64,000 bases of DNA from Bacteriovorax stolpii. GTDB taxonomy: Bacteria; Bdellovibrionota; Bacteriovoracia; Bacteriovoracales; Bacteriovoracaceae. This document shows positions 1 to 64,000 of the stretch, piece by piece. The notes under the pieces were generated by a model. It was not told where the DNA came from and did no database searches. It saw nothing but the letters and a program-made list of their open reading frames with translations. The first letter of the stretch is position 1. Every line of letters begins with the position of its first letter. Location: NCBI GenBank assembly GCA_945905815.1, contig CAMDQH010000007.1, positions 1 to 64,000 of the forward strand, read 5' to 3'. The position numbers and the translations under genes were made by a program.

Positions 1-653
1 GGAAAACTAAGCTGCGTTTTAGTTTTAAAAGCATGACAATCACTTTTTAACGGGCAGAGTTCACAGCTGGCCTTCCTCGCCTGACAATAAGTTCTCCCAA
101 GGTCCATTAGAGCTTCGTTTAAAGCTCGATAGGAAAGTTTAAAATTAGAAAATATTTTATCTTCATTAAAAAGTTCAAGGATTTTTTTCTGGAGCTTCAA
201 CCCTTTTTCAACCTTCAAACCATATAGTCTAGCAATGACTCTTTCCAAGTTTGCATCAACTGCTAAACCACGAGCATCAGTTCCAATAGCAATCAGCGCG
301 TTGGAGGTATAAGGACCAATACCAGGAATTTCCTGGAGCTTTGAAGCGGTATTAGGAAATTTTCCGTTACACTGGGTAAAAATATATTCAGTGATTTTTT
401 TCAAATTGCGAGCCCGACGATAATAGCCAAGCCCTTTCCAAGCTACGACAACTTCTTCCTCAGTAGCAGTTGCCAGGCTTTCAAGATCCGGAAACTTCTG
501 CAAGAATCTTTCATAGTGATTCTTTACCGTTCCCACTGTTGTTTGCTGAAGCATGATTTCTGAAACAAGTGTTCCATAAATAGTTCGCTTTTTTCTCCAG
601 GGAAGATCAGTAAAATCTGTTTGAGACCATTGAATAAGTTTTTGAAGACTCAT
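1..653 (-). CDS. mutY: A/G-specific adenine glycosylase, 5' part (runs off the left edge)
   Basis: Base-excision repair enzyme that removes adenine mispaired with 8-oxoguanine. About 217 codons are in the window; the C-terminal NUDIX-like domain is outside it. I translated the reverse strand from the ATG at 653: the HhH-GPD fold is clear, with the catalytic glutamate in SEIMLQQT (residue 32), the helix-hairpin-helix EIPGIGPYT, the catalytic aspartate in AVDANLERVIARLYG, and the iron-sulfur ligands in the pattern C-x6-C-x2-C-x5-C (CQARKASCELCPLKSDC). No stop or frameshift interrupts the visible part. The gene starts 9 nt after the VWA-like gene and no clear ribosome binding site is seen, so it is probably translated from the same leftward message as the XRE and VWA genes. 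Confidence 0.95.
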   Translation of the reverse strand, partial: MSLQKLIQWSQTDFTDLPWRKKRTIYGTLVSEIMLQQTTVGTVKNHYERFLQKFPDLESLATATEEEVVVAWKGLGYYRRARNLKKITEYIFTQCNGKFPNTASKLQEIPGIGPYTSNALIAIGTDARGLAVDANLERVIARLYGLKVEKGLKLQKKILELFNEDKIFSNFKLSYRALNEALMDLGRTYCQARKASCELCPLKSDCHAFKTKTQLSF

Positions 654-662
654 ATTAGGATT

Positions 663-1439
663 CTAACGACAACTCTTGGCCAAGTCATCAACCATATCTA
701 AGAGTTGTGAGGCCATTATAGGGTCTTTATCTCCGCGAAATGTTCCATGCTTAGATTCAATATAATCAGCAAAGTCTTTTGAAAATTCATAGATATCGGT
801 AATGATCACTAATTTTTTAGCATCTGATCGTTCAATCCAGTCAATCATGCGTTTAGCATCATTGAGACCTTGATTGTTACAAAGGGCATCCATTGCGCCC
901 GCCTGCTTAATCGACGTATCAAACATCATGACATTAACTTTCTGATTGAACGGGCAACTTGAATCGAGTTGCTTCATCATACTCTTGCGAAAGCATCCAC
1001 CCTCTTTATCCGAAAAATCCATCTCGCGCATCGATGAACTGGTATCAATCCAAAGATCAAGTTTGAAATTCGCTTTGACTTCTTTACGGGCCTTACCACA
1101 AAAAATATCAAAGTAATTATTGGAATCACAATTGATGAGATCGGTATCAATGCCATTGCCTGATTTTATGGACGGTGTCTTTTCATTTACAGCTTTATCT
1201 ATATTAACGTCAGTGCTGTCGGAATCCTTTTTATACAATCCAAACTGTGGATCAAAACAAAAATCTCCCATCTCTTGGCATTTTAGTTCTGCCGTCATTG
1301 AACGAAGGACGTAGGGTCTTTCATTAATCATTTGCTGAACTTCAGCTTTTTTATGCGCAGAAATAAACCATACCTCAATAGACAGAGGTGCAGCATAAGC
1401 GCTTTGAACAAGAATAAAACTTAAGATCAGTCTGATCAT
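663..1439 (-). CDS. Secreted VWA-like protein
   Basis: Function unknown. Residues 1-16 form a signal peptide (AYA-A cleavage), so the protein is exported. Around residues 126-220 it looks like a von Willebrand A fold: a hydrophobic strand leads into the MIDAS-like D-x-S-x-S motif (DTSSS, residues 132-136), and a later strand VIITD ends in an aspartate at 215. Eight cysteines in the mature part suggest disulfide bonds. VWA domains bind proteins through a metal ion; no partner is evident. The start codon overlaps the stop of the XRE regulator gene by one base (TAATG), so the two are translationally coupled, and mutY follows 9 nt later. The VWA call rests on the motif and predicted topology, not on a search. 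Confidence 0.7.
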   Translation of the reverse strand: MIRLILSFILVQSAYAAPLSIEVWFISAHKKAEVQQMINERPYVLRSMTAELKCQEMGDFCFDPQFGLYKKDSDSTDVNIDKAVNEKTPSIKSGNGIDTDLINCDSNNYFDIFCGKARKEVKANFKLDLWIDTSSSMREMDFSDKEGGCFRKSMMKQLDSSCPFNQKVNVMMFDTSIKQAGAMDALCNNQGLNDAKRMIDWIERSDAKKLVIITDIYEFSKDFADYIESKHGTFRGDKDPIMASQLLDMVDDLAKSCR

Positions 1440-2023
1440 TAAAATTCAACGTTCCTTTGTCGGAAGTAGCGAAAAATCGCGTCTCCCAAATCCACTACTA
1501 AGTCGCGGTCATTACCATCAAGACTTAAAAAATCATTCATATATGCTTTCTGTCTTGGAGATAAAGTCTCTAGTTTTTCTCTGATCGTTATCTCCGTTTT
1601 AACCGGACCTACGGTATGTTCACCAAAAGGCATCTGATGTTTCTTTCCCGCAATATTAATGGTGGCTGTCGTTTTTGTTTTCGATTCAGCTTGCATCGCA
1701 GGAGGTTCATCGGCCACACGTGCCTTCTGTTCGGCTACTTTCTGATCTTTATAAAACTGCACGAGTCTCTTTAGTGTCTCGGTTGAATCTTCTTCCACAC
1801 CATCAATGATTTCGTGCAAAGGGATATTGAGTGTTGCAATTATATTTGCAACTAGCTGCTCATCCACGGTACTAGTTTTCAAATTGAGAAAACGACTCAT
1901 GGTCGAAATCCCTACATTCATCATCTCAGACAGATCTTTTTGAGTTAATCCTCCCCTTAATTGCATATACTTACGCACTGTGGCCAGGAAGTTTTCAAGA
2001 AAGTCTGAATTAAATCTAATCAT
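1439..2023 (-). CDS. XRE-family (HTH_3-like) transcriptional regulator
   Basis: A 194-residue DNA-binding protein. Residues about 22-46 carry a Cro/CI-type helix-turn-helix (LTQKDLSEMMNVGISTMSRFL), followed by a short helical dimer-like part and, from about residue 80 on, a polar region rich in charged residues that ends in a compact C-terminal helix pair. The C-terminal part is not recognised. It heads a leftward set with the VWA-like gene (1-nt overlap) and mutY, and is divergent from the pentapeptide-repeat gene. The shared intergenic region holds two inverted repeats on top of the rightward promoter, a typical place for autoregulation; this is inferred from position only. Confidence 0.8.
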   Translation of the reverse strand: MIRFNSDFLENFLATVRKYMQLRGGLTQKDLSEMMNVGISTMSRFLNLKTSTVDEQLVANIIATLNIPLHEIIDGVEEDSTETLKRLVQFYKDQKVAEQKARVADEPPAMQAESKTKTTATINIAGKKHQMPFGEHTVGPVKTEITIREKLETLSPRQKAYMNDFLSLDGNDRDLVVDLGDAIFRYFRQRNVEF

Positions 2024-2083
2024 ACATACCTCTCAGATATCCTTGTCGGTTTGCAAATAAATTCCTTAATGCAATTTTATTTC

Positions 2084-2112
2084 TTGACGCAATATGTCAA
2101 ATATCATATGAT
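2084..2112 (+). promoter_or_regulatory. Sigma-70-type promoter with overlapping inverted repeats
   Basis: TTGACG (2084-2089), a 17-nt spacer, then TATGAT (2107-2112). The -35 box is part of TTGAC-N7-GTCAA (2084-2100) and the -10 box overlaps the perfect palindrome ATCATATGAT (2103-2112). A leftward TTGACA (complement of 2095-2100) with TAAAAT 15 nt further may drive the regulator gene, so the two promoters would interleave. The repeats are candidate operators for the divergent XRE protein. A start near 2119 would place the pentapeptide gene's first codon at 2148. Confidence 0.6.
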
Positions 2113-2147
2113 TGCAGACAGGAAACAAACAAAGGTCGGAGGAGACC

Positions 2148-2561
2148 ATGATCACCAAAACACTTGAAATGACTCAGGAAGATCAAACAGCAAGCTACCA
2201 AATGATTAAGGATGAGCATTTAGCTTCACTTGTAGTAACCTCCCAAACTCTTGCAGGTTCAAAGATTAATTTGAGCTCCTACCAGCAAGTGGTTTTCTCC
2301 GACTGTGTTTTCTATGCTGTAGAGTTTCAAATGGTTACATTCGAAAACTGTGTTTTTGATAATTGCAACTTTGAATTTTCTCACATTCGTAAGTGCAAGT
2401 TCAAGAATTGCAGCTTTAATAATTGCACATGGAAAGCCACTTCAACAATAAATACTATTTATGTGAACTGTGTTCTTGATCAGTACCTCTCCCAATTGAC
2501 TGAGGTAAATGACAACGAGACTGCATTCACATCTGATATTCAACTGCTCATTGCATGCTAA
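2148..2561 (+). CDS. Cysteine-rich pentapeptide-repeat-like protein
   Basis: A 137-residue protein with no signal peptide. From about residue 50 to 110 it shows the rhythm of pentapeptide repeats: an aromatic or aliphatic residue every fifth position alternating with N-C or E-C pairs (for example FENCVFDNCNF, KCKFKNCSFNNCTW). Such repeats fold into a right-handed quadrilateral beta-helix; the role here is unknown. The start at 2148 is chosen because GGAGGAG lies 6-10 nt upstream and because the earlier possible codon at 2112 overlaps the -10 box of the promoter. It is divergent from the XRE regulator and is followed 12 nt later by a very small hydrophobic ORF. The many cysteines could bind metal or simply be stacked asparagine/cysteine ladder residues. 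Confidence 0.7.
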   Translation: MITKTLEMTQEDQTASYQMIKDEHLASLVVTSQTLAGSKINLSSYQQVVFSDCVFYAVEFQMVTFENCVFDNCNFEFSHIRKCKFKNCSFNNCTWKATSTINTIYVNCVLDQYLSQLTEVNDNETAFTSDIQLLIAC

Positions 2562-2573
2562 AAGGCGGGTGAT

Positions 2574-2654
2574 ATGAACTTAGGATTTTATGGATTAACA
2601 CTTATGATTAACATCTTCGGCCTGGCGGTCCTAATTAAGGCCTACGGGATTTAG
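2574..2654 (+). CDS. Putative 26-residue hydrophobic membrane peptide
   Basis: The frame encodes MNLGFYGLTLMINIFGLAVL followed by six residues (IKAYGI). This is a single predicted transmembrane helix with no charged residue before the near-C-terminal lysine. It begins 12 nt after the pentapeptide gene stop, behind GGCGGGTGAT, which can act as a modest ribosome binding site, and it ends 27 nt before a strong terminator. Position and composition favour a real small membrane protein in the same transcript, but at this length chance cannot be excluded. Confidence 0.4.
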   Translation: MNLGFYGLTLMINIFGLAVLIKAYGI

Positions 2655-2675
2655 CCAAGTTGATGAGTTCTACCC

Positions 2676-2716
2676 AAAAAGCCTCTCATTAACTCGCGGT
2701 TAATGAGAGGTTTTTG
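2676..2716 (+). terminator. Rho-independent terminator
   Basis: Perfect 12-bp stem CCTCTCATTAAC / GTTAATGAGAGG (2682-2693 and 2699-2710) with a 5-nt loop TCGCG, followed by TTTTT and preceded by AAAAA. It ends the pentapeptide/small peptide transcript. Confidence 0.92.
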
Positions 2717-2803
2717 AGGTTAAAACGTGTAACTCTTTCAAAAATCAAGATTCTATCTCAACATCATTCTAGAGTTCATCTTGTAACCTTACAAAGGATG
2801 AAT

Positions 2804-3289
2804 ATGAAAGCACTCCTAATCTCATCATTACTCATCTTGTCTGCGACAGCACTTGCACAAGATATTTTTGTTATAAAAAAGAGTATGAATCCTAAAAATG
2901 TTCTTCATTTCAAGGCTGAGGTTACGGCATGTAAACTAAAAGCACCTGCGGTTTCCAGCTACTGGGTTATGGGTGAAGATGACGGCCATATTGAAGGTTT
3001 ACTTTCAAAAGAACTTCCATACTTTGCACCGAAAATTTCGTATACGAAAGAAACTGAAGCTGACTTTTCAATTGGGGCCATGGAAAAGATGGGATCAAAA
3101 ATTCCTGACAAGAGCATCAGAGTTCGTCTTGAAGATTGTAAGGCCAAAGCTTTTATTAACCTAAATGGGCAGGAAATCCAGATCAATGAAATTTATGTGA
3201 GTGTGAACTTATTTATGTCAGTTAAGTATATGACGATTGCGGGTATAGCGCCCAATGGTGAAAAAGTTAGTCACAGAATTGAAAACTAA
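2804..3289 (+). CDS. Exported DUF4833-like protein
   Basis: A 161-residue protein. The start at 2804 is preferred: the ribosome binding site AAAGGA lies just upstream and the reading frame then opens with a good signal peptide (residues 1-18, cleavage after ALA). The mature part begins with the DIFVIKKSMNPKNVLHF pattern and contains SSYWVMGEDDGH, which resemble what I recall of the DUF4833 family (an initial FVI-x-R/K-S strand, then a YW-I/V strand). No catalytic residue pattern is seen and the role is unknown. Two cysteines (in TACK and EDCK) could form a disulfide. It follows a strong terminator, so it must have its own promoter; it converges with lolA, the two stop codons sharing the bases CTAA. 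Confidence 0.7.
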   Translation: MKALLISSLLILSATALAQDIFVIKKSMNPKNVLHFKAEVTACKLKAPAVSSYWVMGEDDGHIEGLLSKELPYFAPKISYTKETEADFSIGAMEKMGSKIPDKSIRVRLEDCKAKAFINLNGQEIQINEIYVSVNLFMSVKYMTIAGIAPNGEKVSHRIEN

Positions 3290-3897
3290 CCGTTAATAAT
3301 TTTAGTCTTGGGCGGTGGAGTAAATTCAAAATGCTTCGCCGGAAAAGATGTGTCTTCTTTAAAATCTAAAAATTTAAGATTCACTTTTCTTCCATCTGCA
3401 TAAATCAAAGTCATTTTTTCAAATTCGCTCATCTTTTGAACTGACTTTGCTTCTTTCGTTGCATGGAATGTAACTTCTTTCAGAGTGAGTTCTTTTTGAA
3501 CCGTCTTTACGAAAGTAAGTGAAAGGTCATTACCAGAATACTTATAAGTAAATAGTTTAGAGCCTTCAATGCCATTACGAATTGAATCTAGAAACTTTGT
3601 CAGGGGAAGCTTTTGAGATTTTTGAATTGTTACCTGACCCTGTTCATCTTCAACAAACGGAGGCATGTAGTACCAGCTCTTATTTGGGTTACTAACAAAA
3701 GATGAAGGGTTGGGTGAAATAATTTCAAAACGAATATGACCTGGAAACATATAATCAATTTTTCCAAAGCTCTTCTTTTCTTTACCAGTTGCCATTGAAA
3801 TGATGCTTTCTTCAAAATTAGCGGAGAAAGAACTAGGCACAAACCCCTTAGCAAAAGTCAGGGTTGAAAATATTAATGAAAGAAACAAAATTTTCAT
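3286..3897 (-). CDS. lolA: Outer-membrane lipoprotein carrier LolA-like protein
   Basis: Periplasmic chaperone that carries lipoproteins from the LolCDE complex to the outer membrane. A 16-residue signal peptide is followed by the LolA-type unclosed beta-barrel pattern: early SFSANFEESI, then the strand region GKIDYMFPGHIRFEIISPNPSSFVSN and NKSWYYMPPF (the family's R-F-x-Y/I...P...W-x-Y segment), and a late hydrophobic/aromatic strand set. Length (203) is normal for the family. It lies downstream of smc on the same strand, but a good terminator sits between them, so it should have its own promoter near that gap. Its stop overlaps that of the convergent DUF4833-like gene. Confidence 0.85.
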   Translation of the reverse strand: MKILFLSLIFSTLTFAKGFVPSSFSANFEESIISMATGKEKKSFGKIDYMFPGHIRFEIISPNPSSFVSNPNKSWYYMPPFVEDEQGQVTIQKSQKLPLTKFLDSIRNGIEGSKLFTYKYSGNDLSLTFVKTVQKELTLKEVTFHATKEAKSVQKMSEFEKMTLIYADGRKVNLKFLDFKEDTSFPAKHFEFTPPPKTKIING

Positions 3898-3912
3898 GGG
3901 GATCCTAGATTA

Positions 3913-3953
3913 TAAAAAGGGGAAGGCTTCCTCTTACTGAAGTCGCTTTCCCC
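3913..3953 (-). terminator. Rho-independent terminator after smc
   Basis: Read leftward, GGGGAAAGC (complement of 3945-3953) pairs with GCCTTCCCC (complement of 3919-3927), one G-T pair, and is followed by TTTTT (complement of 3914-3918). It lies 12 nt past the smc stop. Confidence 0.85.
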
Positions 3954-3965
3954 TGCCACAAAGCA

Positions 3966-6900
3966 CTAATGGAGCTGAACAGAAACGGCCTTAGATACGC
4001 CAGGCTCCTGCATAGTAACGCCATACAAGGTGTCGTTAAGTTCCATGGTCTTTTTATTATGAGTAATTAAAATAAACTGGGACTCAGAACTCATCTCTCT
4101 TAAGAGTTCTGCAAATCTACCTACGTTAGCATCATCAAGAGGAGCATCAACCTCATCCAATAAACAGAATGGAGAAGGCTTAACAAGGAAAATAGAAAAA
4201 ATAAGTGATACTGCAGTCATTGCTTTCTCACCACCTGACATAAGCGTGATAGAAGTCATTTTCTTGCCAGGAGGCTTCGCCACAATATCAACGCCACATT
4301 CGATAGAATCAAGGTCACCAATGATCTCAAGTCTTGCTTCACCACCACCAAAAATGATTGGAAACACTTTGGAAAATCTCTCATTAACTTCTGAGAAGGC
4401 TTCTTTGAAGCGTTCCTTCGATTTTTCGTCAATATGAGATATCGCTGTTTGGAGATCTGTCAGAGATTTCTTTAATTCTTCTTCCTGAGTTTTCAAAAAG
4501 TCATAACGAAGTTTTTGACGGTTATAATCTTCAATCGCGGCCCAGTTAATCTCACCGAGACGGTTAAATTCCGTTTTATAATCTTTGTATTTCTCTTTAG
4601 CTTCCTTAATCTGGCCAGGAAAGCGTTTCTCAAACTCATACTCTTGAACAAGTATTGCCTTAGGTCCGTCTTCAGTTTCCATCATATACATAGAAGAGAG
4701 ATCTTTTAGGTCGGTCACTTTATCCGAAACAATTTCAAGATGCTTCATGATGACCGATCGAAGATCAATCTTGTAGCGCTCGAATACATCTTTTGCCAGG
4801 AGTTCTTCTTCAAGAATAATCTGAGTCGTTTTAAGCTCTAGCTCAACATTTTCTTTTTCAATTTTATTGATTCGTGAATTGATATCTTTGAGTTCAGATT
4901 CTTTTTCCTGCATACAGAGAAGGACTTGGGCAATCTGATCTTTCAAAAGATCTAGAAAAGTTTCTTTATCAGAGAGAACTTCTGACATATCACAGTTTGA
5001 GGCTTCAACAGTCTCTACTTCTTTGTGAGCATTTTCGATTTCAGATTGATAAATTTCAAGTAACTCAATATTTGCTTGTTGTTTTTCTTTGTAGCGTTCA
5101 ATTTGAGAATTAACATCTTCGATTTGGGATTTCAAAGATGATAACTGCTGCTGGTAGCTTTGGGCCTTAACCTTGAGCTCCATCATATCATCGCGCTCGT
5201 TCTCAAAAGTAATTTTAAGCTCATGAAATCGAGACTCAAGATCAGCAACGTCCGAAGAAAGAGCTTTAACTTCACTCTCCAAGCTTTCTTTCGCAATCAA
5301 TAAAGTTTCATCTGATTCAAGAAGATCGAGACGAGATTTAGAAGTTTCTTGCTTACGGCCAATGAGGATTTGTAAGCGAGATGAATTTGAAGACTGGTTA
5401 GCTTCTTTAGATTCAAGAGCGGCCTTAGTCCCTACGAAAACAGTGTTAATATCATTAAAATCTTTCATCGTGCTTTCTAAGCTTAGGCGCTTGTCAGCAA
5501 GTTTGATTTCAACTTCTTTAAGAGTAATTTCTAGAGCAGTTAGTTCCGTTTGTTTCGCTTCAAGCTCAATACTCATTTCTTGAATCAGGTTATTTCGTTG
5601 AACAATCCCCTGTGCTTCTGAATTTGAATCATTACGAATACCGTAAATAACAGAATTACCCACTTTTTTAATCAGAACCTTGCCATCTTTAGAAACGAGC
5701 CCTTTGAACTGAATCTCAGGATTAATTTTTGAAGCAAGTTCAGCAGTTAAGTTTTCAACTACAAAAAAGCCGTTAAGGATTTTTGAAAGTTTGTCTGAAT
5801 AGTCAGTATTGTTAATTCTAACGATGTCAGACAATGCCCTCATACCTTGGCAGCCTTGAGTTTCAAGTCGGCCAACAGATTCCGTTGAAATCATCGAATC
5901 TTGAGGCCATAGCATATCAACCGTAGCATCAAAGTCTGTCACGTAGTTTGCAAAAGCATCTTTATTGGCAGTTGCAAGTACAGCATCGAGTGATTCACCG
6001 ATCAACTGTTCAACCGCGACAGCGTATTCTGGGTCACATTCAATCAACTTACCAAGTACTTCAATCGTACCGTCAGTAATTTTGTTAACGAGTTTTACTG
6101 CTCCAGCGCGATGGCCATCGGCAGAGTTATTAATTTCAATTAATGAATTACGCTTGGATTCAAGCTGAATAACGAAACGTGAAAGCTCACGAAATTTAAT
6201 TTCATTCGCTCTCATTTCACTGTTAAGAAACTCTACTTCATCCTTGAGAGTAGGTAGAAGAATTTGTAACTCCTCTACCTTCGCCTGAGAAGACTTCACT
6301 TTCGCGCGGTCTCTCATTAAGTCATCCGTGAAATTCGACGTACTCTTTTCTAATGTTTCAATTTCTAATGTATAGTCCTGGAGTAAACGGGCATATTCTT
6401 CAAGCTTGGAGCTATTTTTGAAGGCTTCGTTATCCAGTGAATGGAATTTTTCTTTTGAAGCTGAAAGATTGCGACGCTTCTCATGCAATTCTTCTTCCAG
6501 GTCAAACATTTGCGTTTTAAGAAGCTCTACTTTTTCCTCTAGCGATGAAAAATCCATTTGCTCGTAGTTGTTGGACTCAAGCTCAACTAATTGAGCACTA
6601 AGTGCTTCTAAGCGCTCAGAGCGCTTTTCAATATCAAGATTTAGTTCTTCGTTTTCGCTATTGGCGCGGTCGATATGCTTTTCTTTATCAATTAATGATT
6701 TTTTAAGGTGCTTAACTTTTTCCTCAGAAGCCGCGAGTTCACGCGAATGCTCATTATAGTCGTCCTGAGCTACATCAATTTTCTCGATGAGATCTGTCTT
6801 TTGTATCTTTTCATCTTCCAATAGAAGATCAATCTGAGATTTTCTGAGACTTAGGTTTGTATGATCATTGTTACGCGTTTCAAGCATGTCATTAGCATTA

Positions 6901-7643
6901 ACATAATCTTGAATGTAGTCATGCATACGGTGGGATTCAACGATCAATTCATATTTACGGATTCGTTCACGAAGAGTTTTGGCTTTTTCAGCCTTCTCCG
7001 CTTGAAGCTCAAGTTTTTTAAGATTTTTATATATTTCATTTTGAAGATCTTCAAGACGAGTCAAATTTGATTCAGTATTTTCAATCTTTTTAAGTGATTC
7101 ACGTTTACGAAGCTTGAATTTTGTAATCCCAGCAACTTCCTCAATCATTACACGACGCTCTTCAGGCTTAGCATTAACCAACTTGTTAATTTCACCCTGA
7201 GCAATAATAGAATAAGATTTTGCCCCTGCACCTGTATCCATAAATACTTCATGGATATCTTTCAGTCGAGCTTGCTCGTTATTAATACGGTATTCAGTGT
7301 CCCCGTTTCTGTAAAGCTTACGAGTAAGATGAATCTCGGCCGGTTTAGCAACAGTTCCATTAATATGTATGTGCTTACCATTTATGTTATCAAGTACAAG
7401 CGTAACCTCAGCAAAAGAAGCTGGACTATATTTAGAAGAACCAGCAAAGATCAAATCCTTCATGCTGGTACCGCGAAGGTGTTTGGCAGATTGTTCGCCC
7501 ATAACCCAAAATAGTGCGTCTACGATATTTGATTTACCGCAACCATTGGGTCCAACGATCCCTGTAATACCTTCATCGAAAATTATAGTTGTTTTGTCTT
7601 TGAAGGATTTAAATCCCTGAATGATGAGCCTGTTTAGTCTCAT
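3966..7643 (-). CDS. smc: Chromosome segregation ATPase SMC
   Basis: Ring-shaped ATPase that organises and compacts the chromosome with ScpA/ScpB. At 1225 residues it is full length. The N-terminal head carries Walker A (GPNGCGKSN, residues 31-39) and the Q-loop; residues about 165-500 and 690-1030 are long heptad coiled coils; residues about 520-690 are the hinge (DGTIEVLGKLIECDPEYA, glycine-containing). The C-terminal head has the ABC signature (LMSGGEKAM), Walker B (FCLLDEVDAPLDD) and the H-loop ITHNKKTM. It is followed by a terminator, so it is probably transcribed on its own. A 23-codon upstream frame stops at the smc start codon (see findings). No scp genes are in the window. Confidence 0.98.
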   Translation of the reverse strand: MRLNRLIIQGFKSFKDKTTIIFDEGITGIVGPNGCGKSNIVDALFWVMGEQSAKHLRGTSMKDLIFAGSSKYSPASFAEVTLVLDNINGKHIHINGTVAKPAEIHLTRKLYRNGDTEYRINNEQARLKDIHEVFMDTGAGAKSYSIIAQGEINKLVNAKPEERRVMIEEVAGITKFKLRKRESLKKIENTESNLTRLEDLQNEIYKNLKKLELQAEKAEKAKTLRERIRKYELIVESHRMHDYIQDYVNANDMLETRNNDHTNLSLRKSQIDLLLEDEKIQKTDLIEKIDVAQDDYNEHSRELAASEEKVKHLKKSLIDKEKHIDRANSENEELNLDIEKRSERLEALSAQLVELESNNYEQMDFSSLEEKVELLKTQMFDLEEELHEKRRNLSASKEKFHSLDNEAFKNSSKLEEYARLLQDYTLEIETLEKSTSNFTDDLMRDRAKVKSSQAKVEELQILLPTLKDEVEFLNSEMRANEIKFRELSRFVIQLESKRNSLIEINNSADGHRAGAVKLVNKITDGTIEVLGKLIECDPEYAVAVEQLIGESLDAVLATANKDAFANYVTDFDATVDMLWPQDSMISTESVGRLETQGCQGMRALSDIVRINNTDYSDKLSKILNGFFVVENLTAELASKINPEIQFKGLVSKDGKVLIKKVGNSVIYGIRNDSNSEAQGIVQRNNLIQEMSIELEAKQTELTALEITLKEVEIKLADKRLSLESTMKDFNDINTVFVGTKAALESKEANQSSNSSRLQILIGRKQETSKSRLDLLESDETLLIAKESLESEVKALSSDVADLESRFHELKITFENERDDMMELKVKAQSYQQQLSSLKSQIEDVNSQIERYKEKQQANIELLEIYQSEIENAHKEVETVEASNCDMSEVLSDKETFLDLLKDQIAQVLLCMQEKESELKDINSRINKIEKENVELELKTTQIILEEELLAKDVFERYKIDLRSVIMKHLEIVSDKVTDLKDLSSMYMMETEDGPKAILVQEYEFEKRFPGQIKEAKEKYKDYKTEFNRLGEINWAAIEDYNRQKLRYDFLKTQEEELKKSLTDLQTAISHIDEKSKERFKEAFSEVNERFSKVFPIIFGGGEARLEIIGDLDSIECGVDIVAKPPGKKMTSITLMSGGEKAMTAVSLIFSIFLVKPSPFCLLDEVDAPLDDANVGRFAELLREMSSESQFILITHNKKTMELNDTLYGVTMQEPGVSKAVSVQLH

Positions 7644-7928
7644 GGTGCCTCTCGTCTAGTGTTTGTGTGTGACCACCAACTCTTAAGAAAACTTCCACAT
7701 CTTGTGTCCATTTTAGTCAGATAAATTTGATGATGAGTTATAATCCCGAAACATTGTGGGCCTGTCTATACTTTTCGCTCTTACCGAGTCTTGCAGAGGA
7801 GTCAATGACTCAACGCTTGATTTAGGAATAAGGGGAAATAGACCACCCCCAGAAGGATCCATCGCTGGTAATTCATGATTTTGGGCATTGGCATGCCAAA
7901 TGCTCACTCTAAACGTAAGGAGAATCGT
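7644..7928. other. 285-nt intergenic region between smc and the 42-residue ORF
   Basis: No convincing long gene. On the minus strand a 23-codon frame (7640-7711) ends in ATGA at the smc start, and a hydrophobic 24-codon frame lies at 7802-7876; neither has a clear ribosome binding site. The perfect 12-bp palindrome TTGGCATGCCAA is at 7888-7899. No confident promoter hexamers were found for smc. Confidence 0.5.
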
Positions 7929-8057
7929 ATGAAAATACATCTAATCCGCGAGAGCAAAAAACTTATTAAAGAGGTTATGCAATATTTGAGAAAAAGAATT
8001 AAAAAGGTATTTAGTCCATCAAGAGATAAAGACCACAGGGACATTTCAGCGATTTGA
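7929..8057 (+). CDS. Putative small basic protein, 42 residues
   Basis: Unknown. The frame starts with ATG 7 nt after AAGGAG, the best reason to believe in it. The product is strongly basic and helical (MKIHLIRESKKLIKEVMQYL, then RKRIKKVF), which would suit a nucleic-acid or membrane-surface binding peptide; that is inference. A longer start at 7875 in the same frame has no ribosome binding site. The stop lies 1 nt from the end of the convergent Crp/Fnr gene. A 12-bp palindrome is centred about 35 nt upstream of the start. Confidence 0.45.
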   Translation: MKIHLIRESKKLIKEVMQYLRKRIKKVFSPSRDKDHRDISAI

Positions 8058-8058
8058 A

Positions 8059-8640
8059 CTATTTTTTCCGAGATTTTGATAGGACTCGGCTCAGTGCCAC
8101 TGGAGTAATTCCTAAATAAGAAGCAATTTGGTGCTGGGGGATTTTTCCTATCAACGGTCCATGCTCTTCACAAAACTTTTTATACCTTTCCATGACATTT
8201 AACTGGAGAAACTCAAATTCTCTTTGTTCTTTGGCCAAAAAATGTTTTTCAGCAACAAGCCTTCCCATAGTTAACCAGCAAGAATGTTTTTCATAAAGAG
8301 GAAGAAAATCATCATTATTAATAAGCACAACCCGAGAATTCTCCATTGCTTGAATATATGTTCGAGAAGGAATTCTTAAAAGTATTTCAGCATAGGGACC
8401 CAATAACTCGCCATCTCTTCGAAATGCCTTTATTTGTTCTTTGCCTTTCTTGTCAGTGTAATAAAGACGAAAAATCCCATTTAAAATAATTCCAAACTCT
8501 AATGCCTTGTCACCTGCCTGCAGAAGGTATTCCCCTTTACTAACAGATCTTTCGGCCAGTTTTTCTTCAAAAATTGTCCACTGTTCAACCGGTATTTTGG
8601 CCCATTGATTAAATTGTTCATAAAGCTGTGGATATTTCAT
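8059..8640 (-). CDS. Crp/Fnr-family transcriptional regulator
   Basis: A 193-residue regulator of the short Crp/Fnr type. Residues about 25-115 form the cyclic-nucleotide-binding-like beta-roll (GEYLLQAGDKALEFGIILNG... then LLGPYAEILLRIPSRTYIQA), and residues 168-189 a helix-turn-helix (IPQHQIASYLGITPVALSRV). The usual phosphate-binding cassette arginine-serine pair of cAMP binders is not clearly present, and there are no clustered cysteines for an Fnr iron-sulfur site, so the ligand is unknown. Its start overlaps the stop of the upstream BASS transporter by 4 nt (ATGA), so the two are made together and it may control that transporter. Confidence 0.85.
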   Translation of the reverse strand: MKYPQLYEQFNQWAKIPVEQWTIFEEKLAERSVSKGEYLLQAGDKALEFGIILNGIFRLYYTDKKGKEQIKAFRRDGELLGPYAEILLRIPSRTYIQAMENSRVVLINNDDFLPLYEKHSCWLTMGRLVAEKHFLAKEQREFEFLQLNVMERYKKFCEEHGPLIGKIPQHQIASYLGITPVALSRVLSKSRKK

Positions 8641-9536
8641 GAATTCATTATAGGATATTTATGTACAAATTTACCAATTAAACTACTCACAATTACACCC
8701 ATTACCATCTGCCAGATACCCCAGAGAGCACATACAAGGCTCACTTCTGGAATATGAGCAAAATAAACTAAACCTAAAACCATTCCTAATCCAGAATTCT
8801 GGATACTTACTTCCCACGCAATAGTTACGCTTGTTGAATAATCCCTAGTTATGAGTCGAGTAAAAAAATAGGCTGTAATAAAACATCCGGTACTGATTCC
8901 CATGACCATGAACAACATCAAGGAATCAATTCCGGACAAAGATTCTCTAAAGCTCCAACATGCACCAATCAACAGACTAATTAGCAACCAGGGCACGCTT
9001 TTCTGAATCAGTTCTCGTGTTCTTGTCCATCCAGCTCCTGCTTGTGATGACATCCAAATCCCAATAACTAATGGAATAAATATTGAGGTTATCAACGTGT
9101 TAAGAATATTTCCCAAAGGTAATTCAAGATTTTTATACGCTTGAATCCATGCCGAATTAGCATGTGTGGCAAGATAAAATATTCCACCGACTGTGATAGG
9201 AGAAAATAAGGTTGATAAAAATGAAAGACCCATTGAAATTCCAATATTGCCCTTTGATCGTATGACAAATAGCTGCGAAAGGTTTCCTCCCGGACAGGCA
9301 GAGAGAAGCAGGAAGGCCATAACTATGTTTATTCTTGGATTAATCACTATCAACATCAAAAGCATAAATGCGGGAAGAAAAGTGATTTGCATCACATAGC
9401 CCAACAATAGTCTTTTCCACATTTTTGGTAATGCTTTAATATCTGCAGTTGTAATTTCGAAAGCAACTGCCAGCATAATAATCGCAAGTATAATCTGGAC
9501 GATTAATGCAGGAATATTTTGTTCTGAATTAGTCAT
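8637..9536 (-). CDS. Bile acid:sodium symporter (BASS) family transporter
   Basis: A 299-residue inner-membrane protein with about nine or ten hydrophobic helices. Two BASS landmarks are visible: the SACPGGNLSQ crossover segment (residues 79-88; typical family form CCPGG-x-x-S) and the second half's EVSIQNSGLG (family form E-V/T-G-x-QN). Family members use sodium to import organic anions or pantoate-like compounds; the substrate here cannot be read from sequence. It is the first gene of a two-gene unit with the Crp/Fnr regulator. The 150 nt between it and the divergent SGNH gene must contain both promoters; no clear hexamer pair was identified. Confidence 0.85.
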   Translation of the reverse strand: MTNSEQNIPALIVQIILAIIMLAVAFEITTADIKALPKMWKRLLLGYVMQITFLPAFMLLMLIVINPRINIVMAFLLLSACPGGNLSQLFVIRSKGNIGISMGLSFLSTLFSPITVGGIFYLATHANSAWIQAYKNLELPLGNILNTLITSIFIPLVIGIWMSSQAGAGWTRTRELIQKSVPWLLISLLIGACWSFRESLSGIDSLMLFMVMGISTGCFITAYFFTRLITRDYSTSVTIAWEVSIQNSGLGMVLGLVYFAHIPEVSLVCALWGIWQMVMGVIVSSLIGKFVHKYPIMNS

Positions 9537-9686
9537 ACAATTACCTTAACTTCAATTCAGGTAATACTCAAATTCGAAAAAAAACTGACAACTTGCTGAA
9601 TTTACATAAAAAAAACAGCTTCAGAATCCCTATATATATTACCATTGGCCCCTGCCTCCAGATTCTTCTTTTGCTAGTATCGGCCT

Positions 9687-10325
9687 ATGAAAAAATTTAT
9701 CTTTTTAATTCTCATGGCCTCCAACCTACAAGCCGCCACTGTCCTTTTTGTGGGTGACTCTCATTCAGTAGGACCTTTTGGATGGGCCCTTGATCAAAAT
9801 TTAAGAGATGCAGGTCACCAGGTTGCAACGTATGCAAGCTGTGGGTCGATTCCTAAATGGTGGATCACAGGACAAAAAACTCCTTGTGGATTTTTCTCCC
9901 GCGACCTTAAAGGTACAAAAGTTCAACTCACTCAAAGTCCAACTCCAATCATGGATACTTTACTTACTGATATTAAACCCGAAGTTGTTGTTATGGAATT
10001 TGGTGGAAACTACGTAAATATGCCAAGTGATGAATTTGTAAAAAAAGATATCAAATCATTTATTGCAAAGATCAAGGCAACTGGCGCAGGATGTTTTTGG
10101 ATAACTAATCCCGACAGTAGAACATATCGTGCTGAAATGCCGAGAGTTTTAAAGCTAATTAAAGAAGCCGTTGGCAATGACTGCCCTCTTTTTGAGAGTC
10201 AGCTCGTTACAAGGTATCCAGAGACTGGCGGGGATGGTATTCATTATTGGAATACTTTAGGAACACCTATTGCAAAATCATGGGCACTAAAAGCATTTGA
10301 AGCCTTTAAATTGCATTGGAAATAA
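9687..10325 (+). CDS. Secreted SGNH/GDSL-type hydrolase
   Basis: An exported esterase or acyl hydrolase. Signal peptide at residues 1-16. All SGNH blocks are present: block I with the nucleophile (VGDSHS, Ser25), a block II glycine region, block III GGN (Asn108 in FGGNYVN), and block V D-x-x-H (Asp183 and His186 in GGDGIHYW). Family members deacylate carbohydrates, lipids or peptidoglycan; the substrate is unknown. Four cysteines are seen in the mature part. The S51 peptidase gene follows at once, so the two exported enzymes are likely one operon. Confidence 0.85.
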   Translation: MKKFIFLILMASNLQAATVLFVGDSHSVGPFGWALDQNLRDAGHQVATYASCGSIPKWWITGQKTPCGFFSRDLKGTKVQLTQSPTPIMDTLLTDIKPEVVVMEFGGNYVNMPSDEFVKKDIKSFIAKIKATGAGCFWITNPDSRTYRAEMPRVLKLIKEAVGNDCPLFESQLVTRYPETGGDGIHYWNTLGTPIAKSWALKAFEAFKLHWK

Positions 10326-10327
10326 AC

Positions 10328-11080
10328 GTGAAATTAATTTTATGTCTTCTTTTTCTCTCAAGCTACACCATAGCAGATACTCATTTGCTTTTAATTGGTG
10401 GTGGAAAAAGACCGTTTGAGGCAATTAAAGCATTTTCAGAAATTGCTGGAAAAGACAAAGCTGACATTTTAATAATTCCTTGGGCATCTGAAACCACCGA
10501 AGGTGCAGAGGCCGTTAAAACTGAACTTTCCGTTCACACCAAGGGAAGCTTAAAAATTATCCCCCACCAACTAGCACCAAAAGATCTGGAACAATTGGTG
10601 CTTCAAATTCAGAAATGCTCAGGGATTTTTTTTACTGGTGGAGATCAGAATGTCCTTATGACTTTCATTAAGGAATATCAACTCGCTTCACTTTTAAAAA
10701 AAAGATTTCAGGATGGCGTGATCTTTGGTGGAACCAGTGCCGGAACAGCAATCATGTCTAATCCCATGCTCACAGGGATTGGCGATTTAAGTGTTTTAGA
10801 TGGATCCAAGATCGAGCTTGCTGAGGGCTTAGGACTATTACCAACTTCTATTATTGTTGATCAGCATTTTATTGTTCGTAGTCGCTTTAATCGGCTTGCG
10901 GGTCTCATTCTTAATAGAAAAGCAGAAATAGGGATTGGCGTGGACGAAGGAACTTCTCTACTTATAAAAGGCAGAGACGCACGTGTTATTGGCCCAACTC
11001 AAGTTTTAATATTTAAAAAAGCTAGTGATAATAAACTAGATCTTACGGTTGTCCAACCTGGGATGACTTTTATTCTTTAA
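10328..11080 (+). CDS. Secreted S51-family peptidase (cyanophycinase-like)
   Basis: A 250-residue serine peptidase of the S51 group, which includes peptidase E and cyanophycinase and cleaves acidic-side-chain peptides or cyanophycin. Seen: the strand LLLIGGGKRP, the FTGGDQ segment, the nucleophile elbow FGGTSAGT (Ser137) and the IVDQHFIVRSRFNRL segment with the family histidine. I chose the GTG at 10328 because GGAAA lies 7 nt upstream and the protein then opens with a signal peptide (MKLILCLLFLSSYTIA); a TTG at 10316 in the same frame lies inside the previous gene. The export signal separates it from cytosolic peptidase E and fits extracellular cyanophycinase (CphE-like) or prey-polymer digestion, which is inference. 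Confidence 0.85.
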   Translation: MKLILCLLFLSSYTIADTHLLLIGGGKRPFEAIKAFSEIAGKDKADILIIPWASETTEGAEAVKTELSVHTKGSLKIIPHQLAPKDLEQLVLQIQKCSGIFFTGGDQNVLMTFIKEYQLASLLKKRFQDGVIFGGTSAGTAIMSNPMLTGIGDLSVLDGSKIELAEGLGLLPTSIIVDQHFIVRSRFNRLAGLILNRKAEIGIGVDEGTSLLIKGRDARVIGPTQVLIFKKASDNKLDLTVVQPGMTFIL

Positions 11081-11258
11081 GTTCTAATATTCCTGCTTTA
11101 ATTAGTGACTTCAAAGACGCAGAAAGATATTCCCCTCTATCGTGCTAATGGGATGAGACCGGACAATACCATCAATCGTTTTTCAATTAACGCCGCAATT
11201 AATATTTGAGAATAGCCTCAGGATTGTAGTAATTGATGCATAAAGAAATAACCCAATC
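11081..11258. other. Convergent intergenic region
   Basis: 178 nt between the stops of the S51 peptidase and the ABC half-transporter. Neither a good hairpin with a T-run nor a coding frame was found. Confidence 0.4.
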
Positions 11259-12842
11259 TTATAGCAAACTAGGTCGGGGAGATGCGGACGATATCTGAAC
11301 TGTAAAGCGTAATTCTCTATTGTCTGTAATGGTAATAACTTTCGTATAAGGTAATTCTGAAAGTTTTGCTGAAAGTCTAAGCCCATAGTTTTGATCAAAG
11401 CCAGAAAATGGTTCATCAAGAATAACTATTCCTTGGCACTGAAATAACGCCATAGCGATTGAAACTTTCTTTTTTTCTCCCTGAGAAAGAGCTGAATAAG
11501 AAAGCTGCAGGGCACGCGGATGAAGTTCAACACAATCCAGAATTAAATCTTTTCGGGACTCATAGGAATCACACCAAGAAAAAAGTGTATCCACTTTTAT
11601 GTTTGGGTAGGTTGAGTCATGCGCTGAGTGACCCGCAACATTGAAAAAACCAGCAGGAGTATCTTCAGAATTTAATCCATTATATTCAACATTCCCTTCA
11701 GATGGCTTTACCTCACCACTAACGAGTTTCAGAAAAGTACTTTTGCCAGAGCCTGATGCGCCAGAAATAATGAGCGTATCGCCCTTGCTAATTTTGAAAT
11801 TTAAGTGAGAAACAATCCAAGGGGTAAGAAGTGAATATCGGTAAGAAACATTTTGAAAATTAAACTCACCAGTAAAAGTTGATTTAATATCCTTTTCAGT
11901 TCCCTTTTCCAAGACCGGCCATTTAATTGACTTCGCGATCTCTTTTGTCTTGAGAATCTCTAGCCAAACAGGAACTGCATCCTGAAGCATTTTGGCTGCA
12001 AATAACCCTAAAGTGGAAAGCACAATTCTGTCAGGATGCTTAGTTGAGGAAAAAACGAGAGCAGCGTTTATTGCAGAAAAGATAAGAAGACTCTTGGTCA
12101 CAAAATCGGCTTTAAAAGATAAGATCTTTAACCTGAAATATTCATTAATATCATTCAAATTTGATTTTTCATCTAGAACTGCTTCGCCTGATTCTGTTTC
12201 GGATTCTTCAAGAGCATTTAATCCTCTTTCCAGTAATCTTTCCTGGATAACCCATGTTCCAGCATTCTCTTTGCGTCGGATATAAGTCCAAACGACAAAC
12301 GCAATGAAGATAATGGGCATAGAAAAAAATACAAGAAAGGCGCCTTTAAAATAAGCGTAAATCAGAAAAGCAAAACTACCGAGAATAATTGTTATTAATT
12401 CCGGTATAAATTCTGTTCGGGCGACCCTTAGTTCTTTGACAAATGGTACAAAACGAGGAGTAAGCGAAACTTTAGAGTTAATTGAAAGTTGAGAAATATT
12501 TTCAACAAATCCCTGATCCATACGCGAACCTAGGATGAGTGACTCGTCACCTCGCATTTTTCCAATGTAGTATTGGCAACAAATCACAAACACACAGGCA
12601 GTGAGATTTAAGAGTAAAATATGCGAATAGCCGGATAAAGTTGCCAACTCTACTGTTGATGAAACGAAATAGGAAAGAAGAACCGAAAACATGATCCCAG
12701 CTACTTTCAAACCAGAAATAAATCTTATTGTGTTTGAAAATGTTTTTTTCTTCTTTGATAAATAAAATGAAAAGGCTTCATCAATGGATTGTCCAAGTTC
12801 ACTCGGATGCAACAATTCATTTCGAGTAACTTTATCGCTCAT
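11259..12842 (-). CDS. ABC exporter half-transporter (TMD-NBD)
   Basis: A 527-residue fused ABC protein: about six membrane helices between residues 45 and 290, then the ATP-binding domain. Walker A is GASGSGKST (361-369), the signature is LSQGE (452-456) and Walker B with catalytic glutamate is IVILDEPFSG (472-481). The usual H-loop histidine is replaced by aspartate (TITDN, D507), and the protein ends only about 20 residues later, shorter than most members. Its start overlaps the stop region's neighbour, a small exported protein (4-nt overlap), and a divergent second half-transporter lies just beyond. The two ABC proteins probably form one heterodimeric exporter; the cargo is unknown. Confidence 0.85.
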   Translation of the reverse strand: MSDKVTRNELLHPSELGQSIDEAFSFYLSKKKKTFSNTIRFISGLKVAGIMFSVLLSYFVSSTVELATLSGYSHILLLNLTACVFVICCQYYIGKMRGDESLILGSRMDQGFVENISQLSINSKVSLTPRFVPFVKELRVARTEFIPELITIILGSFAFLIYAYFKGAFLVFFSMPIIFIAFVVWTYIRRKENAGTWVIQERLLERGLNALEESETESGEAVLDEKSNLNDINEYFRLKILSFKADFVTKSLLIFSAINAALVFSSTKHPDRIVLSTLGLFAAKMLQDAVPVWLEILKTKEIAKSIKWPVLEKGTEKDIKSTFTGEFNFQNVSYRYSLLTPWIVSHLNFKISKGDTLIISGASGSGKSTFLKLVSGEVKPSEGNVEYNGLNSEDTPAGFFNVAGHSAHDSTYPNIKVDTLFSWCDSYESRKDLILDCVELHPRALQLSYSALSQGEKKKVSIAMALFQCQGIVILDEPFSGFDQNYGLRLSAKLSELPYTKVITITDNRELRFTVQISSASPRPSLL

Positions 12843-13174
12843 AAAGTTTGATTCTTTTTAGTAAGCGTAGTCCAAAGAGAGCGGCCCTCTTTAACCAAAA
12901 GAACTTTACCTTCAACAATATCAGTACCTAATGCTCCGGAGGATAATTCGAAACATTTGTCATTTATGAGTTGCAGAGCATAACGATTATTTCCAATCAG
13001 TAAGAACTGGGCCATTAACTTTTCATGCCTGACAGGATTACTCAGGATGCAAACTGTTTTGCCTTCAATTTTAGCAGGCAGGTACTCTTTTAGAGTAGGA
13101 TGGAATAAAAATGTTGCTGCCACAGCACAAACGTACAAGGTAAGTACTGCCTTCATTAAATTAAGCTTGTCCAT
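12839..13174 (-). CDS. Small exported or membrane-anchored protein of unknown function
   Basis: A 111-residue protein with one N-terminal hydrophobic helix (residues about 7-24, MKAVLTLYVCAVAATFLF), acting as a signal or anchor. The remainder is mainly beta-strand with two cysteines that could pair. No family is recognised. It is the first gene of the unit that continues, with a 4-nt overlap, into the ABC half-transporter, so it may be an accessory factor of that exporter. It is divergent from the second half-transporter with only 28 nt between start codons. A second ATG six codons in is possible. Confidence 0.65.
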   Translation of the reverse strand: MDKLNLMKAVLTLYVCAVAATFLFHPTLKEYLPAKIEGKTVCILSNPVRHEKLMAQFLLIGNNRYALQLINDKCFELSSGALGTDIVEGKVLLVKEGRSLWTTLTKKNQTL

Positions 13175-13202
13175 GACTCTATGATAACCGAAAATTTATT
13201 TC

Positions 13203-15251
13203 ATGGGTATCATGAAGAAAAGAGAGCACATTCAATCCTACTTGAACCAAGAGGCAGTAAAGTCGGATGAAAATTGGATAAAGCTGTTTTTAGAAACAGA
13301 AGAATTAGATCAACTTCTTTACTACCTAGACCTATCCCTCTTGAGTCTTCGTGCCAAATTGAAAATACTTCGAAGTTTGGATATTCAATCACAATCTGAG
13401 ATAAGCGCTTCCTCGCTCCATATTATAATTGAGGATAGTTGGGTGCAATCAAGTCCCTTTGACCAGTTTCTGAAAAGTGGAAGTTTTATTTGGACCGAGG
13501 AAAAGCTCGTATTCAGAAAGCCGATTAAAACTTACATTATAAATTCATCAGGGCTTGAAGCGATTCTGCCTTGGGTTGTTTACAAAATTGAAAAAGACCA
13601 TATTGAAAATAAAATCCCGCCCAGTAAATTTTTCCCTGTTTCCAAAGGCCCATCATTTTTTAAGTTTATAAGTCCTACCATTTTAGTCCTGGCAATATTC
13701 ATAGCTATTAATTTTTTTGTTCAATCAAATTCAATTAAACTTGCAAACTCCGGAGCAATTCTAGATTCAATACAGCTTAGGGCTATCTATTTTTTATTAT
13801 TTTCGGGTGCACTTTTAATTCTTTTCTTTCCGGTTCAGAGCTTTTCGTGGAACCATGTTTCAGGTTTATTTGCTGGCTTCATGAAAAATTTTAAGCTGGA
13901 ACGTTTTAGCAAGGGGAGAAGAACCAAGGTAAGATTTAATTCTCTTATTCCGTTATTAGATTTGATTTCACCTGAAAAAGCGATCATACCTTTAACGGCT
14001 TTTATGAGTCTCGCTGTCTCTATTACATTTCTCTACGATAATATTATTGGAGTATTTGCTGTAACTATTTTTGGTGGAATATACTTCATCCAACATTTAT
14101 CATTGGAATCACGCGCAAAAACTCAACTCGTAAATTCAATTTCAGCACAGTCCTTTTTCCTAGATTCTTACAGAAGTCTTACGCTTCTTTCCGAAACGGC
14201 TAGAAAGAATGGCTTTATGGGCCCTTTAAAAAATTATTGGCAATCTCTTTCAGAATCCTATGCCTCAACATTGTATGAAAAGGACAAATCTGCTCTTTGG
14301 TATCAGGCACGTTTAGCGTTAATTAGAACAGTGTTAGTACAATTTGTATTTTTGGCCATGGTATTAGTACTTGGTCTAAACTTTCTGGACTATGTAAGCT
14401 TTTCGGCAATTCAAATAGCACTTACAGTAATAACCGGTCCAACTCATGATTTATTTAAACGCCTAAAAGACTATACACATTTCTCAGTCCTCTCAAGTAT
14501 GTTTTCTGCAGACAAAGCGATTAAATGCATAGATGAAATTCAGGAAATAAGGTGTGATCAATTACGCTTGTTTGGTCCAAACTCACCGGTAATCAACTTT
14601 ACTTTTGAAAAAGCAAAGATCTATAGCATCGTTGGCAAAACTGGTTCAGGAAAATCTGAATTATCACGAATTCTAACATCAATGACAACCTTCTCCGATG
14701 GGGCATTGATAGTTAATGGAAAATCTATTTCTCCTGGTGAACTGTGGAGGGTCAAAAGTATCTTTATTAATGAAGAACTTCACTGGAGAGGTGGAAAAAT
14801 TCGAGATTACTTAACCGCGAATGATCCCAATACTGACATTAATAAATTAAGAATTATCACAGAAGATTTGGGGCTCGACAAAAAAATTATTTTATTGAAA
14901 GATGGATACGATACGGAGGTGGGTGAAGTAGATTTACCATTCTCCCACGCTGAACAAATGTTTTTGTCCTTAACTAGGGCGATTTACTGTAACTACAATG
15001 CAATTGTTCTCGATAATGTCTTGAACAGAGCTGATGAAACTTTTCAAAAAAATGTCTTTAAATATCTTAAAAAACACTCTGAAGGCAGGATCATTTTTAT
15101 TATCGACAACAATTTTGAAATTATAGCTGACTCGGATTACACAATTGTAATTGATCAGGGAGCTATCGCCGATCATGGCCCCCCTAATGAATTAATTGTC
15201 ATATCAGACAAGCTTAAAAGGGTAAGTCGTCCAACCAGGTATTTCATTTAA
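13203..15251 (+). CDS. ABC exporter half-transporter with degenerate NBD
   Basis: A 682-residue protein. Residues 1-150 form a soluble N-terminal domain not recognised (it lacks the cysteine-histidine pair of C39 peptidases). Six hydrophobic helices follow (about 155-412), then an ATP-binding domain. Walker A is intact (GKTGSGKSE, 478-486), but the signature is FSHAEQ (580-585) instead of LSGGQ, Walker B has asparagine where the catalytic glutamate belongs (IVLDN, 601-605) and the H-loop histidine is missing (IIDNN). This is the picture of the non-catalytic half of an asymmetric heterodimer. The partner is most likely the divergent 527-residue protein. Translation may start at 13203 or at the ATG three codons later. 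Confidence 0.8.
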   Translation: MGIMKKREHIQSYLNQEAVKSDENWIKLFLETEELDQLLYYLDLSLLSLRAKLKILRSLDIQSQSEISASSLHIIIEDSWVQSSPFDQFLKSGSFIWTEEKLVFRKPIKTYIINSSGLEAILPWVVYKIEKDHIENKIPPSKFFPVSKGPSFFKFISPTILVLAIFIAINFFVQSNSIKLANSGAILDSIQLRAIYFLLFSGALLILFFPVQSFSWNHVSGLFAGFMKNFKLERFSKGRRTKVRFNSLIPLLDLISPEKAIIPLTAFMSLAVSITFLYDNIIGVFAVTIFGGIYFIQHLSLESRAKTQLVNSISAQSFFLDSYRSLTLLSETARKNGFMGPLKNYWQSLSESYASTLYEKDKSALWYQARLALIRTVLVQFVFLAMVLVLGLNFLDYVSFSAIQIALTVITGPTHDLFKRLKDYTHFSVLSSMFSADKAIKCIDEIQEIRCDQLRLFGPNSPVINFTFEKAKIYSIVGKTGSGKSELSRILTSMTTFSDGALIVNGKSISPGELWRVKSIFINEELHWRGGKIRDYLTANDPNTDINKLRIITEDLGLDKKIILLKDGYDTEVGEVDLPFSHAEQMFLSLTRAIYCNYNAIVLDNVLNRADETFQKNVFKYLKKHSEGRIIFIIDNNFEIIADSDYTIVIDQGAIADHGPPNELIVISDKLKRVSRPTRYFI

Positions 15252-15257
15252 ATTAAC

Positions 15258-16112
15258 TTATATTTCCAGAAAATAATTAACATTCACAAAACCACCAAAT
15301 CCATTTGCATCGAACTCAAAATCAGATTGTTTAACATGGGCTTTATCATATGTAACAGTTGCAGACACAAAAAAAGCATCCCCAAATGGAATTGAGTAAG
15401 TTAGTTCAGGACGAACATAATAACTAATCCCCCAACCTAGTCCAGTCTTCACCCCCATGTACCAGCGATCCAAAAAAGGATAAGAATAGTCGAATTCAAA
15501 AAAATTTTGAGTGTAATTAATTAACCCCTTAGATGACGAAGCCGTGTTTCTTCCATCAAAGTTAACTAACCATAAATTAATACCTACTGAAGCATGAACG
15601 TTTAACTGCTTAAGGATTGATGCATCAAATCGTGTAAAATGTGTGCTTTTGTCATACGCAGCTGTTAATTTAAATGGATGTTTTTGTAAAAATATTTTAC
15701 TTCGTAAAACTAATTCATCAGATGTGAATTCATAACTACCGCTCGAGAGCTTGGTTTCTAAATTAGCAAACCCTATCGATCCACCGAATGGAAATTTATC
15801 ATCAAACATGTCTCGCGTATTCGATTTTATTTTTTTGACAATTTTCAATGAAGCTTTATCTGTCCATGCGGACCAGTTGTTTCTTACATTTAGATACCGA
15901 GCAGTCATAATGTAGTTACCAGCTGGTAGATTATTAGTCTCCAGCACCGGTGTTTCTAGTTTTAGGATTTGTACCTTTTTATCGGTTTCTGAAAAAAGTT
16001 TTATTTCGTATTTGATTGCTCCCGGTATCGGAGCAAAAAGGTCGAGATTTTCTGCTAAAGCCGTTAGCGAATAAATTAACATTAAAATAAGCACCAGGGA
16101 CTGAGGTTTCAT
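15258..16112 (-). CDS. Exported protein: FN3-like domain plus outer-membrane beta-barrel
   Basis: Signal peptide at residues 1-20 (ALA-E). Residues about 25-95 look like a fibronectin type III-like sandwich (AIKYEIKLFSE..., LPAGNYIMTARYLNVRNNWSAW). From about residue 108 the sequence alternates polar and aromatic residues in strands and ends in a long strand finishing FVNVNYFLEI, as expected of an outer-membrane barrel. No specific family is recognised. It starts 7 nt after the SpoIIE-type phosphatase gene, so the two are probably one operon; co-occurrence may mean the barrel protein is an envelope part of the sensing system. Confidence 0.65.
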   Translation of the reverse strand: MKPQSLVLILMLIYSLTALAENLDLFAPIPGAIKYEIKLFSETDKKVQILKLETPVLETNNLPAGNYIMTARYLNVRNNWSAWTDKASLKIVKKIKSNTRDMFDDKFPFGGSIGFANLETKLSSGSYEFTSDELVLRSKIFLQKHPFKLTAAYDKSTHFTRFDASILKQLNVHASVGINLWLVNFDGRNTASSSKGLINYTQNFFEFDYSYPFLDRWYMGVKTGLGWGISYYVRPELTYSIPFGDAFFVSATVTYDKAHVKQSDFEFDANGFGGFVNVNYFLEI

Positions 16113-16119
16113 TTTTTTC

Positions 16120-17799
16120 CTAATTTATAAACAATGTTAAAAGTGATAAATCATCTACTTGCTCTGAAGATCCCGCAAATTTTTTAAAACCAGCATTAAT
16201 TCCATCATTCATTCCCTCAGGTTTACCAGTCTTATAGTATTTGGCAAGTTCTCTTAAAAATCGACCTTCTCCCCAATACTTTCCTTCTTCATTTAAACCT
16301 TCAACATACCCATCGGAATAGAGAACAATAAACGTGTTGTCGGTAATCATTTCCATAAATTGCTTATATTTTGGATCTACCACTTCACCCAGTCGAGGTC
16401 CTGATATCCCTTCCAAAAATTTAATTTCATCTTTAGCCTCCGAGGTAACCAGAAATGGTTGCTCATGACTTGCGTTAGCATACGTAATGCATTTTTTATT
16501 TTTATCAAGACAGCCTACGAACATGGTCATATTTAAATTTCCACCTGCTCCTCGTATAACATCATTAAAGTTTTCAAGAATTGTTGAAGGCTCGAAAGCG
16601 TCATCCTTATGTTCTCTAAAAAACCGCGTCCAGAGACTCGAATACGAGTGAACTGATGCCGTTACTAAAGAAGAGGCGACGCCATGGCCAGTAACATCTC
16701 CAAGAGCAAAATAGACTTTGTCTCCATGATCTTGAAACGTCCACCAGTCACCACCACATTCACCGGCCGGTTGGTAGAAGCCATGAATCTGCACCTTTTC
16801 ATCAATGAACTCGGTTTTTGGAAAAAACGAAGATTGTACGAGTTGGGCCACTTTCACCTCAGACTCTAATCTTGTTTTTTCCTTCATTTCATCCAGAAAA
16901 AAAATGATCTTATCTGCCATGCTATTGAATGTTTCACCTAATAAACGAAACTCACCATAAACTTTACCGGAAAATCTTTGAACAAAATCACCATCCTTAA
17001 TCGCTTCAGCTAAATGGGTAAGCTTGTTGATCGGAGCAGCAAGATGATTAGATAATAACAGTGAAACAATGAGAACTGTTCCGGTCATTAGCAATGCCAA
17101 CGAGATAATCTGGACTCTAACCTGATGTAGCGCCTGAAAAACTACATCCGATTTATAAAATAAAAAAGATCGCCATGACAGGCCGGCGGATTTTACACTA
17201 ACTGCCAAATAATCTTCACCCTTAAGCTTTATTTCTTTAGCAAAATTGATATTTTCATTTCCAAGACCCTTGATCTCCCCATGTAGTGCTTTTTCGGTAT
17301 TCGCATAGATTAATTTCTGAGTTCCTTCGTCTATTATTGAAAAAGACGCGACGCCTGCCTCAAGCCCAGCTCGATTTTGTTGTGAGAGTTTGAAGATGTA
17401 ACTCACGCCTGTTTTATTTCTATAAAAAGTGACAATGAAATACCCATTGGCCGTTCGAAGGGTAGACTCTCCTGGACATATAGAAAATGTATAATTTCTG
17501 AAGGTTTTTTCTAATGGTTCTGGTCCTTTACAGGAAATAACTTCTTCTAAACCATCGAGCCCACCAATCAACTTTTCGCCATCTTTATGTGTTTCATAAA
17601 GAAGTGAAGCCATCTTAAATTTTGATTCGTATTCAGATAAAATTAACTTTGAACGTAATAATCCGGCCTCAAATAAATCTGTTTTCTTTTCGCTCATGAA
17701 AAGATTAGATATAAAGAAAAAACTTGTGCCTAGACATGCAAGGCATAGAATTAACTTAGCAGACAGAATTTTAAATTTGAGTGTGTTTAAAAGGTTCAT
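16120..17799 (-). CDS. Membrane SpoIIE/RsbU-type PP2C phosphatase with HAMP domain
   Basis: A 559-residue transmembrane sensor phosphatase. Helix 1 (residues about 13-35), a periplasmic sensor region (about 40-215), helix 2 (229-250), a HAMP domain (250-302) and a C-terminal SpoIIE-like PP2C domain. The metal-binding aspartates are all present: CGGDWW (D351), ALGDVTGHG (D368), YSDGYVEG and DDLSLL. In partner-switching systems such enzymes dephosphorylate a STAS-domain antagonist; a STAS protein and an RsbW-like ATPase lie 4.5-6 kb away in the same island. Its start codon directly touches that of the divergent FecR-like gene (CATATG), so its promoter must lie inside that gene. Confidence 0.93.
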   Translation of the reverse strand: MNLLNTLKFKILSAKLILCLACLGTSFFFISNLFMSEKKTDLFEAGLLRSKLILSEYESKFKMASLLYETHKDGEKLIGGLDGLEEVISCKGPEPLEKTFRNYTFSICPGESTLRTANGYFIVTFYRNKTGVSYIFKLSQQNRAGLEAGVASFSIIDEGTQKLIYANTEKALHGEIKGLGNENINFAKEIKLKGEDYLAVSVKSAGLSWRSFLFYKSDVVFQALHQVRVQIISLALLMTGTVLIVSLLLSNHLAAPINKLTHLAEAIKDGDFVQRFSGKVYGEFRLLGETFNSMADKIIFFLDEMKEKTRLESEVKVAQLVQSSFFPKTEFIDEKVQIHGFYQPAGECGGDWWTFQDHGDKVYFALGDVTGHGVASSLVTASVHSYSSLWTRFFREHKDDAFEPSTILENFNDVIRGAGGNLNMTMFVGCLDKNKKCITYANASHEQPFLVTSEAKDEIKFLEGISGPRLGEVVDPKYKQFMEMITDNTFIVLYSDGYVEGLNEEGKYWGEGRFLRELAKYYKTGKPEGMNDGINAGFKKFAGSSEQVDDLSLLTLFIN

Positions 17800-18921
17800 A
17801 TGATTCGCAAGTACATTGATGTTGGCCTTATCACTTTAGGTTGTATATTAATGGTAGCCTCATTTTTTGTTTTTTCCACTGCAAAAAGAGATGGTCAGAA
17901 TTTTAGGAATATTGTTGCCCAAATCAAGTTCCTAACAAATACAGTCCAGACCAAAATGGCTGGGAGCGTTGCGTGGTTTACTGGCGAAGAAGAACAAAAA
18001 ATCAATGCCTATGGACTTGGATTAACGGCTTCATCATCATCGGCCCGTTACTTATACTTAGATAAGATTCAGATTATTTCTCTTGATGATTCTTTAATTG
18101 AATTCTTACCAGGAGACGAACTGAAACTAACCAAGGGTAGTGCGATGGTTTTAAACCCTGATGGTAAGATTAAAATAGCAGATAAAAATGGAACATCAAC
18201 GGTTGTAAAAGAAGGAATGCTTTACACATCTACAGAAAAGGGATTAGTTGGTACTCCTGCCAAATTTGAAAAATCATGGATACCTGAAGGCGAAAATTAT
18301 TCAGTCGTATTTAAGGATGGTACTTTGACAGAATTTTTCCTACTTGCACCTCCAACCCTGGTAATCGATCGATTTGGAGCTGCCTGTATCGGTAAACTTC
18401 AACCTATTGGCGGAGATTCAGGCGATGTTGCATATGAGATTAGAGCAGGAGAAAGTCAACTTACTTTAACCAATATGGAAGTTACGCTTCCTGCAGTAAA
18501 ATCAGATATTTCAGTCAGGTCAATTGCTGGAGGAGTAAGTTCCATCTGGCGTGAAATCCAACTACCTGCTCATTGTGTAACAGAGGTCGAAGAAGCACCG
18601 GCCCCTATAGCTGCTCCAGTTGAGAATTTGGAATTTTTCGCAACTACTAGAGAGAAAGTTTTTTTAAAAGACCCAGATTCAACTCATATTTTTCTTGTTT
18701 CATTTTTAGTGGCAAATGAAGCTCTGCTCGAAATTAAAGGACCTCAAATGAATCGTCGAGCAAATATTTCTGGTGAATTTAAAAGAGAATATCAATTAGC
18801 ACCAGGAACATATAGCTTCAAATTGACTCAAGATGGAAGAGTTTTGAATAGAATTATTGTTGTGAAGCTCAAGCCATCTTTTAAACTGAATGATTCTATA
18901 TTTATCGAAGAGACAAATTAA
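17800..18921 (+). CDS. FecR-like membrane-anchored protein
   Basis: A 373-residue protein with one N-terminal helix (residues about 7-27) and the rest most likely periplasmic. Residues about 52-130 resemble a FecR domain: a G-S-V-x-W-F start, a region with S-A-R-Y-L-Y-L, then the I-I-S-L-D-D-S and L-x-P-G-D-E-L-K-L strand pattern. The last 90 residues look like another beta-sandwich. FecR-like domains often bind ligands or sigma-factor partners; here the role is unknown. AAAGG at 17787-17792, inside the divergent phosphatase gene, supports the start. The 3' end overlaps the convergent HD-GYP-like gene by 20 nt. Confidence 0.65.
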   Translation: MIRKYIDVGLITLGCILMVASFFVFSTAKRDGQNFRNIVAQIKFLTNTVQTKMAGSVAWFTGEEEQKINAYGLGLTASSSSARYLYLDKIQIISLDDSLIEFLPGDELKLTKGSAMVLNPDGKIKIADKNGTSTVVKEGMLYTSTEKGLVGTPAKFEKSWIPEGENYSVVFKDGTLTEFFLLAPPTLVIDRFGAACIGKLQPIGGDSGDVAYEIRAGESQLTLTNMEVTLPAVKSDISVRSIAGGVSSIWREIQLPAHCVTEVEEAPAPIAAPVENLEFFATTREKVFLKDPDSTHIFLVSFLVANEALLEIKGPQMNRRANISGEFKREYQLAPGTYSFKLTQDGRVLNRIIVVKLKPSFKLNDSIFIEETN

Positions 18922-20176
18922 GATGTTTTAATATCTTCGTTTTCAAGTCCCTCGCTTTGTCAGATCCATCAGGCATTGAATTGATGAAGACATTTAGGTC
19001 GATTTTTGTTTTTTCCTTTGCCATATATCCGTATATTTTTTCGGCCCATTCGTGATTGTAAGCAAATAGGAAAGTTGCAACACCTAGGGAAGATGAGTGA
19101 ATTCCAAGAGGGTAACCAAAACCGTTGTCATTTTCGTGATGAGATAAAACCATTTCAGCAACCCAGCGAGGACAAATTTGATGTTTTACTAATAAAGACA
19201 GTGAGGCTTGACCATGCCTTGAATAGTTACTGATCAGGTTCTCTTCTAACATTTTCTCCATCGCGAAATCGTTAAATTCATACTCTTCAAACCCGTAACC
19301 CAAAGTACCTAGGTCATGAACAAGAGCAGCTAATGTGATATTAAAAAAGACCACTGCTGAACCAATTCCAAGTGCTGACATTGTTGCAATATTCATACAC
19401 ATCAAAAATGTAGTGTGCTTTAATTGATAATTATTTTTTTGTAGAATCTTTTGAATTGCATCCGAAAGTTCAGGATGTCCATTAAGTAAAAAAGCAATCC
19501 TTTCCAAGGCAGAAAAAAGCAAATATTGATCAGTTTCAGGAATGCCATGATAAGAAGTAGATTCTAAAAATGGAATGACTAATCCCAAAGGGCCATTATG
19601 AGTAATTGAGGGACTTGAGACACTTTTGAAATAAGCTAATGTTGACTCGCCCCAGTCTTCTTCATAATCTGGACGATCTTCTTTTCTAATAAAAAAGAAT
19701 CCATGTCCATTTTTAAAAAAAGTCTTAATACTATCGTTGGAAATAAAACTTTTTTTAGTAATTGCGATTTTAAACTCTGTTCCATTTTTTACAAAAAGAT
19801 CGACAGGGGTATAACCAATAAATCCGGCCATATTAGAATTAAGAGGCAGAAAAGGGACGACTGAAAACCATTTATTGAGCGCAGAAAAATACGCGTCAGT
19901 CTTCGCAGTAAAATCTTTTGGGGAGAAAGAGATGAGAAGAATATTCAGATCATTACTTCTCAAAAATTCATGAATAAGATGATAGTCAGGATGACCGGTC
20001 TGGATAATTATTCCATCAGGAGGAATCGAGTGAAGGAGGTGTTCTTCTACTTCATTGAAGCTAAGAAGGTGAACACATGATCCGGAATATCTGGTTGCAA
20101 CGATTGAAATAACTTCTTCAACAAAAAAATCTTCCTGGCCTAAGACGATTAATTTATAGCTTTTACTTTTGTCCAA
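18902..20176 (-). CDS. HD-GYP-like protein with degenerate receiver
   Basis: A 424-residue protein. Residues 1-115 fold like a receiver domain but lack the usual acidic pocket; the middle is not recognised. Residues about 230-400 form an HD-GYP-like domain: LVHDLGTLG, a later His in RHGQASL and LSHHENDNGFGYP. In canonical c-di-GMP phosphodiesterases the motifs are HD-x-GK and HHE-x2-DG-x-GYP; here lysine is threonine and the DG aspartate is asparagine, so activity is doubtful and a signalling-adaptor role is possible. TTG is the start: GGAG lies 5 nt before it and no ATG is near. It overlaps the end of the CheY-like gene by 28 nt, so the two are coupled. Confidence 0.8.
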   Translation of the reverse strand: MDKSKSYKLIVLGQEDFFVEEVISIVATRYSGSCVHLLSFNEVEEHLLHSIPPDGIIIQTGHPDYHLIHEFLRSNDLNILLISFSPKDFTAKTDAYFSALNKWFSVVPFLPLNSNMAGFIGYTPVDLFVKNGTEFKIAITKKSFISNDSIKTFFKNGHGFFFIRKEDRPDYEEDWGESTLAYFKSVSSPSITHNGPLGLVIPFLESTSYHGIPETDQYLLFSALERIAFLLNGHPELSDAIQKILQKNNYQLKHTTFLMCMNIATMSALGIGSAVVFFNITLAALVHDLGTLGYGFEEYEFNDFAMEKMLEENLISNYSRHGQASLSLLVKHQICPRWVAEMVLSHHENDNGFGYPLGIHSSSLGVATFLFAYNHEWAEKIYGYMAKEKTKIDLNVFINSMPDGSDKARDLKTKILKHLNLSLR

Positions 20177-20562
20177 GAATTCTCCATCTTTTTTAAGAGA
20201 GACTGATCATCCCATGGTTTAAGCAGGTAACTATCAACTCCTTTATCAATTGCATCAAGAATGGTATTTTTTTTTGTAATTGCAGATAAAATTAAAAATG
20301 GGATTTTTGAAAAATCTTCATGCGCCTTTGCGTAGGCAAGAAAATCAATTCCTGATTCGCCTGGCATATCAACGTCTGAAATAATAAAATCAAGAGTTAG
20401 ATACAATGGGTTATTTGTCAGGATATCCCGGGCAAGACTAACTTGATCTGCCTCAAAAATCTCTCCTCGAAAACCAAGGGCTTTCAGAGACTTTTTGAGT
20501 GACTTTCGAGTCGCATAGAAGTCATCCACGATCAAAATATTTATTTCTCTTGGTATCCCCAT
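20149..20562 (-). CDS. CheY-like single-domain response regulator
   Basis: A 137-residue receiver with all key residues: D13-D14 (ILIVDDF), phospho-acceptor D63 (ISDVDMPG), S93 (LILSAIT) and K115 (YLLKPW). It has no output domain, so it passes phosphate or a contact to a partner. The ATG at 20562 starts the normal family length; a TTG six codons earlier touches the start of the divergent kinase gene. Its 3' end is overlapped by the HD-GYP-like gene. The divergent CheA-like kinase is the obvious phosphodonor candidate. Confidence 0.93.
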   Translation of the reverse strand: MGIPREINILIVDDFYATRKSLKKSLKALGFRGEIFEADQVSLARDILTNNPLYLTLDFIISDVDMPGESGIDFLAYAKAHEDFSKIPFLILSAITKKNTILDAIDKGVDSYLLKPWDDQSLLKKMENSWTKVKAIN

Positions 20563-20580
20563 GGATATATAATAATTCAA

Positions 20581-22242
20581 ATGAATTTAAATGGTGAACA
20601 GATTTTAGAATTTATACCTGAACCAGCTCTCGTTATTGATAACGCGGGTATCATTATATCTGTAAATGAATTCTTTCTTTCTCAATACGGTATTAAAAGA
20701 CGATTATTCTCCAATGGTAAGCTTTCAATTAAGGAACTTATCAAGTTTGAAGATGCTGATAGCCTACAATTATGGGATGAATCTTTTAGAGAAACAGCTT
20801 TTACTATTATCCCAAGCGCAATATCAGGAACTTGTCTCCTCGGTGCGAGAAAAATAGATGACCAATTTCTTTTGGTTTTGAAAGATAATTCTGTTGAAGT
20901 CCAGCTTCATAACAAATATCAAGTCCAGCTCGATGAATTGGCCGAATATTCAAAAGGTTTGGAAGAAAAGGTCAGAATCAGAACCAAAGAACTATCTGAA
21001 TCGAATCAGTATATATCAGGAATGCTTGATAGCCTTAATCAAGCAATTCTTGTTTTAAATGAAGATGGAAAATGCCTTCCCTATCACAACACAAACTGTG
21101 CCAGCATATTCAAAACCTCACCAGAGGGTAAAAGTTTTTGGGATATCATTGAAGTTCCCGAGGAAGAGCAAATCTTTTTGCGAAGATGGATTTCACACCT
21201 TATAAAAGAAAAGATTAACTTCGAAGACATTGCAGAACTTGGCCCACAGGTCGTTATAAAAGATGGCACTCATATTGAACTTAAATATTTCCCTCTACGT
21301 ACTGAAAAGCTCAAAGCTGAAGGCGTTGTTGTTGTTGCCAGAGACATAACGAGACTAGTGGAACTGGAAAAAGATCTCCATACAACTGAAGAATTTGAAA
21401 AAGTTCTTACCAAAGTTGCAACTAATCTTTTTATCTATAAGTCAGCTGCAGAGGAACAAGAACAGTCATTAAAGACTCTTATATGTGAGACAAAGGTTAA
21501 TGAGCCTAAATTTAAAAAGGTTCTACACAAGCTCAAAGGCAGTTATTCTTTGTTCTCTATGCATGGACTTGAAAAGATGACTCATCAAGTGGAAGATTTA
21601 CAGAACTGTGAAATGCCTACATGGCAATCGGCTTTCAATATTCTAAACCAAGAAACGAAAATTCTTCATGCCCGCTTGGCAAATTCATTAAGTCTTCCTC
21701 TTTCAGGAACCCATGTGTGGGTAAGCTATGAAAAAATAAAATCTCTAGCAAAGAAACTCGGTCACCCCTATTACGATGAAATCATGGCCATGACAACCAT
21801 GAGTCTTAAAGATTACATCTCTTCATACTCTACTTTTGCTGATGAATTATGTTCTCAGCTAAATAAAAAAATACATGGATTTGTTATTAATGGACCAGAA
21901 CTATCAGCAAATCCCCAACTGATCACGGCCATTCAACCAATTTTGACTCTTTATTTTCGAAACGTAGTTGATCATGGTTTCTGGGCAGAAGATGATAAAA
22001 TGAATCATATCAATATTACTTTTAACCGAATTGAGAATAGGCTTAAGTTGAAGTTTTCTGATTCTGGTCGAGGTTTAAGGCCAAAAACAGAACAAACAAC
22101 TAATATAATTTCAGGCCGTGGACTGGGCATGCAAATAATAAAAGAACAATTAAAAGATTTAAATGGCTTCCATGAACAAACCTTTTCAGATGAAGGTTGT
22201 GTTCTATCAATGGAAATGGATTGGCCAACAGAGGAGAATTAG
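20581..22242 (+). CDS. CheA-like hybrid sensor kinase: PAS-PAS-HPt-HATPase
   Basis: A 553-residue soluble kinase. Residues about 8-110 and 145-258 are PAS-like, joined by a short coiled coil (AEYSKGLEEKVRIRTKELSE). Around residue 300-385 is an HPt-type helical domain with the phospho-histidine motif LHKLKGSYS (His316). Residues about 395-553 are an HATPase: N-box YFRNVVDHGFW, G1 FSDSGRGL, G2 SGRGLGMQI. There is no HisKA dimerisation helix with its histidine, so histidine phosphorylation would be on the HPt as in CheA. The STAS gene follows 2 nt after its stop. Start at 20581 is 18 nt from the divergent CheY-like gene's start. Confidence 0.85.
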   Translation: MNLNGEQILEFIPEPALVIDNAGIIISVNEFFLSQYGIKRRLFSNGKLSIKELIKFEDADSLQLWDESFRETAFTIIPSAISGTCLLGARKIDDQFLLVLKDNSVEVQLHNKYQVQLDELAEYSKGLEEKVRIRTKELSESNQYISGMLDSLNQAILVLNEDGKCLPYHNTNCASIFKTSPEGKSFWDIIEVPEEEQIFLRRWISHLIKEKINFEDIAELGPQVVIKDGTHIELKYFPLRTEKLKAEGVVVVARDITRLVELEKDLHTTEEFEKVLTKVATNLFIYKSAAEEQEQSLKTLICETKVNEPKFKKVLHKLKGSYSLFSMHGLEKMTHQVEDLQNCEMPTWQSAFNILNQETKILHARLANSLSLPLSGTHVWVSYEKIKSLAKKLGHPYYDEIMAMTTMSLKDYISSYSTFADELCSQLNKKIHGFVINGPELSANPQLITAIQPILTLYFRNVVDHGFWAEDDKMNHINITFNRIENRLKLKFSDSGRGLRPKTEQTTNIISGRGLGMQIIKEQLKDLNGFHEQTFSDEGCVLSMEMDWPTEEN

Positions 22243-22244
22243 AC

Positions 22245-22718
22245 ATGGGTAAATTAGAATTTAAAATTGAAACAAAAGGTGACAACAACGTCTTTTACTT
22301 ATCAGGTAAAATAGATGAAGATTTTAGACGCAAAGACCTTGAGATAAATGATTTCAAAAAAGTTACATTCAATTTTCGTGATCTCACGATGATTAACTCC
22401 TGCGGAATTCGCGAATGGATTGATTTTCTTAAAGCAATTCCAACAGACATCGCCATTCAGTACGAAGAATGTACACCTATCATCGTTACGCAAATGAATA
22501 TTATTTCAGGCTTTCTAAGATCTAACATTAAGGTTGTTTCATTCTATGCCCCATACTTTGACCCATCAAATGATACGGAAACTTTGCATTTAATTCAGAC
22601 GAAAGACATTACTGACGTTTTACCACCGGTCGTAAAAAATGCTGATGGTGATCAACTTGATTTCGATGCCCATGCTGAAAAGTATTTTTATTTTTTAAAA
22701 ATCCAGGAAGGCAAATAA
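22245..22718 (+). CDS. STAS-domain protein (anti-anti-sigma-like)
   Basis: A 157-residue protein whose first 100 residues form a STAS domain: strand NVFYLSGKIDEDF, then VTFNFRDLTMINSCGIREW with the serine (S52) that is phosphorylated in SpoIIAA/RsbV-like antagonists, and the helix IREWIDFLKAI. The C-terminal 50 residues are an extra tail. GGAGAA 8-10 nt before the ATG at 22245 fixes the start. It follows the CheA-like kinase by 2 nt. An RsbW-like ATPase converges from the other side and a SpoIIE-type phosphatase is in the same island, the set needed for a partner switch. Confidence 0.85.
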   Translation: MGKLEFKIETKGDNNVFYLSGKIDEDFRRKDLEINDFKKVTFNFRDLTMINSCGIREWIDFLKAIPTDIAIQYEECTPIIVTQMNIISGFLRSNIKVVSFYAPYFDPSNDTETLHLIQTKDITDVLPPVVKNADGDQLDFDAHAEKYFYFLKIQEGK

Positions 22719-22730
22719 GAACCTATAATA

Positions 22731-22766
22731 AAAAGGCATCTGAAGAATTTATTCAGATTGCCTTTA
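22731..22766 (-). terminator. Intergenic terminator
   Basis: Stem AAAGGCA-TCTGAA / TTCAGA-T-TGCCTTT with a one-base bulge (22732-22765). Read leftward it is followed by TTTTATTATAG, a usable T-run, and it abuts the stop of the RsbW-like gene. On the plus strand the tail is weaker. Confidence 0.7.
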
Positions 22767-23684
22767 CTCAAGAAACAAGTGAAATGATTTCTCTTTCAAG
22801 TCATAAATCTTGTACTGCTTATCATTTTCAATAATTACTAAGACTTCGGTTTTGACGCCTTTTTCTACGTTAATAATATATTTGTGAGCGTACTTAAAAA
22901 TAAGGTGCATACCAATCCCAGCTCCACCCGCTTTTTCGCTAACTTCACCATTCGGTAAATATTCAAATACATCATTTTCCGTAATTGAACCAAATTGATC
23001 TTTAACACTTACTACAAACTTTTTAGCATCAGAGTAAACATTTACTTCAACATCTTTCCCAGGAATCATATGTACAATTTCTGAACGATTTTTCTCCCTA
23101 TAAATATAATTTCCGTCATCATCAACAGGAGCATTAAAAAACGCATTGAATAGTGCTTCATTCAAAATGTGAGTCAAAAAACTTTCAATTCCACTGAAAC
23201 TTTTAGAAAAATCATGACCAACCAATAGTTCTTCAATCTTGTCATTTAGATTTTGCGAGTTATTTAAAGATGCTGACGTGATTTTGATAGGGACAGGAAC
23301 AAACATTTCTGCCGACCATTTCTTTTGGCCAATCCAGTAAATGATAAAATCCTTGATGTCTGACAATGAATTTGGACTTGAAAGCCCAAAAAGATGATGC
23401 CCATGAGTCTTGTTCAAAATGCGATTAATTTCCTCAAAGTCGGCAATAGAAACAAGAATGCACAACTTGCTAACGTAGGTTAAAGCTTTTGAATAAAGTT
23501 CTGAATCTTTTTCTGCATAAGTATGGTCCATGAATATGAGGTCGGCATCTGCCATGTGTAGTTCAGTATGAAAAACAACATGACTAACAGCCGACTTTAC
23601 TAGAAGCTTTTCAATATTAGGAATAAGCTTCGAAGCAGATGCAGAAAGAATTAAAATATGTACGTTGGGTTGCGTTTCAGTCAT
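22764..23684 (-). CDS. RsbW-like HATPase (anti-sigma/serine kinase) with N-terminal receiver-like domain
   Basis: A 306-residue protein. Residues 1-120 resemble a receiver without its acidic pocket. Residues about 150-290 form a GHKL ATPase: N-box ILNEALFNAFFNAP, G1 VKDQFGSI, G2 EKAGGAGIGMHLIFKYAH. The N-box and the absence of a histidine-bearing helix match RsbW/SpoIIAB serine kinases rather than sensor kinases. Such kinases phosphorylate STAS antagonists, and a STAS gene converges with it 45 nt away. No sigma factor is encoded in the window, so the output is unknown. Confidence 0.85.
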   Translation of the reverse strand: MTETQPNVHILILSASASKLIPNIEKLLVKSAVSHVVFHTELHMADADLIFMDHTYAEKDSELYSKALTYVSKLCILVSIADFEEINRILNKTHGHHLFGLSSPNSLSDIKDFIIYWIGQKKWSAEMFVPVPIKITSASLNNSQNLNDKIEELLVGHDFSKSFSGIESFLTHILNEALFNAFFNAPVDDDGNYIYREKNRSEIVHMIPGKDVEVNVYSDAKKFVVSVKDQFGSITENDVFEYLPNGEVSEKAGGAGIGMHLIFKYAHKYIINVEKGVKTEVLVIIENDKQYKIYDLKEKSFHLFLE

Positions 23685-23781
23685 AAGTTGCCTTTGATAT
23701 ATTATAAGGCAGTATTTTAAAATTGAGGATTTAATTGAAATTAACTTAAAATCGGACTAGATCAATTTAATTGATAAAAAG

Positions 23782-23858
23782 TGGTCGGGGTGATTGGATT
23801 CGAACCAACGACCACCTGCTCCCAAAGCAGATACGCTACCAGGCTGCGCTACACCCCG
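23782..23858 (-). tRNA. tRNA-Pro (anticodon TGG)
   Basis: A 77-nt cloverleaf with encoded CCA. Acceptor CGGGGTG pairs with CACCCCG before A-CCA; D-arm GCGCAGCCTGGTAGCGT; anticodon stem TCTGC/GCAGG with loop TTTGGGA giving anticodon TGG (reads CCA); T-arm GGTTCGAATCC. It begins 20 nt after the rdgB stop on the same strand, so it is probably transcribed with rph-rdgB. Confidence 0.98.
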
Positions 23859-23878
23859 AACTTCTTGAGTCAATATTT

Positions 23879-24484
23879 TTAAGTCTTATTGCGTGTTTTG
23901 TCCACGCTTTCTTTAAAGAACTCTAAAGCTGCTTGAGCTGCTTTGGCCCTGTGCGAAAACTCATTTTTCCACTCTGCTAGCTCGGCTAAACTCTTTCCAT
24001 CATTCTCTCTTCGCTCTGGAATAAAAATGGGGTCGTAACCAAAGCCCTTGGTCCCTCTGAGCTCATTTCCGATCGTTCCTTGAACTCTCCCCTCAAAAAA
24101 GTAGATCTCTTCTGGAGAAAGATAAAAACAGAGAACACATACAAAATGGGCATTGCGGTCTTTATTTGTCGAGTTTAAAAGCTCAATTAGCTTAAGGCAT
24201 TTATCTGCATAATCAGGAAGTTCAGGTGCGAAACGAGCCGAGTGTACGCCTAGAATATTGGGTAAAGATTCAACGACTAGTCCCGAATCATCTGCCAACG
24301 CAGGAACTTTATAAGTTTCAAAATATGCCTTGGCCTTAATTAAAGCATTTTCGATAAATGTACTGCCAGTTTCGTCCACTTCCAAAGTTCTAGGAGCAGC
24401 ATTAATAGTAAGAGTTTGAAAAAATAATTCTTTAAACTCTTGAGCTTTATGAGCGTTACCAGTTCCAAGCAAAAACGATTTCAC
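23879..24484 (-). CDS. rdgB: dITP/XTP pyrophosphatase (RdgB/HAM1)
   Basis: Housecleaning enzyme that hydrolyses non-canonical purine nucleoside triphosphates (XTP, dITP) to monophosphates, preventing their incorporation. Family signatures are present: LGTGNAHKAQEF near the N-terminus, the metal-binding ADDSGLVVESL, and the C-terminal GFGYDPIF and FSHRAKA segments. Length 201 is normal. The start is GTG, overlapping the rph stop as GTGA, so the two genes are translationally coupled, a common rph-rdgB arrangement. Confidence 0.97.
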   Translation of the reverse strand: MKSFLLGTGNAHKAQEFKELFFQTLTINAAPRTLEVDETGSTFIENALIKAKAYFETYKVPALADDSGLVVESLPNILGVHSARFAPELPDYADKCLKLIELLNSTNKDRNAHFVCVLCFYLSPEEIYFFEGRVQGTIGNELRGTKGFGYDPIFIPERRENDGKSLAELAEWKNEFSHRAKAAQAALEFFKESVDKTRNKT

Positions 24485-25194
24485 TTTAGATTATCCAAAG
24501 TTGCTTGCTGGGCTTTCATAACTACTTTTAATGCTGTTTGAGCACATGCCAATAAGTCAGTCATATGCGCCATGGAAAATGGTTCTTTCTCAGCAGTTCC
24601 CTGAACTTCGACAAATTTTCCGCTTGAGGTCATCACGATATTCATATCAGTTTCACAGCTTGAATCTTCTTCATAATTGAGATCAGCGATGACTTCATTT
24701 TTACTATTGATCCCGATAGAAATTGCACATAATCCATCTTTTATTGGGTTTTGTTTTAACAAGCCTTCTTTCATAAGTCGTCTAACGGCCATCTCAAGAG
24801 CAATGTAGGCCCCAGAAATAGATGTTGTTCGAGTACCACCGTCGGCAACAATCACATCACAATCTAGCATGATTGTTCGCTCGCCTAGTTTGGACATATC
24901 CACAATCGAACGCAAAGCTCGTCCAATGAGACGTTGAATCTCTTGAGTTCGCCCTGAAGCTCCTTTTCTTTCACGTTCACACCGTGTATGAGTTGAAGAG
25001 GGAAGCATGGCATACTCTGCAGTTAACCATCCCTGACCTTTGCCTTTAAGAAATGGTGGAACTGATTCTTGAACCGAGGCCGTAATATGAACTTTTGTAT
25101 TACCAAACTCGGCCATTACAGAACCATAGGCATAAGGGTTGATGTTCGTGGTAAACTTAATTGGTCTTGGAGTGTCACGAGTAATTAATGACAT
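24481..25194 (-). CDS. rph: Ribonuclease PH
   Basis: Phosphorolytic 3'-5' exoribonuclease that trims tRNA 3' ends. At 237 residues it is full length. Characteristic segments: RPIKFTTNINPYAYGSV, the phosphate-binding TAEYAMLPSSTHTR...ERKGASGRTQEIQRLIGRALR, and DCDVIVADGGTRTTSISGAY. Forms a unit with rdgB (4-nt overlap) and probably tRNA-Pro. Only 11 nt separate its ATG from the divergent birA start, and each gene's ribosome binding site (GAGG leftward, AGGA rightward) fills that gap, so its promoter must lie inside birA. Confidence 0.98.
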   Translation of the reverse strand: MSLITRDTPRPIKFTTNINPYAYGSVMAEFGNTKVHITASVQESVPPFLKGKGQGWLTAEYAMLPSSTHTRCERERKGASGRTQEIQRLIGRALRSIVDMSKLGERTIMLDCDVIVADGGTRTTSISGAYIALEMAVRRLMKEGLLKQNPIKDGLCAISIGINSKNEVIADLNYEEDSSCETDMNIVMTSSGKFVEVQGTAEKEPFSMAHMTDLLACAQTALKVVMKAQQATLDNLK

Positions 25195-25205
25195 AGGAAC
25201 CTCTA

Positions 25206-25871
25206 ATGGAAAAATTTATTCATGTTGAGCGATGTGATTCTACACAAGATCTTATCAAAGAACAATTATTGCAATCTGCTCAGGACGAATTAACAGTAAG
25301 TTGTGAGCATCAGATAAATGGACGTGGACGAGGAAGCAACATCTGGCAGGATTCGCCAGGAACTCTTTGTTTTTCTATGACAATAAGACCGCACATACAG
25401 GTCACATATACAGCACTTGAAATTTCTCTTCTCGTACATCATTTTTTCAAAATGAAAGGGAAAGAAATTAGATTGAAATGGCCAAATGATCTAATGACTC
25501 TAGAAGAAAAAAAATGTGGTGGTGTTTTAGTTCAGAATTCTGAATCTCGCTATTACGTAGGAATAGGACTCAATCTTTTTCAAAACGAAAGTTCATTAGG
25601 TGGAATTTATGAAACCTCTTTTCCTATAAATAAACAAGAATGGGTCAAAGAATTAAGTGACTACATAAGGTCAAATCGATATTCAAACACAGAAGATTTG
25701 TCGAAAGACTGGCTAAAATCGTGCTTTCATTTGAACCAACAGGTCAATATCTCTGAAGGTGACCAGGAGACATGCGGTAAATTCGTCGGCTTAGGACCCT
25801 ACGGAGAAGCACTTCTTGAAAATTCTCAAGGTACTCACCATTTATTTAACGGAAGCTTACGTCTACTTTGA
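25206..25871 (+). CDS. birA: Biotin--[acetyl-CoA-carboxylase] ligase
   Basis: Joins biotin to the lysine of biotin carrier proteins. Seen: CDSTQDL, the adenylate-binding GRGRGSNIWQDSPG, KWPNDL and KCGGVLVQ (lysine for catalysis), YYVGIGLNLF, and a small C-terminal SH3-like domain. At 221 residues it lacks the N-terminal helix-turn-helix of regulatory BirA (group I-type ligase), so it should not repress biotin genes. Its client in the window is the biotin-carboxyl carrier protein at 50.1-50.6 kb. The 3' end overlaps the convergent receiver gene by 9 nt. Confidence 0.95.
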   Translation: MEKFIHVERCDSTQDLIKEQLLQSAQDELTVSCEHQINGRGRGSNIWQDSPGTLCFSMTIRPHIQVTYTALEISLLVHHFFKMKGKEIRLKWPNDLMTLEEKKCGGVLVQNSESRYYVGIGLNLFQNESSLGGIYETSFPINKQEWVKELSDYIRSNRYSNTEDLSKDWLKSCFHLNQQVNISEGDQETCGKFVGLGPYGEALLENSQGTHHLFNGSLRLL

Positions 25872-27182
25872 ATCGTTAAGAATTTTATTAGAGATCTTAC
25901 TCATTTCTTGTCGAATCAGATTTTCCGCAAGATCAGGTATAATTTCCCATGAGATCTTTTCGACATTTTGTTTAAACATTTCATCCATGTATTCTTTTAC
26001 ATGTTTTTTGATTAATTCTTCCATTTCTGAGCGAAGTTCCTGCATATTCACTTCTGGTACAACACGATTAACCGGCTGATTAAGAGTTTCAAATGTAATA
26101 TGATCAGAAGATGCACTCCATTGTAGTTCATGCTCATCTAGTGACTTAAATAAATTCTCGTCAATATCTTTAACTGGTGAACGGAAGCTATCTTTTACTT
26201 CTTCCATCTTTGCTGAAACTTCTTTTTTAAGCTCTTCAAATTCATCAACCTGCCAAAGATCTTCCTCTACTTCATCTCTAATCTGGGCTTCGATACTTGA
26301 AACATCAGTCTCATCAACAGCACTAATAGTGTGTTCAATTTCAAATTCGACTTCTGGCCCATTATTGAAGGTTTCAATTGAAATCAGTTTTGATTTTACT
26401 TTAGATGTTTCATCAACAGGTGATGGCTTAGATTCTGTTAATTCTTCAATCGTTGGGTAATCCAAATCATTATTTTCAGGGAATTTGATATCATTTTTTA
26501 TAGCTGTCGGAATAGAAGCCTTGGCCACTAGCTTGTTCTTGTGCTCATCAAGAGATTTTAGCTGTCCTATCACGGGAGGAAGATCAATCTTAATTTCATG
26601 AGACGAATCATCATTGATTATGCTTGGAATACTCATTCCCCAGTCAGATACTTCTTGATCAAGGGGGTTAAGATGATTTCTAACATCGAATGAAGCTATG
26701 ACTGGAGTTTCAATAATTTTTTGTTCAATTGTATGAGTGACCTGCCATTGATCCTCTTTGTCAGGAACAACCGCTTCCTCAGTATTGTATTCAGGAAATT
26801 TTATTTTCTCCAACGGAGCGGTATCGACAAGTCGCTTGCAGATTGCAATAAACTTATTTGAATCAAAAGGTTTAACAATTTTATCTGCAGCACCACACTT
26901 ATCAAATGCAGCATCATCAATTGAATCGAACGTTCCTAGTAAAAGCAAAACACGCGCAGAAGGAAACATTGCCTTAATTTTGGATGCGAGCTCATAGCCT
27001 GAATATTTTTCAGAAAGATTGAAATCCAAAAATACAAGTTCAGGTTGCACTTGAGGTAGTTTTAGAAACAGTTCATCATCTGTCGCACAATCAACGATAT
27101 CGAAAGGCTGATTGGCCAAAGTGATTTTGATAACTTTTTGAATAGTCAGACTATCGTCTGCCAATAGAACTTTATGATTCAT
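25863..27182 (-). CDS. Receiver domain with long acidic linker and conserved C-terminal helical tail
   Basis: A 439-residue protein. Residues 1-120 form a receiver: LLADDSLTIQKV (acidic pair), FLDFNLSEKYSG (phospho-Asp in LDFN), and IVKPFD (lysine). Residues about 130-380 are acidic, low in complexity and probably disordered. The last 60 residues form amphipathic helices (VKEYMDEMFKQNVEKISWEI and ending MSKISNKILNDSK) of a kind I associate with tails of deltaproteobacterial response regulators. It is the last gene of the FHA/PP2C string, 47 nt after the PP2C gene. The output mechanism is unknown. Confidence 0.8.
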   Translation of the reverse strand: MNHKVLLADDSLTIQKVIKITLANQPFDIVDCATDDELFLKLPQVQPELVFLDFNLSEKYSGYELASKIKAMFPSARVLLLLGTFDSIDDAAFDKCGAADKIVKPFDSNKFIAICKRLVDTAPLEKIKFPEYNTEEAVVPDKEDQWQVTHTIEQKIIETPVIASFDVRNHLNPLDQEVSDWGMSIPSIINDDSSHEIKIDLPPVIGQLKSLDEHKNKLVAKASIPTAIKNDIKFPENNDLDYPTIEELTESKPSPVDETSKVKSKLISIETFNNGPEVEFEIEHTISAVDETDVSSIEAQIRDEVEEDLWQVDEFEELKKEVSAKMEEVKDSFRSPVKDIDENLFKSLDEHELQWSASSDHITFETLNQPVNRVVPEVNMQELRSEMEELIKKHVKEYMDEMFKQNVEKISWEIIPDLAENLIRQEMSKISNKILNDSK

Positions 27183-27229
27183 ATGAAAATTATAGAGTGG
27201 GCTGCCGCAGTATGGGAATGGAAAAAATC

Positions 27230-27967
27230 TTAAAACTCGAGAATCATTGCAGTCTGATTGTCGAGGTTACCATGAGAATTGGACAGTTTTAGTAAACTAT
27301 TCACCCTTTCTTGGGCATCAGGGGCATTTCGATTGAGGTGATGCAGAATCTCCTCCTCAGATAAATAGGCATAGAGCCCATCAGTCATCAAGAGAACCTT
27401 GTCACCTTCTAAAAGTCGAACTTCTCGCATCTGGTAGCCTAGCTCGGGGTACATACCTATGGCATTCATGGGGGAAGTGCGGAAACGACTGTCAAACTGA
27501 CCTTTAGACAGATGTTTAAGGGTATCTTCTACAATAATTTTTGAAAGAGTTCCCTGCCGGTAATGATAAGCACAGCAATTTCCAACCCCAACTAAAACAA
27601 GAAGACTATCTGATCTGGCAGCAACAACAACACTAGATCCCGCCCTTTGGTTTACAGGCTTTTCAGAATTGCTCTTATACAGATTTTGGTGCGCATTTAT
27701 CATTGAGTTTAATATCGCGTTACCTTCAAGTAAATTTCGAGGATTGTAATAAAGCGGCATTGTCGCATTTGGATCATCTGAGAGCTGTGTATAAAAAGTT
27801 TTTATTTCCCCTTTAAGCTTTTCAACTGCTCTATCGCCGATCCCTGATCCACCAAAACCATCTAGGACCATAAAAAGGTCATTATCAAAATCAAAATCGT
27901 ATCCATCTTCATTTACCTGAAGATATGGGCCTTGATGAGTTTGTGCGGCATATGCCTTAAGTCGCAT
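27230..27967 (-). CDS. PP2C-family serine/threonine phosphatase
   Basis: A 245-residue cytosolic phosphatase of the PppA/Stp type. Motifs: NEDGYDFD near the N-terminus, MVLDGFGGSGIGDRAVE (D36), AGSSVVVA, TDGLYAYLSEEEI and DNQTAMIL, so all metal-binding aspartates are present. It sits 3 nt after an FHA-domain gene, and FHA domains bind phosphothreonine, so the phosphatase probably erases the marks those proteins read. No Hanks-type kinase is in the window. Confidence 0.93.
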   Translation of the reverse strand: MRLKAYAAQTHQGPYLQVNEDGYDFDFDNDLFMVLDGFGGSGIGDRAVEKLKGEIKTFYTQLSDDPNATMPLYYNPRNLLEGNAILNSMINAHQNLYKSNSEKPVNQRAGSSVVVAARSDSLLVLVGVGNCCAYHYRQGTLSKIIVEDTLKHLSKGQFDSRFRTSPMNAIGMYPELGYQMREVRLLEGDKVLLMTDGLYAYLSEEEILHHLNRNAPDAQERVNSLLKLSNSHGNLDNQTAMILEF

Positions 27968-27970
27968 TTG

Positions 27971-30133
27971 TTACTCCAGATAATCTTTCAGTTTGTCACT
28001 CGACTTTTTATAATACTCACTATCGGTCGGAGAAATTTGTTGAACTTCTTGAAACTTTTCTTTGGCATCGCTAAAAAGGCTTAGTGATTCTGCAATAATT
28101 GCTTCACGGTATATCTTTTTAGATCTTGTGTCTAAAGAAGATCTGATATCATCCACTTCATTTAAGGCTTCCGTATTTGTAGGTTCAATTTTTAAAATTT
28201 CAAGAAAAGCTTCATATGCACTTCTTAAATCTTGGCCTTCCTTCAAAGATCTGGCCTTTCCAATTAATGGTCCAAGATCCGCCGATAGCTGGTTTTTTGC
28301 ATCGGCCAGCATGTCACTGCCCTCTTTAACTAGATCTTCATCAATGCCTTTTCTAGTAAGGAACTCTTCCAGCTTTAAAATTGCCTTATACCATTCTTTT
28401 TTAAGATAAAACGTTTTACCCGGACTAAGTGCATCCACTAGAGATTTACGAGCAGCTTCCTTGGTTGCTTTTTCAAGAGCGAGGCGTTCTTGCTCTTTTT
28501 TCCAAGCCTCAAGTTCCATTTCCAATTGTTGTTTTTCAATGTTTTCAGGATCCTTCTCAGCAATTTGTGAAAAATAACTTTCTGCGACTGTGACAAGTTT
28601 TTCCTTCACCGCTTCTCTTGCCTTAACCAATAATTCTTCGACTTTTCTTTTAGTTTCTAGCCTTTCTTCTTCAGCACGCTTCTGAGCTTCCAATTCCTGA
28701 AGTCGTTTAAGTCCATCCTCGGTTTGATCAAAATATGTCGTAACTTTTTTGTATTTAGGATCAATTCCCATTACTGTCTGAAATTCTTTCAAGGCTTCAG
28801 AATATCTATTTTGTTCAAAAAAGCTTACACCTAGCTCGTAGGACATATTTCTTTTTTGTTCCAAGTCTTTTGAAAGTTGTTTTTTGGCTTTGGCATTTGT
28901 GTCTTTGCTTAAATCAATTTTAGGAGCAACCTTGACTACAGGAGCTGGCTTATCCTCAGGAGAAAACATGAGCCATAAGACAACGACGCCCACTAGTGCA
29001 TAGATCGCCTTCTTTCTTTTAACAGGATCTTTCCAAATTCTTTTTAATGGACTTTTTTCGATAGGTCCTTCTGAATTAAAGTCAACATCACCATCTTCAA
29101 CATCAACCATTTCCTCTTCGATTTCTTCCGTCTCGATGATTTGACCGCTTTCAACAGGCATTAATCGATCTGACTCGGCATCAAGAAGATCTGATCTCGT
29201 TTCTAAAGAAAAACTGGTACTACCAATAACGAATTCATCTCCAGTAGAAAGGTGCGCTTTATTAATTCTCTCACCATTTAAAATGGTTCCATTTGATGAA
29301 TTTAAATCTTCTAATGTTATATCAATGTTGTTTTTTCTTAAAACGGCATGAACAGTAGATACCTCGGGATCATCTAGAACAATCTGACATTTCTTGGGAT
29401 CACGACCAATAAAGATCTCAGTAGTATCAATCTGATATCGATCATATGGTGCATGCTCACCAAACAAAACAAGCTGATAATTTACAAAGGCTTTAAAAAA
29501 GCGTGTACTTTCATCGCTTAACGCTTCCTCGCCAAAAGATTCAACTTCATTTTCACCAAATGACTCCGCAGGGAGAAGGCTCTCTTCACTAGGAGCTTCA
29601 TCATCAAATGATTCCTCCGTATCAGTAAAAGCAACCTCTTCCTTTTCGACAGGTAATTCTTCAACCGAAGCTTCAGAGTTCGGCATCATTTGGGTATCAT
29701 CGAGCTCTTCAACAGGTAACGTATCCTCAAGCATGTCATCAATCATATCAATTGAATTTTGAGGTTTCACATCCTGAATATAAGACTGAGGCGGACTTTG
29801 GTATACTTGGGAAATGTTTTTTATATTAGAAGGCATTTCAGTTAATATGAGTGAATAGCCCCCACATTTAATCTCGTCCCCATCTTTTACTTCCATTTGA
29901 TCAGAAGCATTGCCATTGATGCTCACGAAGCCAAGCTGCGACAACTTTTCACAATACCATCTACCAGATTCATTTTTTAAAACGAAGTGATGGCGGGAGA
30001 TCAAGGGGTCATCAATTATCACGTGACAATCCTCAGATCTTCCTACATAAATTTCGTACTTTTCATTAATATCTGGTGTTGCCACCAAAACATCATTAAT
30101 TGGTACGTGATTTTTTAAGACAGTTAGTCTCAT
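27971..30133 (-). CDS. Two-FHA-domain membrane protein with TPR-like tail
   Basis: A 720-residue protein. FHA 1 (residues about 28-95) has GRSEDCHVIIDDPLISRHH but a poor S-x-N-G end. A very acidic linker (about 110-210) follows, then FHA 2 (about 240-310) with complete FIGRD, VSTVHAVL and LNSSNGTILNG. One helix at 376-390 spans the membrane and the rest, rich in coiled-coil/TPR-like helices, would be on the other side. Its start overlaps the previous gene's end by 38 nt. This looks like a phospho-responsive scaffold; the target is unknown. Confidence 0.9.
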   Translation of the reverse strand: MRLTVLKNHVPINDVLVATPDINEKYEIYVGRSEDCHVIIDDPLISRHHFVLKNESGRWYCEKLSQLGFVSINGNASDQMEVKDGDEIKCGGYSLILTEMPSNIKNISQVYQSPPQSYIQDVKPQNSIDMIDDMLEDTLPVEELDDTQMMPNSEASVEELPVEKEEVAFTDTEESFDDEAPSEESLLPAESFGENEVESFGEEALSDESTRFFKAFVNYQLVLFGEHAPYDRYQIDTTEIFIGRDPKKCQIVLDDPEVSTVHAVLRKNNIDITLEDLNSSNGTILNGERINKAHLSTGDEFVIGSTSFSLETRSDLLDAESDRLMPVESGQIIETEEIEEEMVDVEDGDVDFNSEGPIEKSPLKRIWKDPVKRKKAIYALVGVVVLWLMFSPEDKPAPVVKVAPKIDLSKDTNAKAKKQLSKDLEQKRNMSYELGVSFFEQNRYSEALKEFQTVMGIDPKYKKVTTYFDQTEDGLKRLQELEAQKRAEEERLETKRKVEELLVKAREAVKEKLVTVAESYFSQIAEKDPENIEKQQLEMELEAWKKEQERLALEKATKEAARKSLVDALSPGKTFYLKKEWYKAILKLEEFLTRKGIDEDLVKEGSDMLADAKNQLSADLGPLIGKARSLKEGQDLRSAYEAFLEILKIEPTNTEALNEVDDIRSSLDTRSKKIYREAIIAESLSLFSDAKEKFQEVQQISPTDSEYYKKSSDKLKDYLE

Positions 30134-31061
30134 CTGGCTCCATTCCCATTTTAGTTTCTAAATCTCGAATCTGCTTTACAGCACTCTCATGTCGTTTATC
30201 TGTCGGGACGGTATAAAGTAAACGTATAATTGAACAATAGGACACAATCGCACTTTTAAACTTGAGTGATCCTTCGTCGCGCTGGCCCCTTATCGTAAAT
30301 TCTTCAATTGTCTTATCTAAGCGTTCTTTCGTTTTACTTAAGTAATATTCTGCATATGAATCTCCAGGAGAAATAGATAAGGCAAGGTTAAATTCTGCGA
30401 TGGCTCTATAGAAATTTCCTTCTCTGTACTCTCTTAAGCCACGCTGATAAATAACATTTAGTTTTTCTTTAGTTGCCTTGTCTTCATTTGCCTGCCGTTT
30501 TTTTAGTTGGTCCAGATACTCGCCAGATACATCCTGATAACTTGAAGATGTACCTTTTTTAGACTTCTCGCTATTTTCATATTTTTTACCTTCGTCACCA
30601 AAGATCATATATATAAAAAGGCCTGCCAACAGAATCATTGGTATAAGTGTTTTCTTGGCACTGTTTCCGGTAGGAGCTTCGTCATCGTCCTTAGCCGTTT
30701 TAGCTTTTGCCGTAACTTCTACTTTGGCAAATTTGAAAACAGTCTGTCCTACAATGAGTTTATCGCCCTCATTTAGTTGCGCTTGGGTAACCTTTTTATC
30801 GTTTACCATTATACCGTTTTGAGACCCAAGATCTGTAGCAACCCAATTGCTACCAACTTTTGTGATTTCGGCATGCTCACGACTAGTTTTGGTATCATTT
30901 ATTTTTATGTCCGCCTTTTCACCACGCCCAATAACAATCCGGTTACCGGTTAAGACATAGGACTCGCCCTTACTGCTTCCAGTAAGACAAACTAACCGGA
31001 AATATGTTCCAGTCTCTTTGGGGGATTCAAAATGTTTAAGTACTAAAACATTCTTTGCCAT
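30096..31061 (-). CDS. FHA-domain membrane protein with TPR-like tail
   Basis: A 321-residue protein with a canonical FHA domain (residues about 43-112: VIGRGEKADIKIND, SREHAEI, DLGSQNGIMVN), a membrane helix (138-154) and a C-terminal TPR-like region (YQRGLREYREGNFYRAIAEF, then LALSISPGDSYAEYYLSKTK). Same architecture as the 720-residue neighbour but with one FHA domain. It starts 2 nt after the third FHA gene. The three together probably assemble at the membrane around phosphothreonine marks. Confidence 0.9.
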   Translation of the reverse strand: MAKNVLVLKHFESPKETGTYFRLVCLTGSSKGESYVLTGNRIVIGRGEKADIKINDTKTSREHAEITKVGSNWVATDLGSQNGIMVNDKKVTQAQLNEGDKLIVGQTVFKFAKVEVTAKAKTAKDDDEAPTGNSAKKTLIPMILLAGLFIYMIFGDEGKKYENSEKSKKGTSSSYQDVSGEYLDQLKKRQANEDKATKEKLNVIYQRGLREYREGNFYRAIAEFNLALSISPGDSYAEYYLSKTKERLDKTIEEFTIRGQRDEGSLKFKSAIVSYCSIIRLLYTVPTDKRHESAVKQIRDLETKMGMEPDETNCLKKSRTN

Positions 31062-31063
31062 AA

Positions 31064-32638
31064 TTAGCTCTTAACGAAAGTAATATAGAATCCTTTCGCA
31101 AATTTATCCTTTCCAACAAGAGCAACTACATTGATGCTCATATCTTTACCACCTATCTGATAACCTTCTTTCTGATTGCTACCTTCATTGTTAGCAGACT
31201 TGTCACACAAATCAATTATCGTAGCTGCGAATCCCTGATCTCTTGCTGTATCCAGTAAACTCTGACCGGCAGAGGCATTTTCGCGAATTCCAATTAAGTC
31301 TTCAGCTTCTGGATTGATATTTTGAATTACCTTTTCAGAATTCAAAATAAGAATAGGTCCTTGGGCCCCTTCCATGAATTCCTTTAGCGTTCTTAAATAG
31401 GGGCCATCTTCTTCCTGACTCTGTACTTCACCACCGTCAGTGTTTTGTAATTCTTTTATCCTCGTTAAAATGCTGTTAATAGTATTTCTTAGAGGGTGAA
31501 TTTCTTTAAAAAGAGTATTTGAAGTCAATTCTTTTTGCCTACCTCGTAAAACGGCCTCTATTTGAAATCTAATTTCGTCGAAAGGCCTAATGGTCATATA
31601 ATAAAGAATTCCAAAGAAAATGATCGCAACCATTCCCGCGGTAATCAACGATTCAAGATATGCTTTCGAGTTATTAGAGGCTTCCCTTGCGAGTGAACTT
31701 GGAGAGAAAATAATTGTAATTACAGCAACCACAACATCTCGTCCCATTTTGTTATCATGTGCCCTAATTGCGCGAGCAATACCAATTTGATTTCCACTTA
31801 AACTTTGAATAACTTCTTTATCCTGATTACTTTCCGTTTTGTAAAACTTAAGTGCATCAACTGAGAATGGATCATTTACAATAGTATTCAAGCTTTGGAG
31901 TGGTCGATAAACTCGTCCTTCCATGTCATACAATTTATAACTTTGAACTCCTTCAGCATCCGTTCCTTCAAGAAAATCGGTTCTGATAAGGTCCAGGTTT
32001 TTTTCGCGTAAATGAGCGCTATTAAGGTGATCGACTTCAGCGGCGTATTGCTTTCCGCGCAAGGCAATTTCTTTTATTAGAAGTAGTTTACTATCCCTCA
32101 ATACTGGCAAGATTGTTAACGTTATGGTAATCGCGATAAATATAAATAACAGAATCCCGACTAATGCGGCCCACTCATACCTTTCATTAAAACCATAAAC
32201 TATTGGCATTACTTTATACTTAAATAACCAAATAGGCTTTCCAAGCAAGTTCTCGGGCATCGGCTCGACTTGCTTTAATTCATCATATGAATCATCATCT
32301 TCATCATCCCCTGCCCTTGAAACTTTCTTTTTAATTATTGTTTTTTTCTCTAAAACATAAACTACTTGAAGAATCAAATTTGGCAGGGCTATTTTATCAC
32401 CATCTTTAATGGTGATCTTCTTTATTATTTTGCCATTTACTAAGGTTCCATTTGAGCTTCCTAAGTCCTCCGCAAATGCCGTCTCCCCATTCACTGTTAG
32501 TCTCAGGTGCTTTTTAGAAATTCCTTCAACTGGCACAGAGTGGTCACAGTCTGCGGCACGACCGATGATATTATCACCATCATTTAAGATAAATTCCTTA
32601 CCTCGAAGTTTGCCTCCAACGACTACTAGCTTAAACAT
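31064..32638 (-). CDS. FHA-domain membrane protein with PAS-like C-terminus
   Basis: A 524-residue protein. FHA domain at residues about 20-93 (IIGRAADCDHSV, ISKKHLRL, DLGSSNGTLVNG). Two membrane helices (about 156-180 and 328-348) enclose a periplasmic part, followed by a helical signalling linker and a PAS-like domain (about 410-520, beginning FMEGAQGPILILNSEKV). It senses something outside while reading phosphothreonine inside; no enzymatic domain is seen. Its start overlaps the end of the DUF192 gene by 8 nt. Confidence 0.88.
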   Translation of the reverse strand: MFKLVVVGGKLRGKEFILNDGDNIIGRAADCDHSVPVEGISKKHLRLTVNGETAFAEDLGSSNGTLVNGKIIKKITIKDGDKIALPNLILQVVYVLEKKTIIKKKVSRAGDDEDDDSYDELKQVEPMPENLLGKPIWLFKYKVMPIVYGFNERYEWAALVGILLFIFIAITITLTILPVLRDSKLLLIKEIALRGKQYAAEVDHLNSAHLREKNLDLIRTDFLEGTDAEGVQSYKLYDMEGRVYRPLQSLNTIVNDPFSVDALKFYKTESNQDKEVIQSLSGNQIGIARAIRAHDNKMGRDVVVAVITIIFSPSSLAREASNNSKAYLESLITAGMVAIIFFGILYYMTIRPFDEIRFQIEAVLRGRQKELTSNTLFKEIHPLRNTINSILTRIKELQNTDGGEVQSQEEDGPYLRTLKEFMEGAQGPILILNSEKVIQNINPEAEDLIGIRENASAGQSLLDTARDQGFAATIIDLCDKSANNEGSNQKEGYQIGGKDMSINVVALVGKDKFAKGFYITFVKS

Positions 32639-32975
32639 TGTTGACCTCCAGGATATCTCCTTCCTTTAAGTCGAAGGGGAATTTCCCTGCGGGGAGCTCG
32701 AGCGTTTTATTTGCACGAAAATATATCCACGTCATTCTCCATGGCTTCATATTACGAATTATTTTTATGATTTGATTTTCAGAACTTAAGAAAATAATAT
32801 CAAGGCTATAACGCATAAAAAAAGTATGAATTGACCGACATGGATCAAGTAGCAGCCCATCCGAGCCCACCAACTTCTCTCTAAACATTAACCCTATTAA
32901 TCTATCCAATAAGCTTTCAGCAATCAGTATGTTTTGTGACAAAATTTTATCTCGATAACTAATTTGTATTTTCAT
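32631..32975 (-). CDS. DUF192-family protein
   Basis: A 114-residue cytosolic protein of the DUF192 family: LIGLMFREKLVGSDGLLLD, the H-T-F-F-M-R-Y segment (SIHTFFMRYSLDIIFLSS), and LELPAGK with the G-D-x-L ending (KEGDILEVN). Most family members are exported; this one has no signal peptide. Function is unknown. It overlaps the TadC-like gene before it by 4 nt and the FHA gene after it by 8 nt, so it is firmly within the unit. Confidence 0.88.
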   Translation of the reverse strand: MKIQISYRDKILSQNILIAESLLDRLIGLMFREKLVGSDGLLLDPCRSIHTFFMRYSLDIIFLSSENQIIKIIRNMKPWRMTWIYFRANKTLELPAGKFPFDLKEGDILEVNNV

Positions 32976-34396
32976 GGAGACCCCGACATCATTTTTAAAA
33001 CCATTGGTGCAAAGATAGCAACCAACACAGCAGGCAGAATAAAGAAAATCATTGGGATAAGAATTTTCGTTGCTGCTGTTGCACCGGCCTGCTCTGCTCT
33101 TGCGGAGCGCTTTACTCTCAACTCACTGGAAAGTTGTTTTAGAAGTGGGCCAATTGAAGCACCTACTGAATCTGCAGCAATCAGCGTTGCGCAGAATGAA
33201 TTTACTTCAATGATGTTTACTCTCCATCCTAGTTGGCGTAACCCCTCGGCCCTGGATGAACCAATTTTAGTTTCTCTGATTAGAGTTTCAAATTCTTCAT
33301 TCAATGCACCCGCTGGTGCTTTTTCAATCACTCGCTGGATTGCTGCCATAAAATCAAGACCTGCTTCTACTGAAAGAGCAAGCATGTCTACAATGAAAGG
33401 CATTGCCCTCAAAATCTCTTCCGCACGATTATTAATTAATCCGCTCAACCAGATATTGGGGTAAAAATATCCAACCAATCCCATGACTGGAGTAATCGAA
33501 AGTGGCCATGTTTCTTCCATAATAAAACGAACAATTAGAAATGCAAAAGGCCCACCTAAAATCATAAAAAACTTTAGTGCCATAAATTCTTCAGGTGTCA
33601 TTTCTTTTAAAAGACCAGCATTCGCTAGTTTTTGACGATACTTTGTTCTGTACTTTTGTTTATTCTTTCCCTGAGTCATAGGTAAAAAATATCTTTTGTA
33701 AAACGGACGAGTTATCTTAATAAATAAAGGCTGCTTTTTTACTTTTGCACTATTTTCAGCATCCTCTAGCGCTTCTTGAGTTTTAAATTTATCTTGTTCT
33801 TCCATGAAAACTCTAACAATAATAAATATAGCTATAAAAATAAGTAGAGCAGGAGACCATTTCAGCAAGTCATAATTTTCTTTCCACACTTCAACTTCGT
33901 CAGACTTTTGATCAAAGTACCTACCTACTTTGACTCCTGCGCTGAATTGAACTACACACGCAGCAGTTTTTGATTTCTGGTCTTCTTTTCTAATGAGTTC
34001 TAATGCAGAAGTTCCTTCTTTATCCAGAAAGATTCTTTCAATCATCCAATTATTGCTTCTATTTATTGTAATGGATGAATTAGGGCTAAAAGATTTGTCT
34101 CCACCATAAGTTACGGCATCAAGATAAAGTGTACATGCCATTTTATTTGCTACAGTCGAAATAACCTTTAATTTTCCAACCATACCGTTGGCCGTTTTAT
34201 AAAAAAAGATATCGTTTGTAAGTTCAGCATTAAGACCTATTGATGCTTTATCTAATAATTTCACTTTCTCGGAACCAACAATACATGGAATATTAATTTG
34301 AGAAAATTCTGCAGGACAAGATACCTGCGCCCACGATGTCGCAACTGGTAATATTAATCCCAAAAATATAAAAAAATTGTAGATGTAAGACGTCAT
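32972..34396 (-). CDS. TadC-like type II/IV secretion F-domain protein
   Basis: A 474-residue protein. A signal-peptide-like helix (residues 1-24) and a periplasmic part with cysteines (to about 175) precede a helix near 180-195. The C-terminal half carries a T2SSF (PF00482) domain: MLALSVEAGLDFMAAIQRVI, then IRETKIGSSRAEGLRQLG, with hydrophobic helices before it and at the end, most like TadC. The periplasmic N-terminal part is not usual for TadC. No TadA ATPase, TadB, pilin or other Tad/T4P genes are in the window. It is the first gene of the FHA unit, following a terminator. Confidence 0.8.
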   Translation of the reverse strand: MTSYIYNFFIFLGLILPVATSWAQVSCPAEFSQINIPCIVGSEKVKLLDKASIGLNAELTNDIFFYKTANGMVGKLKVISTVANKMACTLYLDAVTYGGDKSFSPNSSITINRSNNWMIERIFLDKEGTSALELIRKEDQKSKTAACVVQFSAGVKVGRYFDQKSDEVEVWKENYDLLKWSPALLIFIAIFIIVRVFMEEQDKFKTQEALEDAENSAKVKKQPLFIKITRPFYKRYFLPMTQGKNKQKYRTKYRQKLANAGLLKEMTPEEFMALKFFMILGGPFAFLIVRFIMEETWPLSITPVMGLVGYFYPNIWLSGLINNRAEEILRAMPFIVDMLALSVEAGLDFMAAIQRVIEKAPAGALNEEFETLIRETKIGSSRAEGLRQLGWRVNIIEVNSFCATLIAADSVGASIGPLLKQLSSELRVKRSARAEQAGATAATKILIPMIFFILPAVLVAIFAPMVLKMMSGSP

Positions 34397-34438
34397 GTCT
34401 TTATTAACCTCAAAGTAGAGAGTTACTTTAAGATTAAC

Positions 34439-34497
34439 AAAAAAAGGCTAAGTGTTGAAAATTTCAGGAAAAGGGAAAATTTGTCCGCACTTAGTCC
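34439..34497 (-). terminator. Terminator between nagZ and the TadC-like gene
   Basis: Leftward GGACTAAGTG (complement of 34488-34497, one bulged A) pairs with CACTTAGCC (complement of 34446-34454), followed by TTTTTTT (complement of 34439-34445). The 33-nt loop is long and could hold a second weak A/T stem. The stem overlaps the nagZ stop codon. It divides the mreB-nagZ and TadC-FHA units. Confidence 0.7.
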
Positions 34498-35564
34498 TTT
34501 AAAGGGATAGCAGATTTGAAATGCTCCATTAGCCTCTTGGCGTCGGGTGTATTAAAAGAATCAACTATTTTAGGAATATAAATTGGTTGATATACAGATA
34601 AATTCTCTTTTTTACATTTCTCAACTCGCATAAGTTTCTCTAAAACATCCTCACGTTTAAGACTTTTCTTTTTAACTGCTTCACGGATGGCCAGCAATGC
34701 CCTCTTGGCATCACTCATATCTCGGTAAAGTAACATGTCAGTACCAGCTGCAATTGCCATAACAGCAGCATCTTCTATACTGAACTTGTCGGATATTGCT
34801 TTCATTTCCATACCATCTGTAATGACAATTCTTGTAAACTTCGTTTCCTGGCGAAGAAACTCATAAGCTTTTGGGCTCAAACTTGTCGGTAGTTTTGAAT
34901 CAATCGAATCAACAAGAAGATGTGCCATCATGATAAATTCAACCCTGGACTTGGAAGCTTTGATAAACGGGATTAATTCTCTTTGCTTCAATTCTTCTAT
35001 CGTCGTTTTAACTAATGGGAGATCAAAATGCGAATCTTTGAAACTACTTCCATGGCCAGGAAAATGCTTGGCACAAGAGAGCAGTCCGCTTGTTTGCAAG
35101 CCCCTAATTGCCGCACTTATAAATTTTTCTACCTTATCAGCATCTGTGCCGAACGACCTATTACCAATTACTTTATTTTCTGAATTTGTAAGTACATCAC
35201 AACAAGGTGAAAAAGTTAGATTAATTCCACATGCCGCCAACTCCTTAGCTAGCACTTGATGAACATCAAAAACAATTTTAGGCGAATCAAGTGATGCGAT
35301 ATCAAGCATTGCAGGAAATTGAGTAAAATGCGTTTTAAAGCGCATAATTTTTCCGCCCTCCTGATCAACCGCTATAAAAAGAGGGTATTCATCACGGATT
35401 TTCTGGATTGAATTAACAAGTTCGGCAAGCTGGGCCGGGTCCTGAAAATTGTGAGAAAAAAAGATCACCCCACTTAGTTTTTCATTCTTAATGAAGTCAA
35501 TTTCCTCAGGCAAAAGAGAAATGCCTTTTATTCCTGAAATTATGAGTTGCCCAAAATTATCCAC
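34491..35564 (-). CDS. nagZ: Beta-N-acetylhexosaminidase (glycoside hydrolase family 3)
   Basis: Removes N-acetylglucosamine from peptidoglycan fragments during recycling. Family landmarks: the His-loop KHFPGHGSSFKDSH (general acid/base histidine), and ITDGMEMKAI with the nucleophilic aspartate. Also ISGIKGISLLPEEI and FIAVDQEGGKIMR. Length 357 is typical and there is no signal peptide, as expected for cytosolic NagZ. The start is GTG with GGGG just upstream. It follows a small lipoprotein gene by 11 nt, at the end of the mreB-headed unit. Confidence 0.95.
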   Translation of the reverse strand: MDNFGQLIISGIKGISLLPEEIDFIKNEKLSGVIFFSHNFQDPAQLAELVNSIQKIRDEYPLFIAVDQEGGKIMRFKTHFTQFPAMLDIASLDSPKIVFDVHQVLAKELAACGINLTFSPCCDVLTNSENKVIGNRSFGTDADKVEKFISAAIRGLQTSGLLSCAKHFPGHGSSFKDSHFDLPLVKTTIEELKQRELIPFIKASKSRVEFIMMAHLLVDSIDSKLPTSLSPKAYEFLRQETKFTRIVITDGMEMKAISDKFSIEDAAVMAIAAGTDMLLYRDMSDAKRALLAIREAVKKKSLKREDVLEKLMRVEKCKKENLSVYQPIYIPKIVDSFNTPDAKRLMEHFKSAIPLKD

Positions 35565-35575
35565 TTATAACCCCA

Positions 35576-36343
35576 TTATTCATCAATATCTGCTGTTTCT
35601 TCACTTGGAGGCACAATCGTAATACCTTGATCTATCCAAAACATTCTAACAAAATCAAAGTTCTTTGAAAAATGATAGATAATACTCTGGCCTTCAACAT
35701 GTACTGAAAATCGTCGAATGCCTTTATCTTCACCATCATATCTTAGTTTTGCAGGAACAAATAAATTTGATCCTACTCCTGAAAACTGATCTTGGACATA
35801 TGGATAGCCTTCCCACACAACATAAAATGATACCTTCTCATTTTTGTGACCCATGGCCTTGGTCAAAAGAAGATTGTGGTATAGGCAGTCTGGGATTTGA
35901 GAAAAAAAGCAAAACTGTTTTCCTTTTGGAACAGGTACATTTGATTTACCCTTCCATTTTTCTTCAGGACTATCTAGCTCTACTTGCATAGATTTGCTCT
36001 GGGCATCTAGACGCATTTTAGAGTCGTAACGCTTCCCTTCTAGCCACACAGTGAACTCTGAAGCAAATGGGCGCATGACCATAATTCGGCTTTTATTTTG
36101 TTTAATCGTACCAAGCTGTGAAACCATTATACTTTTTTCAAGAGGTTTGAGGGAACTTCCCTCATTGGCAGAGATCTGGGTTCTGGTAATTAATTTATTT
36201 TTAAGTAGCTTATGTTCACGGGTTAATAAGAGTTTTCCAGAACCATCAACGTAAGAATATTGTTGTTTGCTTTCTTTCGGGACACCTTTCGAAACGATAC
36301 CAGAGCAGGAAAAAATGAAAAATAGGACAACAGCCATTTTCAC
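35576..36343 (-). CDS. Probable lipoprotein of unknown function
   Basis: A 255-residue protein with a short hydrophobic N-terminus ending FFIFSC-S-G. The cysteine at position 13 after I-F-S is a loose lipobox, so lipidation is likely but not certain. The mature part is beta-rich and not recognised. It overlaps the PilZ gene by 4 nt and lies just before nagZ, so the neighbourhood is cell envelope. Confidence 0.6.
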   Translation of the reverse strand: MKMAVVLFFIFSCSGIVSKGVPKESKQQYSYVDGSGKLLLTREHKLLKNKLITRTQISANEGSSLKPLEKSIMVSQLGTIKQNKSRIMVMRPFASEFTVWLEGKRYDSKMRLDAQSKSMQVELDSPEEKWKGKSNVPVPKGKQFCFFSQIPDCLYHNLLLTKAMGHKNEKVSFYVVWEGYPYVQDQFSGVGSNLFVPAKLRYDGEDKGIRRFSVHVEGQSIIYHFSKNFDFVRMFWIDQGITIVPPSEETADIDE

Positions 36344-37152
36344 TTTGTAAAATTCTCGAAATCTTTATTAAAATCAATTGCTCTCAAAAGTTGATTGATC
36401 TTGCCCCCAATTGTGTCGTCAATATGTGAAGGTAAATGAGGAAACTGTAAACCGACTTTGAATTTTTTTAAATTTTTTCCAGCTATATAATCTACAATAT
36501 ATACCACTTTAACTTCAGGAATAATGATTGTCTCATCAGAAAACTGAAGGCTAACTTTTTTATAAATAAAATCTTTAGAAAAAAACTGAGCTTCCATTTC
36601 ACCAATGTGGAGACTTAGGCCACTTGTTGAAAGATCTTGAACTCGATATTTGACTGTTTGATGTTGATTTTCAGTTTCGCGAGATTCAATTAATTTAAGA
36701 AAGTTTTTAAACAGTGCTGTTTGATTGGTACGGCTCTTTAAATCGATTACATTTCCACCTTGATAAGCTTCACCAACATCAAATTCACAATATACTTCAT
36801 ATATTGGATAAGTAAGGAGCCTATAACTTCCTCTTTTTTCTGACTTAAATAGGTCATCATTAGACTCTAAAATAAAATGGTCAACGATACTTTTATTGGC
36901 CGTAACCTTAGTAAAAAAATACATGCCCTTAATCTCAAATGAGCAAAGTAGGGAAGTACCTTTTGGAAACAAAGTTGTTTTAGTATCAAGAATTATTTCT
37001 AGTCGGGATTTATCAAAATCTAGAATTTGGTAGGTGAATCTTTCTTTATGTCCTTTGACCCATATAGTGACTTGTCCCTTTGATTTTGCCAGCTGTCCCA
37101 GCCGGCTTAACTTCTCATTAGGATCAAGTTTACTGAAATAGGTTTCAGACAT
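36340..37152 (-). CDS. PilZ-domain protein (YcgR-like)
   Basis: A 270-residue cytosolic protein. The N-terminal half is a YcgR-N-like beta domain; the C-terminal half is a PilZ domain with the c-di-GMP-binding motif R-x-x-x-R (KRGSYRLL, near residue 108) and the D-x-S-x-x-G motif (DLSTSGLSLHI, near residue 186). Between them is an unusual 60-70-residue insertion. It starts 1 nt after the mreB stop. A c-di-GMP effector sharing a message with mreB suggests control of shape or envelope synthesis by c-di-GMP; this is inference. Confidence 0.88.
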   Translation of the reverse strand: MSETYFSKLDPNEKLSRLGQLAKSKGQVTIWVKGHKERFTYQILDFDKSRLEIILDTKTTLFPKGTSLLCSFEIKGMYFFTKVTANKSIVDHFILESNDDLFKSEKRGSYRLLTYPIYEVYCEFDVGEAYQGGNVIDLKSRTNQTALFKNFLKLIESRETENQHQTVKYRVQDLSTSGLSLHIGEMEAQFFSKDFIYKKVSLQFSDETIIIPEVKVVYIVDYIAGKNLKKFKVGLQFPHLPSHIDDTIGGKINQLLRAIDFNKDFENFTK

Positions 37153-37153
37153 A

Positions 37154-38514
<1,361 letters not shown>

Positions 38515-39081
38515 ATGAGTGATGAGAAAAATAAATTCCCCTCTTCTTTTGTTTCTAGTCAGTTTGTTAAATACATAGACAGTAAAGAAATCAAAGGGAT
38601 CGTGGAGGCTCTAGGCAATCAATTATCTCAGAAATATCAAGATCAAGATCTGGTTTTAATTTGCGTCCTTAAAGGAAGCATGGTTTTTACGGCAGACCTA
38701 ATCAGACAAATCCGCGGGGTTAAAGTTTATGTCGATTTTGTAAAACTTCAAGCAGTGGGTCGTGGTAAAGAAAATCATGGAACAGTTTGCATTAGCAAGG
38801 ACTACACAACAAACTTAATGGACCGGAACGTAGTAATCGTTGAAGAGATTGTGGATACTGGACGAGCGCTTAGTTTTCTAAAAAAACGAATTCTCCTTAG
38901 CTCTCCACGATCCCTCGAAGTTGTTACATTGTTTGATAAACCATATAAAAGAACAGTCAACATTCAGCCTGATATGACCGGCAAAAAGATTGATGACCAA
39001 TTCATAGTAGGCTACGGTCTAGATCTTGAAGATTACGGAAGAAACTTCGAACAGCTTTACTATCTTCGCTACCCGAACTAA
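38515..39081 (+). CDS. hpt: Hypoxanthine phosphoribosyltransferase
   Basis: Salvages hypoxanthine/guanine with PRPP to IMP/GMP. The PRPP loop VIVEEIVDTGRAL is clear (family form VEDIIDTG; the second acidic residue is Glu instead of Asp, a mild change), as are LICVLKGSMVF and the C-terminal DDQFIVGYGLDLEDYGR. The start at 38515 is chosen: AAAGGA lies 7 nt upstream and the resulting 188 residues match the family. The stop abuts the convergent LpoA-like gene with no gap. Confidence 0.93.
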   Translation: MSDEKNKFPSSFVSSQFVKYIDSKEIKGIVEALGNQLSQKYQDQDLVLICVLKGSMVFTADLIRQIRGVKVYVDFVKLQAVGRGKENHGTVCISKDYTTNLMDRNVVIVEEIVDTGRALSFLKKRILLSSPRSLEVVTLFDKPYKRTVNIQPDMTGKKIDDQFIVGYGLDLEDYGRNFEQLYYLRYPN

Positions 39082-41019
39082 TCACATAGAATCAGAACCG
39101 AATAACTTTACGATCTCACCATGAGTTATTGTCATGGAATTCATATTTTTAAGCCAAACGCCTTCTTTGAAAGACCAAGAAGTAGTTAAGCCTTTAAGCG
39201 GTTTTTCTTTTACTTTAAAATCAAAATCATCACGGGTTTTAACCTCGCCAGCAGCATTGAGTGCATCCGACCCAATCTTCATTGCATCGAGTGCAAGGAT
39301 TTCAATAAGTCCGGCCGGTTTGCCATATATTTCTTGAAATTTATTCAGCATCTCTTTGTTTATTTCATTTGGGTCGTTGCCAATAAAATAGAGTGTCCCT
39401 AAATTTTTCTGCTCTTTTACCAACGATTTAGAAACCCAACTAGGACCTCCAACAACTTTAATTCTATTTGCGTCATAGTACCCTAGAGTTGGAATTAAAC
39501 CAATTGCCTCTTGAGGGTAGGTTGCTAAGAAAACCCAGTCAAAATCAATTACTGGTGGAAGTGTTTGGAGACGACGGATTGATGTTTTTTCAAGTGCGTA
39601 GACATCTTCAAGAATTTTCAATTCCTCCGAGCGCTCTCGCGGATGTTTTAAACCAAGAAAGAGTTGGGCCGAATCCCTATAGTCATGAGTATTTTTGGGA
39701 AAAGTGGCAATGCTAGTGATTTGTACATTCTTCTGGCTGGCCTTGCGCCATATTTCATCAGCATATGCCTTGCCGCCCTCATTATCAGGAAAAATTATCC
39801 CCAAACGTTTTCCAAACTTAGTAATCATTTCATCAGATAGCAATGCTTCTACTTGAGATTCAATAGAACCTTGAACTTCAACTAAATGGTGATTTTTTTC
39901 TTCTTTAGGCAGATTGATCTGAGAAAGCGAGATGTAAAGCACACCGTATTTTCGAGCTTCTAAATATTCGGCTTTAGCGGCTTCAGGGAACAAGCCACCT
40001 ATTATAAATGAAACTTTTTCTTCGCGAATCAAATCTAAAACAGCCTGAGCGCCTTGTGCCGGAGAATCCAACGAATCCTTAGTGTGTATCTTAAATCCCT
40101 CATTCAATCCCAGAATTTTCAATCCAACTTCAACACCTATAGCAGCTTTTTGGCCGTAGCTCGCTTTATCACCGGTCAATGGTAATACAAGACCTATATC
40201 ATTAAGGCTAACTCTAGCGGTGTTCTCCATTCTAAGTTCAAATTCATTTACAAACTTTTTCACTTCTTCATTTTCACCATACGATGATTTTAGCCAGCTA
40301 ACAACATCGCCAGCACCACTTTTGTCTCCACTCACATACCTTGACTCTGCCTCAATTTGCGCGAGATTTGCCGCTGCAAGATTATTAGAGTTATTAAATT
40401 TCTCAAAGAGCTCAATTTTTTGGTCTAAATTTAATTTTTTAAAAGACTCCTTCATTGGTTCATAGAAATTAGAGTTTTGAATTTCACCATATGTTTTGAA
40501 ATGTCGTAATAAAGTAAGGGAAGACTTTACTACCATTTCAGCATTTTCAAATTTTTTGCCATAAGCTAGTTCCAGTTGGGCAAATTTTTTACTTTCACTT
40601 TCATTCAACATTTTAGTATCAATATTTTTCAAATGATTTCTAAGCTCTGCAAATTGATTTAACTTGTAGTGACCACTTGCCATATTAAGCTGTACTTGAG
40701 AATAAATTTGAGTGTCTTTGGGTGAATACTTTTGAGCAACTTCAAAATTTAGAATAGCCTTATCAACTTCATTCAAATTAAAAAGGATAACTCCCTTTAA
40801 ATTATATTTTAATGCTTTTTCTAAAGGAGAAATGGTGTTGTCATTCAGTTCAGACAACTTTGCCAAGGCCATCTTAAGCTGATCAGCTTTTATTAGTTCA
40901 CGTGTCTCTGTCAGTTTATTTTTTGCAAAATCTGAAATCTCACTTTCATCGCTCTTTTGAGTCGTTCTATGTGAACAGGCAGTTAATAGTATAAATAAAA
41001 ATGCGAGAGCAAAACGCAT
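39082..41019 (-). CDS. LpoA-like penicillin-binding protein activator lipoprotein
   Basis: A 645-residue outer-membrane lipoprotein: signal peptide with lipobox LLTAC (Cys15), residues about 30-260 of TPR-like helical repeats, then a type I periplasmic-binding-protein fold (IGLVLPLTGDKASYGQKAAIGVEVGLK... through the DAMKIGSDALNAAG end). This is the domain order of E. coli LpoA (PBP1A activator, 678 residues). A generic amino-acid-binding role is an alternative, but the TPR N-terminus and lipidation favour LpoA. Confidence 0.85.
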   Translation of the reverse strand: MRFALAFLFILLTACSHRTTQKSDESEISDFAKNKLTETRELIKADQLKMALAKLSELNDNTISPLEKALKYNLKGVILFNLNEVDKAILNFEVAQKYSPKDTQIYSQVQLNMASGHYKLNQFAELRNHLKNIDTKMLNESESKKFAQLELAYGKKFENAEMVVKSSLTLLRHFKTYGEIQNSNFYEPMKESFKKLNLDQKIELFEKFNNSNNLAAANLAQIEAESRYVSGDKSGAGDVVSWLKSSYGENEEVKKFVNEFELRMENTARVSLNDIGLVLPLTGDKASYGQKAAIGVEVGLKILGLNEGFKIHTKDSLDSPAQGAQAVLDLIREEKVSFIIGGLFPEAAKAEYLEARKYGVLYISLSQINLPKEEKNHHLVEVQGSIESQVEALLSDEMITKFGKRLGIIFPDNEGGKAYADEIWRKASQKNVQITSIATFPKNTHDYRDSAQLFLGLKHPRERSEELKILEDVYALEKTSIRRLQTLPPVIDFDWVFLATYPQEAIGLIPTLGYYDANRIKVVGGPSWVSKSLVKEQKNLGTLYFIGNDPNEINKEMLNKFQEIYGKPAGLIEILALDAMKIGSDALNAAGEVKTRDDFDFKVKEKPLKGLTTSWSFKEGVWLKNMNSMTITHGEIVKLFGSDSM

Positions 41020-41077
41020 GATAGTCCCTTTGGTCTTAAGTACCAGAACATTTTAACTTCCATCGGGATAAAAGTCA

Positions 41078-41106
41078 GAAAAAAAGGGCCCTGCAACAGG
41101 CCCTTT
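41078..41106 (-). terminator. Rho-independent terminator after dnaJ
   Basis: Perfect 8-bp stem AAAGGGCC / GGCCCTTT (41083-41090, 41099-41106), loop CTGCAACA; leftward it is followed by a T-run (complement of the A-run before 41083). Ends the grpE-dnaK-dnaJ unit. Confidence 0.9.
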
Positions 41107-41117
41107 AAATGATAAAG

Positions 41118-42257
41118 TTATTGAAAAAGCTCTTTGACCCTATTAAAGAAACCCTTCGTCATGGGATTGGAACTATTTTGCTCCAACTCTGAGAGATTCT
41201 TGAATAATTCTCTCTGCTCTTTAGAAAGTTTGGCCGGGGTTTCGACATGGATAGTTATAATTTGATCACCAAATCCGTATCCCCCTAGCTTGGTAACACC
41301 CTTATTTCTAAGTTTCATTTTTTGGCCGGCTTGGGTTCCCTCAGGAATCTTCATGGATACCCTGCCTCCCAAGGTGGGGACTTCAATTTCACATCCAAGT
41401 GCAGCCTGGGAAAAACTTATAGGGACTTCGCATAGAACATCATATTCATCACGTTTAAAAAACTCATGGTCCTGTATATGAATCAAAACATATAAATCAC
41501 CGCCAGGGCCGCCATTTGTACCAGCATCGCCTTGACCAGAAAGTTTAAGTCTTTGACCTTCATCAATTCCAGCAGGAACCTTAACTGATAATTTTTCTCT
41601 TTTCTTAGTTCGACCGCGACCGCTACAAGTCTCACACGGATCTTTGATCATTTGGCCTGAGCCATGACATCTTGGACAAGGTTGAGCAATTGTAAAAAAT
41701 CCTTGTTGCCGTCTTATTTCACCATGCCCATGACAGGTTTCGCATGTTGCTGGTCCAGAACCTTTTTTAGCGCCAGTTCCACTGCAAGTTTCGCACTGGC
41801 ACGACCGATTAATTTGTAATTCTTTTTCGACACCAAATGCAGCTTCTTCAAAAGCGACAAACATTTCTGATTGGAGATCACCACCTGCAGTTGCACGGGA
41901 ACGTCCACGTCCACCTCTTGCGCCTCGACTTCTTTGACCGCCAAGAATATCACCGAAGATATCTCCGAAAATATCACCTAAATCACCGAAGTCTCCTCCG
42001 CCTTGAAATCCACCGCCGCCTCCTCCGCCCTGTTCAGCAGCATGGCCAACACGGTCATACATCTGGCGTTTTTGATCATCCATTAAAATATCTGCGGCAT
42101 GCGAAGCTTCTTTAAATTTGGCTTCAGCTTCTGGGTTCCCTGGATTTTTATCCGGGTGATGTTGCATTGCCAATTTCCTGTATGCTTTTTTCAATTCATC
42201 TTTGGTTGCCCCACGGGACACACCAAGCACATCGTAATAATCTCGTTTATCGCTCAT
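41118..42257 (-). CDS. dnaJ: Chaperone DnaJ (type I)
   Basis: Hsp40 co-chaperone that stimulates DnaK ATPase. J-domain with HPD (HHPDKNPG), Gly/Phe linker rich in glycine (from about residue 77), zinc-finger region with four C-x-x-C-x-G-x-G repeats ([42 protein letters not shown]) and the C-terminal substrate domain. Full length (379). Third gene of grpE-dnaK-dnaJ, 58 nt after dnaK, with a hairpin in that gap. Confidence 0.99.
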
Positions 42258-42265
42258 AATGAATA

Positions 42266-42289
42266 AGCCCCTTAACGAATTAAGGGGCT
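42266..42289 (-). other. Hairpin between dnaK and dnaJ
   Basis: Perfect 10-bp stem AGCCCCTTAA / TTAAGGGGCT (42266-42275, 42280-42289) with tetraloop CGAA/TTCG. In the leftward RNA it lies 9 nt before the dnaJ ATG and has no T-run. Could lower dnaJ translation or act as a partial terminator or processing signal; no canonical terminator tail was seen. Confidence 0.6.
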
Positions 42290-42315
42290 CCTTTAAAAAT
42301 CAAATATCTATAAAA

Positions 42316-44238
42316 TTAAACTTCTTTGTAATCAGCATCTACCACATCGTCTCCATCTTCTTTCTTTTTGGAATCCGATTCTGCTGCGCCTTCCGGACCG
42401 GCACCTTGACCGGGGCCAGCTCCTTCAGCTCCAGTTCCTTGATACATGTACTGGGCAAGGCCATGAGCCACGTTTTGTAATCTTTCAGTCGCTGCTTTAA
42501 TTTCGTCCAAAGACTCTGAGGTGAGTTTAGTTTTAGCTTCACTTATTGCTCCTTCAAGCTCGGCTTTTTTATCCGCAGGAATTTTATCTGCAGAATCTTT
42601 AAGTGCTTTTTCTGATGCGAAAACCAGGCTGTCTAGACTGTTACGCCCATCAACCACTTCACGACGTTTTTTGTCCGACTCACGGTTTTTATCAGCATCT
42701 GCAACCATCTCTTTAATCTGAGCTTCAGATAAACCAGAGTTAGAAGTGATTACGATATTTTGTGATTTTCCAGTGGCCTTATCAATAGCGTTTACGTGAA
42801 CGATACCGTTGGCATCAATATCAAACACAACTTCAATTTGCGGTACACCTCGAGCCGCTGGATTAATTCCAGTCAGGTCGAATTTACCTAAAGTTTTGTT
42901 ATCGTTTGCGAACTCACGCTCACCTTGTAGAACATGAATCGAAACAGCTGGCTGATTATCAACAGCAGTTGAGAAAACTTGTGATTTCTTGGTTGGAATA
43001 GTGGTGTTTTTTTCAATAATTTTAGTAAATACACCACCAAGAGTTTCAATACCAAGTGAAAGAGGAGTTACGTCTAAAAGAAGAACGTCCTTCACATCGC
43101 CCGAAAGTACTCCACCCTGAATTGCAGCTCCAGCAGCTACAACTTCATCCGGGTTTACACCTTTAGAAGGCTCTTTACCGAAAATTTCTTTTACCTTCGC
43201 TTGAACGATCGGCATACGAGTCGCACCACCAACAAGAATGACTTCGTGAATTTCAGCTAATGAAAGACCAGAATCTTTGATCGCCATTTTACACGGGCCA
43301 ACTAACTTATCAATCAAATCACCAATAAGAGATTCAAACTTAGCTCTCGAAAGATTCAAGTTCATATGCTTAGGACCAGAAGCATCCATAGTAATAAACG
43401 GAAGGTTAATATCAGTTTGAGTTACCGAAGAAAGCTCGTGTTTAGCTTTTTCAGCTGCTTCTTTTAAACGCTGAAGCGCCATCTTATCATTTTTGAGGTC
43501 AATGCTTGTTTCTTTCTTAAATTCTTCAGCAAGCCAGTTAATGATTCGGTAATCAAAATCTTCACCACCAAGGAAAGTATCCCCGTTGGTAGATTTTACT
43601 TCGAACACACCATCAGTTGTGATTTCAAGAACAGAAACATCGAACGTACCGCCCCCTAGATCGAAAACTGCAATGTTCTTATCTTTTTTCGTATCAAGGC
43701 CATAAGCAAGTGCTGCAGCAGTTGGCTCATTGATGATTCGCTTAACATCAAGACCAGCAATACGACCGGCATCTTTAGTTGCTTGTCTTTGGGCATCGTT
43801 GAAATAAGCAGGAACAGTAATTACTGCTTCAGTTACTGTCTGACCTAAGTAGTCTTCAGCTGCTTTTTTCATTTTTTCAAGAATTTTGGCAGAAATTTCT
43901 TCTGGAGAAAATTCTTTACCATCAACTTTCACCCAAGCATCGCCGTTTTTATTTGAGAACATTTCGAAAGGTGCAACTGCTTTAAAGTGCTGAACACCTT
44001 TATCGCTAAATTTACGACCTACCAAACGTTTAATACCAAACAAAGTTTTTGTAGGATTTGTAACCGCTTGACGTTTCGCTACCTGACCAACCACGATTTC
44101 ACCATTACTAGCAAAACCAACAATTGATGGTGTTGTATTATGTCCCTCTGCATTCGGAACAATCTTATAAACTCCATTTTCCATGACAGCTACACATGAG
44201 TTTGTTGTACCTAAGTCAATTCCAATAATTTTTCCCAT
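42316..44238 (-). CDS. dnaK: Chaperone DnaK (Hsp70)
   Basis: ATP-dependent chaperone, 640 residues. N-terminal [57 protein letters not shown] and the substrate domain [17 protein letters not shown]; tail ends in [11 protein letters not shown], the usual co-chaperone-binding type. Second gene in the order grpE-dnaK-dnaJ, starting 25 nt after grpE. Confidence 0.99.
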
Positions 44239-44263
44239 ATAATTCTCCTTATTACTTACCGTT

Positions 44264-44797
44264 TTATTGTTTATCGCTCGAAACGACTACCTTTGAAGCT
44301 CTAATTACTCGACCATTTAAGCAGTAACCTTTTTGAAACTCTTTAATAACCTCGTTTGGCTTTTTACCTTCAGCATATTCCTGAGCAACAGCTTCATGGA
44401 AGTTTGGATCAAACTCTTTTCCAATAGACTGGATAGGAGTTAATCCATGCTTGCCCATGGTATCTAGAAATTGTTTCTGAACCATGTCTAAACCGATTAC
44501 AACATTTTTCATTTTCTGATCAGTATCACCTTTAAGCATCCCAATCGTACGGTCAAAATTGTCCGCGACATCTAACAGATCACTTATCACTCTTTCGTTG
44601 CCAAACTTGAGAAGATTTTCCTTCTCACGCTCCATACGTTTGCGATAGTTATCCATTTCAGCTGCAACGTAGTAGTACTTGGCCTTATAATCGACTTCTT
44701 CTTTTTTTACTTCTTTCAGAACCTCTACAGTTGGTTCATTCTCAAGCGTCGTCTCTTCCGCTTTTTTGTCGTTATTTAATTTGTCGTTTTGTTCCAT
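44264..44797 (-). CDS. grpE: Nucleotide exchange factor GrpE
   Basis: Exchange factor for DnaK. After an acidic N-terminus (residues 1-35), a long coiled coil carries [22 protein letters not shown], and the C-terminal beta-wing has [20 protein letters not shown] and [17 protein letters not shown]. 177 residues, normal. First gene of the heat-shock unit; the AGAGAG ribosome binding site lies 8 nt before its ATG. No CIRCE element (TTAGCACTC-N9-GAGTGCTAA) is present. Confidence 0.97.
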
Positions 44798-44831
44798 AAT
44801 TTCTCTCTGGGCTCTTATTTTGATCTCATTT

Positions 44832-44861
44832 CTAATATGGGATTCAATGGATTTGTGTCAA
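44832..44861 (-). promoter_or_regulatory. grpE-dnaK-dnaJ promoter, with sigma-32-like features
   Basis: Reading leftward, TTGACA (complement of 44856-44861), 18-nt spacer, TATTAG (complement of 44832-44837). The same stretch also reads TTGACA-N14-CCCATATT, close to the sigma-32 consensus (CTTGAAA-N13/15-CCCCATNT). The transcript start would be near 44824, 27 nt before the grpE ATG. Confidence 0.6.
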
Positions 44862-44929
44862 TGTTAGGCCATTAAAATACTCTAAAATACTTATGAACGC
44901 TTTAGCTAAATTATTGAAATTATGTGCTC

Positions 44930-46036
44930 CTATAAACCGGCACGGAATAGGTCATCCATAAGAGAATCCATCATTAAATAGCCTAAGGAGCCAAGTGTCA
45001 TCTTTCCATAGCGATATTCGCCATATTGCTTGGACTCCCACATCGTAATTACTTTTTCCAGAGCAGGTGTCATATGACGTGGTGCCCATCCGAAATTAGT
45101 TCTCAATGTTAGATAAATTTCTTCAAGTGAGATTTCTTGTAGGCCCAAATATTCAAGCTCTACATCAGCTTTAGAAACTTTCCATTTATATCTCGTGGCC
45201 TTATCAGCAGAATGTGGAAAATAGCCAGTTCCAGTTGGGCCAAGAGCAGCTACGGCTTCCCCCTTCCAGTATTTAATATTATGTTTTGATTCAAAACCTG
45301 GAAGTGCGAAATTGGAAACTTCGTAATGTACGAATCCCAACTTTTTCAAATAATCACTTACAAAAAGATATTCTTCACGAATAAATTCATCATCTGGCAT
45401 AGATTGTATGTGAGGATATTTTGAGCGAGCGTTCAAGATATATAGACTTATATGCTTAGGCATATATTTTAATAAAGTTGCGAGTTCATGTTCAATATTT
45501 CTTTTTTTCTCTCTTGAAAAAGGAAGACCTAATAAAAAATCTAGCGAGAAATTCCAATTATCTTTTTGGCAATACTCAAGCAAAGAATAACTCTCGTCCA
45601 ATGAATGGGAGCGATCCATAATTTTAATAAAGTTGGGATCAAGTGTTTGGGTACCTATAGAAATTCTGTTTAAGCCTTTTTCTTTCCAGGCCTGAATCAT
45701 ATTTTCAGTCCATGTTCCTGGATCAATTTCCATCGTAAATTCTGCGTCAGGCAGGATCCGTAATCTTGATTGAAGCCAATCTCCCAAAAATTCAGCACCA
45801 CCTATCCCCCATAAGGATGGTGTGCCTCCACCCAAATAGAGCGTTTCAAGAGGAGCCCAATTAAAACCGTTTTCTTTCATAAGAATTGTATGTCTGTCCC
45901 AGCTGTCTAATAAAAACTGATGAAAATCCTCAATTTGATTTGAGCCCGGTTCGTAGAGTTTTTTATAAAAATCGCAGTAATTGCAAAGATGCTTGCAAAA
46001 AGGAACGTGCAAATAAAGGCTGGACACCTGAGTCAT
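44930..46036 (-). CDS. hemW: Radical-SAM heme chaperone HemW-like protein
   Basis: A 368-residue radical SAM protein. The iron-sulfur motif is C-x3-C-x2-C (Cys14, 18, 21 in VPFCKHLCNYCDFY), followed by ETLYLGGGTPSLWG, EIDPGTWTE and ISIGTQTL. Members (formerly called HemN-like coproporphyrinogen oxidases) lack the extra cysteine of true HemN (CNYCDF rather than CxFCxC) and bind heme. Placed alone; the divergent M16 gene begins 77 nt away. Confidence 0.9.
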   Translation of the reverse strand: MTQVSSLYLHVPFCKHLCNYCDFYKKLYEPGSNQIEDFHQFLLDSWDRHTILMKENGFNWAPLETLYLGGGTPSLWGIGGAEFLGDWLQSRLRILPDAEFTMEIDPGTWTENMIQAWKEKGLNRISIGTQTLDPNFIKIMDRSHSLDESYSLLEYCQKDNWNFSLDFLLGLPFSREKKRNIEHELATLLKYMPKHISLYILNARSKYPHIQSMPDDEFIREEYLFVSDYLKKLGFVHYEVSNFALPGFESKHNIKYWKGEAVAALGPTGTGYFPHSADKATRYKWKVSKADVELEYLGLQEISLEEIYLTLRTNFGWAPRHMTPALEKVITMWESKQYGEYRYGKMTLGSLGYLMMDSLMDDLFRAGL

Positions 46037-46112
46037 GAAGAGAAATTCCTTCTAAATAACCTAATCTGAAGCGATACTAGACTCTACTGAGAATGCCTCA
46101 AATAAGGAAGCT

Positions 46113-48671
46113 ATGAAAATTGACCAAGTCCAGTTAAGTAATAAACTCAATACATTGTTCATTCACTCCCCTGGCTGCAGCGCCGGAACTGTACAAATGT
46201 GGTTTCGTGCCGGATCGGCCTTAGAAAAAAAAGACAATGAAGGAATTGCGCATTTTCTAGAACATATGTTTTTTAAAGGAACGCCAACCCGTCCTGGCCC
46301 CCAACTCGCTCATGATATTGAATCATACGGCGGCGAAGTAAATGCTTTCACCTCTTTTGATTACACTTGTTACTACATCAATACTCCAAGTCTGTTTTTA
46401 GATAAGTCTGTTGATATTCTTTTGGATATGGTGGCCAATCCATTATTTGGTGCTGAAGATTTTCCAGCTGAGAGACAAGTTGTTTTCGAAGAATATCGTA
46501 GGGCGATGGATAATCCTTCGCAGTTTAACTTTATTCAATTGCAACAGACAGCTTTCAAAGATGGTTACGCGCATCCAATTTTAGGAAGAGAAGATACCAT
46601 CATGAATTTTTCTCAAGAGCAAATTCGGGAGTTCAGGGAAGGTTTTTATAATTTAGAAAATGCACTCCTTGTTGTTGCAGGTGATTTAACGAATAGAGAG
46701 TTTCTTGAGAAAAAAATAAGTTCATTCAAATTGCCGCATGGTAAAAAATCTGAATTTGGAAAATTTGAGCTTAAAAACAAGTCCACTATCAATGTTCATG
46801 AAAAAGACATCCGTCAAGCAACACTGACTGTTTGCATACAGGCACCTGACTATTCAAATGCTAAATCTGCTGCCCAGGATCTTGCAATCAATTGCCTTGC
46901 TCATGGTGAGACATCACGTTTTTATCAAGCCCTTGTTGCAAATACGTCGCTATGTAATGGTATAGCTGGGTCTACCATGTATTTCGCTGATGGCGGAACA
47001 CACATGTTAAAAATGAATTTTCCTGTCGAAAACATGGCAAAAGTCTCTAAACTTTTCATTTCTACTTTATCTGAAACTGTTATGAAGGGTTTTAAAAACG
47101 AAGAATTAACTAAGATTAAGAATCAATACATCTCATCGAAAATATATGAAAAAGAATCGATCGAATCTTTCGCTTTCAGCTTAGGGCATGGTTTTGCTCA
47201 GTCTGGGAACATTTTATGTGAAGATGAATTTATTGAAAAAATCAGACAGGCAACTCTTGAAGAAGTATGGGATGGCCTGATCCAAATTCTTCAGAATTCA
47301 ACCCACTTTACTCTCCAGGCACCGAAAGGGACAAATCTTGCCAAGCAAGAAAAAGAAATAAAAAAATGGCAGGAACAGATAAAGAAACTGGCGACTAAAA
47401 TAAAGCCAAAATCGGAAGTACTAAAAATCACAACATCTACCCACGATGTAGCAGTACAAGTGACTGAACTTAAGCCTGGCGTTCGTTTAATCTATCGTCA
47501 GAATAAATTGACCCCAACTTTTGTTTTGCATGCGTATCTAAAAGGTGGCCAAGCTTCAGAAAATTTGAAAACTGCGGGTCAGCATCATTTACTCACGCGC
47601 TTATTTACATACGGTTATAAAGGTATGAAGTACGAAAAACTTAAAAATGAACTTGAGTCACTCTCTTCTTCAATGGGCGGTTTTTCAGGTAAAAACGCTT
47701 ATGGATTAACTTTACATGGCCAGAGTAAAGATTTTGAACGTCTATCCCAGCATTTTTTTGGAACCTTGCTCAATCCTGAAGTTCCTCTGAAATTTTTTAC
47801 ACATGAACGAAAAGTAATTTTGCGGGCTTTAGATAATCAAAAAGAAGATCCTATGAAGCAGGCCTTCAAGTCTTTTTATAAAATGGTTTTCAACCAACAC
47901 CCTTACTCTTTGGATTTAGCAGGATCGCCTGAGACGCTAAAAACTTTTACACCTGCAGGTCTACAAAGATTACATAATGCGCATTTAAAAAATTCTGAAA
48001 TAGTTCTGACTTATTGTGGAGACTTGGATTATTCAGTAGTTCTGCATATGGCAAAAGAGATGTTGAAGAAATCAGGTCCTAGAAAAAGTGTTAAGAAGGC
48101 CAAAAATCCTATTAAGCCGATCTCTGGAAAGAAAGTTGAACTTGAATTCACGAGAGAGCAAACTCAGATTGTTATTGGCACTGCTGCTTTTAATATTAAC
48201 CAAAAAGAAGATTTATTCCTTAAGATGGTTACGACTCACCTTTCTGGTCAAAGCTCTGATCTTTTTGTCGAAGTACGCGACAAACAGGGGCTCTGTTATT
48301 CGGTTTCACCAATTCACATTTCTGCTTTAGAGGCCGGTTGCTGGGGAATTTATATTGGATCTGGTCACGATAAAACAGAACAAGCAATTGAAGCGATTAT
48401 GAAAATTATTAATGGCATAAGAGATAACGGTTTGACCCGTTCTGAGTTTGACCGCATTAAAACGATGATGGATGGACAAAATCTATTAGGAATTCAAACT
48501 AACGAGGACTATGCTCAGTTCTACTCAGTTCCAGTTCTGCACAGTCTCGGTTTAGATTTTTCTCATAACAATAATAATCAAATTCGAAACGCAAACTATG
48601 AAGACTTTCAGTCGTTCTTGAAAAAATTCTTTAGCAGTAAATGGAATATTATTAAGGCCGGTAGAATCTAA
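46113..48671 (+). CDS. M16-family zinc metallopeptidase, two-domain
   Basis: An 852-residue cytosolic or periplasmic protease without signal peptide. The first half carries the inverted zinc motif H-x-x-E-H (His47, Glu50, His51 in HFLEHMFFKGT) and the downstream glutamate helix (FEEYRRAMDNP). The second half is a homologous domain that lacks the motif (HHLLTRLF at its place), as in pitrilysin and related enzymes. The family cleaves small or unfolded peptides. AAGGAAG lies just before the ATG. Its stop shares CTAA with the convergent gene's stop. Confidence 0.93.
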   Translation: MKIDQVQLSNKLNTLFIHSPGCSAGTVQMWFRAGSALEKKDNEGIAHFLEHMFFKGTPTRPGPQLAHDIESYGGEVNAFTSFDYTCYYINTPSLFLDKSVDILLDMVANPLFGAEDFPAERQVVFEEYRRAMDNPSQFNFIQLQQTAFKDGYAHPILGREDTIMNFSQEQIREFREGFYNLENALLVVAGDLTNREFLEKKISSFKLPHGKKSEFGKFELKNKSTINVHEKDIRQATLTVCIQAPDYSNAKSAAQDLAINCLAHGETSRFYQALVANTSLCNGIAGSTMYFADGGTHMLKMNFPVENMAKVSKLFISTLSETVMKGFKNEELTKIKNQYISSKIYEKESIESFAFSLGHGFAQSGNILCEDEFIEKIRQATLEEVWDGLIQILQNSTHFTLQAPKGTNLAKQEKEIKKWQEQIKKLATKIKPKSEVLKITTSTHDVAVQVTELKPGVRLIYRQNKLTPTFVLHAYLKGGQASENLKTAGQHHLLTRLFTYGYKGMKYEKLKNELESLSSSMGGFSGKNAYGLTLHGQSKDFERLSQHFFGTLLNPEVPLKFFTHERKVILRALDNQKEDPMKQAFKSFYKMVFNQHPYSLDLAGSPETLKTFTPAGLQRLHNAHLKNSEIVLTYCGDLDYSVVLHMAKEMLKKSGPRKSVKKAKNPIKPISGKKVELEFTREQTQIVIGTAAFNINQKEDLFLKMVTTHLSGQSSDLFVEVRDKQGLCYSVSPIHISALEAGCWGIYIGSGHDKTEQAIEAIMKIINGIRDNGLTRSEFDRIKTMMDGQNLLGIQTNEDYAQFYSVPVLHSLGLDFSHNNNNQIRNANYEDFQSFLKKFFSSKWNIIKAGRI

Positions 48672-49273
48672 GATACTTTTCTGGTGGGTGCGGGCATCAT
48701 CCCACTCACCAGCATCTCTGTATCTGATACTTGTTCTTCACGAAGAACTTTTTTAAAGATTAAATTATTATCAATCCCTGTTCTATTCTGAGTTGCAAGA
48801 AGCGACATAAGAGTCGTCATCGATTCAAAACAAGTTGCAAACATATTGTAAAAACTAGGAATATCAAGAAAACTTGGCGCCATCGAATTCAAGTGTGAGT
48901 AGGCCATTTTACCAATTTGAGAATAGTATTGAGCATCTACTATTTTGTTATTTGTTGATTCTGAAAAATACCCACAAACCAAAAGAGACATGTCAGCTAC
49001 TTCTTTATACACTTTTCTCTGCTCTTCACGACTAAGCTGGGTTGCCTCAAGAAGTTTTAGGCCAAGTACTTTTTCACGAACCTTACCTTCATCGCTTACA
49101 TCAAAGAAATCTTGTGAAAGAGCAAATTTATCTAAAACATCACTTGAATAGAAAATGACTGACTCAGGAACCGGGCAAAGTGACTTTTTATTGAGGGTAT
49201 TTAAACCATCAAAGAAGTAACCTTGAAGGTTTGTCTGGAGAACGATCTTTTTAGTAGCTTCAGATGATTGCAT
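48668..49273 (-). CDS. Unknown cytosolic protein
   Basis: A 201-residue, mainly helical protein, no signal peptide or membrane helix. Landmarks: LCPVPESVIFYSSDVLDKF, LSREEQRKVYKEVADM and MMPAPTRK at the C-terminus. Not recognised. Codon use appears ordinary and it is bordered by two genes on the other strand. It overlaps the stop of the M16 gene by 4 nt. Confidence 0.6.
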   Translation of the reverse strand: MQSSEATKKIVLQTNLQGYFFDGLNTLNKKSLCPVPESVIFYSSDVLDKFALSQDFFDVSDEGKVREKVLGLKLLEATQLSREEQRKVYKEVADMSLLVCGYFSESTNNKIVDAQYYSQIGKMAYSHLNSMAPSFLDIPSFYNMFATCFESMTTLMSLLATQNRTGIDNNLIFKKVLREEQVSDTEMLVSGMMPAPTRKVS

Positions 49274-49375
49274 CCTTAGAGACTCCTTTGCTTATTTTAT
49301 CATACATCAGTAAATCCCATGAATTTAAGCTAGGAATATTTTGCCGTTTCACCACAAGCAGGGGAAAATAGAGGG

Positions 49376-50092
49376 ATGAAACGACTTAAATACCTCTTTG
49401 CAGGTGTCTTCCTTTTCTTGTCTTTGCCTATCTGGCGCCTACTTGACTGGGCAAACGTCATTTTTCCTATCCAATTTCTCATTACTTCATCTCTTGTACT
49501 TTGGTCATTGTTTTTTGTGATCTTACCCTTGAAGCTTCTTATCCCAAAAATGAACCGTTGGTTATGTCTTCTTCTTATTGCTTGTATAGGCTCACTATCC
49601 ATAATTGCAGGACCCTTTACCTCCCAGACAACTATAGAACCAACACAAACCCATTGCGGAAGAATGAGCTATGCCGGATTTTTTTATCCAATACGCGAAG
49701 TTCTTTCCAATGCTCATCAAGACGATCTAGAAGTTAGGAATCAAATGTGTTGGTTAGTGAAAATGATTACCAAAGTTCCTTCGCAGATAGCAGGTGAAGA
49801 TTTAGCAAATCATTTAAATATAATGAAAAGCAAGCTGATGAAGCCTACCCTGAAATATCGCGCAACCCTGCCTTGGATTACTTTTTTGTTGGGTAAATAT
49901 TTAACTTCTTCGGAAATAAAAAATAGTCCGCTATTGGTTCAAAACTTAGGTTTTTGGGCCCAGCTTTACTCTGAGGAAATTTCGGCCAGAAAATATGCCT
50001 GGTATGAGTGGCCTCATTCTTCACTGGTAAAATTTGAATACGGATTAATCGAAAAGAACTGGGAAAATATTCGAATAGAATTTAACCAGTAA
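49376..50092 (+). CDS. Putative membrane protein of unknown function
   Basis: A 238-residue protein with three hydrophobic helices in the first 80 residues (about 5-24, 28-50 and 60-80), a periplasmic or cytosolic rest rich in aromatic residues (HSSLVKFEYGLIE). No family recognised. A GAGGG lies only 0-2 nt before the ATG, an unusually short spacing; a longer protein is not available in frame. Convergent with the biotin carrier gene, 3 nt between stops. Confidence 0.6.
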   Translation: MKRLKYLFAGVFLFLSLPIWRLLDWANVIFPIQFLITSSLVLWSLFFVILPLKLLIPKMNRWLCLLLIACIGSLSIIAGPFTSQTTIEPTQTHCGRMSYAGFFYPIREVLSNAHQDDLEVRNQMCWLVKMITKVPSQIAGEDLANHLNIMKSKLMKPTLKYRATLPWITFLLGKYLTSSEIKNSPLLVQNLGFWAQLYSEEISARKYAWYEWPHSSLVKFEYGLIEKNWENIRIEFNQ

Positions 50093-50095
50093 CTA

Positions 50096-50575
50096 TTATT
50101 CTTCGATCTCAATCATTAAAAACCCAGCTTCAACTGCCTGGCCTTCTTTAATGTTCACAGTTTTAATCACACCATCAGCACCCGATTTAATTTCATTTTC
50201 CATTTTCATAGCTTCCAAAATTAAAACCGTCTCGCCCTTGGTAACTTTATCACCCTCTTTTTTGTAGAGCTTAACAATTTTACCTGGCATATGAGTGATC
50301 AGAGCTCCTGCTCCGCCTTTATTAAGTCCAGATGGCTTATAACCTCGATAGACCTTATAGACTTCAGAGTTAGAAACCAACGTTTCATTCACTCCAAGGG
50401 AAGGGAGTTTTTTCCAGGCAACTTGATCAAAGGAATAATAATTCTTCCCGGCCAGCTTTTTAATAAAAAGTTTAGTTTTTGCTCCTTCATAAGCGAACTC
50501 CATTACTTTTCCAGCTTGAACTTCAACATCTAAACTAAACTCTTTCATATCTTGATTAATGAAATAATATCTCAT
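50096..50575 (-). CDS. Biotin carboxyl carrier protein of an acyl-CoA carboxylase
   Basis: A 159-residue carrier with a C-terminal biotinyl domain, modified lysine 124 in EAMKMENEI, and the usual glycine-rich start (PGKIVKLYKKEGDKV). The first 80 residues are a beta-rich region of the kind preceding biotinyl domains in propionyl-CoA carboxylase alpha chains. It overlaps the biotin carboxylase gene by 4 nt. Works with the carboxylase and transferase subunits below and is the substrate for BirA. Confidence 0.93.
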   Translation of the reverse strand: MRYYFINQDMKEFSLDVEVQAGKVMEFAYEGAKTKLFIKKLAGKNYYSFDQVAWKKLPSLGVNETLVSNSEVYKVYRGYKPSGLNKGGAGALITHMPGKIVKLYKKEGDKVTKGETVLILEAMKMENEIKSGADGVIKTVNIKEGQAVEAGFLMIEIEE

Positions 50576-52008
50576 GAGAGACCTCCCACTTGATTCATCT
50601 CAATCGCAGCGACTTTGAGCATGAACGCCTGTATCTCTTCTTTCGCGGCTACTTTTTCCTGGGGCTTGATGGTCGTTATGTAGCTCGTTGAGTACTCACC
50701 CTTTATAAATGTCTTTTCATTCAAAATAACTTTATGAAGAGCAATATTAGTCTTTATCCCGTCAATAATGAGACCATCTAATGCATTTTTTATTTTACGA
50801 ATAGCAACGTCGCGGTTGAAGCCCTTGGCGATAAGTTTTCCAAGCATCGGATCAAAATCCGGCGTGATCGTAAATTTAGGATAAATACAGTGATCAAAGC
50901 GGATGCCTTGAGGAAACGTCGTTTCAAATCCCACTATTCTTCCAGGGGCCGGAAGCATGGTGATAGGATCTTCAGCACAAATACGAAGCTCAATAGCGTG
51001 GCCATGAATTTTAATATCATCCTGAGATTTAAAATCTAGTGGTTCACCAAAAGCAACCTTGATCATGTTGGCGAGAAGGTCGATTCCAGTAATTTCCTCT
51101 GTAATAGGATGCTCAACCTGAATTCGAGTATTCATTTCGAGGAAGTAAAATTTCTTGTCCTCTCCCATGATAAATTCAACAGTACCGGCAGAATCATAGT
51201 TCACGGCTTTAGCGCATTTAACAGCAGTCTCACAAATTTCTTTCCGAAGGGCCTCATCTGTTCCAATAAATGGAGACGGCGCTTCTTCTAAAATTTTCTG
51301 GTGGCGACGTTGAATTGAGCATTCACGTTCAAATAAGTGATACACATTACCCTTCTTATCCGCCAGAATCTGCACTTCAATGTGATGAGGATTTAAAATG
51401 TATTTCTCTACCAAAAGGGCAGCGTACCCAAAAGATGAAAGTGCTTCGCGCTGAACTGCCGCAAAATTATCTCTAACATCTTTATCATTGTAGCAGGGAC
51501 GCATACCTTTACCGCCACCACCAGCAACGGCCTTGAGTAGAATAGGATAACCGAACTTATTGCCAATTTTAATAGCTTCTTCAACTGTTGGAACTTCTCC
51601 AATAGATCCAGGAACAACAGGAACTCCGGCTTCTTTAGCTATCTGTTTAGAAATATCTTTTGCGCCCATTTTATGAACTGCAACTGGATTAGGACCAATA
51701 AAAATAATGCCCTTCTTGGCCAGAGTTTCAGAAAATTCTTTATTTTCTGAAAGAAAGCCATATCCAGGATGAACGGCATCAATTTTGAAATCTGTGATGA
51801 GTGTCATTATTTTCGGGATATCTAAATATGTTTCTTTGTTGTTGTTGCCTTTGAGGTGAACCCATTCCTGACAATATTCTAAATGAGGTGGTTCTGTTTC
51901 ATTATCAGTCCAAACACCAACCGAAACTAAGCCTAGTTCATTTAGGGCTTTTGCTACCCGAATGGCTATTTCGCCACGATTAATAATTAATACGCGTTTC
52001 CCTTTCAT
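50572..52008 (-). CDS. Biotin carboxylase subunit
   Basis: ATP-dependent carboxylation of biotin. A 478-residue ATP-grasp enzyme: [36 protein letters not shown] (glycine-rich loop), [22 protein letters not shown] with the catalytic EMN-x-R. It does not extend into a biotinyl domain, which is a separate gene here. Overlaps the transferase gene by 4 nt (ATGA). Acetyl-CoA versus propionyl-CoA carboxylase cannot be told from this subunit. Confidence 0.96.
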
Positions 52009-53537
52009 AGAGGTATATTCCCGTGTTTACGATCCGGAGTTGGGATCTTTTTATTCTCAAGAGCCTTTAGATACTGATAGAGCCTCTGGCGTGTGATTTC
52101 TGGATTGATGATTTCATCCAAGTAACCAAGCTCGGCAGCCCTATAAGGATTGGCAAAATTGTTTTCGTAGTTTTCGATATTCTTGGCCTTGTTGGCTTCA
52201 TCGTTTCTGAAAATAATGTTTACTGCACCTTCGGCACCCATCACAGCGATTTCTGCAGTTGGATAGGCAAGGTTAATATCTGCACGAATGTGTTTAGAGG
52301 CCATTACATCATAAGCACCACCATAGGCCTTACGTGTAATGAGTGTTATAAGTGGAACAGTTGCCTCTGCGTAAGCATAAAGCAGCTTCGCTCCATGACG
52401 AATAATCCCACCGTACTCTTGAACGGTACCTGGAAGAAATCCCGGAACATCGACTAGAGTAATAATCGGTATATTAAAAGCATCACAAAAACGCACGAAG
52501 CGCGCAGCTTTCACTGATGAATCAATATCTAAGCAACCGGCCAAAAAGGCTGGTTGATTTCCAATGATACCTACTTTAATTCCACCAATAGAAGCAAAAC
52601 CAGTAATGATATTTTTAGCAAAGTCGGCGTGTACTTCTAAGAAATGCTGATCATCAATCACTTCCATGATCAGTTCATGCATGTCATAAGGTTTTTTTGA
52701 ACTATCAGGAATAAGATTTTTAAGTTTATTATTTTGTCTGGTGACTGAATCTGTTGTCAGCTTTAAAGAGTGTTTCACTTTGTTGCAAGATGGAATGAAA
52801 GCAAAAAGCTCTCTGACTCTCTCTAAACAATCATCTTCATCATCAGTTCGAAAGTGCGCTACTCCCGATTTTTCGTTATGTGTATGGGCCCCACCTAATG
52901 CATCTTTAGTTACTTCTTCATGAGTTACCGTTTTGATTACATCCGGACCAGTTACAAACATGTATGAAGTTTTATCCACCATGAAGATAAAATCAGTCAT
53001 GGCCGGCGAGTAAACTGCACCACCTGCACATGGCCCCATGATCAGAGAAATTTGAGGAATCACACCTGAGGCCTGAACGTTACGATAAAAAATTTCAGCA
53101 TATCCAGCAAGCGATTCAACACCTTCTTGAATACGAGCACCACCAGAATCATTAATTCCAATTACGGGGATTTTATTTTCGATAGCAAAGTCCATTACCT
53201 TGCAGATTTTTTTTGCATAGGCCATTCCAAGTGCTCCACCCCAACAAGTAAAGTCTTGCGAAAAAATGGCAACTTGCTGACCATTGATTTTGCCAATTCC
53301 AGAGATAACACCATCTCCAAGATATTTAGTTTTCTCCATGCCAAAAGATTCACAACGATGAACCACAAATTTATCAAATTCTATAAATGATTCTGAATCT
53401 AAAAGTTTATTAACTCGTTCACGAGCAGTGTATTTGCCCTGTTCGTGTTGCTTATTGATTCTCTCAACTCCACCGCCTAATTCTGCCTGTAGTGAAAGAG
53501 TAGCGAGTTGATCACGTTTTTTATCGTTAGTTAGCAC
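52005..53537 (-). CDS. Acyl-CoA carboxylase, carboxyltransferase subunit (PccB-like)
   Basis: Transfers carboxylate from biotin to acyl-CoA. A 510-residue crotonase-fold transferase, with [49 protein letters not shown] and [21 protein letters not shown] single-chain beta subunit of this size matches propionyl-/methylmalonyl-type carboxylases rather than split AccA/AccD. GTG is the start: AGGAGG lies 5 nt before it. First gene of the three-gene unit. Confidence 0.95.
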
Positions 53538-53682
53538 TAATGCCTCCTGTAAAAATATCCTATGGTTATACCCCTACCGCTCTCAAGGGTAAAGAATTGA
53601 CTCTTGGCGCATGCAGCAATTTTTGCCAATCTTTCCCTCTGTTGATGTGTTGTTAAACTTAAGTAACAAACTAGGAGTCCGC

Positions 53683-54387
53683 ATGAAACTTTTATTGATC
53701 AGTTTTATACTTATTTCTCAAACAGTTTTTGCTTATGATGCCTTGGTTTGGGGTGGCCCCGGTGCATGTCAGGATGGTTGCATAGACGCTGCCATTTACG
53801 TGACTAAGCTTGCAGGTTTTGATCCTATGGTTGTGACTCCTGAAAATTTCGATCCATCAATGTTTGAATCAGCAAAAGTTTGGATTCAACCCGGTGGTAA
53901 ATCCGGTACTGCTTCAAATTCTATGGGTGTCGCCAATCGTGCGTTTCTTAAAAAGTTTGTCGCTGATGGTGGTGGTTACGTAGGTTTTTGTGCAGGAGCA
54001 TTTCTGACAACCCCAAAAGTTGGTCAAACTTCTGTTACTGGATTAGGAATTATTCCTGGTGCAACAAAATTATACCGTAAGGCCAAAACCTATCCGTCAG
54101 TTGAAAAAATGATTACTCCTCAAGGAATAACATACAATTATTGGGAAGGTGGACCTTGGTTCTCTTTCACTAATTCTCAGCTCGCAAAAGTCACTGTAAA
54201 ATCTCGTTATAATACAACTAATGCCATTAATGCAGTTGAAACAATGTATGGAAATGGTCGCATCTCTGTCTCCGGAACTCACCCAGAAGCACCCCAGTGG
54301 TGGTATGACGACGGTCACATAATTGATACTGATGGTTTAGATAATCAAGTTGCAGCAGATATGGTGAAGTGGGCAGCTAAAAACTAA
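53683..54387 (+). CDS. Secreted BPL_N-like class I amidotransferase-fold protein
   Basis: A 234-residue protein with signal peptide (residues 1-17). The mature part begins DALVWGGPGACQDGC and has the nucleophile elbow GFCAGA (Cys103) and GTHPEAP (His200, Glu202), the Cys-His-Glu arrangement of class I glutamine-amidotransferase folds. Sequence pattern matches the BPL_N domain known at the N-terminus of eukaryotic biotin-protein ligase. The function of bacterial stand-alone, exported members is unclear. AGGAGTC 4-10 nt before the ATG at 53683 sets the start. Divergent from the biotin-enzyme unit; convergent with the metallophosphoesterase, stops sharing CTAA. Confidence 0.8.
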   Translation: MKLLLISFILISQTVFAYDALVWGGPGACQDGCIDAAIYVTKLAGFDPMVVTPENFDPSMFESAKVWIQPGGKSGTASNSMGVANRAFLKKFVADGGGYVGFCAGAFLTTPKVGQTSVTGLGIIPGATKLYRKAKTYPSVEKMITPQGITYNYWEGGPWFSFTNSQLAKVTVKSRYNTTNAINAVETMYGNGRISVSGTHPEAPQWWYDDGHIIDTDGLDNQVAADMVKWAAKN

Positions 54388-55112
54388 GGCTGCCAGTTTT
54401 TTAATTCTACTTTACCATTATTAATCTCAACATAATGACACGAAAGAAGCCATGAACCTGGATTGAGATAGCGTTTATCTTCTTCGAGTTTAAACTCTCC
54501 TGCGTGGTGAGTGTGACCAAAAACGACACAGTCGAATCCACGTTTAGAAATTTCCTGGGCCGCTTCAGCAAACTCTGGCGGTTCACCAAAGATCCCTGTT
54601 CGTTTTGCCCTTAGCCTTGCTCGCCATTTTTCAAAATTAATCCAAAGTTTATAAAAGCTAGGAGAGATGAAAAGGAAGAAACCTGCAAGATGCGTAAGCT
54701 TATGATAGAGGGCCGGATATTTTACATAAAATGGATCATAGAGATGCCCATGCTCAACTCGTATACGTGTTTTTCCTGAGCTAATATTTAAAAATGGTGA
54801 AACTTTAAAGTAACCCCAATCTTCCAAAAAATTCTCTAGGCTTATATCGTGATTTCCCACGACGTAATAAATGGTTCGTCTTTGTTTTCTTAATTCTTTA
54901 ATGGTCCGAAACACGTCTGGCATCTCTGACATAATTTTTGATTTCGATGCCTGGGCCATTTCAAGTCCATCACCATTAATAACGATATCATAATTTTGCG
55001 AAGCGGCCCACTTCATAAATTTCAAGGCAAGATGAGTTGTGTTTGAAAATGGATTACCGAGATGTAGATCCGAAATAATTACCATACGTTCAGATTGAAC
55101 GTTAGTTAACAT
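54384..55112 (-). CDS. Calcineurin-like metallophosphoesterase
   Basis: A 242-residue enzyme. Metal-binding motifs in order: ISDLHLGN, INGDGLEMA, VVGNHDISL, a hydrophobic middle (AGFFLFISPSFYKLWIN), HGHLYDPF, and FGHTHHAGEF. The motif order resembles LpxH (lipid A pathway), but GNHD instead of GNRD and a different middle make a specific assignment risky. It overlaps the cNMP-binding gene by one base (TAATG). Confidence 0.88.
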   Translation of the reverse strand: MLTNVQSERMVIISDLHLGNPFSNTTHLALKFMKWAASQNYDIVINGDGLEMAQASKSKIMSEMPDVFRTIKELRKQRRTIYYVVGNHDISLENFLEDWGYFKVSPFLNISSGKTRIRVEHGHLYDPFYVKYPALYHKLTHLAGFFLFISPSFYKLWINFEKWRARLRAKRTGIFGEPPEFAEAAQEISKRGFDCVVFGHTHHAGEFKLEEDKRYLNPGSWLLSCHYVEINNGKVELKNWQP

Positions 55113-55579
55113 TATTGTCCACCGATCAGACTCAAGATTTGATCGACTGTTTCTTTAGGAACATTGCCTTTCTTGATTACATCTACCAATCTTTCATTTG
55201 AAATTTTTATTCGATAAGAAAGCGTCTGAAGCATTTCAAAAGCAAAAGTAGGATCACGTCTAATTTTGAGTAAAAAACCGCCAGGCTGTATGACTAAAAG
55301 CTTAGTGATTCCAGTCGCCTTAGCAGATGCAAAGCGCGTTCCCCCTTGTAGGAGTGCCATATCACCAAAAAAATCTCCGCGATTAAAGGTAGCAAGTTTT
55401 ATATCTGTGGTTTCAGTTTTTTTCCATATCTCGACTTGACCTTCTTGAATGATGAAAAGATCACGAGATGAATCCCCCTCTTCGAAAACCAATTCTCCAT
55501 TCTGATAAAGAACGACTTTCTCGTGGGTCACTTTTGATTCTATTACTTGTGGCATGATCTTAGTGTAGGCCAAATCCAT
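55112..55579 (-). CDS. Cyclic-nucleotide-binding domain protein
   Basis: A 155-residue protein consisting of one cNMP-binding beta-roll (GELVFEEGDSSRDLFIIQEGQVEIWKK, then FFGDMALLQGGTRFASAKA). The phosphate cassette is roughly FGDMALLQGGTRFA; the canonical R and S are both present (TRFASA), so cAMP-like ligand binding is possible. There is no HTH, so it is not itself a transcription factor. First gene of a two-gene unit with the phosphoesterase. Confidence 0.85.
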   Translation of the reverse strand: MDLAYTKIMPQVIESKVTHEKVVLYQNGELVFEEGDSSRDLFIIQEGQVEIWKKTETTDIKLATFNRGDFFGDMALLQGGTRFASAKATGITKLLVIQPGGFLLKIRRDPTFAFEMLQTLSYRIKISNERLVDVIKKGNVPKETVDQILSLIGGQ

Positions 55580-55640
55580 ATAATTCTGTGGCGAGGAAAA
55601 ATGTGCATACCTGAGTATGACAATACGGCACTCATAGGCA

Positions 55641-55672
55641 AAAATAAAGCCCTCCGAAGAGGGCTTTATTTT
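55641..55672 (-). terminator. Bidirectional rho-independent terminator
   Basis: Perfect 14-bp stem AAAATAAAGCCCTC / GAGGGCTTTATTTT (55641-55654, 55659-55672) with a CGAA loop, T-rich in both directions. It follows the sigma-54 activator gene, whose stop is at 55671. Confidence 0.93.
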
Positions 55673-57269
55673 ATTCGCCAGCGGCTCTTTTCAAAGCTCG
55701 CTTATCTAATCCATATTTATCAACTTTCATGATCAGGCCCGCTCTCGATATGCAAAGCTCTTTTGCCAGTTTAGATTTATTAAATCCGCACCGTTTTAAG
55801 CCTTCACGAATCATAATGATTTCTAATTCTTCAAGTGCATCCTTAAGTGAGCCACTAGTATTTACACCCTTCAGAAAACTGCCACCCGTTGAAGAATGAC
55901 CACCTGTATGACTTTCGCTGCTTTCAAGAATACGAGCGCTGAGCATATCGGGCGTAATTGTTTTATCGTCACCTGCCAGAACCACTAGGCGCTCAACTTC
56001 GTTTTGAAGTTCACGAACGTTACCTGGCCAAGTATGATCAAGCATTTTCTCCATACACTTCTTAGAGAAGGTCTTAAGTGGCTGACCAGCTTCTTCACAA
56101 CGTTTTTGAATAAAAAAGTCCATCAGCACAGGAATATCTTCCGTACGCTCACGTAAAGCTGGAAGAGCTACGTTGATGACGTTAATTCTGTAATAAAGAT
56201 CTTCCCGAAACTCGCCCTTAGCGATCATTTCTTTTAAATTTTTATTGGTAGCACAGACCACTCGTACGTTTACTTTACGAGGTGAAGTCGCACCTACAGG
56301 CATAAATGTTCCTTCTTGAAGAATGCGCAGCAGTTTTACCTGCATCGATGGAGAAGTATCCCCAATTTCATCCAAGAAGAGTGTTCCGCCGTTGGCCACT
56401 TCGAAGAAACCTTTTTTATCTTTAATGGCACCAGTAAAAGCACCCTTTACGTGACCAAACAATTCTGAATCAAGAAGGTTATCATTGAAAGCGGAACAGT
56501 TTACAGCAATGAAAACAGAATCTTTTCTTGGTGAATTAAAATGGATCGCCTTCGCAACCATTTCTTTACCCGTACCATTTTCCCCTTGAATCATGATTGT
56601 CGACTCAGAGTTCGCAACTTTTGAGAGAAGGTGATAAACCTGCTGCATACGCTTCGATTTACCAATGATATTGTGGTAACGATATTTATTACCCAACTCT
56701 GAATTCAGATCCATAATACGAGCTTCTCTTTTCGAAATCTCTTCATGGAAGGTCCCAACTTCGTCGGCCATAGTTCCAATCAAATCTTTCATCTCAGCAT
56801 AATACTGCCCAGAGAATTTTTTTACTTTCTGTACAGCACCTTTGGCATCGACTTCACTGATTCCACATTCGACCATTTTATGTACAACTTTTGACTGATC
56901 TTCTGAAGTTGAAGTCTCCTTGAAGTAAGGGTAAGCAAAAACTGCACCACTAAATTCTCCATCAACAAGAACCTTATGAGCGAAGCCAAAAGTTCCTGGG
57001 AAGAATGCATTAAACTCAATGCTTGTTTCGGATGAAGCTTGAAAGGCCTCAAAAACTTTTTCGACATCCGATTCAAGCCAATCACGGCCAAATGAATGTG
57101 ACATTTGCAATTTAAAGAATGGTGACTTGAAAGCATAATCAGCTTCCTGAACAAACTGCACACGCCCTTGGTGATCAACATATAAAACGTCTAGGCCGTA
57201 CCAGTTACCTATAATCTTCTCAAGACTCTTGCTTGCGTGTAGCTCTTTAATAGATTTCCAATCAATCAT
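55671..57269 (-). CDS. Sigma-54-dependent transcriptional activator
   Basis: A 532-residue enhancer-binding protein. Residues 1-120 are a sensor resembling a divergent PocR-like domain (SKSLEKIIGNWYGLDVLYVD, then KVLVDGEFSGAVFAYPYFKE); a coiled coil lies at about 175-195; the AAA+ domain has Walker A GENGTGKE (229-236), the sigma-54-contact GAFTGA (276-281), GGTLFLDEIGD and the arginine-finger region; a Fis-type HTH is at the C-terminus (LKRCGFNKSKLAKELCISRA). The ATG at 57269 is preferred over one at 57296 because GGAGAA lies 5-6 nt before it. A near-palindrome is just upstream. Confidence 0.93.
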   Translation of the reverse strand: MIDWKSIKELHASKSLEKIIGNWYGLDVLYVDHQGRVQFVQEADYAFKSPFFKLQMSHSFGRDWLESDVEKVFEAFQASSETSIEFNAFFPGTFGFAHKVLVDGEFSGAVFAYPYFKETSTSEDQSKVVHKMVECGISEVDAKGAVQKVKKFSGQYYAEMKDLIGTMADEVGTFHEEISKREARIMDLNSELGNKYRYHNIIGKSKRMQQVYHLLSKVANSESTIMIQGENGTGKEMVAKAIHFNSPRKDSVFIAVNCSAFNDNLLDSELFGHVKGAFTGAIKDKKGFFEVANGGTLFLDEIGDTSPSMQVKLLRILQEGTFMPVGATSPRKVNVRVVCATNKNLKEMIAKGEFREDLYYRINVINVALPALRERTEDIPVLMDFFIQKRCEEAGQPLKTFSKKCMEKMLDHTWPGNVRELQNEVERLVVLAGDDKTITPDMLSARILESSESHTGGHSSTGGSFLKGVNTSGSLKDALEELEIIMIREGLKRCGFNKSKLAKELCISRAGLIMKVDKYGLDKRALKRAAGE

Positions 57270-57289
57270 GATAATTCTCCTCACATAAA

Positions 57290-57306
57290 TGTCCATTCCA
57301 TGAACA
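57290..57306. promoter_or_regulatory. Near-palindrome upstream of the sigma-54 activator
   Basis: TGTCCAT-TCC-ATGAACA, one mismatch in seven-base arms, 21 nt before the activator ATG. May be an autoregulatory site; no supporting -24/-12 or -35/-10 pair was fixed. Confidence 0.35.
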
Positions 57307-57384
57307 TTATTTTTAAAATCGTCTAACTTATCGGCAGAGTGTCGGATTTCTTGACAGAATATTTGATAGGAGTGAGAAACTTAT

Positions 57385-57963
57385 TTACAACTTTCGGGTA
57401 CTAATCTGAAGAAGTTCGTCAAAAGTTTGGAAAAACATAGGCTTATTCCATTCCTGAGGACCAATAAACTTACGAAGCGTGGTTTTATCCGACGAAAACA
57501 CATAGGTTTCTGGAACTCTAGTAGTCCCATAGGCTTCACGATGAACATTGTTATTATCAAGCAGCCAATAGATTGAAGCCTTGGCAGGAATTGAAAGTGT
57601 CTTGATGTATTTTTGGATCTTAATCGCCTCATCATTAGCGGCGACTAATAAGAATTTTACATTAGGCTGCCCTTCAAATCGCTTTATTAGCGTTAACAGG
57701 TCAGGCAACTCAGCTTCACATGGGGCGCACCAAGTGCCCCAATAGTGAACCATTAGAAGGTCCACGGTCTCATTCATATATAGTCTATCAACGCTGAATG
57801 GTTTCCCCTCTAGCGTAGTAAACTCAGAAGCGGGTAGTTTGCTTAATATTGCAGTCCCTTGATCCTCAGAAACCAACAACGATTTAAGAAAATTCTTCTG
57901 ATAAGCAGAATATCCAACTATAGAGATGATAATAAAAATGATGGCAAGTATTCGGTATATCAT
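57385..57963 (-). CDS. TlpA/ResA-like membrane-anchored thioredoxin-fold protein
   Basis: A 192-residue protein, one N-terminal helix (residues 3-20), then a thioredoxin fold with active site WCAPC (Cys79, Cys82) and the cis-proline segment TRVPETYVFS. Such proteins reduce disulfides in the periplasm, often for cytochrome maturation. No cytochrome genes are nearby. It begins just after the terminator of the ribosomal unit. Confidence 0.9.
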   Translation of the reverse strand: MIYRILAIIFIIISIVGYSAYQKNFLKSLLVSEDQGTAILSKLPASEFTTLEGKPFSVDRLYMNETVDLLMVHYWGTWCAPCEAELPDLLTLIKRFEGQPNVKFLLVAANDEAIKIQKYIKTLSIPAKASIYWLLDNNNVHREAYGTTRVPETYVFSSDKTTLRKFIGPQEWNKPMFFQTFDELLQISTRKL

Positions 57964-57965
57964 GG

Positions 57966-58005
57966 CAAAAAAAAACCTTCCTAGCTGTTATACTAGGAAG
58001 GTTTT
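57966..58005 (-). terminator. Rho-independent terminator of the alpha operon
   Basis: Perfect 13-bp stem AAAACCTTCCTAG / CTAGGAAGGTTTT (57972-57984, 57993-58005), 8-nt loop; leftward it is followed by TTTTT-rich sequence. It lies 25 nt after rplQ. Confidence 0.93.
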
Positions 58006-58029
58006 CGATGTTTGAAAATCTTTTTTGGT

Positions 58030-58386
58030 CTACTCTACGAAAGCAATGATCGATTCTTTAGCACCATCACCAAGACGGCCTTCAGTAAGTTTCAATATGC
58101 GAGTGTAACCACCTGGACGCATTTTGAATTTCGGACCAACAATATCGAATAGAGATTTAACTGCAATCTTATTATTCAATTTCGTGAAAGCTCTACGACG
58201 GTTTGCAACCGTATCAATCTTAGCAAGTGTGATAAGCTTTTCAATTACTGGCTTAATCGCTTTCGCTTTAGTCTCAGTTGTTTTGATTTTGCCGTGAGCG
58301 ATAAGGTCAATACAAAGACCTTGAACCAAAGTCTTTCTGTGTTGAGGCTTAACACCTAATTTATATTTGTGGCAACTATGTCTCAT
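58030..58386 (-). CDS. rplQ: Ribosomal protein L17
   Basis: 118 residues with the family start MRHSCHKYKLGVKPQHRKTL and GDGAKESIIAFVE end. Last gene of the alpha operon, 23 nt after rpoA. Confidence 0.98.
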   Translation of the reverse strand: MRHSCHKYKLGVKPQHRKTLVQGLCIDLIAHGKIKTTETKAKAIKPVIEKLITLAKIDTVANRRRAFTKLNNKIAVKSLFDIVGPKFKMRPGGYTRILKLTEGRLGDGAKESIIAFVE

Positions 58387-58409
58387 AAAATTCTCCTAAA
58401 GAACGCTTC

Positions 58410-59426
58410 TTAGTCAGCGTGCTGAACTTGCTTCATAATATTATCGACTTTCATACCAAGACCAAGACCCATACCAGTTAGTATTTCTTTAATTTCATTT
58501 AAAGATTTACGACCGAAGTTCTTAGTTCTAAGCATTTCGCCTTCTGTCTTAGAAACGAGCTCATAAATATATTTAATGTTAGCATTCTGTAAACAGTTTG
58601 CTGAACGTACAGACAACTCAAGCTCAGATACTGGCTTAAGAAGTGCTTCGTTTGCAACACCAGGTCCACCAGAAGAAGCTACTTGTTTAACTTCAGCAGG
58701 AGCATCTTTATCTTCGAAGTTAAGAAATACTGAGAGCTGATCACGTAAGATCTTAGCTGAAATAGCTACTGCATCTACTGGATCAATCCCGGCATTCGTC
58801 CAAACTTCGAGAGTAAGTTTATCGTAATCAGTTCTCTTACCAACACGACTGTTTGTAACAGTGTAGTTTACACGGTGAACTGGAGAAAAAAGAGTATCGA
58901 TATAGATCCATCCAACAGGAAGATCAAAAGAATCTTTATTATCAAGTGCAGGAACGTAACCTTTACCACGAGCAACTTTTAATTCCATACGGATAGATCC
59001 GCCAGAAGAAACGTTTGCGATAACGTGTTCAGGATTAAGAACTTTAACATGAGCATTTTCTTGAATATCTGAAGCTTTTACTGCGCCTTCTGAGTTTTTT
59101 TCAAGAATAAGTGTTACTTCTTCTTTATCTGTAATCTTAAAACGGATTTCTTTAAGGTTAAGAATAATTTCTGAAACTTCTTCTTTGATGTTGTTGATTG
59201 TACCAAATTCATGGTCAACGCCATCAACCTTAACAGCAACAATACCTGCACCCTGAAGAGATGAAAGTAAAACTCTTCTTAAAGAGTTACCAAGAGTAAG
59301 TCCATAACCGCGCTCAAGTGGCTTGGCAGTGAATTTACCGTAGTTTGTTTTAAGACCTTCAGAATCAACTTCAAGAGCTGCCGGACGAATCATGCCAGCC
59401 CAATTTTTATTCATGTATGAATTCAT
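58410..59426 (-). CDS. rpoA: RNA polymerase alpha subunit
   Basis: 338 residues. N-terminal dimerisation domain with [21 protein letters not shown] and [11 protein letters not shown]; a flexible linker; C-terminal domain with [18 protein letters not shown] and the helix-hairpin-helix GMGLGLG. It follows rpsK directly (44 nt), without an rpsD between. AGGAG precedes the ATG by 6 nt. Confidence 0.99.
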
Positions 59427-59470
59427 TAAAAACTCCTAATAAAGCAGTGCAGGTAAAAAATCAAAAACGC

Positions 59471-59896
59471 TTATACTCTTCTTCTCTTCGGAGCACGACA
59501 GCCGTTGTGAGGCATTGGGCTCATATCAGCTACTGATGTAATTCTCAGACCAGCTGCCAAAAGAGCGCGGATTGCGTTTTCGCGACCAGCACCAGGACCT
59601 TTAACCTTAACGTCTACTGACATAAGACCACATTCAGCAGCTTTTTTCGCAGCTTCTTGTGATGCTACTTGAGCAGCGAATGGAGTTGATTTTTTAGAAC
59701 CACGGAAACCTAATCCACCAGCACTTGCCCAAACAACAGCATTTCCATCAGCATCACTGATAGTAACAATTGTGTTGTTGAAAGAAGCGTGGATATGACA
59801 TACCCCATGACTTAAATTCTTTCTTGATTTTTTCTTAGTAGTCTTACCAGCGCCAGAAGCTTTTGCTTTTGATGCTTGTTCATTTGTTATGGCCAT
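59471..59896 (-). CDS. rpsK: Ribosomal protein S11
   Basis: 141 residues. Core [20 protein letters not shown], then [14 protein letters not shown] and the C-terminal [14 protein letters not shown]. The first 25 residues are a lysine/alanine-rich extension longer than in E. coli (129). In the alpha operon after rpsM (16 nt). Confidence 0.98.
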
Positions 59897-59912
59897 ATAT
59901 CCCTACCTTAAA

Positions 59913-60293
59913 TTATTTCATCGCTTTAATTGATTTTTTTCCTGCAATCGCTACAGCAGGACCCTTACGTGTGCGAGCATTAGTATGCGTACGCTGACCA
60001 CGAACAGGAAGACCTTTACGGTGACGAATTCCACGGTAACAACCAAGGTCTTTAAGACGCTTGATATTAAGAGCAACTTCACGACGAAGATCCCCTTCTA
60101 CCGTATGTTCATCAAGGGCAGCACGAATAGCTTGTACTTGCTCTTCAGTGATGTCGTTTGAGTTTGCGTCCAGTTTAATTCCCACTTTCGTAAGAACATC
60201 AACAGCAACCTTTGGGCCAACCCCATAGATTGCACGCATTGCAATTTTCATTGCTTTGTTTCTTGGTAAATCTACACCTAATAATCGTGCCAT
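59913..60293 (-). CDS. rpsM: Ribosomal protein S13
   Basis: 126 residues. [48 protein letters not shown] and a basic C-terminus. 15 nt after rpmJ. Confidence 0.98.
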
Positions 60294-60308
60294 ATGTTCC
60301 TTCCCCTA

Positions 60309-60425
60309 CTATCCTTGCTTTTGCTTATGCTTAGGATTCACTTTACAAATTACTCGCAAAACACCTTGGCGTTTTACGACTTTACAGTCTTTACAAATTG
60401 GTTTTACAGATGATCTTACTTTCAT
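60309..60425 (-). CDS. rpmJ: Ribosomal protein L36
   Basis: 38 residues, too short for many ORF callers, read directly from the minus strand: [20 protein letters not shown], followed by [18 protein letters not shown]. The zinc-ribbon cysteines (C11, C14, C27) and histidine (H33) are present, so this is the zinc-binding (C+) form. Lies between infA and rpsM. Confidence 0.97.
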
Positions 60426-60427
60426 AA

Positions 60428-60652
60428 TTAGCCCTTGCTTCTAAAAGTGATGCGACCTTTATCTAGGTCATATTTACTAATCTCGATCACAACCTTGTCA
60501 CCAGGTAGGATTTTGATAAAATTCATTCTCATCTTCCCACTGATATGTGCTAAAACCACATGTCCGTTCGGAAGTTTAACTCTAAATCGTGTATTAGGTA
60601 AAAGTTCGAGAACTTCCCCTTCCACTTCTATTGTGTCAGTTGACTCAGCCAT
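60428..60652 (-). CDS. infA: Translation initiation factor IF-1
   Basis: 74-residue S1/OB-fold protein: [53 protein letters not shown]. First gene of the alpha operon. AAGGAAGG precedes the ATG and a promoter lies upstream. Confidence 0.98.
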
Positions 60653-60675
60653 GCCTTCCTTAAAAAGTAAGTGAC

Positions 60676-60704
60676 CTTATATAAAAATAAAAACTATAAG
60701 ACAA
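60676..60704 (-). promoter_or_regulatory. Promoter of the infA-rpmJ-rpsM-rpsK-rpoA-rplQ unit
   Basis: Leftward TTGTCT (complement of 60699-60704), 17-nt spacer, TATAAG (complement of 60676-60681). Start expected near 60669, 17 nt before the infA ATG. It would let the alpha operon be transcribed apart from secY-adk. Confidence 0.6.
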
Positions 60705-60723
60705 TAATATTAATTCTGAAACG

Positions 60724-61359
60724 TCACACTTTTGACGAGATCATATTAAAGATCTCATCAGGGAACTTTTCAGCATCAACTTTCAACAAACGTCCTAGGT
60801 CTTGGTAGTACTTTAAGACGGGAGAAACAGTATCTTGAAACACCTGTAGGCGATTCTTGATTACTTCTTCTTTGTCATCGGCCCTCTGTATGAGGTTAGT
60901 ACTGCCGCACTGGTCGCACGTGCCTGTTATCTTAGGCTTTTTTGAAATCAGGTTATATATAGCACCACAATTCCCACATGTCCTACGGTTTGTTAATCTC
61001 TCAACAAGTTTAGTCATGTCGATTTCAAAATAAACACTTATCGATGGACCACCTTTAAGCACTTCCTTGTCTAGGGTCTGAGCCTGGGCAAGGTTACGCG
61101 GATAACCATCAAATATATATTGCGAAGCAGCTAGGTCGATATTGGCTTGCAATAATCTAATAACTAATTCGTCAGATACAAGTTTTCCTTCATCCATTAC
61201 CATCTTAACTTCAAGACCAAGGGCAGATTTTTTTAAAATCTCAGCTCTAAGAAGGTCTCCAGTTGAAATATGTTTGAAGCCTTTACCAGCTACAAACTTA
61301 CTCGCCTGAGTTCCTTTACCAGAGCCTGGTGCTCCGATGAAGATCAGATGGGATTTCAT
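60724..61359 (-). CDS. adk: Adenylate kinase
   Basis: Converts ATP + AMP to 2 ADP. 211 residues. P-loop GAPGSGKGTQ near the start, FDGYPRNLAQAQ, RLTNRRTCGNCGAIYN and a zinc-type LID (C-x2-C ... C-x2-C, in CGNC and CDQC). ATG at 61359 taken; the upstream TTG is unnecessary. It follows secY by 3 nt, the usual secY-adk order. Confidence 0.98.
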   Translation of the reverse strand: MKSHLIFIGAPGSGKGTQASKFVAGKGFKHISTGDLLRAEILKKSALGLEVKMVMDEGKLVSDELVIRLLQANIDLAASQYIFDGYPRNLAQAQTLDKEVLKGGPSISVYFEIDMTKLVERLTNRRTCGNCGAIYNLISKKPKITGTCDQCGSTNLIQRADDKEEVIKNRLQVFQDTVSPVLKYYQDLGRLLKVDAEKFPDEIFNMISSKV

Positions 61360-61362
61360 CAA

Positions 61363-62688
61363 TTAAAACCTCTTCACACCTGAATATTTGCCTTTAACTT
61401 TATAAGCAGTATCCAAACGTTGAGAAATCATGAAACCTTCGGCTTGCGCCATTGTATCTATTGCAACACCAACGAGAATTAAAAGTGAAGTACCACCAAA
61501 GTAGAACGGAACCTTGGCATAGTTGAATAATATTGCAGGCATTATACAAATCGCAGCAACATAAATTGCGCCAACAAGGGTTAGACGGCTAATGACCTGA
61601 TTCAAGAAATTTGCAGTTTGCTCACCTGGACGTATTCCAGGAATAAACCCACCATTCTTTTTCAACGATTCAGAAACATCATCCGTTTTAAATTGAATCG
61701 TAGAGTAGAAATAAGCAAAGAATATAATCAAGGCAATGAAGACAATGTTATATAACATCTTCCCTGGGTAGAACAATTGCTGGATATTTGAAAAATATGA
61801 TTTAGCAGGACTGCTTTCAGGAATAAATTGAGCAATCGTTGTCGGAAATCCTAAAAGCGCTGAAGCAAAAATCGGAGGCATTACACCTGAAATATTTACT
61901 TTAATTGGCAAGTGAGATGACTGCCCACCAAAAACACGATTATTAATCACACGTTTTGCATACTGTACGGGCACTTTTCTAAATGCGCGCTCTACGAAGA
62001 TGATGAACCAAAAAGAAACAAGTATTATTCCAATAACAATTGCAAGATTTACAATGCTCATTTCACCATTCTGAAGTAATTGGAATGTATCACGGATGCC
62101 ACTAGGAATACCGGCAGCAATACCTGCAAAAATAATCAAAGAAATACCGTTACCAATACCTCTTTCAGTAATTTGCTCACCCAGCCACATTACGAACATA
62201 GTACCTGCGGTTAAGCTGATCACAGTAAGAAGTCTGAACCCCATACCAGGATCAATAACAACTGGTAAGCCGTTTGGACTTCTAATATTTTCAAGACCTA
62301 CGGCTAAACCGTAACCTTGAAAGAAGCATAAAAGAACAGTGGCGTATCGTGTATATTGAGAGATTTTCTTGTGACCATCAGGTTCTTTCTGAAGCTCACC
62401 CAATGCAGGAATAGAGTAAGAAAGAAGACTAAAAATAATAGAAGAAGTAATATAAGGCATAATACCTAGGGCAAGAACAGAGAAACGCTCTAAAGCTCCG
62501 CCACTAAAGGTATTGAAGACACTGAAAAGTGAACCTTTCATGCCATCAAAAAATGAAGATAAAGCAGCACCATCAACTCCCGGAGTCGGAACCTGAGTAG
62601 CAACACGGTAAATTCCCAACATTAGAATTGTAAAGAAAACTCGTTTTTTTAATTCTTCGAGCTTTGATACATTTGCGTTCGATGACAT
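61363..62688 (-). CDS. secY: Preprotein translocase subunit SecY
   Basis: Channel protein of the Sec translocon. 441 residues with about ten membrane helices; features PTPGVDGAALS, LGIMPYITSSIIFSLL, ITERGIGNGISLIIFAGI, and the C-terminal cytosolic region. Upstream is rplO (19 nt). Confidence 0.99.
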   Translation of the reverse strand: MSSNANVSKLEELKKRVFFTILMLGIYRVATQVPTPGVDGAALSSFFDGMKGSLFSVFNTFSGGALERFSVLALGIMPYITSSIIFSLLSYSIPALGELQKEPDGHKKISQYTRYATVLLCFFQGYGLAVGLENIRSPNGLPVVIDPGMGFRLLTVISLTAGTMFVMWLGEQITERGIGNGISLIIFAGIAAGIPSGIRDTFQLLQNGEMSIVNLAIVIGIILVSFWFIIFVERAFRKVPVQYAKRVINNRVFGGQSSHLPIKVNISGVMPPIFASALLGFPTTIAQFIPESSPAKSYFSNIQQLFYPGKMLYNIVFIALIIFFAYFYSTIQFKTDDVSESLKKNGGFIPGIRPGEQTANFLNQVISRLTLVGAIYVAAICIMPAILFNYAKVPFYFGGTSLLILVGVAIDTMAQAEGFMISQRLDTAYKVKGKYSGVKRF

Positions 62689-62707
62689 CCCTGTTTCCTC
62701 TTAAGAA

Positions 62708-63163
62708 TTAAGCATTCTCAACTTTGCCGTTAGCTTTTTTTATCAATTCTAAAGCTTTAGCAGAGAACTTTTCAATGCCTTTAAACGTAAGAGGCTTATT
62801 AAAGTCACCTTTTGCCAATATTTTTATTGGAAGAGACTTATTAATACCGCTCAAAAAACCTTTTTCAATTAGGATCTCGCGCGTTACAACTTCTTTATCA
62901 AACTTTGTCGCTAGTTTCTCAAGATTAAGAACAGCGTAAACTACTTTAAATGGAGCATTTGAAAAACCGACCTTTGGTAGACGACGGTAAAGTGGCATTT
63001 GTCCACCTTCGAAACCGATACGTACTCCGCCACCATTACGAGCTTTTTGCCCTTTGTGACCTTTACCAGCTTGAGTACCTTGACCAGAACCCTGACCACG
63101 GCCGATACGCTTAGTATTTTTGTTTGCGCCTCTTGGGCTTTTTAATGTCGTTAAAGTTAACAT
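62708..63163 (-). CDS. rplO: Ribosomal protein L15
   Basis: 151 residues. N-terminal glycine-rich GRGQGSGQGTQAGKGHKGQK, then GFEGGQMPLYRRLPKVGF. Between rpmD and secY. Confidence 0.98.
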   Translation of the reverse strand: MLTLTTLKSPRGANKNTKRIGRGQGSGQGTQAGKGHKGQKARNGGGVRIGFEGGQMPLYRRLPKVGFSNAPFKVVYAVLNLEKLATKFDKEVVTREILIEKGFLSGINKSLPIKILAKGDFNKPLTFKGIEKFSAKALELIKKANGKVENA

Positions 63164-63175
63164 ATAAATCCTCTA

Positions 63176-63355
63176 TTATTTAGCAATCTCAAGCCATGTA
63201 ATCATAGCTTTAATCATTCCGCGAACTGCAGGAGTATTCTCGAGAGTTTTAACAGAATTAATCTTTCTAAGACCAAGACCTTTGATTGTAGCTTTTTGCT
63301 TATCTGTACAGCCAATAGCACTTCTTTTAAGTTTAATCGTAATTTGCTTTTTCAT
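63176..63355 (-). CDS. rpmD: Ribosomal protein L30
   Basis: 59 residues, read directly from the minus strand: MKKQITIKLKRSAIGCTDKQ, then KATIKGLGLRKINSVKTLEN and TPAVRGMIKAMITWLEIAK. The GLGLRKINS segment is the family hallmark. Starts 8 nt after rpsE. Confidence 0.96.
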   Translation of the reverse strand: MKKQITIKLKRSAIGCTDKQKATIKGLGLRKINSVKTLENTPAVRGMIKAMITWLEIAK

Positions 63356-63363
63356 ATTTACCC

Positions 63364-63984
63364 TTAAGCTTTTTGAGCTTTAGCCTTCATACGAAGACCT
63401 TTAGCGTTTACACCACGAACTGCTGCGATCTCTTCAAGAGAACGTAGACTTTTCAATGCTTTGAAAGTGGCTTTCACAATGTTGTGTGGATTTGATCCAC
63501 GAACAGACTTAGTAAGAACGTTTTTGACTCCAGCAAGTTCAAGAATTGAGCGGCAAGCACCAGCTGCCTTAATCCCTGTACCTTCCCCGGCTGGCTTAAG
63601 AATTACTTCTCCAGCACCAAAAAGTCCTAATACTTCGTGAGGTATAGTTCCATTCTCAATTGAGACTTTTATCATTTTTTTAGAAGCTTTCATTCCAGCT
63701 TTGCGAATTGCATCTGGAACTTCTTTGGCTTTACCAAGTCCATATCCAACTTTACCATTTTTGTCACCAACGACGATTAGGGCAGCGAAAGAGAAACGAC
63801 GTCCACCTTTCACAACTTTAGCTACGCGGTTAACTGCTACAACTCTTTCTTCTAGATCAGGATTTATCCCGTCTTGAACTGGTTTCTTCTCTTGACGAGG
63901 AGCTCTCTGAGGACGTTTTCCGCCCTTTTTATCAGATTTACCATCAGTATCAGTTGCAGTGTTTTCGTTGTTATCTTCGCTCAT
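63364..63984 (-). CDS. rpsE: Ribosomal protein S5
   Basis: 206 residues, about 35-40 longer than E. coli S5 owing to a charged, lysine-rich N-terminal extension (first 40 residues). Core: [65 protein letters not shown] precedes the ATG by 4-9 nt, at the window edge. Confidence 0.98.
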
Positions 63985-64000
63985 ATAGATCCCCTAATTA

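Follow-up and report, generated by a model that had tools for sequence, protein, structure and literature searches.

A conserved TadC, FHA, and PP2C gene block of Bacteriovorax stolpii is probably the signalling half of a Kil-like Tad pilus

Tad systems of the Kil type that include FHA proteins have already been described (PMC8460266). In Myxococcus xanthus, the Kil system is a predator's apparatus for contact-dependent killing, with a Tad core distributed over two loci and several FHA genes alongside it (PMC8460266, PMC12075869). The authors of the Kil studies placed the systems of the Bdellovibrionales in the same clade and proposed FHA-based signalling (PMC8460266, PMC12075869). In Bdellovibrio bacteriovorus HD100, the operon Bd0470-Bd0475, which extends from tadC to a gene for a hypothetical protein, has been tied to predation (PMC6561027, PMC12034629). 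Mutants of Bd0470 (tadC) and Bd0474 (double-FHA protein) both fail in predation, and the Bd0474 mutant attaches to prey but does not kill or round it (PMC6561027). Gating by phosphothreonine binding to an FHA domain has been demonstrated for another predation protein, DgcB, with Bd3148 proposed as the kinase (PMC6733907). HD100 also produces RomR, which binds partners in the MglA network and localises to the invasive pole (PMC6428892, PMC11025332).

The window analyzed here, a stretch of 64,000 nucleotides of Bacteriovorax stolpii, contains the orthologous operon. The sequence-only reading of this DNA had described seven leftward genes with overlaps or gaps of less than 50 nt. The full analysis bore this out: seven tightly packed genes occupy positions 25863-34396, all on the minus strand, and the spacings from tadC to the receiver gene are, in order, -4, -8, +2, -38, +3, and +47 nt. 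The tadC gene (32972..34396) encodes a 474-residue inner-membrane platform protein of the Tad pilus (T2SSF, PF00482, E 7.9e-14) and is overlapped by a gene (32631..32975) for a 114-residue DUF192 protein (PF02643, E 2.7e-17). Three genes for proteins with Pfam FHA matches follow, FHA_A (31064..32638, 524 residues) and FHA_B (30096..31061, 321 residues), which are orthologs of Bd0472 and Bd0473 by order, and FHA_C (27971..30133, 720 residues), the ortholog of Bd0474. The ortholog of Bd0475 (27230..27967) encodes a 245-residue PP2C phosphatase (PF13672, E 5.1e-8; Stp1/PP2C model, E 3.9e-23). The seventh gene (25863..27182) encodes a 439-residue RomR-like polarity protein (Response_reg, PF00072, E 2.5e-11). 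No RNA element was matched in Rfam. Promoter-like sites showed no excess over shuffles, and terminator-like sites were in slight excess (14 versus a shuffle mean of 8.5, sd 3.3).

The locus is not an orphan novelty: it corresponds to a predation-linked operon and falls among the Kil-like Tad systems. In both organisms the order is TadC, DUF192, FHA, FHA, double FHA, and a gene of PP2C fold, and in both the block lies apart from the main Tad locus (bd0108-0121 in HD100). The two differ in the sixth gene, as Bd0475, described as hypothetical, lacks the PP2C metal ligands, and in RomR (Bd2761), which does not adjoin the operon in HD100. The resemblance to Kil lies in a Tad core divided between two loci and in FHA genes that accompany core genes. 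However, the KilF ATPase has an FHA domain, whereas the ATPase of the B. stolpii genome is a CpaE-TadA fusion (ParA/CbiA and T2SSE domains) with no FHA match, and for this reason we file the system as Kil-like rather than as Kil proper. In addition, TadB and TadC are encoded in one Kil cluster, and neither PP2C nor DUF192 is mentioned in the main text of the Kil paper (PMC8460266).

Of the Tad components, the sequence-only reading saw only TadC, but the genome has a full set. The other Tad genes are found together on a separate contig and encode pilin-like and TadE-like proteins, CpaA, CpaB, CpaC, the CpaE-TadA fusion, and TadB, but not TadC. At the level of Pfam, this set comprises TadA (fused to CpaE), TadB, a secretin, RcpC/CpaB, Peptidase_A24, and a TadE/F-like protein; the small Flp-like protein has no Pfam match. 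A genome-wide T2SSF search returned one TadB and the window TadC, besides two GspF/PilC pairs. A complete Tad locus with a TadC of its own, the finding that would have spoken against a Tad role for the block, was looked for and rejected, as the genome has no second TadC. Together, the two loci supply TadA, TadB, TadC, a secretin, CpaB, a prepilin peptidase, and pilin-like genes, as expected of a Tad (type IVc) pilus. As judged from these sequences, TadC is likely to be the platform partner of TadB and the CpaE-TadA fusion encoded on the other contig. The CpaE-TadA locus was present in 25 of the 25 family genomes searched, 20 of which had exactly six T2SSF matches, and the split arrangement was found across these genomes. 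In one relative assembled as a single contig, the TadC block and the other Tad half are approximately 392 kb apart. The analysis confirmed the unusual periplasmic N-terminus of TadC, but this extension, comprising a signal peptide and a periplasmic segment, is lineage-specific and confined to part of the family. Most relatives have a normal TadC of about 300 residues without it, and we rejected it as a functional key.

Conservation of the block was measured within the phylum Bdellovibrionota; one scan aimed beyond it, at Myxococcota, retrieved only genomes of Bdellovibrionota type. TadC was present in 242 of 242 genomes. Gene order is conserved beyond chance: among 80 named relatives, it was kept in those with enough downstream sequence (FHA_A, 75/75; FHA_B, 69/69; FHA_C, 67/67; PP2C, 64/64; receiver, 60/62), and the block was ordered alike at each of 20 loci drawn from 17 other families. 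The DUF192 gene lay beside tadC at 18 of these 20 loci and at 75 of 78 named loci. The order TadC-DUF192-FHA-FHA-FHA-PP2C thus extends to nearly the whole phylum, and the suggestion that TadC might not be conserved with the FHA genes can be set aside; one family member, G058, has TadC separate from the FHA genes. In six sampled deep-branching loci (L073, L074, L076, L077, L078, and L081), the block is joined directly to Flp/TadE-CpaB-CpaC-TadA, which assigns the FHA and PP2C genes to a Tad system.

The count of three membrane FHA proteins with four FHA domains was correct, both domains of FHA_C being included, but FHA_A is more than a plain membrane FHA protein. It consists of an FHA domain, a transmembrane segment, a periplasmic sensor domain, a second transmembrane segment, and HAMP-like and PAS regions, and most resembles a WalK-type sensor without the histidine kinase; it has no kinase domain. 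FHA_B has one FHA domain, a transmembrane segment, and a TPR-like periplasmic region, and FHA_C has two FHA domains followed by a transmembrane segment and TPR. FHA-fold domains that build T3SS rings generally lack the residues of the phosphothreonine pocket. The binding-loop residues (R of GR, S and H of SxxH, N of NG) are intact in FHA_A, FHA_B, and the second domain of FHA_C of the window, and the first domain of FHA_C lacks NG. Among relatives, the FHA_A pocket (GR, S..H, SNGT) is kept phylum-wide with few exceptions, and NG is present in the second FHA_C domain of nearly all and missing from the first domain in all. The SNG part of the FHA_B pocket is eroded in Bdellovibrionia.

The window contains no Hanks-type kinase, as had been stated, and a linked kinase was found at none of the sampled block loci of relatives. 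The kinase is not missing, however, since the genome encodes a single Hanks kinase with HRD and DFG motifs, unlinked to the block and apparently orthologous to Bd3148. Two further weak Pkinase matches were rejected as Hanks kinases, as they look like ABC1/UbiB-type proteins. A kinase of the same architecture is found in most genomes of the phylum; it was absent or below the cut-off in G240 and G171, both of which keep the block.

The metal-binding and catalytic motifs of the window PP2C (NED, DGFGG, TDG, and DNQ) are intact. Its score is below the Stp1 equivalog cut-off (82.2 versus 230 bits), and PppA and PstP are among the closest solved structures. Residues N19, E20, D21, D36, G39, and G40 are invariant in 84 of 84 sequences of the class Bacteriovoracia. 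On sequence evidence, the PP2C active site is intact across Bacteriovoracia and decays stepwise elsewhere. In Bdellovibrionia, the gene at the Bd0475 position is degenerate and has lost the metal ligands. Profile comparison (hhalign, E 3.5e-13) and fold, all top Foldseek matches being PP2C (E 1.5e-12), both contradict the possibility that it is unrelated to PP2C. Bd0475 of B. bacteriovorus, annotated as hypothetical, therefore appears to be a pseudophosphatase. In the literature searched, we did not find this pattern of an intact, decaying, and finally degenerate enzyme.

The seventh gene had been read as a receiver with a disordered tail. The receiver and a long variable linker were confirmed, but at its C-terminus the protein carries a conserved helix, which reads EKVAWEVIPDLAENLIRKE in most relatives, and it is a match to RomR. 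This architecture of receiver, variable linker, and C-terminal helix is that of the RomR/MglA module. The match to HD100 RomR covers the receiver (31% over 121 residues, E 1e-13) and the tail (32% over 44 residues, E 4e-6), and no other protein of the genome matched either query. L212 was equated with Bd2761, the HD100 RomR, because numbering from its TTG start fits D11, E12, D55, and K107 of the RomR paper. In the window protein, the phosphoacceptor Asp and the C-terminal region expected of RomR are present, D53 and K104 being conserved. In Bacteriovoracia, the RomR-like gene immediately follows the Tad/FHA/PP2C block at 60 of 62 loci, an adjacency that we did not find in the literature searched.

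We consider it probable that the block supplies TadC and the signalling part of a Kil-like Tad (type IVc) pilus for prey contact and invasion, and that a kinase/FHA/PP2C circuit gates assembly or firing of the pilus. The sequence-only reading had suggested a platform in the membrane that links a Tad-like machine with a phosphothreonine switch, an idea that withstood both checks set for it, on the conservation of TadC with the FHA genes and on a self-sufficient Tad locus elsewhere. The same observations bear on a different assignment, in which the FHA/TPR proteins have a structural or scaffold role in the Tad envelope complex, comparable to the T3SS ring proteins SctD/YscD, and read no phosphothreonine, the PP2C serving something else or being vestigial. 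Pfam Yop-YscD_cpl indeed matches all three FHA proteins, the first FHA_C domain lacks NG, FHA_B has lost it in Bdellovibrionia, and the PP2C is degenerate in Bdellovibrionia, where the machine is still needed (PMC6561027). The latter observation implies that the machine itself does not require erasure by this PP2C. Nonetheless, the GR, S..H, and NG pocket residues of FHA_A and the second FHA_C domain, retained across the phylum with few exceptions and unlike T3SS ring domains, and PP2C motifs that are invariant or nearly so over 84 class sequences make a purely structural role unlikely.

Two other explanations detach the block from a Tad pilus. Location between the conserved genes mreB, nagZ, birA, and rph in Bacteriovoracia could mean that TadC and FHA/PP2C are co-transcribed housekeeping neighbours by mreB/nagZ with no joint function. 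This is highly improbable, since in other families these flanks vary while the TadC-DUF192-FHAx3-PP2C unit stays together, the six deep-branching loci are flanked by Tad genes, and the HD100 tadC and double-FHA mutants share a predation defect (PMC6561027). The T6SS-type threonine phosphorylation pathway PpkA-PppA-Fha1 also has a Hanks kinase that writes, an FHA protein that reads, and a PP2C that erases, gating a contact weapon, and both the FHA and PP2C pairing and the structural proximity of PppA recall it. However, the kinase is unlinked here, relatives join the block to Tad rather than tss genes, and the sheath protein VipB/TssC was found in 0 of 14 genomes (the window genome and 13 related ones; the E. 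coli control was positive). Of the two links that had been suggested, to T6SS or to Tad, that to Tad stands and that to T6SS is an analogy; a secretion system of this type elsewhere in the genome, served by the block, is next to inconceivable.

In the Tad pilus reading, the FHA membrane proteins would contact TadC and surround the inner-membrane platform as a signalling collar. The periplasmic domain and PAS of FHA_A would detect a cue in the envelope, and FHA_B and FHA_C would tether phosphothreonine-bearing partners, the putative substrates of the circuit. The single unlinked Bd3148-type kinase probably writes phosphothreonine, which the FHA proteins would read and the linked PP2C would erase. 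The RomR-like protein may anchor the complex at the invasive pole of the cell, and the pilus would serve predation in B. stolpii as in HD100. More tentatively, with the chances somewhat short of even, the predation Tad pilus of Bdellovibrionota as a whole may be gated by this full circuit of Bd3148-type kinase, FHA collar, PP2C eraser, and RomR polar docking. The eraser would then be catalytically live in Bacteriovoracia and a pseudoenzyme in Bdellovibrionia, B. bacteriovorus among them, and the lineages in between would show its decay.

The block bears on how predators sense prey contact and fire an invasion pilus. The FHA proteins of Kil/Tad systems were suspected signallers; in the literature searched, the writer was only proposed and no eraser was described. 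The comparison yields a candidate writer, readers, and eraser as one set, and shows a RomR-like polarity gene next to the machine throughout the sister class. The position of the block accounts for the 'missing' TadC of predator Tad loci, and Bd0475 can be re-annotated as a pseudo-PP2C. The presence of an apparently live phosphatase in one lineage and of an apparently dead one in the other offers a clean natural contrast: if the proposed circuit is correct, the two best-known groups of predators would share a weapon but differ in how they reset it.

The seven genes at 25863-34396 form the unit described in the sequence-only reading: all are on the minus strand, intergenic gaps range from -38 to +47 nt, and the expected Pfam domains are present. 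They encode TadC, DUF192, the FHA proteins FHA_A, FHA_B, and FHA_C (domains FHA_C1 and FHA_C2), a PP2C phosphatase, and a receiver. The genome (3.01 Mb, 141 contigs, rated 100% complete, window on contig C7) has Bacteriovoracaceae and Bacteriovorax metagenome genomes as nearest named relatives. FHA_A is a membrane FHA protein, as proposed, but has a fuller architecture. In its AlphaFold model, the FHA domain is followed by a TM helix, a periplasmic domain of mixed alpha/beta fold, another TM helix, a HAMP-like helix, and finally a PAS domain; the domains are confident (mean pLDDT 84), but not their placement relative to each other (pTM 0.40). Foldseek partners were the WalK sensor and FHA-phosphothreonine complexes, including Bdellovibrio bacteriovorus DgcB. 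The unusual TadC N-terminus (gene at 32972-34396) is a signal-peptide/periplasmic extension of ~180 residues, but it occurs in only part of the family, most relatives having a plain TadC of ~300 residues. Elsewhere in the window, a signalling cluster (16120-23684) encodes a HAMP-SpoIIE phosphatase, a stand-alone receiver, and a protein with PAS, Hpt, and HATPase domains, adjoined by several proteins without Pfam match.

TadC was detected in 115 of 116 genomes of the class Bacteriovoracia and in all 242 genomes of the phylum Bdellovibrionota. As far as each fetched stretch reached, the order TadC-DUF192-FHA_A-FHA_B-FHA_C-PP2C-receiver was retained in 20 class loci (19 genomes), with the sole exception of G058, in which TadC is separate from the FHA genes. 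The order was essentially exceptionless in 80 named genomes, a set partly shared with these 19. In other families (20 loci, 17 families), the three FHA genes followed TadC in 20/20 loci and DUF192 was recognised in 18. In six of these loci (L073, L074, L076, L077, L078, and L081), the block continues directly into genes for pilin-like proteins, TadE, CpaB, a secretin, and TadA, which is the strongest evidence that the FHA and PP2C genes belong to a Tad system and that the arrangement in the window is a split one.

TadC, the only Tad component seen in the window, is not an orphan. A locus on contig C22 begins with genes for CpaA, a small Flp-like protein, and two TadE-like proteins and also holds those for CpaB, a secretin, a CpaE-TadA fusion, and TadB, followed by unrelated genes. 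The search for a complete Tad locus with its own TadC found this C22 locus, whose gene content does not include TadC. The T2SSF matches of the genome are two tandem GspF/PilC-type pairs, the C22 TadB, and the window TadC. By elimination, the window TadC probably serves as platform partner for the single Tad machine of this genome. The CpaE-TadA fusion was present in 25/25 family genomes searched, and exactly six T2SSF matches in 20 of them. Among the matches listed, read gene by gene for the split arrangement, the surplus came from duplicated contigs in G044, from a third GspF/PilC-type pair in G056, and from second Tad clusters in G039, G072, and G074. In the one-contig relative G097, the Tad halves are ~392 kb apart. 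The second Tad-type loci, with their own TadB/TadC, lie apart from the FHA block (G039 C26:39019-41951; G074 C40:22748-25594; G072 C128); those of G039 and G074 also encode TadA.

The Hanks kinase missing from the window is present elsewhere in the genome: a single 652-residue protein with HRD and DFG motifs, on contig C17. Two further Pkinase matches were weak and resembled ABC1/UbiB proteins. The same kinase architecture occurs in most phylum genomes sampled, including B. bacteriovorus HD100, whose single strong match, at 3.06 Mb, is probably Bd3148, judging from position and single-copy status. Meek et al. (PMC6733907) proposed that Bd3148 is the kinase acting on DgcB, an FHA protein, and pointed out that Bd3148 has a role in predation. 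Two block-containing genomes, G240 and G171, had no kinase match above the cut-off, through either an assembly gap or true absence. On C17, the kinase gene (L020:6561-8519) is ~6 kb from a gene for a DgcB-like FHA-GGDEF protein (L020:14198-15109). In genome G056 (family f1), the number of Pkinase matches is 25, several of them in ~2000-residue frames, compared with 1-3 in the other f1 genomes searched.

The C-terminal 60 residues of the receiver matched one place in its own genome (itself) and one HD100 protein. Begun at a TTG codon, the latter fits the RomR numbering D11, E12, D55, and K107 (PMC6428892), and was therefore identified as RomR (Bd2761). Both receiver and tail align, and the reverse query returned only the window gene in our genome. 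There is good support for a RomR-like receiver, and strict orthology is probable. Genes birA or rph lie near RomR-like genes of other classes and both flank the window receiver. Proximity to the Tad block could be a relic of an ancient housekeeping gene context and not a sign of joint function. In the deep-branching genome G242 (L099/L217, C10 ~196360-198044), a Bd3148-type kinase gene divergently adjoins a RomR-like gene, followed by rph, possibly a physical hint of kinase-RomR coupling.

The main alternative to a signalling role is that the FHA proteins are a purely structural scaffold. It loses weight in Bacteriovoracia, where the PP2C active site is strictly retained: among 84 class sequences, N19, E20, D21, D36, G39, G40, and N237 were each found in 84, and D196 and D236 in 81. 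Families f14-f21 keep the gene order with PP2C motifs partly gone, often the C-terminal DN. In Bdellovibrionia-type families, all metal ligands are gone from the gene at the PP2C position (L083, L085, L086, L088-L091, and L087:12161-12847, which is Bd0475, L087 presumably being the HD100 locus). The degenerate HD100 protein gives the scaffold some weight there. Homology of these Bdellovibrionia-type genes to PP2C is supported by synteny, by profile comparison (E 3.5e-13 against the active group; 8.6e-17 against the intermediate group), and by structure prediction, the best PDB matches of a confident model (pLDDT 86) being PP2C phosphatases throughout (tPphA, E 1.5e-12; PstP; PppA). Bd0475, which has no Pfam match and was called hypothetical (PMC12034629), is, on sequence and predicted fold, a PP2C-type pseudophosphatase. 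The NG motif is gone from FHA_B in largely the same lineages, and retained in FHA_A and FHA_C2.

The orthologous HD100 operon spans Bd0470-Bd0475 (PMC12034629). A mutant in Bd0470 (tadC) was unable to attach to, kill, or round prey, whereas one in Bd0474 (FHA) attached but could neither kill nor round it (Duncan et al., PMC6561027). Seef et al. (PMC8460266) described the Kil system of Myxococcus and Kil-like systems of Bdellovibrionales, with many FHA proteins, for which contact-triggered signalling was proposed. The block is therefore of an already described kind. Gene content, linkage, conservation, and motif state are established. They are best read as a Tad/Kil-like pilus that is gated by contact through a phosphothreonine circuit, in which phosphorylation, its substrates, and the protein contacts are putative: the Hanks kinase would act in trans, the FHA proteins would form a collar at the TadC platform, PP2C would reset the circuit, and the RomR-like protein may provide polar docking.
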